DNA from: Hydrogenophilales bacterium 16-61-112
GTDB lineage: Bacteria > Pseudomonadota > Gammaproteobacteria > Burkholderiales > Thiobacillaceae
Assembly (NCBI GenBank): GCA_002257045.1
Contig: NCHD01000026.1
Span: 1 to 45,484, forward strand
DNA: 45,484 nt
Direction of reading: 5' to 3'
Notes under the pieces: generated by a model
What the model was told of the DNA's origin: nothing
The model's database searches: none
The model's input: only the letters and a program-made list of their open reading frames with translations
Shown here: piece after piece, positions 1 to 45,484 of the stretch
How the letters are laid out: each line of letters opens with the position of its first letter
How positions within the stretch are numbered: the stretch's first letter is position 1
Program-made: the position numbers and the translations under genes

Positions 1-43
1 GCGCCGTGATTTTGGCCCCGTTTATTTGCAGAGAGAAACCGGC

Positions 44-1726
44 ATGAACTTTCCCTCTGCATTCATCAAGAACGAACCGGCCCCCGCATCGGCCAAAGAG
101 TCCTTCATTGACTACGCGTCGTTGCGTGCGCTGGTGGTGGACGACTACCCGGGCATGCGCAATGCCCTGCGCCTGACGCTTTCCAATTTCGGCGTGGTCA
201 AGGTCCAACTGGCTGCCAATGCTTCGGAAGCCTTGTTTCATGTCAAAAACAAGGAATTCGATTTCATCCTGTGCGATTTCAATCTGGGCGACGGCCGCGA
301 CGGCCAGCAACTGCTGGAAGAGTTGCGCCACGGCAACCTGGTCTCGCTGGAAACCGTTTTCATGATGGTCACCGCCGAGTCGTATTACGAGAAAGTCGCT
401 GCTACTGCCGAACTGGCTCCGGACGATTACATGATCAAGCCTTTCAGCGCAGAAATCCTGCGCAGCCGGCTTGAGGCTATTTTGCTGCGCAAACGGGCAT
501 TTCGCGACGTCTACCGGCATTTCCTCGCACAGGATCTGGAAGCAGCGCTGGTAGCGTGCGATGTGCTGATCCGCAGCAAGCCGAAGTATCTGGTCGACGC
601 CTTGCGCTTCAAGGGCGAGATTCTGGTCACGCTGGGGCGCTTTGATGAAGCCGAAGCCCTGTACAAGCAGGTCATCGCGATGCGCGCCATTCCCTGGGCA
701 CGCCTGGGGTTGGCGCGTTCGTTGCACCTGCAGAAGAAGGAAGAACCAGCGGAAGAGGAGTTGCGGGATGTGCTGGAACACGCCCCCTCCATGGTCGCAG
801 CCTACGACCTGCTGGCTGATGTGTGCTTGGCTAAAAAAGATGGCGCGGCGGCCCAGACTGCGCTGGAACAGGGCGTGGCCATTTCCGGCAAGACCGTGCG
901 TCGCCAGCAAAAACTCGGTGAGGTTGCCTACAGCAATGGCGATCTCGATACAGCCCGCACCGCTTATACCAACACGCTGGAAAAGGGCCGCCATTCCATC
1001 TTCGTCACGCCAGCCGATCTCGGCAACCTGTGCCGGGTGCAGATCGAGCAGGGCGACCTGAAGGCGGTTGCCGATACGCTGAAAAAAAACAAGTCCAGCC
1101 TGCAAGGCAGTCCTGAAGGCAAGCTGGTGATGGCGGTTTCGCAAAGCATGCTGCATAACGAGGCTGGCAACCTGCAGGAAGCGGTAAAAACCCTGGATGA
1201 AGTCGCGGCCCTGAGAAGCACAGGCACACGATGCGACCCTCAGATGATGCTTGATCTGGCTGGCGTGTGCATGGCCACCGGCCGCGAAGGGGAGGCCGAT
1301 GGCATCGTCGCCGAAGTCGCGCGAAATGCCCATGACAGTGAATCGCTTTTGGCCAAGGCCCGCAAAATTTATGACCAGGCCGGACGCAGCGATGCGGGCG
1401 CAGCGGTGCTGGCGTCGGCTACCGCCGACGTCCGCAAACTCAACAATGAAGGCGTCGTGCTGGCGCAAAAAGGCGATTACAAAACCGCAGTCGAAAAACT
1501 GCTTACCGCCTGTGACGAGGCGCCGTATAACCCGCGCATCATCATGAACGCGGTATGGGTGATCCTCAAATATACCGACCAGGTGGGGATGGATGAAAAA
1601 ATGATCGACATCGCCCGCAAGCATCTGGCCGAAGCTGAACGCCAGGCGCCAGGCCATTCACGCATCTCGGGATTGCGGCTGCACCTGAAGGATGTCGAAA
1701 ATCGTTTTGGCATGAGCAAATCGTGA
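44..1726 (+). CDS. Response regulator with TPR-like C-terminal half
   Basis: A 560-residue protein with an N-terminal receiver domain (about residues 27-150). The acidic pair is D33/D34, the likely phosphoacceptor is D78 in LCDFNLGDG, and the conserved lysine is K132 in MIKPFSAE. The rest is helical with repeats resembling TPRs (for example RFDEAEALYKQVIAM and GDLDTARTAYTNTLEKG), so output is probably through protein-protein contact rather than DNA binding. The ATG at 44 is chosen over an in-frame TTG at 26 because a purine-rich GAGAGAAA lies just upstream. The next gene, 16 bases downstream, is a small histidine kinase that is the natural partner. The family type (receiver plus TPR) is recognised; the pathway it controls is not visible. 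Confidence 0.85.
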   Translation: MNFPSAFIKNEPAPASAKESFIDYASLRALVVDDYPGMRNALRLTLSNFGVVKVQLAANASEALFHVKNKEFDFILCDFNLGDGRDGQQLLEELRHGNLVSLETVFMMVTAESYYEKVAATAELAPDDYMIKPFSAEILRSRLEAILLRKRAFRDVYRHFLAQDLEAALVACDVLIRSKPKYLVDALRFKGEILVTLGRFDEAEALYKQVIAMRAIPWARLGLARSLHLQKKEEPAEEELRDVLEHAPSMVAAYDLLADVCLAKKDGAAAQTALEQGVAISGKTVRRQQKLGEVAYSNGDLDTARTAYTNTLEKGRHSIFVTPADLGNLCRVQIEQGDLKAVADTLKKNKSSLQGSPEGKLVMAVSQSMLHNEAGNLQEAVKTLDEVAALRSTGTRCDPQMMLDLAGVCMATGREGEADGIVAEVARNAHDSESLLAKARKIYDQAGRSDAGAAVLASATADVRKLNNEGVVLAQKGDYKTAVEKLLTACDEAPYNPRIIMNAVWVILKYTDQVGMDEKMIDIARKHLAEAERQAPGHSRISGLRLHLKDVENRFGMSKS

Positions 1727-1742
1727 GCGAGGGCACGCCGGG

Positions 1743-2396
1743 ATGAATCTTGACAGCACCACGCTTTATGCAGCCCTGATTCATGAGCTGAAAAATAATC
1801 TGGGCCTGCTGGCAATGACACTCGACGGTATTCCGGGGCAGGCCGAGCCGCAACACGATCGCACTGTCGACGATGCGCGCCTGCTGTGCCAAAGCGTGAT
1901 GGACCGGCTACAGCAGGCCTTGCTGATCTACAAAGCCGACAACCAGCAGCTGGACCCCACGATTGACGCCTATTCACCTCATGATCTGCTGCATGAGCTT
2001 ATGGAGCGAACCGCTGCCTTGTCGCGCGGGCGTTTTCGGGTCGAAATCGAGCTGGCGCCGAATGTCCCTGCGATATGGTTCTTTGATCGCGACCTGATCG
2101 TGATGGCGCTGGTCAATGCGATCCAGAATTCACTGGCTTATGCGCGTTCGTGCATCCGTATCGAAGCGGCCATGGTCGGGGGCTGTCTGGCGCTCCTGGT
2201 GCGAGATGACTCCGAGGGCTATCCGGCACATATTCTGGCGAGCGTAGCCAACCATACGCCGTATCGTTCGACCGGTACCGGTCTTGGCTTGCAGTTTGCT
2301 CGGCTGGTGGCCCAAGCGCATGAAAACAAAGGACGTTCCGGTGAGCTTCGGCTCTACAATGAGACCGGCGCGGTTTTCTGCCTGTTACTGCCCTGA
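1743..2396 (+). CDS. Small soluble histidine kinase
   Basis: A 217-residue kinase with no membrane segment or sensor domain. It opens directly with an H-box (LIHELKNNL, likely phosphorylated His14) and ends with an ATP-binding HATPase region, including an N-box-like NAIQNSLAYA and a G-box STGTGLGLQFA. The length is short for a histidine kinase, which suggests it takes its signal from another protein. It sits 16 bases after the receiver-TPR gene and is probably co-transcribed with it, making a two-component pair. The start codon at 1743 is an ATG. Substrate specificity is inferred from adjacency only. Confidence 0.82.
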   Translation: MNLDSTTLYAALIHELKNNLGLLAMTLDGIPGQAEPQHDRTVDDARLLCQSVMDRLQQALLIYKADNQQLDPTIDAYSPHDLLHELMERTAALSRGRFRVEIELAPNVPAIWFFDRDLIVMALVNAIQNSLAYARSCIRIEAAMVGGCLALLVRDDSEGYPAHILASVANHTPYRSTGTGLGLQFARLVAQAHENKGRSGELRLYNETGAVFCLLLP

Positions 2397-2566
2397 CGGG
2401 CGGGGGAAAATTGGACGTACAAAGACGTACAAACCGGTCTTAGCTCATGATGGGGCGCTGGCTGCGCCGCATGAGTCCCCTTCGAAACTTGGCCCTACTT
2501 GTAGCGGGCTTGAAAATCCCGTTTCGCACCTCAAAATACAGTATCCAATTCAGGTTTATTCTGGCT
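2397..2566 (+). other. Intergenic region before clpS with 10-bp tandem repeat
   Basis: Non-coding stretch between the histidine kinase and clpS. It contains two perfect adjacent copies of GACGTACAAA (2414-2423 and 2424-2433). No convincing terminator or promoter hexamers were identified, although the clpS promoter most likely lies here. No cold-shock gene, a frequent clpS neighbour, is present. Confidence 0.5.
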
Positions 2567-2875
2567 ATGCCAACCAAACGAGAAAGCACTACCCTACTGG
2601 AACCGGTTTCCGCCAAGGTCAAACCGCCGCCTTTGTACAAGGTCATGCTCCTCAACGATGACTACACGCCGATGGAATTCGTGGTGCATGTCCTCAAGAA
2701 GTTTTTTGGTATCGACGAAGAACGGGCGACACAAATCATGCTCAAAGTGCATACTGAAGGCGTGGGCGTCTGCGGGATCTATCCCAAGGATATTGCGAGT
2801 ACCAAGGTTGAACAGGTCGTGGATTTCGCGCGTCAGCATCAGCATCCGCTGCAATGTACGATGGAGGAGGTTTAA
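2567..2875 (+). CDS. clpS: ATP-dependent Clp protease adaptor ClpS
   Basis: ClpS binds the N-domain of ClpA and delivers N-degron substrates to ClpAP. The predicted protein is 102 residues, the usual family size, with the characteristic core [19 protein letters not shown], the [17 protein letters not shown] helix and the [11 protein letters not shown] segment. The ATG at 2567 (MPTKREST) is preferred over the upstream in-frame start at 2447, which would add 40 residues unlike the family. The stop codon lies directly before the ATG of clpA, and the clpA ribosome-binding site is inside the clpS 3' end, so the two are translationally linked. Confident assignment. Confidence 0.96.
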
Positions 2876-5131
2876 ATGATTGCCCAAGAACTCGAAGTCA
2901 CGCTGCACATGGCATTCATGGATGCGCGGCAAAAGCGCCACGAATTTATTTCGGTGGAGCATCTGTTGCTGGCGATGCTCGACAACCCTTCCGCTATTGA
3001 GGTTTTGCGTGCCTGTGGCGCGAACATCGAGACCATGCGCGAACAGCTCGACCATTTCATTACCGAGCACACGCCCAAGGTGACCACCGAGGGCGAAGTG
3101 GACACGCAACCCACGCTCGGCTTCCAGCGCGTGATCCAGCGCGCCATCCTGCATGTCCAGTCGTCCGGAAAGAAAGAAGTCACCGGTGCCAATGTGCTGG
3201 TGGCCGTATTCGGCGAAAAGGATTCACACGCGGTGTATTTCCTGACCCAGCAGGGCATCACGCGGCTGGATATCGTGAACTTTATTTCACATGGAATCAG
3301 CAAAACGCCGCATAGCGATCCGGCCCCGCGTGCAGACGAGCCGACCGAGGCTGGGTCGGAAGCGGCTGCCGCGTCGCCGCTGGATAGCTTTGCCCAGAAT
3401 CTCAATACCCAGGCGCTGGCTGGCAAGATCGATCCCTTGATCGGCCGCGACCAGGAACTTGAACGGGTTATCCAGACCCTGTGTCGCCGGCGTAAAAACA
3501 ACCCGTTGCTGGTGGGTGAGGCAGGGGTGGGGAAAACCGCCATTGCCGAAGGCCTGGCACGCCGCATCATCGAAGGCTCGGTGCCCGAGATTCTGGCGCA
3601 AAGCACGGTGTATTCCCTGGACATGGGCGCCTTGCTAGCCGGCACCAAGTATCGGGGCGATTTCGAGCAACGCCTGAAAGGGGTGCTGAAGCAGCTTGCG
3701 GACAATCCCAAAGCCGTTCTGTTCATTGATGAAATCCACACACTGATCGGCGCAGGGGCGGCATCCGGCGGCACGCTTGATGCGTCCAACCTGTTGAAAC
3801 CGGCGCTTTCTTCCGGCCAGCTGCGTTGCATCGGCGCAACCACGTATACCGAATACCGCGGAATTTTCGAGAAAGACCATGCTTTGTCGCGGCGTTTCCA
3901 GAAAATCGATGTGCCCGAACCTTCGGTCAATGAAACCGTGCAGATTCTGCGCGGACTGAAGTCGCGCTTCGAGGATCACCATGGTGTCAAATACACCTCT
4001 GCCGCGCTGACCACGGCTGCACAGCTGTCTGCACGCTATATCAATGACCGTCATTTGCCGGACAAGGCCATTGACGTGATCGACGAGGCCGGCGCAGCGC
4101 AACGGATCCTGCCGAAGTCGAAGCAGAAAAAAGTGATTACCCCGCGCGAAATCGAAGACATCATTGCCAAGATTGCGCGCATTCCGCCCAAAACGGTTTC
4201 GCTCAACGACAAAAATGCGCTCAAAACGCTCGATCGCGACCTGAAGGCCGTTGTGTTCGGACAGGATGCCGCAATCGACATGCTGGCTACCGCCATCAAA
4301 ATGTCGCGCAGCGGCCTGGGCAATCCGCAAAAACCCATCGGCAGCTTCCTGTTTTCAGGCCCGACCGGTGTCGGCAAGACAGAAGTCGCGCGCCAGCTGG
4401 CCTATGTGCTGGGGGTCGAGCTCATCCGTTTCGATATGTCGGAATACATGGAGCGCCATGCGGTATCGCGCCTGATCGGCGCGCCTCCGGGGTATGTGGG
4501 ATTCGATCAGGGCGGGCTGCTGACCGAGGCGGTGAACAAGCAACCCTATTCGGTTGTCTTGCTCGATGAAGTTGAGAAAGCCCATCCGGACATCTTCAAT
4601 GTACTGTTGCAGGTCATGGATCACGGCACTCTGACCGACACCAATGGACGTAAGGCCGATTTCCGCAACGTGGTGCTTGTCATGACCACCAACGCTGGCG
4701 CAGAAGTGCTGAACAAGGCCACGATCGGTTTTTCCAATTCACGCGAAAGCGGCGATGAAATGGGCGAGATCCGTCGCATGTTCACGCCAGAATTCCGCAA
4801 CCGCCTGGATGCGATCATTCCGTTCGCTACGTTGAGTGAGCCGATCATTCTCCAGGTAGTCGACAAATTCCTGATGCAACTGGAAGAGCAGCTGCACGAG
4901 AAAAAAGTCGAGGCGGTGTTCACCGACGCGCTGAAAGCCTACCTGGCCAAGAAAGGGTTCGATCCCTTGATGGGTGCGCGCCCCATGGCGCGTCTGATAC
5001 AGGACACTATCCGCAAGGCACTCGCCGACGAGCTGTTGTTTGGCAAGCTGACTCAGGGCGGGCGTGTGACCATTGATCTGGATGCAAATGACACAGTTCA
5101 CCTTGAGTTCGAGGAGGCTGTGCCCGCCTGA
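2876..5131 (+). CDS. clpA: ATP-dependent Clp protease ATP-binding subunit ClpA
   Basis: A 751-residue AAA+ unfoldase that feeds substrates to the ClpP peptidase. Order of parts: an N-domain starting MIAQELEVTLHMAF, a first AAA+ module with Walker A GEAGVGKTAIAEGLA (near residue 215) and Walker B VLFIDEIHTL, and a second module with GPTGVGKTEVARQLA (near residue 495) and VVLLDEVEKAHPD. A Clp-type C-domain follows (GARPMARLIQDTIRKALADELL). A strong GGAGGAGG sits just before the ATG. It follows clpS without a gap. Full length and without frame damage. Confidence 0.97.
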   Translation: MIAQELEVTLHMAFMDARQKRHEFISVEHLLLAMLDNPSAIEVLRACGANIETMREQLDHFITEHTPKVTTEGEVDTQPTLGFQRVIQRAILHVQSSGKKEVTGANVLVAVFGEKDSHAVYFLTQQGITRLDIVNFISHGISKTPHSDPAPRADEPTEAGSEAAAASPLDSFAQNLNTQALAGKIDPLIGRDQELERVIQTLCRRRKNNPLLVGEAGVGKTAIAEGLARRIIEGSVPEILAQSTVYSLDMGALLAGTKYRGDFEQRLKGVLKQLADNPKAVLFIDEIHTLIGAGAASGGTLDASNLLKPALSSGQLRCIGATTYTEYRGIFEKDHALSRRFQKIDVPEPSVNETVQILRGLKSRFEDHHGVKYTSAALTTAAQLSARYINDRHLPDKAIDVIDEAGAAQRILPKSKQKKVITPREIEDIIAKIARIPPKTVSLNDKNALKTLDRDLKAVVFGQDAAIDMLATAIKMSRSGLGNPQKPIGSFLFSGPTGVGKTEVARQLAYVLGVELIRFDMSEYMERHAVSRLIGAPPGYVGFDQGGLLTEAVNKQPYSVVLLDEVEKAHPDIFNVLLQVMDHGTLTDTNGRKADFRNVVLVMTTNAGAEVLNKATIGFSNSRESGDEMGEIRRMFTPEFRNRLDAIIPFATLSEPIILQVVDKFLMQLEEQLHEKKVEAVFTDALKAYLAKKGFDPLMGARPMARLIQDTIRKALADELLFGKLTQGGRVTIDLDANDTVHLEFEEAVPA

Positions 5132-5284
5132 TTGTCGTCAAGTTTTCGTCATGCGTAGCCGTTAGCGTGTAATCGGCGGACGCGTGCCGAAAATTTTGGT
5201 TTCCGGTTTCATGTCGGGTGAGGCATGGGACAAACCGAGAGAAGCGCGTTCGCTGGATACCCTTCCAGTCATAAAGGAACACGC

Positions 5285-5800
5285 ATGAAACTCGCCCTGG
5301 TAATTCGACTCCTGGCAGCAGGCCTGGTTCTGCTGCTGCCCATCACCCCCTGTTTGGCTGAGGCTGCGGTAGGCAAGACATCTGCCGATAGTCCCATGAT
5401 GTCAAGCGAAGACCTCAACGCAATCAGTGAACGCATTCGTCAGACCGGCGCAAAGATGCGTGCCGACCTGAAGCAGGCGCGCGCCCGACTCGAAGCCCAG
5501 AAGGCGGAGCAAGAGGCTGTACGAATCCAGCAGGCGAAAAGGGAGGCTTCCATCCAGGCGAGGGCTCAACAGGAGGCTTCGATGCAGGCCGAAGCGCGCA
5601 AGCGTCAGGCCAGTCTTGAGGCGCAGCGCACTCAGGACGCCCAGAAGCAAGCTCAACAGCAAGCTGATCTCAAGCGCCAGGAAGCGCTGGCTAAAGCCCA
5701 GGCAAAAGCAGAAAAACAGGCCGCGCGTGACAGGGCGGCTCAAGCGCTGCTGGCAGCCCGGCAGTCGAGCGGTGTGAGGGCCTTTGCCGAGGCACCCTGA
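5285..5800 (+). CDS. Small exported Ala/Gln-rich coiled-coil protein
   Basis: A 171-residue protein of unknown function. It begins with a clear signal peptide (MKLALVIRLLAAGLVLLLPI, probable cleavage after CLAEA). After that it is almost entirely Ala/Gln/Glu/Lys/Arg with heptad-like spacing, predicting a long periplasmic coiled coil. The ATG at 5285, preceded by AAAGGAAC, is chosen over an upstream frame at 5225 because it exposes the signal peptide. It is monocistronic, with a strong hairpin 11 bases after the stop. The composition recalls TolA-like or spacer-type envelope proteins, but no family is recognised. Confidence 0.75.
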   Translation: MKLALVIRLLAAGLVLLLPITPCLAEAAVGKTSADSPMMSSEDLNAISERIRQTGAKMRADLKQARARLEAQKAEQEAVRIQQAKREASIQARAQQEASMQAEARKRQASLEAQRTQDAQKQAQQQADLKRQEALAKAQAKAEKQAARDRAAQALLAARQSSGVRAFAEAP

Positions 5801-5810
5801 GACGTGCATC

Positions 5811-5845
5811 ACGCGTCATGGAACAGGCTTCCATGACGCGTTTCC
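5811..5845 (+). terminator. Hairpin terminator after coiled-coil gene
   Basis: A perfect 13-bp stem, ACGCGTCATGGAA (5811-5823) with its complement at 5829-5841, closes a 5-base loop and is followed by a short TTTCC. The U-tract is weak, but position right after the stop codon and stem strength support a terminator for the coiled-coil gene. Confidence 0.65.
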
Positions 5846-5949
5846 TGCCACCGATTTTTACCCGTTTTCGCTGTGCCTGGTCGTGGATGAGGCCATGAGC
5901 ATACATTCGGGATTTTTTCACTCCCCCCTTGTGCCGGACTTGTGCCGGA

Positions 5950-6110
5950 CAAAACAAAAACGGCGCATAAAGCGCCGTTAAAGCCTGGTGTGGCAGGAGG
6001 AGGAGCACCCGGGGAAACCCCGTACCAGGCAATCTACAAGAGAGATCTACTAGATCGTTGTGTCGATCAACACAGCCGTAAGCATTGAAATAGTTATCGG
6101 TGACGCTTGC
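5950..6110 (-). ncRNA. Candidate small RNA with exposed CUCCUCCUCCU
   Basis: On the minus strand this interval ends in a textbook intrinsic terminator and contains a folded module with no obvious protein gene. An outer 7-bp stem (6024-6030 with 5983-5989) encloses a CGGGG/CCCCG hairpin (6010-6022) and an unpaired CTCCTCCTCCT (complement of 5995-6005). That is an extended anti-Shine-Dalgarno sequence of the kind used by trans-acting small RNAs to block ribosome-binding sites. The 5' end is not defined; a promoter should lie around 6110-6160. A short open frame of 140 codons crosses this strand but looks like an accident. Inference from structure only. Confidence 0.38.
5951..5979 (-). terminator. 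Intrinsic terminator on minus strand
   Basis: AACGGCGC (5959-5966) pairs with GCGCCGTT (5972-5979) around a 5-base loop. Read on the minus strand, the stem runs into TTTTTGTTTT (complement of 5951-5960), a good U-tract. On the plus strand there is no U-tract, so the orientation is clear. No minus-strand protein gene ends here, which is why an upstream small RNA is suspected. Confidence 0.7.
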
Positions 6111-6312
6111 CATTTCTTGATGTTATTGCAGAAATATTTTCCCGACTTGCCGTAGTGGAGCGAATCCCTCACCATGCAGGCCATTCGTTTGTGAGCCAGG
6201 CACTCGATTCAAGCCAACCTGATTCATGTACTTGTTAAGCGGCTGACACAGGCGAGTAGCGTAGCGATGGCAGACTTCCCAACCTGATGAACGCATAACC
6301 GACCTTTACGAT
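6111..6312 (+). other. Intergenic region before manC
   Basis: About 200 bases with no gene seen. It should hold the manC promoter on the plus strand and, if the small RNA is real, its divergent promoter. No clear hexamer pair was found and no strong Shine-Dalgarno precedes the manC ATG. Confidence 0.4.
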
Positions 6313-7734
6313 ATGACCACTATCCATCCTGTGATTCTTTCCGGTGGCTCGGGCACCCGCCTGTGGCCCTTGTCTCGAGCTGCGCTACCGAAGCAGCTGT
6401 TGCCGTTGGCAAGCGATTTCAGCTTGCTTCAGGATACGGTCAGCCGATTGAGCGGCTTTTCCGAGATGGGCGCTCCACTGATGGTGTGCAATGTCGAACA
6501 CCGTTTCATGATCGCCGAGCAAATGCGGCAGATCAATACGGCACCGCGCGCAATTGTGCTGGAGCCGATGGGGCGCAATACCGCACCGGCCATTGCCGTC
6601 GCGGCGCTGATGCTCTCGCGCGATGATCCGGATGCCTTGATGCTGGTGTTGCCTGCCGATCACTTGATCGGTGATGTCGACGCGTTTCATGCAGCAATCC
6701 GGACCGCGGCTGTAGCGGCTCAAAAAGGGTATCTGGTCACGTTTGGAATCGTTGCTGCCACGCCTGAAACGGGTTATGGCTACATATGCAAAGGCGCATC
6801 CCTGGCCGATGCGCCCGGAGCACATCAGGTTGCTGCGTTTGTCGAAAAGCCCGATCTGGCTACTGCGCAGCAGTATGTCGAATCCGGCGAGTATTTCTGG
6901 AACAGCGGCATGTTCCTGTTCCGCGCGACGGATTTTCTGAATGAGCTGCAGAATCTGCGCCCCGACATCCTGGAGGCCAGCCGTGCCGCGCTCGATGCGG
7001 CCACGCTGGATCTCGACTTTGTACGGCTTGATCCTGCAGCATTCGAGGCTTGCCCGTCGGACTCGGTCGATTACGCCGTGATGGAGCACACCCGGCGCGC
7101 AGCCGTGGTGCCAGCCGATATGGCCTGGAACGACATCGGGGCCTGGACTGCGCTATGGGAGGTTGCCGCCAAGGACGAGCAGGGTAATGCAAGCCGTGGC
7201 GACGTGATGCTGGAAAACGCGCACAACAACTTTATCCGCGCCGAAACCCGCATGGTGGCCATGCTGGGCGTATCGGATCTGGTGGTCGTGGAAACCGCGG
7301 ACGTCGTACTGGTTGCGCACAAGGACCAGGTACAGGATGTGAAAAAGCTGGTTGACCGCCTGAAAGCCGAAAAACGCTGCGAACATCTGGTCCACAAGCA
7401 GGTGTACCGGCCTTGGGGCTGGTATGAGGGCATCGACGAGGGCGAGCGCTTTCAGGTCAAGCGCATCATGGTCAAACCCGGCGAGAAGCTGAGCCTGCAG
7501 ATGCATCACCACCGGGCAGAGCACTGGATCGTGGTGTCGGGAACGGCGCGCGTCACCTGCGGCGACAGCCTGACATTGTTGAGCGAAAACCAGTCCACCT
7601 ATATTCCGCTGGGCACCTCGCACCGGCTTGAAAATCCTGGAAAAATCGACTTGCACATGATCGAGGTGCAGTCGGGCACGTATTTGGGTGAGGACGATAT
7701 CGTGCGCTTTGAAGATATTTATCAGCGAACCTGA
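6313..7734 (+). CDS. manC: Mannose-1-phosphate guanylyltransferase / mannose-6-phosphate isomerase
   Basis: A bifunctional enzyme of GDP-mannose synthesis (the type called ManC, AlgA, CpsB or XanB), 473 residues. The N-terminal nucleotidyltransferase has the signature LSGGSGTRLWPLSRAALPKQ (residues 9-28) and a second motif with FVEKPD. The C-terminal type II phosphomannose isomerase domain carries VKPGEKLSLQMHHHRAEHW and the cupin GTARVTCGD. GDP-mannose feeds exopolysaccharide or O-antigen assembly. It stands alone, with no other polysaccharide genes in the window. Symbol choice between manC and algA cannot be made from sequence alone. Confidence 0.93.
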   Translation: MTTIHPVILSGGSGTRLWPLSRAALPKQLLPLASDFSLLQDTVSRLSGFSEMGAPLMVCNVEHRFMIAEQMRQINTAPRAIVLEPMGRNTAPAIAVAALMLSRDDPDALMLVLPADHLIGDVDAFHAAIRTAAVAAQKGYLVTFGIVAATPETGYGYICKGASLADAPGAHQVAAFVEKPDLATAQQYVESGEYFWNSGMFLFRATDFLNELQNLRPDILEASRAALDAATLDLDFVRLDPAAFEACPSDSVDYAVMEHTRRAAVVPADMAWNDIGAWTALWEVAAKDEQGNASRGDVMLENAHNNFIRAETRMVAMLGVSDLVVVETADVVLVAHKDQVQDVKKLVDRLKAEKRCEHLVHKQVYRPWGWYEGIDEGERFQVKRIMVKPGEKLSLQMHHHRAEHWIVVSGTARVTCGDSLTLLSENQSTYIPLGTSHRLENPGKIDLHMIEVQSGTYLGEDDIVRFEDIYQRT

Positions 7735-8038
7735 AGCGGTTCGATCGCATGACCCCGGCTGCCGGTGCGATGCCTGCAGCCACTCACTTGAGTGCTTTAG
7801 CTGGTTTCCCGTTTGTTTTCATGCGGTTTTATGTCCGGTTCGGGTTTTCCGCCCGGCTCCGCGCGCTGTTTGAGCAAGATGACTTGTAAGACAAACGCCA
7901 AGTTCATGCTGGGTGTTATGCCGTCATCTTATTAGTACTTTGTCTGTATTATCTTTCCAGGCTGTAATCCGATAACGATTTCACAACGCTGACTTAAGTG
8001 TGAAACCGAAAATAATTCTGCGAAGAAGGACCGACAAC
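7735..8038 (+). promoter_or_regulatory. flhDC upstream region
   Basis: A 300-base AT-richer leader before flhD, the master-regulator position where many inputs converge in flagellated proteobacteria. A TATTAT element is visible near 7945, but no convincing -35 partner was established. A good ribosome-binding site, AAGAAGGA, lies at 8023-8030. No open frame of interest. Confidence 0.4.
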
Positions 8039-8353
8039 ATGAAACTCGACGAAATGCTGGACGAAATGCGTGATGTCAATCTCAACTATTTGATGCTGGC
8101 GCAACACATGATTCAAACCGACAAGACTACAGCGGTCTTTCGCCTGGGGATCAGCCAGGATGTAGCCGACTTGATTGAAACCCTGACCTCCGCGCAGATT
8201 CTCAAGCTTGCCAGTTCAGGGATGCTGGTTTCGCGCTTCCGCTTCGATGACGGGATGGTGCTCAACATGCTGACCTCGTACACCAAGGATCGGGCCATGG
8301 CGCAATCGCACGCTGCCATCCTGATGGCCGGGCAGCAGGCAGCTTTCGCCTGA
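8039..8353 (+). CDS. flhD: Flagellar master activator subunit FlhD
   Basis: FlhD forms the FlhD4C2 complex that activates class II flagellar promoters. The 104-residue product matches the family in size and in the segments EIRDVNL-like MRDVNLNYLMLAQ, FRLGISQDVADLIETLT and LASSGMLVSRFRF. The ATG at 8039 follows AAGAAGGA by 8 bases, which rules out the longer in-frame start at 8000. flhC follows 30 bases downstream. FlhDC as master regulator is a feature of entero- and betaproteobacteria. Confidence 0.95.
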   Translation: MKLDEMLDEMRDVNLNYLMLAQHMIQTDKTTAVFRLGISQDVADLIETLTSAQILKLASSGMLVSRFRFDDGMVLNMLTSYTKDRAMAQSHAAILMAGQQAAFA

Positions 8354-8383
8354 TTTCGAACAGCGTGTTTGTGGAGCATCCAG

Positions 8384-8935
8384 ATGAGTAAAAAAAGCCT
8401 GTTAACCGAAATGCGCGACACCCAGCTGGCGATCGAAATGATCGAACTCGGTGCCCGTCCGCAGGTGCTGGAATCCGAAACCTCCTTGTCGCGAGAACGT
8501 TTGCTCAAGCTCTACAAAGAGGTCAAGGGCGTTTCCCCTCCCAAGGGCATGTTGCCGTTTTCGACCGACTGGTTCTTGACCTGGCTGCCCAACGTCCATT
8601 CCTCGCTGTTCATCAACATCCATCGTTATCTGCTCAAAAACAGCGAATGCAGCGGGATCGAGGCCATCCTCAAAAGCTACCGGCTGTATCAGGAATATCT
8701 CCATTCCAACCAGACCGAAGCGGTGCTGAGCTTTACCCGCGCCTGGACATTGAACCGGTTTTTCGAAAGCAACATGCTGAAAACCGCCGCCTGCAGCTGT
8801 TGTGGTGGCCATTTCGTGGTCCATCCGGATGACTTGCATGCAGATTATGTGTGCGGCTTGTGCAATGTTCCCGCACGTGCCGGCAAAACCCGCAAGGCCA
8901 AGGCCGAAGCGCAAGCTGAACTGGCTGCGGCCTGA
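8384..8935 (+). CDS. flhC: Flagellar master activator subunit FlhC
   Basis: FlhC is the DNA-binding partner of FlhD. The protein is 183 residues, begins MSKKSLLTEMRDTQLAIEMI, contains LPFSTDWFLTWLPNVHSSLF, and carries the zinc-binding cysteines in CSCCGG and CGLC (about residues 136-157). The ATG at 8384 follows a GTGGAG. It is translationally close to flhD and certainly in the same operon. Intact. Confidence 0.95.
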   Translation: MSKKSLLTEMRDTQLAIEMIELGARPQVLESETSLSRERLLKLYKEVKGVSPPKGMLPFSTDWFLTWLPNVHSSLFINIHRYLLKNSECSGIEAILKSYRLYQEYLHSNQTEAVLSFTRAWTLNRFFESNMLKTAACSCCGGHFVVHPDDLHADYVCGLCNVPARAGKTRKAKAEAQAELAAA

Positions 8936-8953
8936 TTCAGGACACCACTCCGG

Positions 8954-9715
8954 GTGGTGACGCGCCTGTCGGTCAGCCTTCAGTCCCTCATCGTGCAATG
9001 CGCGGCGCTGCTGCTGGCCGCCTTGCTGAGCGTTCTGCTTCAATCCGCTTTTTCCGTACATCCCGTTCTGTGGCAACTGGCGCTGGCCCAAGGCTTGATC
9101 GCAGCGGGGCTGAGCCACTCATGGCGTCAGCCGGTCTGGTGGCAGCCACTTCATCTCGGGTTTTTCCCCGTCATCCTGTTTGCACGGCAATTCGATCTGC
9201 CTGCCTGGATTTATCTGGCGGCGTTCCTGCTGCTGGTGTTGTTCTACTGGAGCAGTTTTCGCACCCGGGTGCCGCTTTACCTATCCGACCGCAAGGCATG
9301 GCGAGCCATCATGCCGCTGTTGCCAGCGACGTCCCCGTTTCGCTTTATCGATCTGGGTAGCGGGTTCGGCGATGTGCCGTTTTATCTGGAGCCGCGCTTT
9401 CCGCGCGCCGAGTTTTTCGGCACCGAAATCGCTCCGGCTCCCTGGCTCATCAGCCGCGTTCGCGCCTGGATCAAACGCAGCCGGGTCATCTTCATGCGCC
9501 GCGATTATGCCGTGCTCGATCTGGCCCGCTTTGACGTGGTATTTGCCTTTCTATCGCCGGCTGCGATGCCGGATGTGTGGCAGCAGGCACAGACCCAGAT
9601 GCGCAAGGGCAGTTTGCTCATCAGTCTGTCGTTCGATGTGCAGGCGCGGCAACCGGACCATGTGATCACGCTGGCAGAAGGGGCGCGCCATACGCTGTAC
9701 GCGTGGCGAATGTGA
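8954..9715 (+). CDS. Membrane-anchored SAM-dependent methyltransferase
   Basis: A 253-residue protein. The N-terminal third has two or three hydrophobic helices (LIVQCAALLLAALLSVLL, HLGFFPVILFARQF, LAAFLLLVLFYW). A class I methyltransferase fold follows, with motif I FIDLGSGFGDVPFYLEP and an acidic second strand (FFGTEI). The substrate is unknown. The GTG at 8954 is the likely start, only 18 bases after flhC. It sits between flhDC and motAB, so it is probably co-expressed with flagellar genes; a role in modifying a flagellar or envelope component is a guess from position. Confidence 0.75.
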   Translation: MVTRLSVSLQSLIVQCAALLLAALLSVLLQSAFSVHPVLWQLALAQGLIAAGLSHSWRQPVWWQPLHLGFFPVILFARQFDLPAWIYLAAFLLLVLFYWSSFRTRVPLYLSDRKAWRAIMPLLPATSPFRFIDLGSGFGDVPFYLEPRFPRAEFFGTEIAPAPWLISRVRAWIKRSRVIFMRRDYAVLDLARFDVVFAFLSPAAMPDVWQQAQTQMRKGSLLISLSFDVQARQPDHVITLAEGARHTLYAWRM

Positions 9716-9745
9716 GTTGTGCCGCAATTCTTCGTGGGCGTGCCA

Positions 9746-9772
9746 TCAAGTTTCAGGCAATCCTGTCGAAAC
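9746..9772 (+). promoter_or_regulatory. Candidate sigma-28 (FliA) promoter before motA
   Basis: TCAAGTTT (9746-9753), an 11-base spacer, then GTCGAAAC (9765-9772). The known FliA consensus in enterics is TAAAGTTT-N11-GCCGATAA, so this matches 7 of 8 and 5 of 8 positions with exact spacing. It lies 71 bases before the motA start, and fliA is encoded 7 kb downstream. Confidence 0.6.
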
Positions 9773-9842
9773 TTCATGGGTGGATCGGGGTTGCGCACGA
9801 GGGTGCCCAAGACCGTGAGTCAATCAATAAGGATGGACGCTT

Positions 9843-10703
9843 GTGCTAGTCATCGTTGGATATGTTGTCGTGGTGCTTGCGGTGTTCGGCGGCTTTGCGC
9901 TGGCCGGCGGGCATCTGGCCGCCCTGTTTCAGCCGCTGGAGCTGCTGATGATCGGCGGCGGTGCGGGCGGCGCGTTCCTGGTGGGCAACAATGCCAAGGC
10001 CATCAAGGCGACCATGAAAGCCTTGCCGACCATCTTCAAGGGATCGAAGTACAGCAAGGCGCTGTATATGGATATGCTCGCGCTGTTGTTCGAGTTGCTG
10101 ACAAAAATCCGCAAGGAAGGCCTGATGTCGGTGGAAAGCGATGTCGATTCGCCGGAAAACAGTCCGCTGTTTTCCAAATACCCGACCATCATGGCCGACC
10201 ATCACATTGTTGAATTCCTCACCGACTATCTGCGCCTGATGGTGAGCGGCAGCATGAATGCCTTTGAAATCGAGAACCTGATGGACAACGAAATCGAAAC
10301 CCATCATCACGAGGGGGCGTTGCCGGTTCACGTCGTCGCCAAGCTGGGTGATGGTTTGCCCGCGTTCGGCATCGTGGCGGCGGTGATGGGGGTGGTGCAT
10401 ACCATGGAATCAGTGCACCTGCCGCCGGCGGAACTGGGGATCCTGATCGCTCACGCGCTGGTCGGCACCTTCCTCGGTATTTTGCTGGCCTATGGTTTTG
10501 TCGGCCCGCTGTCGGGGTTGCTTGAGCAGAAGCTGCACGAGTCGTCCAAGATGTTCCAGACCGTCAAGGTGACGCTGCTGGCCAGCATCAACGGTTATGC
10601 GCCGGCGATTGCGGTCGAGTTCGGGCGCAAGGTCCTGTTCTCGACCGAGCGTCCTTCTTTCAGCGAGCTGGAAGAGCACGTCAAAGGCGCCAAGTCGCGC
10701 TGA
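9843..10703 (+). CDS. motA: Flagellar motor stator protein MotA
   Basis: MotA forms, with MotB, the ion channel that drives flagellar rotation. The 286-residue product has the four-helix layout, with GGGAGGAFLVGNNAKAIK, the large cytoplasmic loop, and the conserved prolines in GDGLPAFGIVAAVMGVV and GFVGPLSGLL. The start is a GTG at 9843 with AAGGA upstream. motB follows after 40 bases. Residues are those of the proton-type MotA family, but ion preference is not proven by sequence. Confidence 0.95.
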   Translation: MLVIVGYVVVVLAVFGGFALAGGHLAALFQPLELLMIGGGAGGAFLVGNNAKAIKATMKALPTIFKGSKYSKALYMDMLALLFELLTKIRKEGLMSVESDVDSPENSPLFSKYPTIMADHHIVEFLTDYLRLMVSGSMNAFEIENLMDNEIETHHHEGALPVHVVAKLGDGLPAFGIVAAVMGVVHTMESVHLPPAELGILIAHALVGTFLGILLAYGFVGPLSGLLEQKLHESSKMFQTVKVTLLASINGYAPAIAVEFGRKVLFSTERPSFSELEEHVKGAKSR

Positions 10704-10743
10704 CTTTTTACCCATCTGAATTTCCTGTGATCGAAGTGCAGCA

Positions 10744-11682
10744 ATGAGCGAACAAAAAGCGCCCATCATCGTCAAGCGCATCAAGAAAGTGGCCGGCGGC
10801 CACCATGGCGGGGCGTGGAAAATCGCCTACGCCGACTTCGTGACGGCGATGATGGCCTTTTTTTTGCTGATGTGGCTGCTGGGGTCGACCGCCAAGGGCG
10901 ACCTCAACGGCATTGCCGAATATTTCAAGACGCCGCTTAAAGTCGCCATGCAGGGCGGCTCGGGCAGCGGCGACAGCTCGAGCGTCATCAAGGGCGGCGG
11001 CACCGACCTGTCGCGCAAGAGCGGCCAGGTCAAAAAGGGCGAGACAGTCAACGAAAGAAAATCCTACAACCTGGAAGCGGCGAAAGCCGAGCTCGAGCGG
11101 CTTGAAGCAGCCAAGCTCAAATTGCTGAAAGGGCGTCTGGAAGCGGAAATCGACGCCAACCCCACCCTCAAGCAGTTCAAGCGCCAGCTGCTGCTCGATA
11201 TCACGACCGAAGGACTGCGCATCCAGATTGTGGATGAGCAGAACCGGCCGATGTTCAAACTGGCGGGTGCGGAGTTGCAGCCCTACACCAAAATCATTTT
11301 GCGGGAAATCGGCAAGGTGCTGAACGACGTGCAAAACCGTGTCAGCCTGTCGGGCCATACCGATGCCACGCCGTATTCGAACGCGGGTCGCGGCTACAGC
11401 AATTGGGAACTCTCGGCCGATCGGGCCAATGCTTCGCGACGCGAGCTGGTCGTGGGGGGGATGGACGAAAAGAAAATGCTGCGCGTGGTCGGCCTGGCCT
11501 CGTCGGTTGCGTTCAATCAGGCCGAACCATTCGATCCCGTCAATCGGCGCATCAGCATCATCGTGATGAACAAGCGCACCGAAGACGCGATCACCAAGGA
11601 GGCCAGTGGCGTGAGCATTGCCGACGAAGCCGCCGTGCGTGAATCGGTCACCCAGGCCCGCGCCGTGCCGGCTGCAAACTAG
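10744..11682 (+). CDS. motB: Flagellar motor stator protein MotB
   Basis: MotB anchors the stator to peptidoglycan. The 312-residue protein has a short N-terminal tail, one membrane helix with the ion-binding aspartate (D31 in AYADFVTAMMAFF), a plug/linker region, and a C-terminal OmpA-like peptidoglycan-binding domain with LSGHTDATPYSNAGRGY and WELSADRANASRREL. Directly downstream of motA. A second stator pair, motC-motD, is encoded 7 kb away, so the cell has (or had) two stators. Confidence 0.95.
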   Translation: MSEQKAPIIVKRIKKVAGGHHGGAWKIAYADFVTAMMAFFLLMWLLGSTAKGDLNGIAEYFKTPLKVAMQGGSGSGDSSSVIKGGGTDLSRKSGQVKKGETVNERKSYNLEAAKAELERLEAAKLKLLKGRLEAEIDANPTLKQFKRQLLLDITTEGLRIQIVDEQNRPMFKLAGAELQPYTKIILREIGKVLNDVQNRVSLSGHTDATPYSNAGRGYSNWELSADRANASRRELVVGGMDEKKMLRVVGLASSVAFNQAEPFDPVNRRISIIVMNKRTEDAITKEASGVSIADEAAVRESVTQARAVPAAN

Positions 11683-11777
11683 CCCGCTGCGCCGTCTGGC
11701 GCTAAATAGCAGGCTAAAACCCACTGTATTCCCCTGATTGCCCAGCCCGGGCATGGCCAATAATTCAACCTAAGAAA

Positions 11778-11807
11778 GCCCGTCTCGATCCAGGTGACGC
11801 GACGGGC
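11778..11807 (+). other. Hairpin in the flhB leader
   Basis: GCCCGTC (11778-11784) pairs with GACGGGC (11801-11807) across a 16-base loop, 22 bases before the flhB ATG. No U-tract follows. It may be a weak terminator after motB or a leader structure; nothing in the sequence decides. Confidence 0.35.
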
Positions 11808-11829
11808 ATCCTCAACAGGTGAATCAGGG

Positions 11830-12972
11830 ATGGCTGAAGAAAGCGATCAGGAAAAGACCGAAGCCCCGTCGCAACAGCGACTGGACAAAGCGCGCGAAGA
11901 CGGCCAGGTGCCGCAGTCGCGTGAACTGGCTACGTTCATCGTCCTGATGGCGGGCGGCTCGGGCATGTGGATGATGGCCAGCGGCATGGGCCAGACGCTG
12001 TCCGGGATTGTTCGCGGCGGCCTGCAGTTCGAGCCCGCCATCGCGCGTGACAGTTCGTATGCGATGGATCAGCTGTCGAGCCAGGTTTTCGAGGCGGTGC
12101 TGGCTTTGGCACCGTTTTTCGCGTTGATCGTGATCGCCACGCTGGTTGCACCATTCATGTTGCACGGCTGGCTGTTCAGTTCCAAGGCGCTGGCGCCAAA
12201 GTTCAGCCGCCTCAATCCCCTGTCCGGCATCAAGCGCATCCTGTCCTCGCAAGGCCTGGTCGAATTGCTCAAGTCGATCGGCAAGGTCGGCCTGCTGGGC
12301 GTGGTGGCGACCTGGCTGATCTGGGCCAACGTCGATGCCATTTTTTCGCTGAGCCTGGAAACGCCGACAACCGCCATCCGCCACATGGGCGATCTGATCG
12401 GCAAGGTCTTTCTGCTGGCTTCGGGCGCGATGATTTTCATCGTCGTGCTGGACTTGCCCTATCAGCTGTGGAGTCACCACAACAAGCTGAAAATGACCAA
12501 GGAGGAGCTGCGTCAGGAGGCCAAAGAGTCGGAAGGCGATCCGATGCTCAAGGCACGCATCCGTGCCCAGCAGCGTGAAATTTCGCGCCGCCGCATGATG
12601 AGCGAAGTGCCGATGGCCGATGTGGTGGTGACCAACCCGACCCATTACGCCGTGGCGCTCAAGTACACCGAAGGCAAGATGGGCGCGCCGCGCGTGGTGG
12701 CCAAAGGCGCCGACGCCGTCGCCGCCAAGATTCGCGAACTGGCCGCCGAGAACAATGTGCCGCTGCTGGAAGCGCCGCCGCTGGCGCGGGCGTTGTTCCG
12801 CCACACCGAAATCGGCGATGAAATCCCCGCCACCCTCTACACCGCGGTGGCGGAAGTGCTGGCCTACGTGTTCCAGCTGCGTCATTTCCAGAAAGCAGGC
12901 GGGGCTTACCCGAACGCGCCGACGACCTTGCCGGTTCCTCCCGAACTTGATCCGTTGCAGGCAGGCGCATGA
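11830..12972 (+). CDS. flhB: Flagellar export switch protein FlhB
   Basis: FlhB is the type III export-gate component that switches substrate class from rod/hook to filament. The 380-residue protein has the basic N-terminus (EKTEAPSQQRLDKAREDGQVPQSREL), four membrane helices, and the cytoplasmic autocleavage motif NPTH, with N269-P270 at the same position as in Salmonella. The ATG at 11830 is preferred over an upstream in-frame start at 11794. Its stop overlaps the flhA start (ATGA). Intact, in contrast to the next three genes. Confidence 0.96.
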   Translation: MAEESDQEKTEAPSQQRLDKAREDGQVPQSRELATFIVLMAGGSGMWMMASGMGQTLSGIVRGGLQFEPAIARDSSYAMDQLSSQVFEAVLALAPFFALIVIATLVAPFMLHGWLFSSKALAPKFSRLNPLSGIKRILSSQGLVELLKSIGKVGLLGVVATWLIWANVDAIFSLSLETPTTAIRHMGDLIGKVFLLASGAMIFIVVLDLPYQLWSHHNKLKMTKEELRQEAKESEGDPMLKARIRAQQREISRRRMMSEVPMADVVVTNPTHYAVALKYTEGKMGAPRVVAKGADAVAAKIRELAAENNVPLLEAPPLARALFRHTEIGDEIPATLYTAVAEVLAYVFQLRHFQKAGGAYPNAPTTLPVPPELDPLQAGA

Positions 12973-15012
12973 ACGGGCTGAATTTATCCAAGCTGTTTAA
13001 CGTCGCCCAGGTTCGTTCCATGGCGGCACCGATTTTCATCGTGCTCATTCTGGCGATGCTGGTGCTGCCGTTGCCCACGTTCATGCTGGACATGCTGTTC
13101 ACCTTCAACATCGCGCTGTCCATTATGGTGTTGCTGGTGAGCCTGTCGACCAAGAAGGCGCTCGATTTTGCCGCTTTCCCCACCGTATTGCTGCTGTCGA
13201 CCCTGCTGCGCCTGTCGCTCAACGTCGCGTCGACCCGCGTCGTGCTGCTCGAAGGCCATACCGGGCCGGACGCCGCCGGCAAGGTGATCGAAGCGTTCGG
13301 CCATTTCCTGGTCGGCGGCGACTACACGGTGGGCATCATCGTGTTCGTGATTCTGGTGGTGATCAACTTCATCGTGATTACCAAGGGCGCCGGGCGCATT
13401 GCCGAGGTCAGCGCGCGCTTCACCCTGGACGCCATGCCCGGCAAGCAAATGGCGATTGACGCCGACCTCAACGCCGGCCTGATCGACGAAGACGAAGCCC
13501 GCCGTCGCCGCGCCGAGGTATCGCAGGAAGCCGACTTTTTCGGTTCGATGGACGGTGCCTCGAAGTTTGTGCGCGGCGACGCCATCGCCGGCATCCTGAT
13601 TCTGGTGATCAACATCGTCGGCGGTCTCATCATCGGTTTGATGGAACACGACATGTCGCTGGCCGACGCGGCGCGCAACTACACCCTGCTGGCGATCGGC
13701 GATGGTCTGGTGGCGCAGATTCCGGCGCTGGTGATTTCCATTGCTGCGGGTCTGATCGTCAGCCGGGTCAGCACCGATGAAGACATTGCCGGTCAGGTGC
13801 TGTCGAACATCTTCAACAAAACCCAGGCGCTGTACATCACTGCCGCGATCATCGGCACCATGGGCTTGATTCCCGGCATGCCGCACTTTTCCTTCCTGCT
13901 GCTCGCCGGTGGCATGGTCTGGATGGCTTATAAAGGCAGCCACAAAACAGAGACGGCGCCGGAAGCGTTGCAGACCGCGCCCCTTGCAAGCGTCGAGTCG
14001 CAAGAAGCCAGTTGGGAAGACGTGGCGCCGATCGACACGCTCGGGCTGGAAGTTGGCTATCGCCTGATTCCGCTGGTGGACAGCGCAGCCGACGGCGAAC
14101 TGGTACGCCGCATCAAGGGCATTCGCAAGAAGTTCGCGCGCGAAATCGGCTTCCTGCCGCCTGCCGTCCACATTCGGGACAACCTGGAAATCAGCCCCAA
14201 CAGCTACCGCATCACGCTCAAGGGCGTGGAAATCGGCAGCGGCGAAGTGCGCACCGGGCTGTTTCTGGCGATCGATCCGGGCAACATCACGGCGACCCTG
14301 CCAGGCGTGGTCACCCGTGATCCCGCGTTCGGCCTGCCTGCGGTGTGGATCGAGGGTGAGTTGCGCGACCAGGCGCAGGCGCTGGGTTACACCGTGGTCG
14401 ACCCCGGTACCGTGATCGCCACCCACCTGAACCATCTGGTGACGCAGCATGCCGCCGAGCTGCTGGGACGCCAGGAAACGCAGGCGCTGCTCGATCACTT
14501 GGGCAAGAGCGCGCCCAAGCTGGTCGAAGACCTGGTGCCAAAAATGCTGTCGCTTTCCACCGTGCAAAAAGTGCTGCAAAACCTGCTGATCGAAGGCGTG
14601 GCCATCCGCGACATGCGCAGCATCATCGACACCCTGCTGGAAGAGGCCGCCCGCGTGCAGGATCCGGGCGAGCTCACCGCACTGGTGCGGGTGGCGCTCG
14701 GGCGCTCGATCGTGCAGCAGATTTACGGCTCGGTCGGCGAACTGCTTGCTGATGCAGACCCTGCAGGGCGGCAACGACGCGGCGGCGATGGAACCCGGCC
14801 TTGCCGATGCCTTGCTTGAGCGCACCCAGACCTCGACCCAGCGCCAGGAAGCCCTGGGCCACCCCCCCGTCTTGCTGACGCCGGTTGCCCTGCGTCCCTT
14901 GTTAGCCCGTTTTCTGCGGCGCACCGTGCCGCAACTCAAAGTGCTTTCGCACGCTGAAGTACCCGAAGGCAAACACATCAAAGTCACTTCCCTTGTAGGA
15001 GGAGCAGCATGA
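12969..15012 (+). pseudogene. flhA: flhA with out-of-frame deletion near the 3' end
   Basis: FlhA is the main export-gate protein. The first 590 or so codons are normal, with the FHIPEP-region signatures (LRLSLNVASTRVVLLEGH, DAMPGKQMAIDADLNAG). At about 14744 the frame changes: GSVGEL should run on to a segment of roughly ten residues and then LLMQTLQGG, but that piece is missing and the C-terminus (LLMQTLQGGNDAAAMEPG through KVTSLVGGAA) continues in the +1 frame from 14746 to 15012. As written, translation ends at 14819 after 616 residues with a scrambled tail. Either a real out-of-frame deletion of about 30 bases or an assembly error. Confidence 0.85.
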
Positions 15013-16168
15013 ACGTCAAACGTATCGTCGCCAAAACATCCCGTGAGGCCATGCGCCAGTTGCGCGAAGTCCTCGGCCGGCTCCAGCGCCGATGCCGCGG
15101 GAAAAGGCGGCGGACATGCAGTCCGAGCCGCATCCTGAAGTTAGCTTCAAGCGCCGGCTGGTCGAGCGGGTGGCCTTGCCCAGCGAGGACGGCGCCCAAC
15201 TGGCAAAAAGTGTCATCAGCGAAATCAAGACGATGCAGATGCGGCTGGAAAACCAGCTTGCCGATCTGGCCTGGCGTGATTTGCCGGGGCGCGACCCATC
15301 GGGCGCCACCTTGATGCGTGACATGCTGGCAGCGGGCTTCAGCGCCACCCTGGCGCGCGAGATGCTGGACAGCCTGCCGCGCGGCGAAGCACGCAGCGAC
15401 ACCGAACAGGCGCAAACCTGGATGCGCAACACGCTGATGAAGCGCCTGCAGGTGATGCAGAACGAAACCGACATGCTCGACGGCGGCGGCGTGTTCGCCC
15501 TGATGGGGCCGACCGGGGCAGGTAAAACCACCACCACAGCCAAGCTGGCCGCGCGTTTTGTCGTGCGCCACGGCGCCAGCAAACTGGCCTTGCTCACCAC
15601 CGACAGCTACCGGATCGGCGGCCACGAGCAGCTGCGCATTTACGGCAAGATCCTCGGCGTGACCGTGCATGCCGTGCGCGACGCGGCCGACTTGCGCATC
15701 GCGCTGAAAGAGCTGCGCAACAAGCACACCGTGCTGATCGACACCGTCGGCATGAGCCAGCGCGACCAGGCGGTGGCCGAGCAGGTTGAAATGCTGTGCC
15801 AGGCCGAGCATCCGATCAAGCGCCTGCTGCTGTTGAACGCTACCAGCCACGGCGACACGCTGGACGAAGTGGTGCGCGCTTACCAGTCGCGCGGCCTTGA
15901 TGGCTGCATCCTGTCGAAAGTCGACGAAGCCGCCAGCCTCGGCCCCGCGCTTGACTGCGCGATTCGCCACCAGCTCAACGTGCACTACCTGGCGACCGGC
16001 CAGCGGGTGCCCGAAGACCTGCATCTGGCCAATCGCCAATACCTGATTCATCGAGCTTTTAAGACGCGCACGCTCTCTTCGCCCTGGCAGCTCGACGACA
16101 GCGAACTGGCATTCGCCCTGTCGAGCCCGCAGGCTAGCCATCGTGAAAGCGCGGTGTCCCATGGCTGA
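15009..16168 (+). pseudogene. flhF: flhF with N-terminal out-of-frame deletion
   Basis: FlhF is the SRP-type GTPase that places polar flagella. The gene starts correctly (MNVKRIVAKTSREAMRQLREVLG at 15009), but the expected conserved continuation (PDAVILSNR-type) is absent. At about 15076 the frame jumps into a Pro/Ala linker (PAPAPMPREKAAD), and the rest, including the GTPase core with GPTGAGKTTTTAKLAARF, TTDSYRIGGHEQLRIYG and DTVGMSQRD, runs in another frame to 16168. The 3' part alone could be translated from an ATG at 15092 (358 residues). At least tens of codons are missing. The stop overlaps the flhG start. Confidence 0.85.
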
Positions 16169-16978
16169 TTTCAAAGGCGACAAATTCAACAGCGATCAGG
16201 CCGCCGGACTGCGCAGCCTGCTGGGGCTGGGCCAGCAGCCCGGGTTTCAGGTCATTACCGTGATGTCGGGGCAGCAGGGCGCGGGCAAGACCGCCGCCAC
16301 CGCCAACCTGGCCCGCGCCACGATGTTCTGGACGTGCTGGCCGGGCGCTGTACCCTCGATGCGCTGATTCTCACCGGCCCAGACAACGTGCAGGTGCTGC
16401 CGATCGGTGGCGGCTTCAGCCGCTTGGGGCGCCTGTCCGAACGCGATCAGGAATGGCTGGCGCAAAGCTTCAACCAGCTGCAATGTGGCGTCGACGTGGT
16501 GCTGGTGGACATGGAAGAGGCCACCGATCCTGACGGGCTGCCGCTGGGTCTGGCCGCCTCCGAAATCCTGGTGGTGTTGCCGCCGGGGAGTACCGCCATC
16601 ACGCAGGCTTACACGCTGGTGAAACGGCTGTCGCAAAACTTCGGCAAGCGCCAGTTCCGCCTGCTGCTCAACCGCATCGAATCACCCGAGCAGGCGCAGG
16701 CCGTCGCCCACAACTTTGCCCAGACCGCAGAACGTTATCTGGGCGTGTCGGTGGATTACCTCGGCTATGTTCCGCTCGACGAGCGCCTGGATCGCGCCAA
16801 CCGGCTGCGCACCTCGGTGGTCGACGCCTTCCCGGTCGCCAAGTCCACCTCGCAGTTTCGCAAGCTGGCAGATGGCCTGTTGCGCTGGCCGCAGCCGGTC
16901 AGCCTGGGCAACGTCGGCGGCTTCATGCAGCGCGTGATTGAGGGCGGTCGTCTGATGGAATCCTGCAGGAGAGGATAA
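16161..16978 (+). pseudogene. flhG: flhG (fleN-like MinD family) with internal frameshift
   Basis: FlhG is the MinD-like ATPase that limits flagellar number and works against FlhF. The 5' part (MADFKGDKFNSDQAAGLRSL, P-loop MSGQQGAGKTAATANLARA) is in one frame; after position 16320 it becomes nonsense and stops at 16367. The remainder resumes in another frame with DVLDVLAGRCTLDALIL at about 16322 and runs to 16978. About 20-25 residues between NLARA and DVLDVL, which should contain the switch region after the P-loop, are missing. It is the third consecutive gene with this kind of lesion. Confidence 0.82.
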
Positions 16979-16980
16979 CG

Positions 16981-17712
16981 GTGTATACCGCAAGCGGAAA
17001 AAGCGAAAAAAGCGACCTGCTGACGCACTACATGCCGATGGTCAAGCGGCTGGCGCATCACATGATGGGCCGGCTGCCGCCCAGCGTTGAGGAAGACGAC
17101 CTGGTACAGGCCGGGATGATCGGCCTGCTCGACGCCATCAGCCGTTACGACGACGCTCAGAGCGCGCAGTTCGAGGCCTATGCCATCCAGCGCATCCGCG
17201 GCTCGATGATCGACGAGCTGCGCCACTCCGACTGGATGCCGCGCACCGCCCGCCAGTCGATGCGCAAGATCGAGGCGGCCATCGGCGCCTTGCAGCACAA
17301 GCTCGGGCGGCAGCCGAGCGAAACCGAAATCGCCGAGTCGATGAAAATGCCGCTGGGCGAATACCAGGACATGCTGGGCGATGCGCGCGGCCATCAGCTG
17401 CTGTATTTCGAAGACTTCGGCGACACCGACGAGGAGGAGTCCTTCCTCGACAAGCAGTCGGCGAACGAGGCCAGCATGCCGCTGCCGCAGTTGCTCGACG
17501 CCAATTTACGCGCCTGCATCATCCGGGGAATCGAGGCATTGCCCGAGCGCGAGCAATTGCTGATGTCGCTGTATTACGAACAGGAACTCAACCTGCGTGA
17601 AATCAGCGAAGTGTTCGGCGTCACCGAATCGCGCATTTGCCAGTTGCACGGCCAGGCGATCGCGCGGATCCGCAGCAAGCTCAAGGAGGACGCATGGATC
17701 GTGGCAGCGTGA
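16981..17712 (+). CDS. fliA: RNA polymerase sigma factor for flagellar operons (sigma-28)
   Basis: FliA directs transcription of late flagellar genes. The 243-residue protein shows region 2 (YMPMVKRLAHHMMGRLPPSVEEDDLVQAGMIGLLDAI and FEAYAIQRIRGSMIDELR), region 3, and region 4 with the helix-turn-helix (NLREISEVFGVTESRICQLHGQAIARIRSKL). The start is GTG at 16981 with AGGAGAGGATAAC upstream. It directly follows flhG and overlaps motC by 19 bases. Intact despite the damage in the preceding three genes. Confidence 0.95.
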   Translation: MYTASGKSEKSDLLTHYMPMVKRLAHHMMGRLPPSVEEDDLVQAGMIGLLDAISRYDDAQSAQFEAYAIQRIRGSMIDELRHSDWMPRTARQSMRKIEAAIGALQHKLGRQPSETEIAESMKMPLGEYQDMLGDARGHQLLYFEDFGDTDEEESFLDKQSANEASMPLPQLLDANLRACIIRGIEALPEREQLLMSLYYEQELNLREISEVFGVTESRICQLHGQAIARIRSKLKEDAWIVAA

Positions 17713-18431
17713 TCGGCCTGATTCTGGGGCTGGTCGCCATTCTTGGCGGCCAGGCGATGGAAGGCGGGCATATCGGCCTGTTCCTGCAACCGGCGGCGTT
17801 TGTCATCGTCGTCCTAGGCACCTGCGCGGCGGTGCTGCTGCATTTTCCGCTGGCGGTTTTTTTGCACGGCATGCGCATGGTGAAATGGGTGTTCCGTCCG
17901 CCCGCGTCCGATACCCAGGCGCTGATCCGCCGGGTCATCCTGTGGTCGAACACCACGCGCAAGGAAGGCGTGCTCGCGCTAGAGCGGCACGTCAACATGA
18001 CCAGCGACCCGTACCAGAAAGGCGCCCTGCAGTTGCTGGTAGACGGCGCCGACGCCGAAAAACTGCGCGAAACCCTCGAAGTGCAGATCAGCAATTTTGA
18101 AACGTCCGAGCGCCAGGCGGCCCGCGTGTGGGAAGCCGCCGGCGGCTATGCGCCTACGCTCGGCATTCTGGGCGCGGTGATCGGCCTGATCCACGTGATG
18201 GAAAACCTGTCCGACCCGAGCAAGCTGGGAGCGGGCATCGCCGTCGCCTTCGTCGCCACCATTTATGGCGTGGGTCTCGCCAACCTGGTGTTCTTGCCGA
18301 TCGCCAACAAGATCAAGTTCACCATCGCACGCCGTGTCACCGAGCGCGAGATCATCTGCGACGGCCTCATCGGCATCGCGCACGGCGATAACCCGCGCAT
18401 CATCGAGGCGCGGCTGAAAGGCTATGTCTGA
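17694..18431 (+). CDS. motC: Second flagellar stator protein MotC
   Basis: A 245-residue MotA-family protein of the MotC type known from Pseudomonas, where MotCD is a second stator set. Features include MDRGSVIGLILGLVAILGGQ, LEGG-like AMEGGHIGLFLQPAAF, and the conserved GGYAPTLGILGAVIGLIHVM and GVGLANLVFLPIANKIKF. The ATG at 17694 has AAGGAGG upstream inside fliA; the genes overlap, showing tight coupling to fliA. The stop overlaps the start of motD. Confidence 0.94.
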   Translation: MDRGSVIGLILGLVAILGGQAMEGGHIGLFLQPAAFVIVVLGTCAAVLLHFPLAVFLHGMRMVKWVFRPPASDTQALIRRVILWSNTTRKEGVLALERHVNMTSDPYQKGALQLLVDGADAEKLRETLEVQISNFETSERQAARVWEAAGGYAPTLGILGAVIGLIHVMENLSDPSKLGAGIAVAFVATIYGVGLANLVFLPIANKIKFTIARRVTEREIICDGLIGIAHGDNPRIIEARLKGYV

Positions 18432-19228
18432 TGCGCAAGCGGCGGCGGATCGATTACGACCATGAGAACCACGACCGCTGGCTGATTTCGTACGCCGATT
18501 TCATCACCCTGCTGTTCGCTTTTTTTGTGGTGATGTATGCCATCTCCGCCGTCAACGAAGGCAAGTACCGCGTCCTGGCGAACTCGCTGGGCGATGCATT
18601 CGGCAACGCGCCCGCCAGCGAAGCTGCCCGGGTGCCGGAATTGCCGAGCCTCAAACTGCCGCCCGAAGTCCGGCAGCGCACCCTCAAACAGCAGCAGTAC
18701 ATCGAGGAGCAGACGCACATGACCGACGTCGCCAACACGCTGCTTGCCGCCATGGGGCCGCTGGTAAAGGAGGGCAAAGTCAAGGTTTCACAGAGCCGGC
18801 GCGGCGTCAGCATCGAAATCAACGCCAATGTCCTGTTCGATCCCGGTCAGGCGAGACTGCATCCGTATTCGCTGCAAGTGCTGCAGACCGTGGCCGCAGC
18901 CTTGAAGAACGAGCCGTTCAAGCTCGAGGTCACCGGCCATACCGACAACGTGCAGATCAGCAATTCCAGCTTTGCCTCGAACTGGGAACTGTCCGCGATG
19001 CGCGCCACCAGCGTGGTGCGGCTGCTGGCGGCCAATGGCATCGACCCGGAACGCCTGCTGGCGATCGGCAGCGAAGCGAGCAAGCCGATCGCCTCCAACG
19101 ACACCGAAGACGGGCGGGCGCGCAATCGCCGCGTCGAATTGATGGTGCTGTCCGGACTGCCTGATATCGTTGAAGAAATTCCGCTCGCGCCCCCCGTGGT
19201 GCAAACAAACACAGCGGCCAGCCCTTGA
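18431..19228 (+). CDS. motD: Second flagellar stator protein MotD
   Basis: A 265-residue MotB-family partner of MotC. The membrane helix carries the ion-binding aspartate D23 (SYADFITLLFAFFVVMYAI). A C-terminal OmpA-like domain (FKLEVTGHTDNVQISNSSFA, NWELSAMRATSVVRLLAANG) binds peptidoglycan. It starts at the base that ends motC. It closes the flagellar block; an 8-bp stem hairpin lies at 19257-19278. Confidence 0.94.
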   Translation: MRKRRRIDYDHENHDRWLISYADFITLLFAFFVVMYAISAVNEGKYRVLANSLGDAFGNAPASEAARVPELPSLKLPPEVRQRTLKQQQYIEEQTHMTDVANTLLAAMGPLVKEGKVKVSQSRRGVSIEINANVLFDPGQARLHPYSLQVLQTVAAALKNEPFKLEVTGHTDNVQISNSSFASNWELSAMRATSVVRLLAANGIDPERLLAIGSEASKPIASNDTEDGRARNRRVELMVLSGLPDIVEEIPLAPPVVQTNTAASP

Positions 19229-19256
19229 AAACCGGCGGATAAGCTCGATACTGCGT

Positions 19257-19278
19257 GCTGGGTGTTTGATCACCCAGC
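19257..19278 (+). terminator. Possible terminator after motD
   Basis: GCTGGGTG (19257-19264) pairs perfectly with CACCCAGC (19271-19278) around TTTGAT. There is no U-tract, so it may be a Rho-assisted or partial stop, or simply a barrier before lon 26 bases downstream. Confidence 0.4.
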
Positions 19279-19304
19279 CCGAATCAACACGAGAACAATA
19301 ATCC

Positions 19305-21692
19305 ATGCCCAAGTCGCCCGCCCCCGAAGATGACGCCTCGACCGAGCTGCAACTGCCGGTCGACCCCCTGTTGCCGAGCGAGCTCTACCTGCTGCCGCTG
19401 ACCGAAAAGCCCTTTTTCCCGGCGCAGACCATGCCGCTGTTGATGAACGAAGCGCCCTGGCTGACCACGGTCGAGGCCATCGGCGAATCCACCCATCACA
19501 TGGTGGGGCTGGTGGTCGTCAAGCCCGACAACACCGACGATGTGAAGCGGGCAGATTTTCGCAATATCGGCACCCTGGTGCGCATCCATCACCCTGTCAG
19601 GTCCGACGGAAAGATGCAGTTCATCGCCGAAGGCCGGCGCCGTTTCCGCATCGTCGAGTGGCTGTCCGAAACTGCGCCGTTCAAGGTGCGGGTCGATTAC
19701 CCGGCGGAAATCGGCAAGCCAGATTCCGAGGAAATCCGCGCCTATTCGATTGCGATCATCAACACGATCAAGGACTTGCTGCCGCTTAATCCACTCTATT
19801 CCGAAGAGTTGAAGTTCTTTCTCAACCGCTTTGGGCCGAACGAGCCGTCACAGCTGACCGACTTTGCCGCCAGCCTCACCACCGCATCGAAGCAGGCCTT
19901 GCAGGATGTGCTGGAAGCCTTTGCGCTGAAAAAGCGTATGGAAAAAGTCCTGGTGCTGTTGAAGAAGGAACTCGACGTTGCGCGCCTGCAATCGGATATC
20001 CGCGACAAGGTCGACGAAAAGATGACCGAGCAGCAGCGCGAGTTCTTCCTGCGCCAGCAGCTCAAGGCGATCCAGAAAGAACTGGGCATCGCCAAAGACG
20101 ACAAGACCGCCGAGCTCGACACCTTCAACGAGCGCATCGCCAAACTGACTTTGCCCGAGGCAGCCAAAAAACGCATCGACGAGGAAATGCACAAGCTGGC
20201 GCTGCTGGAAACCGGCTCGCCGGAATACAGCGTCACCCGCAACTACCTCGACTGGCTGACCGTGCTGCCGTGGGGCGTGCACACGCAAGACAAGATCGAC
20301 CTCGAGGTCGCCCGCAAGATCCTCGACCGCGACCACGACGGTCTCGACGATGTGAAGGACCGCATCATCGAATTCCTTGCCGTGGGCGCGATGCGCGGTG
20401 AAATGGCCGGCTCGATCCTGCTGCTGATCGGCCCGCCCGGCGTCGGCAAGACCTCCATCGGCAAGTCCATCGCCGAAACTCTGGGGCGCAAGTTCTACCG
20501 CTTCTCGGTCGGCGGCATGCGCGACGAGGCCGAAATCAAGGGTCACCGCCGAACCTACATCGGCGCGATGCCGGGCAAGTTCGTGCAGGCGTTAAAGGAA
20601 GTCGGCTCCGCCAACCCGATCATCATGCTCGACGAAATCGACAAAATCGGCGCCAATTACCAGGGCGACCCCGCCTCGGCCTTGCTTGAAGTGCTCGATC
20701 CCGAGCAGAACGCCGACTTTCTTGATCACTATCTCGACGTGCGCTTCGATTTATCCAAGGCGCTGTTCATCTGTACCGCGAACGATTTTTCCATCCCTTC
20801 GGCCCTGCTCGACCGCATGGAAGTCATCCGCCTGTCGGGCTACATCACCGAAGAAAAAATCGCCATCGCCAAGCACCACCTGTGGCCGCGCGTGCTGACC
20901 CGTGCCGGGTTGAAGAAAGGCCAGCTCACCATCACAGAAGTTGCGTTGCGCCACGTGATCGACGGTTACGCACGCGAAGCCGGCGTGCGCAACCTGGAAA
21001 AGCAGCTGGGACGGGTGGCGCGCAAGGCCGTGGTCAAAATCCTCGGCGGGGCGGTGACCCCGATCAAAATCGGCATCAAGGAAGTCGAGGCCTATCTCGA
21101 CAAGCCGGTATTCACGCGGGAAAAACCGATGAGCGGCGTCGGCATCGTCACCGGGCTGGCGTGGACTTCGATGGGCGGGACGACCTTGCCGGTCGAGGCG
21201 AGTCGCGTCCATACGCTTAACCGCGGTTTCAAACTCACCGGCAAGCTGGGCGAGGTGATGAAAGAGTCAGCCGAGATCGCCTACAGTTATGTTGCCTCGC
21301 ACCTGAAGCCCTACGGTGCTGACAGCACCTTCTTCGACAAGAGTTTTGTTCACCTGCATGTCCCGGAAGGCGCAACCCCCAAGGATGGTCCCAGCGCCGG
21401 CGTCACCATGGCGACCGCGCTGCTGTCACTGGCGAAGAACGCAAAAATCAACCGCCCGCTGGCGATGACCGGCGAACTCACGCTCACCGGTCAGGTGTTG
21501 CCGGTCGGCGGCATCCGCGAAAAGGTCATCGCCGCGCGCCGCGTCGGCATCAACGAACTGATTTTGCCTGACGCCAACCGGCGCGATTTCGACAAGTTGC
21601 CCGACCATATCCGCGCCGGCTTGACCGTGCACTTCGCCAAGCGCTATCAGGACGTCGCAGCCGTGGTGTTTGGAGCGCACGCCGCCAAGTAA
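19305..21692 (+). CDS. lon: ATP-dependent protease Lon
   Basis: A 795-residue Lon: N-terminal substrate-binding domain ([20 protein letters not shown] onward), coiled-coil linker ([23 protein letters not shown]), AAA+ module with Walker [16 protein letters not shown] near residue 380 and Walker [12 protein letters not shown], and the peptidase domain with the catalytic pair S697 (PKDGPSAG) and K740 ([12 protein letters not shown]), spaced 43 residues as in E. coli Lon. The N-terminus is about 18 residues longer than in E. coli. It lies 76 bases after motD, so read-through from the flagellar block is possible. Confident as Lon; whether it is the only copy is unknown. Confidence 0.95.
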
Positions 21693-21708
21693 ACCCCAGC
21701 GGCGTGAT

Positions 21709-21939
21709 TCAGATCATTCCGCAATACTGGGCGTGATAGCCCTGGTGGGTGACGGCATCCAGCAGTTGTACCGCGCGAACGCGATCCGGGTTGTACGCGA
21801 CCACCATCAGGTGCGGCGTACGTTCGTTGAATCCAGGTGAAATGACGCCTTCGATGGAACGCATTTGATCTTCCAGATTGTGACGCGCTCGCGCATCGAG
21901 CGTTTCGTCAACATGAAGCACTACATCGCTGATAGTCAT
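21709..21939 (-). CDS. HMA-fold small protein without CxxC
   Basis: A 76-residue protein (MTISDVVLHVDETLDARARH...) with the beta-alpha-beta-beta-alpha-beta pattern of heavy-metal-associated domains (DARARHNLEDQMRSIEGVIS, VVAYNPDRVRAVQLLDAVTHQGY). The usual metal-binding CxxC is absent; the only cysteine is near the end (QYCGMI). The ATG at 21939 has GAAGGAG upstream. It lies convergent to lon and downstream of the dsrE2/tusA pair on the same strand, with a 243-base gap. Metal binding is therefore doubtful; a sulfur-related or regulatory role is only a positional guess. Confidence 0.7.
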   Translation of the reverse strand: MTISDVVLHVDETLDARARHNLEDQMRSIEGVISPGFNERTPHLMVVAYNPDRVRAVQLLDAVTHQGYHAQYCGMI

Positions 21940-22182
21940 GATGAACTCCTTCGTTCGCACTACAGGAACCAGGAACGGCTACAAGACTAGCGTGCTGGAA
22001 AAACAAGGCAAATAACGATTCCTGATGGCTCTCCAAAACTTGAGGCATGCATCAGTAAAACTAGTTGGACACATTCATCCGGGTTGATTGCAGTTTGACG
22101 TTTAATGCCACTTTCGTTGGCAGGGCATCGCAGCAACGGGGGCTACTAATCGGAGCAACCCACCGCAGGTGCGTGTCCCGTA
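21940..22182 (-). other. Gap between dsrE2 and HMA-fold gene
   Basis: A 243-base non-coding stretch. It should contain the promoter of the HMA-fold gene on the minus strand. No clear terminator, operator or RNA structure was seen. Confidence 0.4.
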
Positions 22183-22794
22183 TCAAATAAACAGACAAAC
22201 ATCCGACTTTTGCGCAACCGGTAAAAAGCTGGCTGCGCCGATCCAGTCGGTGATTTCAGGAATGAACGCGTCGTGAGAATGACCGAACAGTTCCACAGTC
22301 ATCTGACAGGCCACTAGCTTTACGTCAGATTCTATACAGATCGACCGCAGTTCTTCGATGCTGGCCACACCGTTGTTTTTCACCGTTTGTTGCATCAAAC
22401 CAGTCGCCATTTTCTCGAAACCGGGCATGCCGGCCATCACAAGATTCGGGATTTTCCAGTTGATATCCTTGAACCATTGCGGACCGAACGGCATTTTCAT
22501 GGGCATGCTCGGGTTTCCGAGTGGGCTGATTTCAAGGTGCAAGTCTTTCTTCAGCAGCTCGAGCCCATAAAAGGTGAAGAACACCGAGACGTCCCAGCCC
22601 AGGGCCGATGCGGTGGACGCCAGAATGAACGGAGGATAGGCCCAGTCGAGCGTGCCCTTGGTGGCGATAATCGCCAGCGATGGGACATGTGCGGCTGCGC
22701 GCTCTGCCATTCTGGTTTCAAATCGTTCATCAAACCATTGATCGAAAATAGATTTATCCAGATTTTCCGGAAGGATTATATCGAGCTTGCCCAT
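22183..22794 (-). CDS. dsrE2: DsrE2-family sulfur carrier protein
   Basis: A 203-residue DsrE/DsrF-like protein of the DsrE2 type. It has the nucleotide-like fold start SLAIIATKGTLDWAYPPFILAS, the segment ALGWDVSVFFTFYGLELL, and the conserved cysteine C163 in LVACQMTVELFG, with C153 and C200 also present. In sulfur oxidisers DsrE2 works with TusA and a rhodanese in persulfide transfer toward sHdr or Dsr oxidation. The ATG at 22794 is chosen because GAGGAG lies 6 bases upstream; an alternative ATG two codons earlier is too close. It begins 10 bases after tusA, so they form one operon. Confidence 0.88.
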   Translation of the reverse strand: MGKLDIILPENLDKSIFDQWFDERFETRMAERAAAHVPSLAIIATKGTLDWAYPPFILASTASALGWDVSVFFTFYGLELLKKDLHLEISPLGNPSMPMKMPFGPQWFKDINWKIPNLVMAGMPGFEKMATGLMQQTVKNNGVASIEELRSICIESDVKLVACQMTVELFGHSHDAFIPEITDWIGAASFLPVAQKSDVCLFI

Positions 22795-22804
22795 GATCAT
22801 CTCC

Positions 22805-23038
22805 TCAGGATTTACGCACAACATACACAAATTCGCCTTGTTCCTGGTTGGAAGAAAGCAGTTCATTCCCGGTTTGCTTGCAGAACGCCTGCATGTCCTT
22901 GAACGATCCCGGGTCGGTGGAGGTAATAGCGAGCGTTTCGCCCGAGCTCATGGCAGACAGGGCTTTTTTGGTGCGCAGAATGGGGAGCGGGCAGTTCATG
23001 CCGCGAGCGTCGAGAGTTTGGGTTGCGTGGGTGTTCAT
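22805..23038 (-). CDS. tusA: Sulfur carrier protein TusA
   Basis: A 77-residue TusA/SirA-family protein with the active cysteine C16 in the CPxP motif (RGMNCPLPILRTKKAL) and the conserved SGETLAITSTDPGS segment. TusA carries persulfide sulfur between enzymes. The ATG at 23038, with AAGGAG 8 bases upstream, is preferred to an adjacent TTG. It is followed directly by dsrE2. Two palindromes related to the operator of the neighbouring TetR gene lie in its leader, so regulation by that repressor is likely. Confidence 0.93.
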   Translation of the reverse strand: MNTHATQTLDARGMNCPLPILRTKKALSAMSSGETLAITSTDPGSFKDMQAFCKQTGNELLSSNQEQGEFVYVVRKS

Positions 23039-23062
23039 CAAGGAGCTCCTTCAGATGATAGA

Positions 23063-23076
23063 TGACCGTACGGTCA
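23063..23076. promoter_or_regulatory. Candidate TetR operator proximal to tusA
   Basis: A perfect 14-bp palindrome, TGACCGTACGGTCA, 25 bases upstream of the tusA ATG. It shares the GACCG/CGGTC half-sites with the palindromes at 23171 and 23844. Binding here would block tusA-dsrE2 transcription or its elongation. Confidence 0.6.
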
Positions 23077-23170
23077 AGAAAATCGGCAAAAAAATGCCGG
23101 GCGATACACCGTGAACAGCGGAAACCGGGGCAACAGCGTCTAATGGACAATCCAGCAACGTCATACCGCT

Positions 23171-23185
23171 AGACCGGTCGGTTAA
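23171..23185. promoter_or_regulatory. Candidate TetR operator upstream of tusA
   Basis: GACCGGTCGGTTAA within 23171-23185, lying between the TetR gene and tusA. It shares ACCGGTCGGTYAA with the reverse complement of the site before the TetR start, which is good evidence that the same repressor binds both. Confidence 0.65.
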
Positions 23186-23223
23186 TATTCAAGACGAAAA
23201 AAAGCGTCTGGATTGCATCGCAA

Positions 23224-23829
23224 TCAGGCGCGCTTCAGTTCAATCCGCAGGGTCTTGATCGCGGGACCCAGGCGATAAAGGAGTTCGGGGTCGTTTTGCG
23301 ATTTGGCCAGCAAAATCACACCTTCGAGGTAGGCCAGCATGGCTTCCGCGGTCAGTTCGCTATCCAGCGGCGCAATGGTGCCCTCAGCAACAGCCTGTTC
23401 GAGCGCATCCTTGAAGCGGAATTTGGCCTGCGTAAAAATGGCCAGTAGCTTGGCGCGCAGGATATCGTCCTGCGTGCTGACTTCAAGCGTCAGATTGCCG
23501 AAGATGCACCCCAGCATCCGCCCATGCACTTCCTTGATCGATTTTTGCCAGAAATACGCGGCGTCGATCAGGTAGTCGATGCGTTCCATCGGGGGCAAAG
23601 CCGGATCGAAGGCTTCAGCCACGAATCCGTTGGCCCAGTCGTCAGCGAACTCGTCGATAACGGCCATCGCCAGATCGCGCTTGGACGGAAAGAAATGGTA
23701 AAAGCTGCCTTTTTGCACGCCAGCGTTGTCGCAGATTTCCTGAATGCCGACATTGGCATAACTGCGCGAATGGAAGCGCGTTTTTGCGGCGGCAATGATG
23801 CGCGATCGGGTGTCGGTTGCAATATTCAT
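23224..23829 (-). CDS. TetR/AcrR-family transcriptional regulator
   Basis: A 201-residue repressor. The N-terminal helix-turn-helix is RIIAAAKTRFHSRSYANVGI followed by QEICDNAGVQKGSFYHFFPSKRDLAM, typical of TetR. The C-terminal ligand domain (QKSIKEVHGRMLGCIFGNLTLE) is of the common AcrR/TetR_C type, with C at CIFGN as a possible redox or thiol-sensing residue (inference). The ATG at 23829 is preferred over a start 12 codons upstream, which would overlap the operator. It is followed on the same strand by tusA-dsrE2 and shares operator sequences with them, so it probably regulates itself and the sulfur carriers. Confidence 0.88.
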   Translation of the reverse strand: MNIATDTRSRIIAAAKTRFHSRSYANVGIQEICDNAGVQKGSFYHFFPSKRDLAMAVIDEFADDWANGFVAEAFDPALPPMERIDYLIDAAYFWQKSIKEVHGRMLGCIFGNLTLEVSTQDDILRAKLLAIFTQAKFRFKDALEQAVAEGTIAPLDSELTAEAMLAYLEGVILLAKSQNDPELLYRLGPAIKTLRIELKRA

Positions 23830-23843
23830 GGTTCGAACCTTAG

Positions 23844-23859
23844 TTGACCGACCGGTAAA
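23844..23859. promoter_or_regulatory. TetR autoregulatory operator
   Basis: TTGACCGACCGGTAAA lies 15 bases before the TetR-family start codon. Its reverse complement, TTTACCGGTCGGTCAA, matches the site at 23171. The position suggests autorepression; it could also touch the divergent scpA promoter. Confidence 0.65.
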
Positions 23860-23942
23860 ATGCAAGTGCTTCGTTTCATCCGATTGATTGCAAAACCGAA
23901 TCCACGTTATTTTGAATGGTCGCTCTCGGGTAAAATCGCCCC

Positions 23943-24782
23943 ATGCAAGCCGCCGAACCTGCTCACGCCCTGATACCCGACGCGCCGCATGCGCCTGTCA
24001 TCAAGGTGCGCGGCGAGACGCTCACCGAACTGCCGCAGGATCTATATATTCCGCCGGATGCGCTCGAGATTTTTCTCGATGCCTTCGAGGGGCCGCTCGA
24101 TTTGCTGCTCTACCTGATCCGGCGCCAGAATCTGGACGTGCTGGACATTCCGATGGCGGCGCTGACCAAACAATACATGGCTTACGTCGAGGCGGCGCGC
24201 GCCACCCGGCTGGAGCTGGCGGCGGAATACCTGCTGATGGCCGCCATGCTGATCGACATCAAGTCGCGCATGCTGTTGCCGCGCCGAGAACAGGCCGAAG
24301 AAGCGAACGAGGCCGACGATCCACGTGCCGAACTGGTGCGCCGCCTGCTGGAGTACGAGCAGATGAAGCTTGCCGGCCAGCATCTCAACGCCATGCCGCA
24401 GGCTGGACGCGATTTCGATACCGTTAGCGTGTTCGTGCCCGCAGCGTCCAGGCAATGGCCGAGTCTTCATGCAGAAGAACTCGCTGCAGCGTGGCTGGCG
24501 ATTTTGTCACGCGCCAAGAACCGCACTCACCACCGCATCGGCCGGCAGGAACTCTCCATCCGCGAGCACATGACCCGGATACTGAAGCGATTGACGCCCG
24601 GAGAATTTATGGAATTCAAGGACTTGTTTCCTGAATCTTCGACCGTACATGAACTTGTAGTCACGTTTCTTGCGGTGCTGGAGCTGACTAAGGAAACTCT
24701 GCTCGACGTCTCTCAAGCCGAGCCTTTTGCCCCCATTTACGTCAAGCTGCACACCTACCTGCATGAACCTGCAACCGATTGA
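23943..24782 (+). CDS. scpA: Segregation and condensation protein A
   Basis: ScpA is the kleisin of the Smc-ScpAB chromosome condensation complex. The 279-residue protein has the conserved N-terminal FEGPLDLLLYLIRRQNLDVLDI and the hydrophobic helix AAEYLLMAAMLIDIKSRMLLPR, with the C-terminal winged-helix region ending EPFAPIYVKLH. It overlaps scpB by 20 bases. Standard housekeeping context with scpB and rluB. Confidence 0.94.
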   Translation: MQAAEPAHALIPDAPHAPVIKVRGETLTELPQDLYIPPDALEIFLDAFEGPLDLLLYLIRRQNLDVLDIPMAALTKQYMAYVEAARATRLELAAEYLLMAAMLIDIKSRMLLPRREQAEEANEADDPRAELVRRLLEYEQMKLAGQHLNAMPQAGRDFDTVSVFVPAASRQWPSLHAEELAAAWLAILSRAKNRTHHRIGRQELSIREHMTRILKRLTPGEFMEFKDLFPESSTVHELVVTFLAVLELTKETLLDVSQAEPFAPIYVKLHTYLHEPATD

Positions 24783-25449
24783 CCGCCCTGAGGATTTGAA
24801 GCGTATTCTGGAGGCTGCCTTGCTGGTAGCTGTTGAACCGCTGTCGCTGGCCGAGCTCAAACGCATGTTCGAATACGAGGAATCGGATTCGAGCGTGCCC
24901 AACGACGTGCTGCGTCGCGCGCTCGATGAATTGCGTGTGGACTGGCAGGATCGGGGGGTTGAACTGACGCAGGTGGCCGACGGCTGGCGCTTTCAGACCC
25001 GCCCCGAAATGCAGCCCTGGATCGCGCGGCTCAAAAACGAGAAACCGCCGCGCTATTCGCGCGCCGTGCTGGAAACCCTGGCCATCATCGCTTACCGGCA
25101 GCCGGCGACGCGCGGTGACATCGAAGATATCCGCGGCGTTGCCGTCAATCCGCATATCATCAAAACGCTGGAAGAACGCGGCTGGATCGAGGCCATCGGC
25201 CATCGCGACGTGCCGGGACGTCCGGCCCTGTTCGGCACCACTCAGCACTTTTTGAGCGACCTGAACCTGCGTACGGTGGCCGAATTGCCGCCGCTGGATG
25301 AGCTGGGCGCATTGGTGACACCGGATGAAACTGCATTGATTCCGGAATTACGCGCTGAATTGCTGGACAATAGCACCCCCCGCACGGTTGGCGCGGTCAT
25401 CGAAGTCGCCAGCGCCGCAGTTATCAGTACGGTCACCGAGACTCATTAA
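24763..25449 (+). CDS. scpB: Segregation and condensation protein B
   Basis: ScpB dimers bind ScpA in the condensin complex. The 228-residue protein contains the winged-helix signatures LKRILEAALLVAVEPLSLAE, RYSRAVLETLAIIAYRQPATRGDIEDIRG and GRPALFGTT. The ATG at 24763 lies inside scpA; an earlier start at 24727 would add unlike residues. rluB begins 1 base after its stop. Confidence 0.94.
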   Translation: MNLQPIDRPEDLKRILEAALLVAVEPLSLAELKRMFEYEESDSSVPNDVLRRALDELRVDWQDRGVELTQVADGWRFQTRPEMQPWIARLKNEKPPRYSRAVLETLAIIAYRQPATRGDIEDIRGVAVNPHIIKTLEERGWIEAIGHRDVPGRPALFGTTQHFLSDLNLRTVAELPPLDELGALVTPDETALIPELRAELLDNSTPRTVGAVIEVASAAVISTVTETH

Positions 25450-25450
25450 T

Positions 25451-26341
25451 ATGGCACGCCCTTTATCTCCCATTCGCCGTTCGCCCACCGCCCCCATGGG
25501 GCGGGCCGCGAGCCGCCTGCAACAGGCGATCGCCCCCGAAGCTGCCAGTGAGCGCCTGCAAAAGGCGCTGGCCTCGGCTGGCGTCGGCTCGCGCCGCGAA
25601 ATGGAAGAATGGATTGCCGAGGGGCGGGTGCAGGTCAATGGCGAAACCGCCAGCGTCGGCTGCAAGGTCGGGCCGCGCGACGTGGTCAAGGTCAGCGGCC
25701 GCCGCGTTTATCTGCGCTTTGACGAAAAACGCACGCGCATCCTGATTTATCACAAGTCGGACGGCGAAATTGTCACCCGCGACGACCCCAAAGGCCGCGC
25801 CACGGTATTCGATTCGCTGCCCAAGCTGCGCGGCGCCAAGTGGATCGCGATTGGCCGGCTGGACTACAACACCGACGGTTTGATGATTTTCACCACCTCG
25901 GGTGAACTGGCCAATAACCTGATGCATCCGCGTTTTGAAGTCGAGCGCGAATACGCCGTGCGGGTATTGGGCGAACTGACCGAGGACATGATTGCGCAGC
26001 TGATCGCCGGGGTGGAGCTTGAAGATGGCCCGGCACACGTAGAAAGCTGTTTTGCCGGCGGCGGCGAAGGTGTCAACCACTGGTATCGCGTCATCATCAA
26101 GGAAGGCCGCAAGCGCGAAGTGCGGCGGCTGTTCGAGCATTTCGGCCTGACGGTTTCACGCCTGACCCGCGTCCGCTTTGGCCCAATCGCGTTGCCGCCG
26201 CAACTGCGCCGTGGCCAGAAAATGGAACTCGAAGACGATCTGGTCGCGCGCGTGCTGGAGTGGGCCGAAATGGCGCCCAGCCCACGTCGCCAGATTCGCG
26301 GCGTCCTGGACAAGCACGCGCGTAAGCCGCGCATGCGCTGA
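25451..26341 (+). CDS. rluB: 23S rRNA pseudouridine synthase RluB
   Basis: Makes pseudouridine at a helix-89-region site in 23S rRNA (position 2605 in E. coli numbering, known for the family). The 296-residue protein has an N-terminal S4 RNA-binding domain (ERLQKALASAGVGSRREMEEWI) and the RsuA/RluB catalytic motif GRLDYNTDGLMIFT with D138. The start at 25451 is the first ATG after scpB. The closely related RluE or RsuA is a less likely alternative, because the scpB-rluB pairing is characteristic. Confidence 0.92.
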   Translation: MARPLSPIRRSPTAPMGRAASRLQQAIAPEAASERLQKALASAGVGSRREMEEWIAEGRVQVNGETASVGCKVGPRDVVKVSGRRVYLRFDEKRTRILIYHKSDGEIVTRDDPKGRATVFDSLPKLRGAKWIAIGRLDYNTDGLMIFTTSGELANNLMHPRFEVEREYAVRVLGELTEDMIAQLIAGVELEDGPAHVESCFAGGGEGVNHWYRVIIKEGRKREVRRLFEHFGLTVSRLTRVRFGPIALPPQLRRGQKMELEDDLVARVLEWAEMAPSPRRQIRGVLDKHARKPRMR

Positions 26342-26351
26342 AGCCATTTTC

Positions 26352-26990
26352 ATGAAGCTGATCCTGGCCGACGACCATACTTTGTTTCGTAACGGACTGA
26401 TTATGCTGCTGAATGCGCATAGTGCAGACTGCGAAATCTGGGAAGGTGATGGCCTGGATGCTGCGCTTGCCGAGGCACAGGCGCATCCCGATGCCGATGT
26501 TGCGCTGCTTGATCTGCATATGCCCGGCATGGACGGCGTGCAGGGTCTCCGGCGTTTCGTTGCCTTGCATCCAGAACTGCCGGTGATCATCCTGACCGGC
26601 GCCGAAGAGCCGCAACAAATTCAGGACGTGCTGGCAGCCGGGGCGGCCGGCTTTATTCCCAAAAGTTCCACACCTGCCGTGATGCTGTCAGCCATCCAGC
26701 TGGTGCTTTCGGGCGGCACCTATATCCCCAGGCAAATGCTGTCCAGCGCAGCAGGCCTGGCATCTGTCCCGCACCCTGCCAGGGAGTGCGCCAAAACCCT
26801 GTTGACCGAACGCCAGATGCAAGTGTTGCGCCTGTTGGCAGAGGGCAAGCCCAACAAACTTATTTGCCGGGAGTTGGATATCGAAACCGGCACCGTCAAA
26901 GCCCATATCGCCACCATCTTTCGCGTGCTGGACGTGGTCAATCGGACCGAAGCGGTGACTGTGGCGCGGAATATAGGCTTACTGGATTAA
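26352..26990 (+). CDS. NarL/FixJ-family response regulator
   Basis: A 212-residue DNA-binding response regulator. Receiver domain: D9/D10-type acidic pair in ILADDHTLFRNGL, phosphoacceptor D54 (VALLDLHMPGMDG), T/K pair with K104 (FIPKSS). C-terminal LuxR-type helix-turn-helix: LTERQMQVLRLLAEGKPNKLICRELDIETGTVKAHIATIFRVL. It follows rluB by 10 bases but has no kinase next to it. The hybrid kinase at 31307 is the nearest candidate partner; this pairing is inference. Confidence 0.88.
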   Translation: MKLILADDHTLFRNGLIMLLNAHSADCEIWEGDGLDAALAEAQAHPDADVALLDLHMPGMDGVQGLRRFVALHPELPVIILTGAEEPQQIQDVLAAGAAGFIPKSSTPAVMLSAIQLVLSGGTYIPRQMLSSAAGLASVPHPARECAKTLLTERQMQVLRLLAEGKPNKLICRELDIETGTVKAHIATIFRVLDVVNRTEAVTVARNIGLLD

Positions 26991-27113
26991 ATTGCCCCGA
27001 TCTGGGCGCCATCGAATCCACGTCAGCGAATCTGTCCCCAAATGAAAACAGCGGCAGCCGAGGCAGCACCCGAATCGCAGGCAACCAACATCGGTCGATC
27101 CGGCAACCCAGGC

Positions 27114-27488
27114 TTATTCCATGTTGGCCGAGATCGTAGTAAAGAACGGTGCGGAACTGATGCGCATCGGCAAGCCCGTAACCACAACGAGTCGATACGA
27201 CGCAGCTTCCACACTGTCCGGCAATTCCGCGACAATTTCCGAGTCGGAATTTTCCCGTATTTTTAGCGGCAGTTTGCCAAGAAACACCCCTGGCGCTGGC
27301 CGCCCAAAGCCACGACCCCGGATCGTCAATAGCGACAGATTGCCGTTGACTTGCGTGCTGTCTATCCAGGGAGGCTGTGCGCTGCCACTGCCCCCTGCAT
27401 GAACAGTGCCGATGAAAAGGATTGCACTGCCGAGCAGGGCAGCGAGAAGGGGGGGCTTATACATGGCCGGTTCGTGCAGAAACTTCAT
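27114..27488 (-). CDS. Exported IPT/TIG-like small protein
   Basis: A 124-residue protein with a signal peptide (PPLLAALLGSAILFIGTVHA) and a single beta-rich domain resembling IPT/TIG Ig-like folds (NLSLLTIRGRGFGRPAPGVFLG, SDSEIVAELPDSVEAASYRLVV). The likely start is the ATG at 27488 after AAAGAGAG; an ATG at 27464 is possible. It is convergent with the NarL-type regulator. Function is unknown; the fold suggests binding at the cell envelope. Confidence 0.65.
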   Translation of the reverse strand: MKFLHEPAMYKPPLLAALLGSAILFIGTVHAGGSGSAQPPWIDSTQVNGNLSLLTIRGRGFGRPAPGVFLGKLPLKIRENSDSEIVAELPDSVEAASYRLVVVTGLPMRISSAPFFTTISANME

Positions 27489-27588
27489 TTCAACTCTCTT
27501 TCAAGAATGTTGCCGCGGACAAACAGTTAATTAATCCCCCGCCGCGACGAATGGGGACGCCAAACAGATTGATTACGACAGCGATCTG

Positions 27589-27960
27589 TTACCAGACCGC
27601 TGTGACCGCCAAAGCCGGGTGCCTGTCGGCCGTTATGGCCGACGTGTTCTGAATGTCCGCGTAGCCGCCCAGCACGTTGTATACATGCTTGAACCCAGCC
27701 GTTTCCAGCAACGCGGCAGCTTCGCAAGCGCGATGCCCGCTATGACAGATCACCAGCACAGGCCCATCGGGATCAATGCGCTGTAACACCTGCTTCAAAA
27801 AAGTGGGGTTGAGATCGCCGTCAAGCGTATACCAGGGCACGTGATGGTCTCCCGCCATATGGCCCGTTTCGCGCTCGAAGTCGAAGCGCACATCCAGCAC
27901 CTGGGCACGTGGGTGACGATTGAAAAATGCGGCCAATCCATCAACTGTCAGATGTTTCAT
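27589..27960 (-). CDS. Rhodanese-like sulfurtransferase
   Basis: A single-domain rhodanese of 123 residues with active-site cysteine C72 in CHSGHRACEAA and the family start LTVDGLAAFFNRHPRAQVLDVR. Rhodaneses pass sulfane sulfur, consistent with the TusA-DsrE2 pair 4.5 kb away, but it is not in that operon. The ATG at 27960 follows GAAGGCG; longer readings upstream overlap the next gene and are rejected. Confidence 0.88.
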   Translation of the reverse strand: MKHLTVDGLAAFFNRHPRAQVLDVRFDFERETGHMAGDHHVPWYTLDGDLNPTFLKQVLQRIDPDGPVLVICHSGHRACEAAALLETAGFKHVYNVLGGYADIQNTSAITADRHPALAVTAVW

Positions 27961-27994
27961 GACGCCTTCGGCGAAACCGGGCTTCTGACGGCGT

Positions 27995-28249
27995 TTATTC
28001 GCCAAGCGCCCCGAAATAGCCTCCGTTGAGGTAAACGGGTTTTGCCGTAGCCTGCGGCTTCGCTGATTCTTCGGTCTTTGATTGGTTCCTGGACGCATCC
28101 ATCGTGGCAATGCTTGCAGGCGGCTCAGGTGTCAGCATTTGCTCCGCCCTCAGGGATTCCTTTTCCATCTTCTGATCTGTCGCTTCGCCATGCGCCGCAC
28201 CAGCCAGCAGAAGTGTCGCACCAGCCAACAGGTAAATGTGGTTAGACAT
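27995..28249 (-). CDS. Small exported protein, unknown
   Basis: An 84-residue protein with a signal peptide (MSNHIYLLAGATLLLAGAAHG) and a polar, Pro/Lys/Glu-rich tail ending in NGGYFGALGE. AAAGGATG lies upstream of the ATG. It is first in a minus-strand row with the rhodanese and the IPT/TIG-like gene. No family recognised. Confidence 0.65.
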   Translation of the reverse strand: MSNHIYLLAGATLLLAGAAHGEATDQKMEKESLRAEQMLTPEPPASIATMDASRNQSKTEESAKPQATAKPVYLNGGYFGALGE

Positions 28250-28354
28250 GATTCACATCCTTTCAACTCAACTGTCATGATTGACGCTTGAAGTGTGGAT
28301 GTTTCCCAGGCTGAAATAATCAACCAGTCTGCCTAGCCCTGCTGGATAAAGGGT

Positions 28355-28388
28355 CTAGGCATCTGGCGGACGGACTAGGCCATCTGGC
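28355..28388. repeat. 20-bp-period direct repeat before TonB receptor
   Basis: CTAGGCATCTGGC starts at 28355 and CTAGGCCATCTGGC at 28375, so the same element repeats exactly one 20-base period apart, immediately before the receptor ATG and in the divergent interval. A nearby GCCTAG at 28331 is the reverse half. Two-turn spacing suits cooperative binding of a dimeric regulator to one face of DNA. Confidence 0.5.
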
Positions 28389-28390
28389 CT

Positions 28391-30373
28391 ATGCCTAAAA
28401 AACCCGTGTTGAATAAGCTCCTCTTGATGGGAATCAATCAACAAGGCGGCTCGACGTTCAGACCATGGTTGGCAGGGATGGCCTGTCTGTATCCGGTGAT
28501 TGCATGGGCGGCGTCCGTGGATTTGTCGGAGGCCGATTATTTTGCGGAACAGCCGGTGGTGTTGTCCGCTTCCCGTTTGTCGCAGCCCGTCAGCCGGGCG
28601 CCTGCGGCGGTGACGGTTATTACGCGGGAGATGATCGAGGCATCCGGTTTTCGCCAGTTGCCTGACGTGTTTCGCCTGGTGCCGGGATTCCAGGTCACCT
28701 GGGCGCGCGGAAACGTCCAGGCGGTGACCTATCAGGGCCTGTCCAGCATTTATTCGCGCCGTCTGCAGGTCACGGTGGATGGCCGCTCGGTCTACAACCC
28801 GGCCTATGGCCAGGTGCATTGGCGCGGCATTCCCCTGGCGCTTGACGATATTGACCACATCGAGGTCGTGCGTGGATCGAACGCCGCCATCGATGGCGTC
28901 AACGCGGTGCAGGCGAGCATCCATATCTTCACCCGTCCCGCGTCGGCCGACCCGGGCTGGACGGTTTCTGCTGATGCGGGATCGTCCGATATCCGCGATG
29001 CGATGTTGCGCCATTCGGGCGCCAGCGGCGACTGGCAATGGCGCGTGACGCTCAACAGCCGCCGCGACGACTGGATTGACCATAAGCGTGATGATGCGCG
29101 CGAGCATTTGCTCGATGCGCGCGCCGAGTGGCGGCCGAATGGGCGCGACGAAATCACCCTGCAGTCGGGCGGATTGCTGGGGGAGTGGAACAACAGCACG
29201 GTGGGTTTTACGTTTTCCGACCAGCAAACTACGGATTATTCCAATGGCTATGTGCAGGCCCACTGGCGCCGCACCCTGAGTGCTGATAGCGAATGGAGCC
29301 TGCTGGCCAATCATACGTTCACCCGCTCAGATGAAACGTTTGTCCCGCTGTCGACTCCGTTTGGTCCGCTGATGCCCGACAACCTGAACTACTGGTTCAG
29401 CCGCAGCGCGCTTGAGTTTTCCTGGCAATCCCGTCCGTTCGAACAACTGCGCACGGTGTGGACGGCGGAAGCCCGTCGCGACCGTGCGCGGTCGGCAAGC
29501 CTCGCCGGTCCTGATACGCACGATGGCACCATGTACAGGCTGTCCGGAAGCCTGGAATGGAGTCCGTCCGAAGAATGGGTGTTCCATGCCGGCGCCATGC
29601 TGGAAAAACACTACTATGCGGGCACGCAATTGTCGCCACGGCTGGCGGTGAACTGGCTACCCGTCAAGGGTCACAGCCTGCGCCTGGGCGTGAGCCGCGC
29701 ATATCGGTCGCCGACCATCCTGGAGCAGGAGTCCGATTTCAAACTGACCCTGGGGCCGCAGCTGTATGACCAGTTGTTGCTGAGCCCCTACACCCTCAAA
29801 CCCGAGCGCATGGACAGTGCGGAACTGGGCTATCTCTATCAACGGGACAGACTGAATCTGGATGTTCGGCTGTTCCACAACCGGCTTGACCACATCGTCG
29901 ACGCGGCTTCGCCTTATCCCGTTGCGGGCGAATTCGCGGGTGACGGCGCGGACTTCACCTATGCCAACCTTTACCGGGCGAAGCAGTGGGGCGCCGAATA
30001 TCAATTGCGCTGGCAAACCGGCCAGGCCAGTTGGATAAGCCTGGCGCAATCCTGGACCCGGGTTCGTTCCGATTTTCAGGAACTGGAAGAGTCGGCTCCC
30101 GCGATGACCCTTTCACTGCTGGCCAACCACGACTTTGGCCCGTTCAGCGGGAGCCTTGGCTATTACAAGATCAGCAACATGCGTTGGATCGGCTCGGCCA
30201 GGACACCGGCCTACGACCGCCTCGACTTGCGGGTGAGCCGGGCTTTCAGGCTGGGCAGCGTGCGCGCCGAGATGTCTGCGGTCGCACAAAGCATCCTGGG
30301 CGATTACAGCGAATACGGCGTCAATGCCATGTTCGAGCCGAGGGCTTATGTTTCCCTCAAGCTGCATTTCTGA
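28391..30373 (+). CDS. TonB-dependent outer-membrane receptor
   Basis: A 660-residue receptor. A signal-type hydrophobic segment occurs late (WLAGMACLYPVIAWAA, about residues 25-41), so the true start may be an in-frame ATG at 28427. The plug domain follows (VVLSASRLSQPVSRAPAAVTVITREMIEASG, and YSRRLQVTVDGRSVYNP), then a beta-barrel ending in an aromatic-terminal strand (YVSLKLHF). Substrate is not predictable; it could be a siderophore, vitamin B12 or another ligand. It is followed within 30 bases by a periplasmic binding protein and then a hybrid kinase, suggesting a sensing operon rather than simple uptake. No riboswitch was seen upstream. Confidence 0.88.
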   Translation: MPKKPVLNKLLLMGINQQGGSTFRPWLAGMACLYPVIAWAASVDLSEADYFAEQPVVLSASRLSQPVSRAPAAVTVITREMIEASGFRQLPDVFRLVPGFQVTWARGNVQAVTYQGLSSIYSRRLQVTVDGRSVYNPAYGQVHWRGIPLALDDIDHIEVVRGSNAAIDGVNAVQASIHIFTRPASADPGWTVSADAGSSDIRDAMLRHSGASGDWQWRVTLNSRRDDWIDHKRDDAREHLLDARAEWRPNGRDEITLQSGGLLGEWNNSTVGFTFSDQQTTDYSNGYVQAHWRRTLSADSEWSLLANHTFTRSDETFVPLSTPFGPLMPDNLNYWFSRSALEFSWQSRPFEQLRTVWTAEARRDRARSASLAGPDTHDGTMYRLSGSLEWSPSEEWVFHAGAMLEKHYYAGTQLSPRLAVNWLPVKGHSLRLGVSRAYRSPTILEQESDFKLTLGPQLYDQLLLSPYTLKPERMDSAELGYLYQRDRLNLDVRLFHNRLDHIVDAASPYPVAGEFAGDGADFTYANLYRAKQWGAEYQLRWQTGQASWISLAQSWTRVRSDFQELEESAPAMTLSLLANHDFGPFSGSLGYYKISNMRWIGSARTPAYDRLDLRVSRAFRLGSVRAEMSAVAQSILGDYSEYGVNAMFEPRAYVSLKLHF

Positions 30374-30401
30374 GGCGGCCGGGACGGATTCATTCCGCTG
30401 C

Positions 30402-31310
30402 ATGTGCGGATGGTTTTTCCGCTGGGCACAGCGTGCGATTGTCCTGCTGGCGGCTTGTCTGGCGTGGCCTGGATCGCCGTTGGCGGCGCCCGCCATCACC
30501 GTGTTGCTATCGGAGCCAGCTGGTATCCACCAGGTAACCGCTGCCAGCTTGCTGCAATCACTGAGCCGCGAAGGCTGGACGATTACCGTCTCCACCCCCG
30601 AAACCTATGTGAAAACCGATGCCAACCTGACTGTCGCAGTCGGCACGCGCGCGCTTGAATTTGCGCTGGCGCAGCCCGGTCGGCCGGTGCTGTCGCTGCT
30701 CGTGCCGTGGCTGACCCATGAACGCCTGTCCGCAGGCCAGCGCCAGGTCAGCGCCTTGTATCTGGATCAACCATTGACGCGCCAATTGCAGTTGCTGGAA
30801 CTGGCGCTGCCTGATCTGAAACAGGTCGGCGTTCCGCTTGGCACCCTGAGTCAGGGCATGCAATCAACGTTGGCGAATGCATCGAAGGACAGCGGCCTGC
30901 CGGTCGGAACCGCATTGATCCAGCGCGGAACGGATTGGTATGCCGCGCTGACCACCCTGTCGGAAAACAGCCAGGCTTTTCTCCTGCTGCCCGATCCGAT
31001 GGTGACGCAACGCGGCGTGCTACAAACCTTTTTTCTCCACACCTACCGCCTCAAAAAACCGGTATTGGCGTATTCCGCACCGCTGGTGCAGAGCGGCGCG
31101 CTGCTGGGTTTGTATGCCACTCCGGCGCAACTCGGAGAAGAAGCGGCCGGATGGATCAAGGAAAGCTGGACCAAGGGTGGGTTCAGGCTGGGCGCATCGC
31201 GCTATCCGAAACGTTTTACCATCGGCGTCAACCGCAGTGTGGCACGCTCCCTGGATATCGCGCTGCCAAGCGAGGCATCGCTCACCCGACAGTTGGAGGC
31301 GATGCCATGA
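30402..31310 (+). CDS. Periplasmic substrate-binding-like protein
   Basis: A 302-residue protein with a signal peptide (RAIVLLAACLAWPGSPLAAP) and an ABC-substrate-binding-like two-lobe fold (AITVLLSEPAGIHQVTAASL, AVGTRALEFALAQPGRPVLS, LKQVGVPLGTLSQGMQSTLA, AFLLLPDPMVTQRGVLQTFF). No permease or ATPase is adjacent, so it probably acts as a signal receptor for the next gene rather than in import. The ATG at 30402 is chosen because it exposes the signal peptide; the frame extends further upstream into the receptor gene. Its stop overlaps the kinase start (ATGA). Confidence 0.78.
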   Translation: MCGWFFRWAQRAIVLLAACLAWPGSPLAAPAITVLLSEPAGIHQVTAASLLQSLSREGWTITVSTPETYVKTDANLTVAVGTRALEFALAQPGRPVLSLLVPWLTHERLSAGQRQVSALYLDQPLTRQLQLLELALPDLKQVGVPLGTLSQGMQSTLANASKDSGLPVGTALIQRGTDWYAALTTLSENSQAFLLLPDPMVTQRGVLQTFFLHTYRLKKPVLAYSAPLVQSGALLGLYATPAQLGEEAAGWIKESWTKGGFRLGASRYPKRFTIGVNRSVARSLDIALPSEASLTRQLEAMP

Positions 31311-33199
31311 AAATCCGCACGCGTGCCTTTCTGTTGGGTCTATTGCCGACATTGCTGGTGGCGTTGGTGCTCACGGCCTACCATGTCCGCAGCCGGATTG
31401 CCGAACTGGACCAATCGGCGGTGCAGCAGGGCACGGCGATGGCACGCCATCTGGCGTCTTCCGCCGAATATGGCGTTGTAAGCGGCAACACCGCCACCCT
31501 GGGCTCGCTGCTCGATCAGGCGGTCGCAGAACCTGGCGTGACGGGGGCGATGGTCATCTGGCCGAATCAGGCCCGCATGACGCGAGGCGAAACCCTTGCC
31601 ACGCTTCCCAGTCTCGGCGCGGCCAGCCAGTGGCTGGCCGACGCGCGTTCCTGGTTTGCGCATCCGGTGGAGCTTGCCGCGCCCGTTACGAGCGATCCCT
31701 TTCTCGAAGCCAGCACCCACTCGAATCGTCCCCTGGCCTGGGTTGTGGTCGGCTTTGATACGCGCAGCAAACAGGCGCTCACGAAGCAATTGCTGCTGGC
31801 CAGCGCGGGCATTACTTTGCTGGGGCTGACGCTGGCGATCCTGTTGATCAACAAGCTTGCCCTGACCGGCTTGCAGCCGCTTCTGGACATCATCGCCACG
31901 GTCAAACGCATCAGCTCGGGCAGCTTCGGCGCGCATCTGGAGGTCACCGCCCGCTCGCCGGAACTGCGCGAACTGCAAACCATGGTCAACCAGATGAGCG
32001 AGTCGCTGCGATCCTATCAGCAGGATATGGAAAAGCGGATTCACGCCGCCACCGCCGAGCTCGAATACAAGAAAAAAGAGGCCGAGCAGGCCAGCCTCGC
32101 CAAATCCCGATTCCTGGCCGCCGCCAGCCACGACCTTCGCCAGCCCATGCACGCCATCAGCCTGTATGTGGAAAGCCTGAAGTCGCAAATGCAGGGCCGC
32201 GCGGCGGAAGACACCCTGAACAAGATCGAGCGCGCCATCCTCGGCACGGTCGAACTGTTCAACGCCATCCTCGATGTCACCAGGCTGGATGCGGGCGTGA
32301 TCCAGCCCCAGTTCGCGCCGGTGCGCCTGCGCAAGCTCCTGTTGCAACTGGCCGAAGAGTTTTCACCCGAAGCTGACAGCAAAAGCCTGTCCTTGCGGGT
32401 GCGGGTGCCCGATGTCTGGGTCTGGAGTGACGAGCGGCTGCTGGAGCGCATATTGCGCAACCTGCTGGCGAATTCGATCCGCCACACCGAGCGCGGGGGC
32501 GTGCTACTGGCCGCCCGGCGCTACCAGGGAAAAATCCGCCTGCAAATATGGGATAGCGGAAGCGGCATCGCGGCCGAGCAGCAGTCGCGTGTTTTCGAGG
32601 AGTTTTACCAGGCGGGAAACGGGGACGAGCAAACGCGCCATGGACTTGGCCTGGGACTGGCCATCGTTCGACGACTGGTTCGGCTGCTGGGGCACCCGTT
32701 GCAATTGCATTCCAAACCCGGGCGCGGCACGGTGTTCTCGCTTGATCTGAGGGGACTGGAAAATATCCTGGCAGTCGATCCCGATGGGGCAGGCGAGGTG
32801 CGTAACGAAGCATTGGAAGGGTTCGCGGTCGTCGTGGACGACGATCCGGTTGTGCTCGACGCCTTGAGTCGGTTGTTACAGCAGTGGGGACTGGAAACCC
32901 GCTTGATGCAAAACCTGCATCAGGTCAGGCATGAGCTGCAGGCGGCGCCCGATGTCGTGCTGGTCGATTATCAACTGCTCAACGGAGAAACCGGGCTCAT
33001 GGTCGCGCGGGAAGTGCACAGGCGCTGGGGGAGCGTTGTCCCGATTGTGCTGATCACCGGCGACACGCGCATGGAAACGATCCAGGCGCTGCGTGAAAGC
33101 GGCTTGCCGATCCTGCACAAGCCGGTGCGGCCGAGGCAGCTGCGCAGTTTGCTTGCGCAGTTGCTGCAGGCTCACCGGGATGAATCCGGTGGCGGGTGA
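31307..33199 (+). CDS. Hybrid sensor histidine kinase
   Basis: A 630-residue membrane kinase. Two membrane helices (residues 7-25 and about 160-184) flank a periplasmic sensor region, followed by a HAMP-like linker, an H-box with H275 (LAAASHDLRQPMHAISLYV), an HATPase domain (NLLANSIRH, WDSGSG, HGLGLGLAIVRR), and a C-terminal receiver with D554 (VVLVDYQLLNGETG). It starts by ATGA overlap with the binding-protein gene, so the three genes TonB receptor, binding protein and kinase form one operon. Output regulator not in the operon; the NarL-type regulator at 26352 is a candidate. Confidence 0.9.
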   Translation: MKIRTRAFLLGLLPTLLVALVLTAYHVRSRIAELDQSAVQQGTAMARHLASSAEYGVVSGNTATLGSLLDQAVAEPGVTGAMVIWPNQARMTRGETLATLPSLGAASQWLADARSWFAHPVELAAPVTSDPFLEASTHSNRPLAWVVVGFDTRSKQALTKQLLLASAGITLLGLTLAILLINKLALTGLQPLLDIIATVKRISSGSFGAHLEVTARSPELRELQTMVNQMSESLRSYQQDMEKRIHAATAELEYKKKEAEQASLAKSRFLAAASHDLRQPMHAISLYVESLKSQMQGRAAEDTLNKIERAILGTVELFNAILDVTRLDAGVIQPQFAPVRLRKLLLQLAEEFSPEADSKSLSLRVRVPDVWVWSDERLLERILRNLLANSIRHTERGGVLLAARRYQGKIRLQIWDSGSGIAAEQQSRVFEEFYQAGNGDEQTRHGLGLGLAIVRRLVRLLGHPLQLHSKPGRGTVFSLDLRGLENILAVDPDGAGEVRNEALEGFAVVVDDDPVVLDALSRLLQQWGLETRLMQNLHQVRHELQAAPDVVLVDYQLLNGETGLMVAREVHRRWGSVVPIVLITGDTRMETIQALRESGLPILHKPVRPRQLRSLLAQLLQAHRDESGGG

Positions 33200-33251
33200 T
33201 TGCAACTCGTTCTGGCCCCAATACTTGGCCGGCATCAGGGCGAAGCAAAAT

Positions 33252-33332
33252 GCTTACTTCTCCATCAGCTTCTTGATCACGCCCGCCGCCCATTCGCGCC
33301 AAAGCCGATCCGGAAGGTGGCTGTCAGCAGGG
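33252..33332 (-). pseudogene. Remnant of mechanosensitive-channel gene 3' end
   Basis: Bases 33252-33300 match 43071-43119 with 3 differences, and 33301-33332 match 43163-43194 with 3 differences. The 43 bases between those blocks are missing here. The matched region is the stop codon and last 40 or so codons of the intact channel gene at 43073. So a diverged, internally deleted copy of that gene's end lies here, in the same orientation, next to the end of the hybrid kinase. Confidence 0.8.
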
Positions 33333-33404
33333 TTGACGTGTAGCCGAAAGCCGAAAACTCATCCGTGCGCGCAGCCGGGCGGCCAACGGCGGCGCGCAGT
33401 CAAA

Positions 33405-34265
33405 TCAGACGTTGCGGCGGCGCGCCACGGCAGTAACCGCAGCCAGACCGGCCAGCATCAGTGCATAGGTTTCTGGCTCCGGCACCGGTGCGGCCGTCGC
33501 ATACAGATGACCGCTTGCGCCGACGACGCTGGCGTTGGCGGAAAGCACGTCCACATAGAGGTGGCCGGTATTGCTGACGTCCGCCACTGCCTTCATGTTT
33601 GCCGGATCCGGGCTGATGGCGTTTGCGGACACATGCAGCTTCATGAGCATGTCGAAGCTGTCGCCGACTCTCAGGCCAGTGATGTCGGTCGACACGATGT
33701 TTTGTGGATCATATTTGTTGATCATGGTGTGGGTGTCGACAATGACTCCCAGAGTGGGGTTCGACACCAAAAGCTGGGCAGTCGCCTCACTCAACGCGGT
33801 GAATGTGGCTCCGCCAAAGAACAGGCCGCCGACATCGATCGTGAAGCGCAGTGACACCGGTGTTCCGATGGGTACATTGGGTGCCCCGACCACGGTTCCG
33901 CTGTCTTTGAACCACGCATCCGACCTTGCGACGGCTTGGTTGTTGGGGGTGAGGTTGAGGGTCTCTGCGGAGGCAAACCCGCGCAGCAAGCCTGGGCTGG
34001 CACTTGCGCTGGCGTTTGCAAAGCCGGCAAAGACACCGCCATCCGCGACCGTGCGCGAGGCCGAGATGAAGCCTGCGCCGGCCTGATCCGGACTGATGAC
34101 ATACGGAGCACCAAAACCGGCGCCAACTGTCGCCTGGACACACTGGAAATAGGTAGGGTGCGGCTGCGCAACGTAGTTGTTGCAAAAATAGTCCTCTGCC
34201 TGCGCGCTTGCGCAAAGCAAAGCCAGCGGTAGCGCGCAGGCGACGATAGGCTTCTTGAGTTTCAT
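33405..34265 (-). CDS. PEP-CTERM sorting-domain protein
   Basis: A 286-residue exported protein. Signal peptide: MKLKKPIVACALPLALLCAS. Low-complexity, beta-rich middle with Ala/Ser/Gly stretches. At the C-terminus is a classic PEP-CTERM signal: VPEPETYALMLAGLAAVTAV followed by ARRRNV, recognised by the exosortase/EpsH pathway and usually linked to biofilm matrix. The ATG at 34265 has AAGGAG upstream. No exosortase is in the window. Surrounded by duplication debris. Function of the body domain is unknown. Confidence 0.88.
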   Translation of the reverse strand: MKLKKPIVACALPLALLCASAQAEDYFCNNYVAQPHPTYFQCVQATVGAGFGAPYVISPDQAGAGFISASRTVADGGVFAGFANASASASPGLLRGFASAETLNLTPNNQAVARSDAWFKDSGTVVGAPNVPIGTPVSLRFTIDVGGLFFGGATFTALSEATAQLLVSNPTLGVIVDTHTMINKYDPQNIVSTDITGLRVGDSFDMLMKLHVSANAISPDPANMKAVADVSNTGHLYVDVLSANASVVGASGHLYATAAPVPEPETYALMLAGLAAVTAVARRRNV

Positions 34266-34725
34266 GGATGGCTCCTTAAATAATAAATTCCACAGGGTGG
34301 GGTCAGGCGTCCGGGTATGTTCTCCGGTGGGTGTTGTCGCAATCTCCAGCTGTTCTTTCAAACCCTTACTCGCAAACCCACTACGCAGCCTTGATGCTGG
34401 CTGTTGCCGATTATCTATCTGTTGGGCGAACGCAAAACGACCGCGCCAACACAACTCAGCGCACACCGGAAAAACGCAAAAGAAGCGCAGCGCCTGACCG
34501 GCGTGCGCATGAGACATCGCCAGGCTTTTGCCCAGCGAAACAGAAATGGACGGGACAGGGAGCACCCCGTTCCTGGCGTCAAACTTCAACGCCGACTGCT
34601 ATTCACGCGCACTATTTGCTACTTTATTTTTGCAGTCAGTCTGCAATGCGACGTGTCTATGCACATCTGCACCCGCTGCTGTTTTTAACTACAGGGGATT
34701 TCAAGAGGGACAACCCCGCGCCCTC
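34266..34725. other. Non-coding stretch before duplicated block
   Basis: A 460-base interval with only short random open frames. It begins with the promoter side of the PEP-CTERM gene (minus strand). Near 34296 lies TGGGGTCAGGCGTC, similar to the GGGGYCAGG core of the short motifs at 35246 and 39540. No gene or RNA structure could be supported. Confidence 0.4.
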
Positions 34726-34996
34726 CCCAAACCAGCTGCCAGTTACAGCCTATCCTGCGGCAGCACTGCCTGCAAAAAATCACCGATTGATAACCGATTG
34801 GGAAAAAAGGCGAAAATAAACTGTCGTCTGGTGTGCCGGGGCGACAACCGGTGGTGTGGGAGAAAGATGAAGGAGGTGCGGTTGCGTGCGGCGGCACTGA
34901 GGCAATACCCACCACCTCAGCAGGTGCCAGACCGAGCCGGAATTCTGATTGGTCGATAGCGGATTCAGCGACAGGCGCGGCCGACTCAACCAGACG
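34726..34996 (+). repeat. Diverged direct repeat, copy 1
   Basis: This block aligns along its length to 39581-39857 in the same orientation at roughly 80% identity by eye (for example GAGCCGGAATTCTGATT and GATTGGGAAAA are shared). It corresponds to the sequence after the STAND/BTAD regulator gene plus that gene's last 14 or so codons, read on the minus strand as RLVESAAPVAESAID. In this copy the stop codon is changed to CAA. So a second, now lost, regulator gene once ended here. Confidence 0.8.
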
Positions 34997-35093
34997 TTTG
35001 GGTGGCTTAGCAGTCCGCGTAGATACTCTGTTCACTGTTTTTGCAAGGTGGAAATGCTACACAGCCAGATCCAACCCCGGATTTCCGACCGTA

Positions 35094-35244
35094 CTTGTGA
35101 GCATCGCCGCCCTGAAACTGCCGCATCGACCCGACCGAATCGAACCCCGCGCCAAGAAACGACGACCTGAAAACTTGCCGCTGCTGACCGTCCCGCGAGA
35201 GGTCGCCCGCGAAATTATCCGTGCTCAGCGGCTTAACCGAGTGC
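35094..35244 (+). pseudogene. IS4-type transposase C-terminal fragment
   Basis: About 50 codons read VLVSIAALKLPHRPDRIEPR followed by AKKRRPENLPLLTVPREVAR. This strongly resembles the C-terminal end of IS4-family transposases (HRP-DRIEPRA-KRRP-LL-PR pattern, from family knowledge). No upstream part of the transposase or terminal inverted repeat is recognisable, so it is a decayed remnant, ending at the short motif at 35246. Confidence 0.62.
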
Positions 35245-35245
35245 C

Positions 35246-35268
35246 ATGTGAGCCTGGCCCCTTTGATT
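35246..35268 (+). repeat. 23-bp motif, inverted relative to 39540-39562
   Basis: The 23 bases starting ATGTGAGCCTGGCCCC are identical to the reverse complement of 39540-39562. The two copies therefore form an inverted pair enclosing the 1320-codon gene. The AATCAAAGGGG-CAGG sequence resembles short palindromic motifs often seen beside REP-associated or IS remnants (general recollection). Confidence 0.7.
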
Positions 35269-35521
35269 GTCCAACGCGCCCCCGGTTGCGAAGGCGCTGG
35301 TTCAATGAGTTGCTGCGCGAGGCGTCCCGGTTGCGCTGTGTCAGCAGTCGCGGCTGGTCGAAACCTCGAATGGTCAAGCGACGACATTCACCCTACGCCA
35401 GCCATGTTCGCCCCAGACCCCGAAGCCAAATTGAGACTTGACCCCCGACTCCCCGGAAAACGGCTGATGCTGAGGTAGTGGCATGAGAGCCCCTTTTGTC
35501 CGCTTTAGTCACTTTGGTCCA
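35269..35521. other. Intergenic debris before the large gene
   Basis: No gene supported. Contains AAATTGAGACTTGACCCCC at 35429-35447, a further short motif of the same style as the 23-bp element. The 3' end of the large minus-strand gene is at 35522. Confidence 0.45.
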
Positions 35522-38500
35522 TTACGCTTCCCCTGGCGGCGGCATTCCGACCAGGCTGCCAGTCAGTCTTCCGACGAGGGTGTCACCGTCGAAGCGTGAA
35601 AATGCCAAGGTCAGGTCCCAAGTCCAGCCTGGCCTGAATACCTCGGATGGAATATCACCACTGATGAAGTTTATATCCGCACGAACGGGAACCGACTGCT
35701 CGGAAAATCCAAATACATCTGAATAGAAGTCAAAGCGGTCTTTGTCCGCCAGGGCGGCGTTCCTTGGTGGAACGACGGATCCCACGGCATTCGCTGCAAC
35801 TATCCCTGCAGGTTTCTTAATAAGATATTCAACTTTGTCGGCGGAGCCCCTAACTAGCCCAAGCAGTTTTGGAGCGGTTTTTAGGCTAAGTTTGAACAGG
35901 TTGCCGAACGTCGGCTCGCAGTTGATAATGGCCTCGAAGGCGGCACCGCCGCCGGCGGCAGAGTCAAATTTGGGATTCAGGCCCAGACTGACGGCTAAGC
36001 CCAGCAGCGCGCTATCGGCAACCGTCCGATACGGCAGGTCAATACCCGGGACCACAAAGCCCGCCCGCGCCTCAACTGTCCGAACTGTCACCGGCACAAA
36101 CGGCTCGACTAGAGCACTGCGAAGGTCGACCGGCGACTGCAATCGAATAATCCGATCGAATGGCGACTCGCCATAGTCGAACGTCCAGCCCTGACCGGGT
36201 TTGCTGGGATCAGCTCTTGGGGTGTCGGTAGGTAGCGGGTCGGTTGCAAGGCGGCATTGGAAGGACCCCGAAAATGCAATTCTGACGCCGGAGACAGGAA
36301 GGGATTGCAATTCACTGGAGGAAAGCGGTGCGGCATTCTGGCCGCTTTGCCCGCCCGTGCCGCTGACAGCATTGGTATAGACTTGCCGCGCGTCGTCCGG
36401 GGTGATGAGGCCCTGCGCCTGGGCGCTACCAAGGACCTTGCCAAGATCTTGCAGATCACGGTTGACGGCGGACGGCTGCGTTGGCGCCGCGCGCGTACCG
36501 CCGATGGCAGCCCCACCCGTGGGAGCGGCAGTTCCGGCGGACACTCCGCCTTTGCCCCCAGCGATCTTTACCGCGTTGTCGCTGAGCGTTTTCAACAGGT
36601 CGGTGGTCAGCGCCGTTCCCGACATGTCGCGGAACAAGTTCGGCGTGCCAAGGACATTAAATGCAGCCCCCAGGCCCGTCGGATCGGGTGCCGCTGGCGG
36701 ATTGACAATGTTGACGATCGAACTGGGGAATGGTGTGGCTGACAAGTTCTGCTGCTGCGGTTGCGGCGTAACCGGCACTGTCGGCGCGACTTCCGGCGCG
36801 AAGTGCGGAATCGGTGATTGTTGCCAATCCCAGAACCGGGTGTTGTCTATTTCCTCGGATGCGTTGCAGTGGCCAAGCTTGGCCTCGGCAAACACGCCGC
36901 GGGTCGGAAGCGCGACGAGCCGTTCATCGGGCTGAATGGCATCGGGCTCGCCACCGAGTGCATTGGCGATCTTTGCAGTGATTGCGCGGTTCCAGTCCCG
37001 ATCGGTACTCGGGTACGCGATAAAATCCCCCACAATCTCCAGTGGCCGGTTTTCGATATGATCAAGCACCGTCGAGCCGTCGCTCATCGCGATTGCGTCG
37101 AGCACGTCGGCCCGTTCGAGTGCACCAAGGCCGAGCGCGATGGCCCTGCTGTAGTGGCGTTTGTTGGACTTGAGGTGCGCGATCAGATCGAGCGCCTGCG
37201 CGCGGTCTGCAACTTCGCCGGCTGAGACAATCGGCACAGGACCTACAGCGGGACCCGGCCTCTTGGTCGGCAGAGTGAGAAGATTGTCCACCTCGCTGTT
37301 CTGATTCCTGATCACGATATGCCCGTCATCGTGATTTTCATCGACGAGGACAACGCCGGGCGGGCCGGCGAGATCGAATCCCGTGATCTTGATATGCGAG
37401 AACGAAACGTGGGCATCACTCTCGTCCGTCGGAAACACTGCCACGTGCACGCCGATACCCCTGATTTTCTCCCAAGATATCTCGCCGTTTCCGATAGGCA
37501 TGGCCGTAAACACATTGTTCTGATCGTTCAGTCGAAATGCACCGCTGTGGTTGAGGACCTCGTTGCCGAAGCTATTGACCAACTTCAGAGCGCTGCCGTC
37601 GGTGAGGAGCAGGTGGGCAAGGACATCTGCATGCTGGTCATCGTCATCGACGTTCCTGGTGAAGCCACCCGAGCGCATTTCGAAGGTGAAGAAGTGAAAA
37701 CGGGGAGCAGGATTGAGATCGACCACGACCGGTGGTTGCGTAGGAAACGGCTTCGATAAGTCGCGAAACCGACCTTCCGCGACTCGACCAACCGCATCAA
37801 AGCTGGGGGCGAGTTGGTCATTCAGCAATGCGCCCGCCAATACCGCGCGGTTATCAACGATGCTGCGCAGGGCGCCATTGACGATATCGAAAGAATCGAA
37901 CCAGTCAGTCTTGAATTTCACGAATACGGCAGGACGCTGACGGACCAACCCAGTCACGACCCTGAAATGCCTCAGCACTTCGTAGTAAAGAATCGTCAGT
38001 GCGTGGCTGTGGTTGTAGTTGACGACCGTTCGTGTCTCAATCGCCTCCTTTTCCGACTGGGTGGAATGGACTACAACCGTGCTTTGCAATTCCCGCATCG
38101 ACGAGCTTGCCTGGGTGATGTTGTCGCTCAGCTTCTGAATAGTAGTCCCGCTGATATCGCGGCTGCCGCTGCTGCTCGACGTGCTGCCGCCGAGCGAGCC
38201 GGCGATGCCTGCACCCGTACCGTCAGAGCTGCTGCCGAGTGCACCGGCAACCCCGGCCGAAAAGTTGCTGCCGTGCTGATACTCCCGTGCGGCGGCCGCG
38301 ACGGCCTCACTGATCGTCCGGTCGCGATGCTCGTTGTGAACCAGTTGCTCGTCGACAGTCGTCCGCTCCGTTCGCTGTGCCTCATCCCGCCGCGTCCAGT
38401 CAATCACTGCCAGGTTTACCGATTCGCCGGGGGCAAGTGGCATGCTGTAGATGATTTGTCCCAGTGAGTGCCCAAGCGGGTTCCACGCAACGCGATACTC

Positions 38501-39484
38501 GTTGACGACTCCAAGCTGAACCTGCTGCGCGACAACCGGCGCTACCGGAACGGAAACATCCCGAAGGCGCACGACCTGATAGAAGTACTGTTCTTGCAAA
38601 CTGAGGTTGGCAGGCAATATCGACTCGCAACCGTCGGCTCCAATGAGGGAGCCCGGATTGGTTGCGAAGGATCCGGGAGAGAGCCGCCAATCCTCGATCG
38701 ATGGACTTTGCATCGCCGGAAGTGCGAGGTTCTGTATGGCGTCCGGTAGATGAAGCCTTGCAATCTCAAACCGACTAACTATCGCGTCCTGTGTGACGCG
38801 GCCCTGTGCGAGGGCGTCGAAAAACGCGCCGCCGGGACCTGTCGGATATACCGCTACAGTCACATCGAGTATTGCGGCGGGATCAAGGCTTCTTGCTTTT
38901 ATTGCCGCGCCTAGCGCTTTTCGCACCGACAGCGGCAATCGCGCTAGATCGTATGAAAGGTAGCCAACATGATCGGTCGCCAGCACACCCAGGGAATAAG
39001 CCCAAAGTATGGGTGCACCGACGAACGGTGGCTTGAGCGGCAACTCCAGCTTGGCCGCCTCCTCGCGAATAGCGTCCCTGAGGGCAATCACAAGGGCGTC
39101 ACCGTCAATCTCTCGCAGCGCCGCACCATTCGCCGCGCCGCGGACTCGCTTGATGACCGTAGCAATGAACTTAGGCAGGGCTCCGCGCGAGCCGGCCAGC
39201 TTATCCAGGCCCTTGGCACCAAGTTGCCGCACCAGCTCGCGATTGATGGCGTCCAGGAGTCGACGAAGAGGCTCCGGGTCGCCTAGATTTTCTGGTGCGT
39301 CCGCTCGCAAGGCGGCCTGGATTGGATCATCGAGGCCTTGAAAAGGGTCGACTGGCGGCTCAGATTCTTCGGAGCGGACGATGACCTCGGCATACGCGGG
39401 CATGCGCGCAACGGGTAAGCCTGAACCCTGCTCCAGCGCAAAGATCGCCAGGCGGGACGGAGTGGCAAACGTAGTGGGCAGCAT
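35522..39484 (-). CDS. Large uncharacterised protein (1320 residues)
   Basis: No family recognised with confidence. It has no signal peptide or membrane helix. Visible parts, by approximate residue: an alpha-rich N-terminal region (1-280); a conserved-looking core with NPLGHSLGQIIYSMPLAPGE and WTRRDEAQRTERTTVDEQLV (350-400); a Gly/Ser-rich stretch (405-445); an amphipathic region with RELQSTVVVHSTQSEKEAIE; a His/Tyr-rich motif NYNHSHALTILYYEVLRHFR (491-510); beta-rich segments; a Pro/Gln linker (PVTPQPQQQNLSATP, about 905); and a C-terminal region ending PGWTWDLTLAFSRFDG. The start at 39484 (MLPTTFATPSR) has GGGAG 7 bases upstream; a GTG start at 39562 lies inside a repeated motif and is rejected. 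It stands alone between duplicated flanks. Confidence 0.8.
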   Translation of the reverse strand: MLPTTFATPSRLAIFALEQGSGLPVARMPAYAEVIVRSEESEPPVDPFQGLDDPIQAALRADAPENLGDPEPLRRLLDAINRELVRQLGAKGLDKLAGSRGALPKFIATVIKRVRGAANGAALREIDGDALVIALRDAIREEAAKLELPLKPPFVGAPILWAYSLGVLATDHVGYLSYDLARLPLSVRKALGAAIKARSLDPAAILDVTVAVYPTGPGGAFFDALAQGRVTQDAIVSRFEIARLHLPDAIQNLALPAMQSPSIEDWRLSPGSFATNPGSLIGADGCESILPANLSLQEQYFYQVVRLRDVSVPVAPVVAQQVQLGVVNEYRVAWNPLGHSLGQIIYSMPLAPGESVNLAVIDWTRRDEAQRTERTTVDEQLVHNEHRDRTISEAVAAAAREYQHGSNFSAGVAGALGSSSDGTGAGIAGSLGGSTSSSSGSRDISGTTIQKLSDNITQASSSMRELQSTVVVHSTQSEKEAIETRTVVNYNHSHALTILYYEVLRHFRVVTGLVRQRPAVFVKFKTDWFDSFDIVNGALRSIVDNRAVLAGALLNDQLAPSFDAVGRVAEGRFRDLSKPFPTQPPVVVDLNPAPRFHFFTFEMRSGGFTRNVDDDDQHADVLAHLLLTDGSALKLVNSFGNEVLNHSGAFRLNDQNNVFTAMPIGNGEISWEKIRGIGVHVAVFPTDESDAHVSFSHIKITGFDLAGPPGVVLVDENHDDGHIVIRNQNSEVDNLLTLPTKRPGPAVGPVPIVSAGEVADRAQALDLIAHLKSNKRHYSRAIALGLGALERADVLDAIAMSDGSTVLDHIENRPLEIVGDFIAYPSTDRDWNRAITAKIANALGGEPDAIQPDERLVALPTRGVFAEAKLGHCNASEEIDNTRFWDWQQSPIPHFAPEVAPTVPVTPQPQQQNLSATPFPSSIVNIVNPPAAPDPTGLGAAFNVLGTPNLFRDMSGTALTTDLLKTLSDNAVKIAGGKGGVSAGTAAPTGGAAIGGTRAAPTQPSAVNRDLQDLGKVLGSAQAQGLITPDDARQVYTNAVSGTGGQSGQNAAPLSSSELQSLPVSGVRIAFSGSFQCRLATDPLPTDTPRADPSKPGQGWTFDYGESPFDRIIRLQSPVDLRSALVEPFVPVTVRTVEARAGFVVPGIDLPYRTVADSALLGLAVSLGLNPKFDSAAGGGAAFEAIINCEPTFGNLFKLSLKTAPKLLGLVRGSADKVEYLIKKPAGIVAANAVGSVVPPRNAALADKDRFDFYSDVFGFSEQSVPVRADINFISGDIPSEVFRPGWTWDLTLAFSRFDGDTLVGRLTGSLVGMPPPGEA

Positions 39485-39539
39485 CTTCAACTCCCTAACA
39501 ACAGAAACTTTGAGCGGCGAAATGGGGTCGGCGAAATTG

Positions 39540-39562
39540 AGAATCAAAGGGGCCAGGCTCAC
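39540..39562 (-). repeat. 23-bp motif, inverted partner of 35246-35268
   Basis: Exact reverse-complement copy of 35246-35268, just upstream of the large gene's start. Together the pair bracket that gene as short inverted repeats. Confidence 0.7.
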
Positions 39563-39580
39563 ATTGTTCCCATCTGTCTG

Positions 39581-39857
39581 CCAAAACCGGCTGCCAGTCG
39601 CTGTCCACTCTGCGGCAGCCGTGCCTGCAATAAATCACCGATAGTTAACCGATTGGGAAAAATGGCGAAAGCAATCTGCCGTCGGATGCGCGGTGTGACG
39701 GGGCGACAACCGGCGGTGGGGGAAAGATGAAGGGGGGTGCGGTCGCGCGCGGCGACACCGGGGCAATACCCGCCACCTCAGCAGGTGCCAGGCCGAGCCG
39801 GAATTCTGATTAGTCGATAGCGGATTTAGCGTCAGGCGCGGCCTGTTCAACCAGGCG
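39581..39857 (+). repeat. Diverged direct repeat, copy 2
   Basis: Partner of 34726-34996. This copy includes the real 3' end and stop codon of the STAND/BTAD regulator gene (stop at 39810-39812) and about 230 bases downstream of it. Confidence 0.8.
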
Positions 39858-42800
39858 CTTGCGCAGCGCTTCGGTTTCTGCGCTGGGCGACACGCCGAGC
39901 AGCATCGACAACATGCTGCGGCATCGTTGGTAGACCTGGATGGCGTCGGCGGGCTCGCCGCGCGCCTGATGGCAGCGCATCAGCCGACGGTACAGGTCTT
40001 CGCTGGTGGGGTCGTGTTCGATTCCGCACTGGTACCAATGCGCGGCGGCCTCCCAGTCGCGCTCGCCCTCCAGCCGGTCGCCCTGCTGCCGCAGCCCGCG
40101 CAGATATTTGCCGTGCAGGCGGGCGCGCGGCGCCAGCATCCACGGTTGCTCGGGTTCGCGTGCGAGCAGCGGGCCGCGATACAGCAGTAGCGCTTTTTGC
40201 AGCGCTTGCGGGCACTGGCCAGGCTCGCCCAGCCCGGCCATGCCGCGCTCGAAAGCCCAGGCATCGACCCAGCAGACGCTGGGGTCGAGGCTGAATTTGC
40301 CGCGCGAGAAGGTCACGGCGTCGGGGTGGCCCAGCAGTTTGCGCAGGCGCAGCAGGGTCATGCTGAGTGTTGCCAGGGTCTCGCCATTGCCGTCGCTGGC
40401 AAGCGCTTCGGCGAGCGGCAGTTCGTCGATGTCGCGTCCGCCCAGCGCGATCAGCACCTGCAAGAGTGCAAGCGGTTTTTTCTGCGCCTTGCGGGCGAAA
40501 TTCACGGGTTCGCCGTCCACCACCAGTGAAAAACGCCCCAGGGTGTAGACCTTTACCGGCCACGGCCAGTTCTCGACCTCGGGCGCGGGGGCGCGCAGCG
40601 TGCGGGCGCGGATGATGTGGTGGACGTACTCGACCTCGACGTCGATTTCCAGGGCGCGGGCGCACAGGCGCGCCATCATCCCGCAGCGCCAATAGACAAA
40701 GCTGGTGTAACGATCCCGGCAACCGAGGCGCAGGCCTTCGTGAAGGGCCGCATCACCAGCGACATCGTCGTGTGCGGCGTAAGCAAAGTCGGCCTCGACC
40801 ATGCGGCAGATGTGTTCGAGCATGCGGCTGCCCAGCGTTTGCGCCATAGCGAGCGCGGATGTCAGGGTGTCGCGAGCCAGAGTGGGTTCTCCGTGGTCGT
40901 GCAGCGCCAGGGCGAGGCCGATGCGAGTCACACCGGCAAACACACTCCAGCCCGCATCGGCCAGTTTTACGGCGATTTGCGCATGGCTCAGTGCGCGTTC
41001 GGGATCATAACGGGCGGATGCACACAAAGCTGAGCAGATATGGAAGAAGCCCCCCGCGTTGCCCGCGCGGCTGGACGGGTCTGCGGCAAATTGTGCCAGC
41101 AGCTTGTTGGCCTGTCCTGTACGCCCCAGCGCAAGCGCGGACGAAATTCCTGGTGCCAGCAGCTGGTGATCCCACAGATGAATGCCTGTGCGCTGCGATT
41201 CGGCCAAACCCTCGTCGACTATTTGCAGGCAGTTTTCGAAATTTCCGGTATTGAACTGGTATTGGGCTTTACCGAAATACCAGAATCCGAGAATCGACTC
41301 ATGGGCGGAGACCTGGGAGTAGCCCGGATATTCGGTCATTCTGAGTGCGGCTTGAGTATGGTCGCCTCGGATCATATGGAGATGCAGTGCCGTTTGCAGG
41401 CTGGGTAAAAACTGGGCGATATTGTCGCTCTGGCGTGCCAGCGACAATGCGCGCTCTTCCCAGTGGTCAAGCATTGGATGGGCTGGCTCGCGCAAGAAAA
41501 GAATGCTCATCGCGGTATGAGCCACCAGCCAATCGATTTCGGAATGGGAAAACGCCGCGTGCTGAGTGCGCAGATGGTCCAGATGCGCCATCCACGGGTC
41601 AAGCCGTTGCATATTGCCGGACACGTCCCAGATGATCGCGGTGCCGATGCTGGCCCAGCTTGCGAAGAGTCCTGCAGGATCTTGCTGTTCGTTGAACAAG
41701 GCGAACGCGCGTTCCAGGTCGGCAAGACTCGCAGACGGGTCGGTCGACATGCGCACCCGGCCACGCCAGTAAAGCAACCAGGGCGTCTGCGGGATCGCGG
41801 CTTCCGGTACGTAGGCTATCCAGTCTCTCAGGCTGGCAAGGCGCCCCTGAGTCATCAAGGCCTGGGCCTGGCTAACGATTAACCCGGTGAGCGCTGGCCA
41901 ATCGGCGATCTCGGCGAACAGGGAGGCTGCCGCTTCGGGCTGCGCGTTTTCGGCCAGCAGGGCGGCAGTTCGACGTTTGATCTCTGTCAGTTCCGTTGCG
42001 TTCAAGGTCGCCATGGCCTGGGCGACCAAAAACTCGCGGAATAGCGCGTGATACTGATAACTGATCTGGGTATCACTGATCTGGGTATCGCTGCGACGTT
42101 CCGTGAACCAGTGCTGCTGATGCAGGCCGTCGAGCAGATCGGCCGCGCAGGGATTGCCAGAAAGCGTTTCTGCCATGGCTGCTGTGATCTTGGGAAGAAA
42201 CGCAGTGCCTATCAGAAACGAGCGCATTTCGGTGCCCACCTTGGCAAACACCTCGCCCGCAAAATAGGCGAACAGGCCTGCCGCCGACCCGGATGGGTGG
42301 ACGAGTGCAAGCGTGCCGGTGCGACGCACGTGTTCAGCCAACAGCACCACCCCGGCGGCCCAGCCATTGGCCTGCTCGTGCAGTGTGTCAAGCTTAGCGG
42401 GGTCAAGAGGCTGTCGTGCATTGGCCAGCGCGGCAGTCTCGTCACGGTCGAGACGCAGAGCCACGGACGCAATGTCGCCGATGATTCCATTGGCAAGCTG
42501 GCGAGCATAGTGTGGCGGTGGCTCCGAACGACTGATGACGATCAGCTTGATCGCCGCAGGCAACTGTTCGACCGCTTCGACGACCACGTCGTGAAAAGCC
42601 GACTCCAGTGGTACCTCCTGATAGTTGTCCAGCACTACTACTGCTGACGCACCGAGACGCTGGAAGGCCTCACGGAAGTAACGCCGTGCAAAACCCCGCA
42701 GATCGGCCAGGTGCTCCGGCTGGAACAGGGGGAGGGACAGTGGCTCGCCGATGGCGGCATGCCTCATCGCCAGCGTCAGAAAATGGAAAAAAGTTGCAGG

Positions 42801-43031
42801 GTCGGTGTCGCCCTGATCGACCTGATACCAGATACCCGGTAATTCGCGTGCTTCAAGGTAACTCGCGATCAACGTGGTTTTGCCGGCGCCAGGGGGCGCG
42901 CTCACCCAGATTGTGGAGCGGGCGCGCTGCGCATCGAGCAGATCGAACAGACGCTCGCGTTGGAGCGCCTGGTGTAGGCGTGGGCGTGTGAGTTTGGCGA
43001 TGGAGGGTGCAAACGTCATTCCGTTTCCCAT
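39810..43031 (-). CDS. STAND-ATPase transcriptional regulator with BTAD domain
   Basis: A 1073-residue regulator. N-terminal MalT-like NTPase: P-loop SAPPGAGKTTLIASYL (residues 44-59) and Walker-B-type AVVVLDNYQEVP. Middle: helical, TPR-like repeats. C-terminal: an OmpR-type winged helix from about residue 825 (VKVYTLGRFSLVVDGEPVNF) followed by a bacterial transcriptional activator domain (YRRLMRCHQARGEPADAIQVYQRC) as in AfsR/SARP proteins. So the DNA-binding domain is SARP-like, not the LuxR type of MalT. The ATG at 43031 is the longest sensible start; 43019 is possible, and the open frame further upstream is the reverse shadow of the channel gene. A 15-bp perfect tandem repeat (42060-42089) duplicates DTQIS. 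Confidence 0.85.
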   Translation of the reverse strand: MGNGMTFAPSIAKLTRPRLHQALQRERLFDLLDAQRARSTIWVSAPPGAGKTTLIASYLEARELPGIWYQVDQGDTDPATFFHFLTLAMRHAAIGEPLSLPLFQPEHLADLRGFARRYFREAFQRLGASAVVVLDNYQEVPLESAFHDVVVEAVEQLPAAIKLIVISRSEPPPHYARQLANGIIGDIASVALRLDRDETAALANARQPLDPAKLDTLHEQANGWAAGVVLLAEHVRRTGTLALVHPSGSAAGLFAYFAGEVFAKVGTEMRSFLIGTAFLPKITAAMAETLSGNPCAADLLDGLHQQHWFTERRSDTQISDTQISYQYHALFREFLVAQAMATLNATELTEIKRRTAALLAENAQPEAAASLFAEIADWPALTGLIVSQAQALMTQGRLASLRDWIAYVPEAAIPQTPWLLYWRGRVRMSTDPSASLADLERAFALFNEQQDPAGLFASWASIGTAIIWDVSGNMQRLDPWMAHLDHLRTQHAAFSHSEIDWLVAHTAMSILFLREPAHPMLDHWEERALSLARQSDNIAQFLPSLQTALHLHMIRGDHTQAALRMTEYPGYSQVSAHESILGFWYFGKAQYQFNTGNFENCLQIVDEGLAESQRTGIHLWDHQLLAPGISSALALGRTGQANKLLAQFAADPSSRAGNAGGFFHICSALCASARYDPERALSHAQIAVKLADAGWSVFAGVTRIGLALALHDHGEPTLARDTLTSALAMAQTLGSRMLEHICRMVEADFAYAAHDDVAGDAALHEGLRLGCRDRYTSFVYWRCGMMARLCARALEIDVEVEYVHHIIRARTLRAPAPEVENWPWPVKVYTLGRFSLVVDGEPVNFARKAQKKPLALLQVLIALGGRDIDELPLAEALASDGNGETLATLSMTLLRLRKLLGHPDAVTFSRGKFSLDPSVCWVDAWAFERGMAGLGEPGQCPQALQKALLLYRGPLLAREPEQPWMLAPRARLHGKYLRGLRQQGDRLEGERDWEAAAHWYQCGIEHDPTSEDLYRRLMRCHQARGEPADAIQVYQRCRSMLSMLLGVSPSAETEALRKRLVEQAAPDAKSAID
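42060..42089. repeat. 15-bp perfect tandem repeat inside the regulator
   Basis: ACTGATCTGGGTATC occurs twice head to tail, giving the in-frame duplication DTQISDTQIS. Being a multiple of three, gain or loss of a unit would keep the frame. Confidence 0.85.
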
Positions 43032-43072
43032 GACTATGAGTCGCCAATTCTCCGCTTGCTGGCTTGATCGGC

Positions 43073-43738
43073 TTATTTCTCCGTCAGCTTCTTGATCACG
43101 CCTGCCGCCCATTCGCGCCCGCCCAGGCCAAACGCCAGCGCGAACGCCAGGCCGATTGCGCCAAAGCCGATCTGGAAGGCGGCGGTCAGCAGGGTGGTGC
43201 CGATCGCCAGTTGCTCCAGCGCGACGAACACCACAAAGATGATGACGCCATATTCCGACAGCGTGCTGAGGGTGAGCGCGCCTTGCACGCCGATGTTGTT
43301 GAGATAGGCAAACACCAGGCGGTTGATGAAACGCGCGACCAGCGTACCGAACACCAGCACCAGGATGGCGACGATGATGTTGGGGATATACAGCACGATC
43401 TTGTTGAACAGTTCGGCCACCATATGCAGGCCGAGGCTGTTGGAGACGGTGACCATGACCACGAAAATAATGACCCAGTAGGTCAGCTTGCCCAGCAGGC
43501 GCGACAGCGACACATCGAGATGGCCCTGCTTGAGGAACGCCTCGATGCCGGTTTTTTCGGCCAGGCTGTCGAACTTCAACACATCGAGCAGCTTCATCAC
43601 GCCGGTCTTTGCCAGGTTGGCGAGCAGCCAGCCTACGAACAGCAGCACCAGCGCAGCGAGCAGTTGGGGTACAAATCCAGCCAGTTGGGTCCAGAAAGCG
43701 GTAAACGAAGCGACAAAAACATCCAGTTGTTGCTGCAT
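43073..43738 (-). CDS. Mechanosensitive-channel-like membrane protein
   Basis: A 221-residue protein with four to five hydrophobic helices (LLAALVLLFVGWLLANLAK, LTYWVIIFVVMVTVSNSLG, IVLYIPNIIVAILVLVFGTL, GVIIFVVFVALEQLAIG, FGAIGLAFALAFGLGGREW). It fits small-conductance mechanosensitive channel relatives of the conserved TM-helix repeat type and ends soon after the pore-like GLAFALAFGLGG, so it lacks the usual MscS beta domain. GGAGGAATG precedes the ATG at 43738. It lies 41 bases before the regulator on the same strand, probably one unit. A damaged copy of its 3' end is at 33252. Confidence 0.82.
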   Translation of the reverse strand: MQQQLDVFVASFTAFWTQLAGFVPQLLAALVLLFVGWLLANLAKTGVMKLLDVLKFDSLAEKTGIEAFLKQGHLDVSLSRLLGKLTYWVIIFVVMVTVSNSLGLHMVAELFNKIVLYIPNIIVAILVLVFGTLVARFINRLVFAYLNNIGVQGALTLSTLSEYGVIIFVVFVALEQLAIGTTLLTAAFQIGFGAIGLAFALAFGLGGREWAAGVIKKLTEK

Positions 43739-44050
43739 GACACATTCCTCCATCACTGCTAAAAATGCATTATATCCACGCAATCGGGTTGGCCTTTCCG
43801 GGCAGCCAGGTGGTGCGGGCGCAAGCGATGGAGGGGTCCTGCCCGTCGGGTTCTGCCTAAACTGTCTAAAACGCCAGGCGGTGCCAGTCGATGCCCCATA
43901 CCTAACACGCCGGATTCCTGCCGCTCGCACATTTCTGTCCTGCTGGCCACGCTGATGGGGCAGGGCTATTCCGGCCTGGGGCCGGTTGTTGAGAACGGCG
44001 CCATCGTCAAGCGTGAACTCGCTTCTCGCGACGCTGTGCCGCACGGCCTG
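43739..44050. other. Region between channel gene and hydrogenase relic
   Basis: About 300 bases. It includes the promoter side of the channel gene (minus strand). The right half may be the unrecognisable 5' part of the broken hydrogenase gene. No intact gene or RNA seen. Confidence 0.4.
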
Positions 44051-44059
44051 CAGGCGAGC

Positions 44060-44718
44060 CAGGCGCCGGGCCATCAGCTGGGCGTGAATCCGCCACATCC
44101 ACCTGCTGTCCGCGCCGGATTTTTCGGCTGCAACAACGTCATCGAACTGGCGCGTGTTGCGTCGGACGAAGTGCGCCGCGGCCTGCGCATCCAGGTGCTG
44201 GGCAACGAGTTGATGGAACTGTTCGGCGCCTGCTACGCATCACGGCGGAAGCGTTCGACGATCATTTCGCTGAACGTCATGAATCGCATTCCACCGCGCT
44301 GTTCAGCCGCTATCACGGCCGGCCCTTCTGGTCGGGCCGCTGGCGCGCCTGAGTCTGAACCGCGCGGGTCAAAATCCTGCTGGCCGAAAGCGGTCTGCTG
44401 CTGCCCAGCTGCAACCTGTTTCACAGTCTGGTGGCGCGCGCCATCGAAATCCTGCTGGCGCTGCACGAAGCGCTGCGTCTGCTCGACGCCTACCGCGTAC
44501 CGGACTCGCCCTGGGTGCCGGTCAGCCTGCGCATCGTGCCGCCGACCAGCCAGAACCTGGGTTGAATCGAGGCAGACCTGCGGCTGTCGCTGCTCAACTT
44601 CGGGCTCGACCACCCGGATGACGTATTGCGCCTGCATTGCTAAAAAGCCATCCGCATCTATGACCCCTGCATTCCCTGCGCCACCCATTTTCTGCGCATG
44701 AACGTCGAGCGCTCGTGA
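44060..44718 (+). pseudogene. hoxH: Broken group 3 [NiFe]-hydrogenase large subunit (hoxH-like)
   Basis: Pieces of a HoxH-type large subunit in successive frames: HLLSAPD (about 44095), NNVIELARVASDEVRRGLRI and LGNELMELFG, then AEAFDDHFAERHESHSTALF, then ALLVGPLARLSLNR, then ILLAESGLLLPSCNLFHSLV through IEADLRLSLLNFGLDHPDDV, and finally AIRIYDPCIPCATHFLRMNV. That last piece holds the C-terminal DPCxxC active-site motif and the tail cleaved on maturation. There are at least four frame changes and in-frame stops before IEADL and before KAIRI. Expected N-terminal and central parts are missing. A genuine relic; the maturation protease gene overlaps its stop. Confidence 0.82.
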
Positions 44719-45182
44719 GCCGGTTACGCATCCTCGGCATCGGTTCGCCGTCGGGCGACGACCAGGCCGGCTGGCTGGTCGTCGATGCGCTGGCAGCCTT
44801 GGGCGTGCATGCCAGGAACAATGTCGTCATCGACAAGCTGGGCCGGCCCGGCGTGCAACGGCTCGCCCTGCTGGAAAACGCAGACTGGGTAATATTGGTC
44901 GATGCCATGCAGGGCGATGGCCGGCCCGGACAGGTTCAGCGCTTTGATCGAAAGGACTGGCCCGCCTGCCGCGAGGGACTGTCGAGCCATGACCTCGGCG
45001 TGATCGACGCGCTGCTGCTGGCGCGCGTACTGGGAAAACTGGCGGCACGGCTCGATTTGTATGGCATCACAATTGGCCCGGAGAATCCCGGTCAATCCGT
45101 GCACGGCGCCGTCATGGCAGCGGCAGCACAGCTTGCGCGACGCATTGCCGACGAATTGATCGCGCCGTTGCGGCAAGCCTGA
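44715..45182 (+). CDS. Hydrogenase maturation protease (HoxW/HycI family)
   Basis: A 155-residue endopeptidase that removes the C-terminal tail of [NiFe]-hydrogenase large subunits after nickel insertion. The start ILGIGSPSGDDQAGWLVVDA has the conserved acid pair (D15/D16). D63 (WVILVDAMQGDG) and H92 (SSHDLG) match the nickel ligands known in HycI (D16, D62, H90). The GTG at 44715 overlaps the relic's stop. It is intact although its adjacent substrate gene is broken, so it may now serve another hydrogenase or be a recent orphan. Confidence 0.88.
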   Translation: MSRLRILGIGSPSGDDQAGWLVVDALAALGVHARNNVVIDKLGRPGVQRLALLENADWVILVDAMQGDGRPGQVQRFDRKDWPACREGLSSHDLGVIDALLLARVLGKLAARLDLYGITIGPENPGQSVHGAVMAAAAQLARRIADELIAPLRQA

Positions 45183-45200
45183 TCAGGCTTGCCGCAACGG
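45165..45200. terminator. 36-bp perfect palindrome at protease stop codon
   Basis: Every base from 45165 to 45182 pairs with 45183-45200, with no spacer; the centre is CTGATCAG and the left arm includes the protease TGA stop. It could act as a terminator in either direction or as a protein-binding or cruciform site. Only a modest T-rich stretch (TTGTTTTC) follows on the plus strand. Confidence 0.6.
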
Positions 45201-45259
45201 GATGGGAAAACCAATTGTTTTCATTGAGTTACTCGAACTTGACCCGCACATTTTTACAG

Positions 45260-45288
45260 TGGTCAGAGCGGGGTGCAGCCCTTATACT
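45260..45288 (+). promoter_or_regulatory. Candidate sigma-70 promoter before the last gene
   Basis: TGGTCA (45260-45265), 17-base spacer, TATACT (45283-45288). Matches 4 of 6 and 5 of 6 consensus bases with optimal spacing, 75 bases upstream of the last gene's start. Confidence 0.6.
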
Positions 45289-45363
45289 GCAGGCCCGTTT
45301 CATGCTGCCTCAATTTCTTGAGGCGCCTGTCGTGTCCCCAGTCCAGGATCAAGCAATCAAGTG

Positions 45364-45484
45364 ATGTACCGCATTTTTTTCCCGGCCGGGCTGTTCTGGC
45401 TGTTGTCGTGTTCTATCGCGTGGGCTGCGTCCGACCCGACGCCTGTCCGGGTCGGGGTGTTCGACAATCCCCCCATCGTCAGCA
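45364..45484 (+). CDS. Exported sensor-type protein, 5' end only
   Basis: The window ends 40 codons into this gene. It opens with a signal peptide (MYRIFFPAGLFWLLSCSIAW, then AASDPTP) and VRVGVFDNPPIVS, the usual start of a periplasmic amino-acid-binding-like domain found in many sensor kinases and diguanylate cyclases. The full domain set is not visible. GTG at 45361 is in frame one codon earlier. Confidence 0.6.
   Translation, partial: MYRIFFPAGLFWLLSCSIAWAASDPTPVRVGVFDNPPIVS

What the first reader, a model, noticed from the sequence alone, without database searches (positions are those of the whole stretch)
35522..39484. Unrecognised 1320-residue protein in a mobile-debris island
The largest gene in the window has no family I can name, yet has conserved-looking motifs (PLGHSLGQIIYSMPLAPGE, NYNHSHALTILYYEVLRHF) around a Gly/Ser-rich hinge. 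It stands alone, minus strand, between an IS4 transposase tail, diverged direct repeats and an inverted 23-bp pair. This is the best candidate for undescribed accessory biology here.
Basis: partly seen in the sequence, partly recalled or inferred. Interest (0 to 1): 0.72.

Follow-up and report, generated by a model that had tools for sequence, protein, structure and literature searches.

The report
Toxin-like carrier with swappable tail
This large bacterial protein belongs to a scattered, so far unnamed family whose conserved body is predicted, with modest confidence, to resemble pore-forming toxins and whose tail end is exchanged for different domains, which suggests a new kind of weapon or delivery protein.

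Summary
The gene is real and intact: 1320 aa, minus strand, 35522-39484, with no match over a cut-off in Pfam, NCBIfam, PHROGs or PADLOC. It is not an orphan: relatives lie at 49 loci of one scan of GTDB-based contigs and in 29 plasmid records, in eight bacterial phyla and haloarchaea, patchily, in a tree that mixes phyla. The architecture is a conserved carrier (to about residue 985) plus an exchangeable C-terminal payload. Of the 45 most similar carrier pairs listed, 19 have no tail match; four comparisons have carriers 64-70% identical. Payloads named by profile include GH25, C70 peptidase plus amidase, DUF922, DUF2272 and tyrosinase; most have no name. [quoted passage not shown] Foldseek's best hits are aerolysin, but confidence and TM-scores are low. 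One related clade has an encapsulin gene 33-68 bp upstream in four genomes; the window has none. The window's own payload (1065-1320) has no convincing relative. Best reading: a polymorphic-toxin-like protein on a predicted pore-forming module. Family and tail exchange are shown; pore formation, export and target are inferred.

The parts
35522..39484 (-). whole gene, 1320 aa, ATG start
   Evidence: similar over about residues 10-1000 to L028, L029, L031, L032
38585..39484 (-). residues 1-300: N-terminal region; residues 160-300 matched in most of the relatives, 1-160 in part of them, neither in most of the distant relatives
38435..38521 (-). predicted long strand 1, residues 322-350 (motif around G338-P352)
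   Evidence: AlphaFold models
38339..38422 (-). predicted long strand 2, residues 355-382 (355-376 in the second model)
38105..38338 (-). residues 383-460: Gly/Ser/Ala-rich insertion segment, charge-poor at 404-442 (6.6% charged), hairpin predicted with low confidence
38021..38104 (-). predicted long strand 3, residues 461-488 (467-488 in the second model)
37916..38005 (-). predicted long strand 4, residues 494-523, overlapping the N489-H506 motif
36929..37915 (-). residues 524-852: large insert between strands 4 and 5 (helices, strands at about 598-740, helices); one relative, L026, has a tectonin match between the two conserved blocks
36863..36928 (-). predicted strand 5, residues 853-874 (motif LPTRGVFAEAKLGHC)
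36305..36817 (-). residues 890-1060: Pro-rich stretch, helices and linker; the part from about 1000 is shared with relatives that carry other payloads
35525..36292 (-). residues 1065-1320: the window's own C-terminal payload, without convincing relatives
34723..35000 (+). left copy of a direct repeat of about 280 nt flanking the gene
39578..39861 (+). right copy of the direct repeat; overlaps the last 52 bases of the regulator gene
35246..35271 (+). left arm of the inverted repeat
39539..39564 (-). right arm of the inverted repeat
39810..43052 (-). upstream MalT-like regulator with a C-terminal BTAD domain; start chosen here (context, not part of the family)
   Evidence: BTAD 1.5e-21; MalT model 8e-48, below its cut-off

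Best explanation
It is a member of a so far unnamed, horizontally spread family of modular proteins that work like polymorphic toxins: a conserved carrier with an exchangeable C-terminal payload. The carrier is predicted to be a single-chain beta-pore-forming module of aerolysin-like topology. Proposed course: the protein leaves the producer without a Sec signal (by lysis or an unknown route), binds a target surface through its N-terminal region and the domains inserted between strands 4 and 5, oligomerises, and drives the Gly/Ser-rich segment (383-460) through the membrane as a hairpin; the C-terminal payload then acts at or across that membrane. Shown by computation: family, distribution, conserved carrier, payload exchange. 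Predicted at modest to low confidence: strand order with insertion segment. Inferred only: pore formation, release, target, delivery. The activity of the window's payload is unknown.
For: Family: 29 plasmid records, 49 contig loci. Carrier conserved, tail not: of the 45 most similar carrier pairs listed, 19 have no tail match at E < 0.1, 17 keep the same tail, 9 share a weak or partial match. The closest unrelated ones: L037 v L033 and L074 (70% over about 970 columns), L030 v L059 (66.5% over 499), L048 v L057 (65% over 718), L036 v L061 (64% over 899). Payloads: DUF2272, and OmpA just below its cut-off; GH25, Peptidase_C70 plus Amidase_6, DUF922, beta-lactamase-like below cut-off; tyrosinase; endolysin-like (weak); nuclease-like (motif by eye). 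Fold: strands 322-350, 355-382, 461-488, 494-523, 853-874 with the Gly/Ser segment between the second and third (first four repeated on 300-585), the order given for the aerolysin domain in PMC3110756 (passages). Foldseek: all 5 PDB matches with E <= 0.001 are aerolysin entries, and 43 of the 50 listed are beta-pore or binary toxins; for the second model 48 of 50 listed, none with E <= 0.001. No hydrophobic segment in the first 60 residues of any of 50 family ORFs, crude scan.
Against: Model confidence is modest (pLDDT 73.6, pTM 0.47; second model 61.4, 0.36): about 54-71 in strands 2 and 3, 48-81 in strand 5, 35-44 in the insertion segment. TM-scores to pore entries are very low (at most 0.25 by target length), so the Foldseek list may reflect any long hairpin; no control with another long-hairpin protein was run. 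Alternation of polar and non-polar residues, the best preserved pattern of aerolysin hairpins (PMC3110756), is weak here: mean maximum alternation 0.58 v 0.50 +- 0.02 in shuffles, no significant beta periodicity, and 443-462 leans helical (p 0.03). No profile match to a pore-toxin family in 44 members and none to any PDB sequence at E <= 1. No recurrent payload-linked neighbour, no export system identified. Only 5 of 46 tails got a named Pfam domain at E <= 0.05, two low-complexity hits aside, and some payloads (tyrosinase, beta-lactamase-like) are not obvious toxins.
Confidence: 0.5

Rival explanations
1. A modular extracellular or surface scaffold: the long strands form a stalk or sheet, the swapped tails are wall-binding or enzymatic domains displayed on it, and nothing is inserted into a membrane.
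For: Several payloads act on or bind cell walls (GH25, amidase, OmpA-like; DUF2272 by general knowledge); a tectonin match in L026 and a PA-IL lectin match in one member; weak amphipathic pattern.
Against: No N-terminal hydrophobic segment found (crude); a charge-poor Gly/Ala/Ser segment lies where pore toxins have their hairpin.
Confidence: 0.25
2. A cargo of, or partner to, an encapsulin-like shell: the family is at root a nanocompartment system and the window gene is a member that lost the shell.
For: Encapsulin (Linocin_M18 5e-16, 3.9e-15, 2.2e-16, 2.1e-19) 33, 67, 44 and 68 bp upstream in an Anaerolineae MAG, Nitrosomonas Nm166, Methyloglobulus and N. nitrosa; these four form one supported clade, in a supported set of seven with the window.
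Against: No Linocin_M18 match in the window's assembly (assembly 94% complete). The shell HMM, run on the loci then held (L001-L077, many only about 3.7 kb) and the window, found only the three loci it was built from. 13 of 48 genomes searched have a Linocin_M18 gene, 7 of them Nocardia, and in none of the Nocardia loci fetched did the shell HMM find one beside the family gene.
Confidence: 0.1
3. An effector carried by a contractile injection system (eCIS) or a phage-derived particle.
For: Pvc16_N, an eCIS marker by general knowledge, is in 17 of 47 carrier genomes; one unverified faecal phage contig encodes a relative.
Against: 30 of 47 carrier genomes lack it, and no matched background rate was measured; in the genus 0 of 8 carriers have it while 2 non-carriers do. 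Five viral-contig scans with strict peptide patterns confirmed no relative.
Confidence: 0.08
4. A decayed or chance long ORF in mobile debris.
For: Flanked by diverged repeats and gene remnants.
Against: 1320 codons open; it carries the residues invariant in 44 members and is 53% identical to a Chloroflexota carrier over 943 columns.
Confidence: 0.02

Closest known systems
Aerolysin-fold beta-pore-forming proteins (as defined in PMC3110756, passages seen)
   Same: Predicted order of five strands, insertion segment between strands 2 and 3, variable loop between 4 and 5; Foldseek's best PDB matches.
   Different: No sequence match, far larger (1320 aa), weak amphipathic alternation, exchanged C-terminal domains, low-confidence model.
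Polymorphic toxins (PMC3482391, passages seen; for example Rhs, MuF, TANFOR carriers, the last two from search listings)
   Same: Conserved N-terminal carrier, unrelated C-terminal domains behind closely related carriers, overlapping payload kinds such as peptidases and OmpA.
   Different: No known trafficking domain and no adjacent immunity gene found; the carrier itself looks like a pore module. 'Aerolysin' does not occur in the held part of that survey.
Tc toxins (TcA / TcB-TcC)
   Same: Large translocator with exchangeable toxic end (search listings and general knowledge).
   Different: Single chain; no VRP1, SpvB or TcdB match in the window protein.
Family 1 encapsulin operons (PMC8346489, Family 1 section read)
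   Same: Shell gene directly upstream in one clade; that section leaves 90 Family 1 systems unassigned.
   Different: The section lists peroxidase, ferritin-like and cytochrome-linked systems; 'toxin' and 'pore-forming' do not occur in the main text. No shell in the window.

Membership tests
aerolysin-like beta-PFT | five long strands, insertion loop between 2 and 3, variable loop between 4 and 5 | tested here: inconclusive
   Order seen in the AlphaFold model of 1-985, strands 1-4 again in the model of 300-585, at modest to low confidence; strand pairing could not be inspected
aerolysin-like beta-PFT | alternating polar and non-polar residues in the insertion loop | tested here: inconclusive
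   Alternation slightly above shuffles, Fourier test not significant
aerolysin-like beta-PFT | sequence-profile match to a pore-toxin family | tested here: not met
   44 members against Pfam; profile against PDB sequences
aerolysin-like beta-PFT | structural superposition on a member | tested here: inconclusive
   Best E 3.6e-4 (aerolysin), but TM at most 0.25 by target length among listed pore entries
aerolysin-like beta-PFT | oligomeric membrane pore | not testable with these tools
   needs biochemistry
polymorphic toxin | conserved carrier with exchanged C-terminal domains | tested here: met
   carriers 64-70% identical with unrelated tails in four separate comparisons; 19 of the 45 closest pairs without tail match
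polymorphic toxin | recognisable toxin domain at the C-terminus | tested here: inconclusive
   Enzyme domains in several relatives, none in the window's own payload
polymorphic toxin | trafficking domain or secretion signal | tested here: not met
   No such Pfam match; no hydrophobic segment in the first 60 residues of 50 ORFs (crude, starts are first start codons and some ORFs are truncated)
polymorphic toxin | adjacent immunity gene | tested here: inconclusive
   No recurrent payload-linked neighbour by clustering; ORFs were chosen by length, not by a gene caller
encapsulin system | shell gene in the operon | tested here: not met
   Absent from the window and from G000; present in four relatives
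eCIS effector | eCIS cluster in the same genome | tested here: not met
   Marker Pvc16_N not found in G000; assembly 94% complete

The most novel reading that the evidence does not exclude
The family is a single-polypeptide translocating toxin: an aerolysin-topology beta-barrel that carries its own interchangeable enzyme at the C-terminus, spread across bacterial phyla and haloarchaea, with one lineage that stores or packages it in an encapsulin shell, so that encapsulins serve toxin storage or delivery as well as metabolism.
Probability: 0.15. Interest if true: 0.9.

Novelty: new variant of a known kind. Interest (0 to 1): 0.7.

Why it matters
A carrier that moves between phyla and changes its C-terminal domain in the manner of polymorphic toxins, yet matches nothing over a cut-off in the four protein-family libraries searched, would add a class to known bacterial conflict systems. 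If the carrier is a beta-barrel pore module, one chain would unite pore and cargo, functions that binary and Tc toxins split among subunits. The encapsulin-linked clade would make it directly testable whether encapsulin shells can hold something other than redox or storage enzymes.

Tried and rejected
Known family by profile: Pfam, NCBIfam, PHROGs, PADLOC, PDB sequences. PHROGs on 43 core members gave scattered weak hits: one unknown family in 23 members (best E 0.043), 'minor head protein' in 7 (best 6e-4), single members up to 2.4e-5 (one a 'tail associated lysin', 9.6e-5); not pursued, so a distant phage link is not excluded. Viral contigs: five scans, none confirmed. eCIS as a requirement: not supported. 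Relatives of the payload: genus (56 genomes) and plasmids gave nothing beyond the window itself; the class (369 genomes) gave one weak hit (E 0.0013, stops inside); the PDB one at E 0.93. Similarity of the window tail to that of L028 (21% over 115 aa, E 5e-4 without composition correction) is not relied on. Encapsulins on Ruegeria plasmids lie in a different operon with no family gene annotated beside them, no support. A beta-versus-helix decision for 383-460 from periodicity failed. 'GH19-like' or endolysin-like tails: motif by eye plus weak PDB profile hits (best 0.0024 to a protein not named as a lysin, endolysin 0.009). Nuclease-like tails: motif by eye; beta-sandwich tails: by eye. Genus: the contig length of G011, 2,909,809, recalls Thiobacillus denitrificans; recall, not a result. 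One request (L005) was in the wrong frame and was redone.
Full report
What is there. The reading frame 35522-39484 on the minus strand encodes 1320 residues without a stop. It follows, by 325 bp, a MalT-like regulator with a BTAD domain (ending at 39810), also on the minus strand. A direct repeat of about 280 nt lies on both sides of the gene (34723-35000 and 39578-39861, 83%); the right copy overlaps the last 52 bases of the regulator gene. Inside it lies an inverted pair of 26 nt (35246-35271, 39539-39564, 96%). In the assembly the left direct copy and the core of the inverted pair match only at these places. Further out, the 3' end of a gene that looks MscS-like by eye recurs as a remnant (33252-33333 against 43071-43195). 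These repeats suggest arrival by insertion or recombination. I recognised no integrase among the neighbouring ORFs (mostly by eye), so the mechanism is open. GC is 57-63% over the gene and 57-67% around it, no clear sign of foreign origin.

Family. No library names it, nor does a PDB sequence (one match, E 0.2). Yet tblastn finds 29 plasmid records, among them Streptomyces, Haladaptatus (archaea), Nostoc, Polaromonas and Psychrobacter, one unverified faecal phage contig, and 49 loci in one scan of GTDB-based contigs, labelled Actinomycetota, Pseudomonadota, Chloroflexota, Bacillota, Bacteroidota, Cyanobacteriota, Planctomycetota and Acidobacteriota. That scan used two short peptide patterns, so 49 is a lower bound. 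Presence is patchy: 8 of 56 genomes of the window's genus at E <= 0.001, three of them weak matches in frames of 435-562 codons, and 9 of 369 genomes drawn from the class; the own genome is counted in both. The window's best carrier match is a Chloroflexota MAG (54%), while members in its own genus match only in pieces at 33-40% (28% for a short form). In the tree of 44 carriers the labels Actinomycetota and Pseudomonadota need 8 and 10 changes (starred branches force 7 and 8), and a supported clade joins Planctomycetota, Actinomycetota and Pseudomonadota with short branches. Against free mixing, Actinomycetota rows cluster more than shuffled labels (2 of 500 shuffles as low; Pseudomonadota 70 of 500), and paralogy can inflate such counts. 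With the patchiness, transfer is the simpler reading.

Modules. Blocks matching residues 320-570 and 757-985 are found in nearly all long members, and 160-300 in most of the loci; L006, 971 residues in the stretch held, matched only 324-509. Forms of about 430 residues (L011, L015) match only within 326-524. Beyond about residue 985 the proteins diverge. Of the 45 most similar carrier pairs (tails over 150 aa), 19 have no tail match at E < 0.1, 17 keep the same tail, and 9 share weak or partial similarity, in part a linker. Closest unrelated cases: L037 with L033 or L074 (70% over about 970 columns), L030 with L059 (66.5% over 499), L048 with L057 (65%), L036 with L061 (64%). Named tails: DUF2272 in L023, OmpA just below its cut-off in L024; GH25 in L072, Peptidase_C70 plus Amidase_6 in L054, DUF922 in L031, beta-lactamase-like below cut-off in L037; tyrosinase in L005; Big_3_5 in one. 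Endolysin-like (L059, L061, Nocardia) rests on weak PDB profile hits, nuclease-like (L028, L032, L042) on motifs by eye. Most tails have no name: of 46, five got a Pfam domain at E <= 0.05, apart from a low-complexity family in two. A linker around residues 1000-1060 is shared by members with different tails.

Fold. An AlphaFold model of residues 1-985 with 44 members (mean pLDDT 73.6, pTM 0.47) shows long strands at 322-350, 355-382, 461-488 and 494-523, a shorter one at 853-874, and a low-confidence segment 383-460 between the second and third. A second model of 300-585 (43 members, pLDDT 61.4, pTM 0.36) repeats the four strands and draws the segment as a hairpin of two strands, again with low confidence. 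This order, including a variable insert between strands 4 and 5, is how PMC3110756 defines the aerolysin domain (passages). Foldseek against the PDB has aerolysin at all five places with E <= 0.001; 43 of the 50 listed matches are beta-pore or binary toxins, the rest five lipases, a Tc toxin and a phage tail protein. For the second model 48 of 50 listed are such toxins and two are phage proteins, none with E <= 0.001. Against viral models nothing reached 0.001. TM-scores are very low, so this is a lead and not a demonstration. The lipase matches (probability 0.99-1.00 over 133-156 columns) may reflect a PLAT-like beta-sandwich near 595-740; the aligned range was not printed, so this is inference.

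Tests against the pore reading. The segment 404-442 is Gly/Ser/Ala-rich and 6.6% charged. Alternation of large hydrophobic residues slightly exceeds shuffles (0.58 against 0.50, s.d. 0.02), and related rows inflate this. A Fourier test on column means finds no beta periodicity at p < 0.05 in the stretches tested (best 0.056 for strand 1) and a weak helical one at 443-462 (p 0.03). No pore-toxin profile matches any of 44 members. I hold 'works like a polymorphic toxin' more firmly than 'is an aerolysin-fold protein', and pore formation as a hypothesis.

Neighbours. Clustering of 630 neighbouring ORFs from the loci (chosen by length, not by a gene caller) gave eight groups present at three or more loci: an encapsulin and a small downstream gene, three sets shared only by close Nocardia or nearly so, and response regulators, ABC-type ATPases and a serine-hydrolase-like group at mostly larger distances. 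In the Anaerolineae MAG L028, Nitrosomonas sp. Nm166 (L030) and Methyloglobulus (L031) the encapsulin (Linocin_M18 over its cut-off) ends 33, 67 and 44 bp before the family gene. In N. nitrosa the family gene lies in two pieces on two contigs (L090, L059); the 5' piece has an encapsulin 68 bp upstream, and its frame stops 143 bp before the contig end, so it may be interrupted. All four genomes have a 118-123 aa protein downstream, helical by eye. They form one supported clade (100/99) within a supported set of seven that holds the window, and the three complete ones carry about 150 extra N-terminal residues. Their tails differ, so the shared neighbours go with the carrier and not with the payload. 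The shell profile found no other locus among L001-L077 and the window, many of these stretches being short. Linocin_M18 is in 13 of 48 genomes searched, 7 of them Nocardia, and not in G000.

Export. None of 50 family ORFs has a hydrophobic segment in its first 60 residues (a simple scan, starts taken as the first start codon, some ORFs truncated). Pvc16_N is in 17 of 47 carrier genomes, without a matched background; in the genus it is in 2 of 56 genomes, neither of them a carrier. How the protein leaves the cell is unknown.

Literature. Searches of the held library for aerolysin with polymorphic toxins, the aerolysin fold, encapsulins with toxins or pore formers, encapsulins with Nitrosomonas or Methyloglobulus and DUF2272/DUF922 with toxin domains showed no listed paper whose title or abstract start describes this family; only the top 6-15 of each result were listed. 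In PMC8346489 the Family 1 section was read and the main text searched: no 'toxin'. In PMC3482391 passages were seen: no 'aerolysin' and no 'encapsulin' in the held part. In PMC10669011 passages were seen: a capsid-like protein in an insecticidal parasporal body, a distant precedent. This does not prove absence from print.

Verdict. The family, its spread and tail exchange are well supported. The mechanism is a reasoned guess at about 0.5. The window protein is one member, and its own tail remains unexplained.

Noticed in passing
L091 (G496:C32:8000-24000), 2-6056 and 8104-15999: In Nitrosomonas nitrosa a second encapsulin-like gene (Linocin_M18 1.5e-16) lies 31 bp upstream of a 1703-aa PG_binding_1 plus VRP1 protein, about 2 kb from an SpvB/TcdB-type gene: a shell gene beside a Tc-like toxin locus.
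   Followed up: partly
33252-33333 and 43071-43195: The 3' end of a gene that looks MscS-like by eye is duplicated as a remnant about 9.8 kb away, outside the repeat pair that flanks the family gene; the order of remnants differs from a simple tandem duplication.
   Followed up: partly
39810-43745: The 1311-aa ORF is probably a regulator of about 1080 aa; its first 230 or so codons lie over the MscS-like frame of the same strand.
   Followed up: partly
34833-35441: A mosaic ORF; separate parts of it match separate places in two relatives and in another contig of the same assembly, as expected of mobile-element debris.
   Followed up: partly
33405-34589: A PEP-CTERM protein (3.3e-7) lies between the MscS-like remnant and the direct repeat.
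   Followed up: no
L011, L015 and three genus genomes: Short forms (L011 and L015 about 430 residues) match only the core of the family, without N-terminal domains or payload: possibly ancestral or partner proteins.
   Followed up: partly
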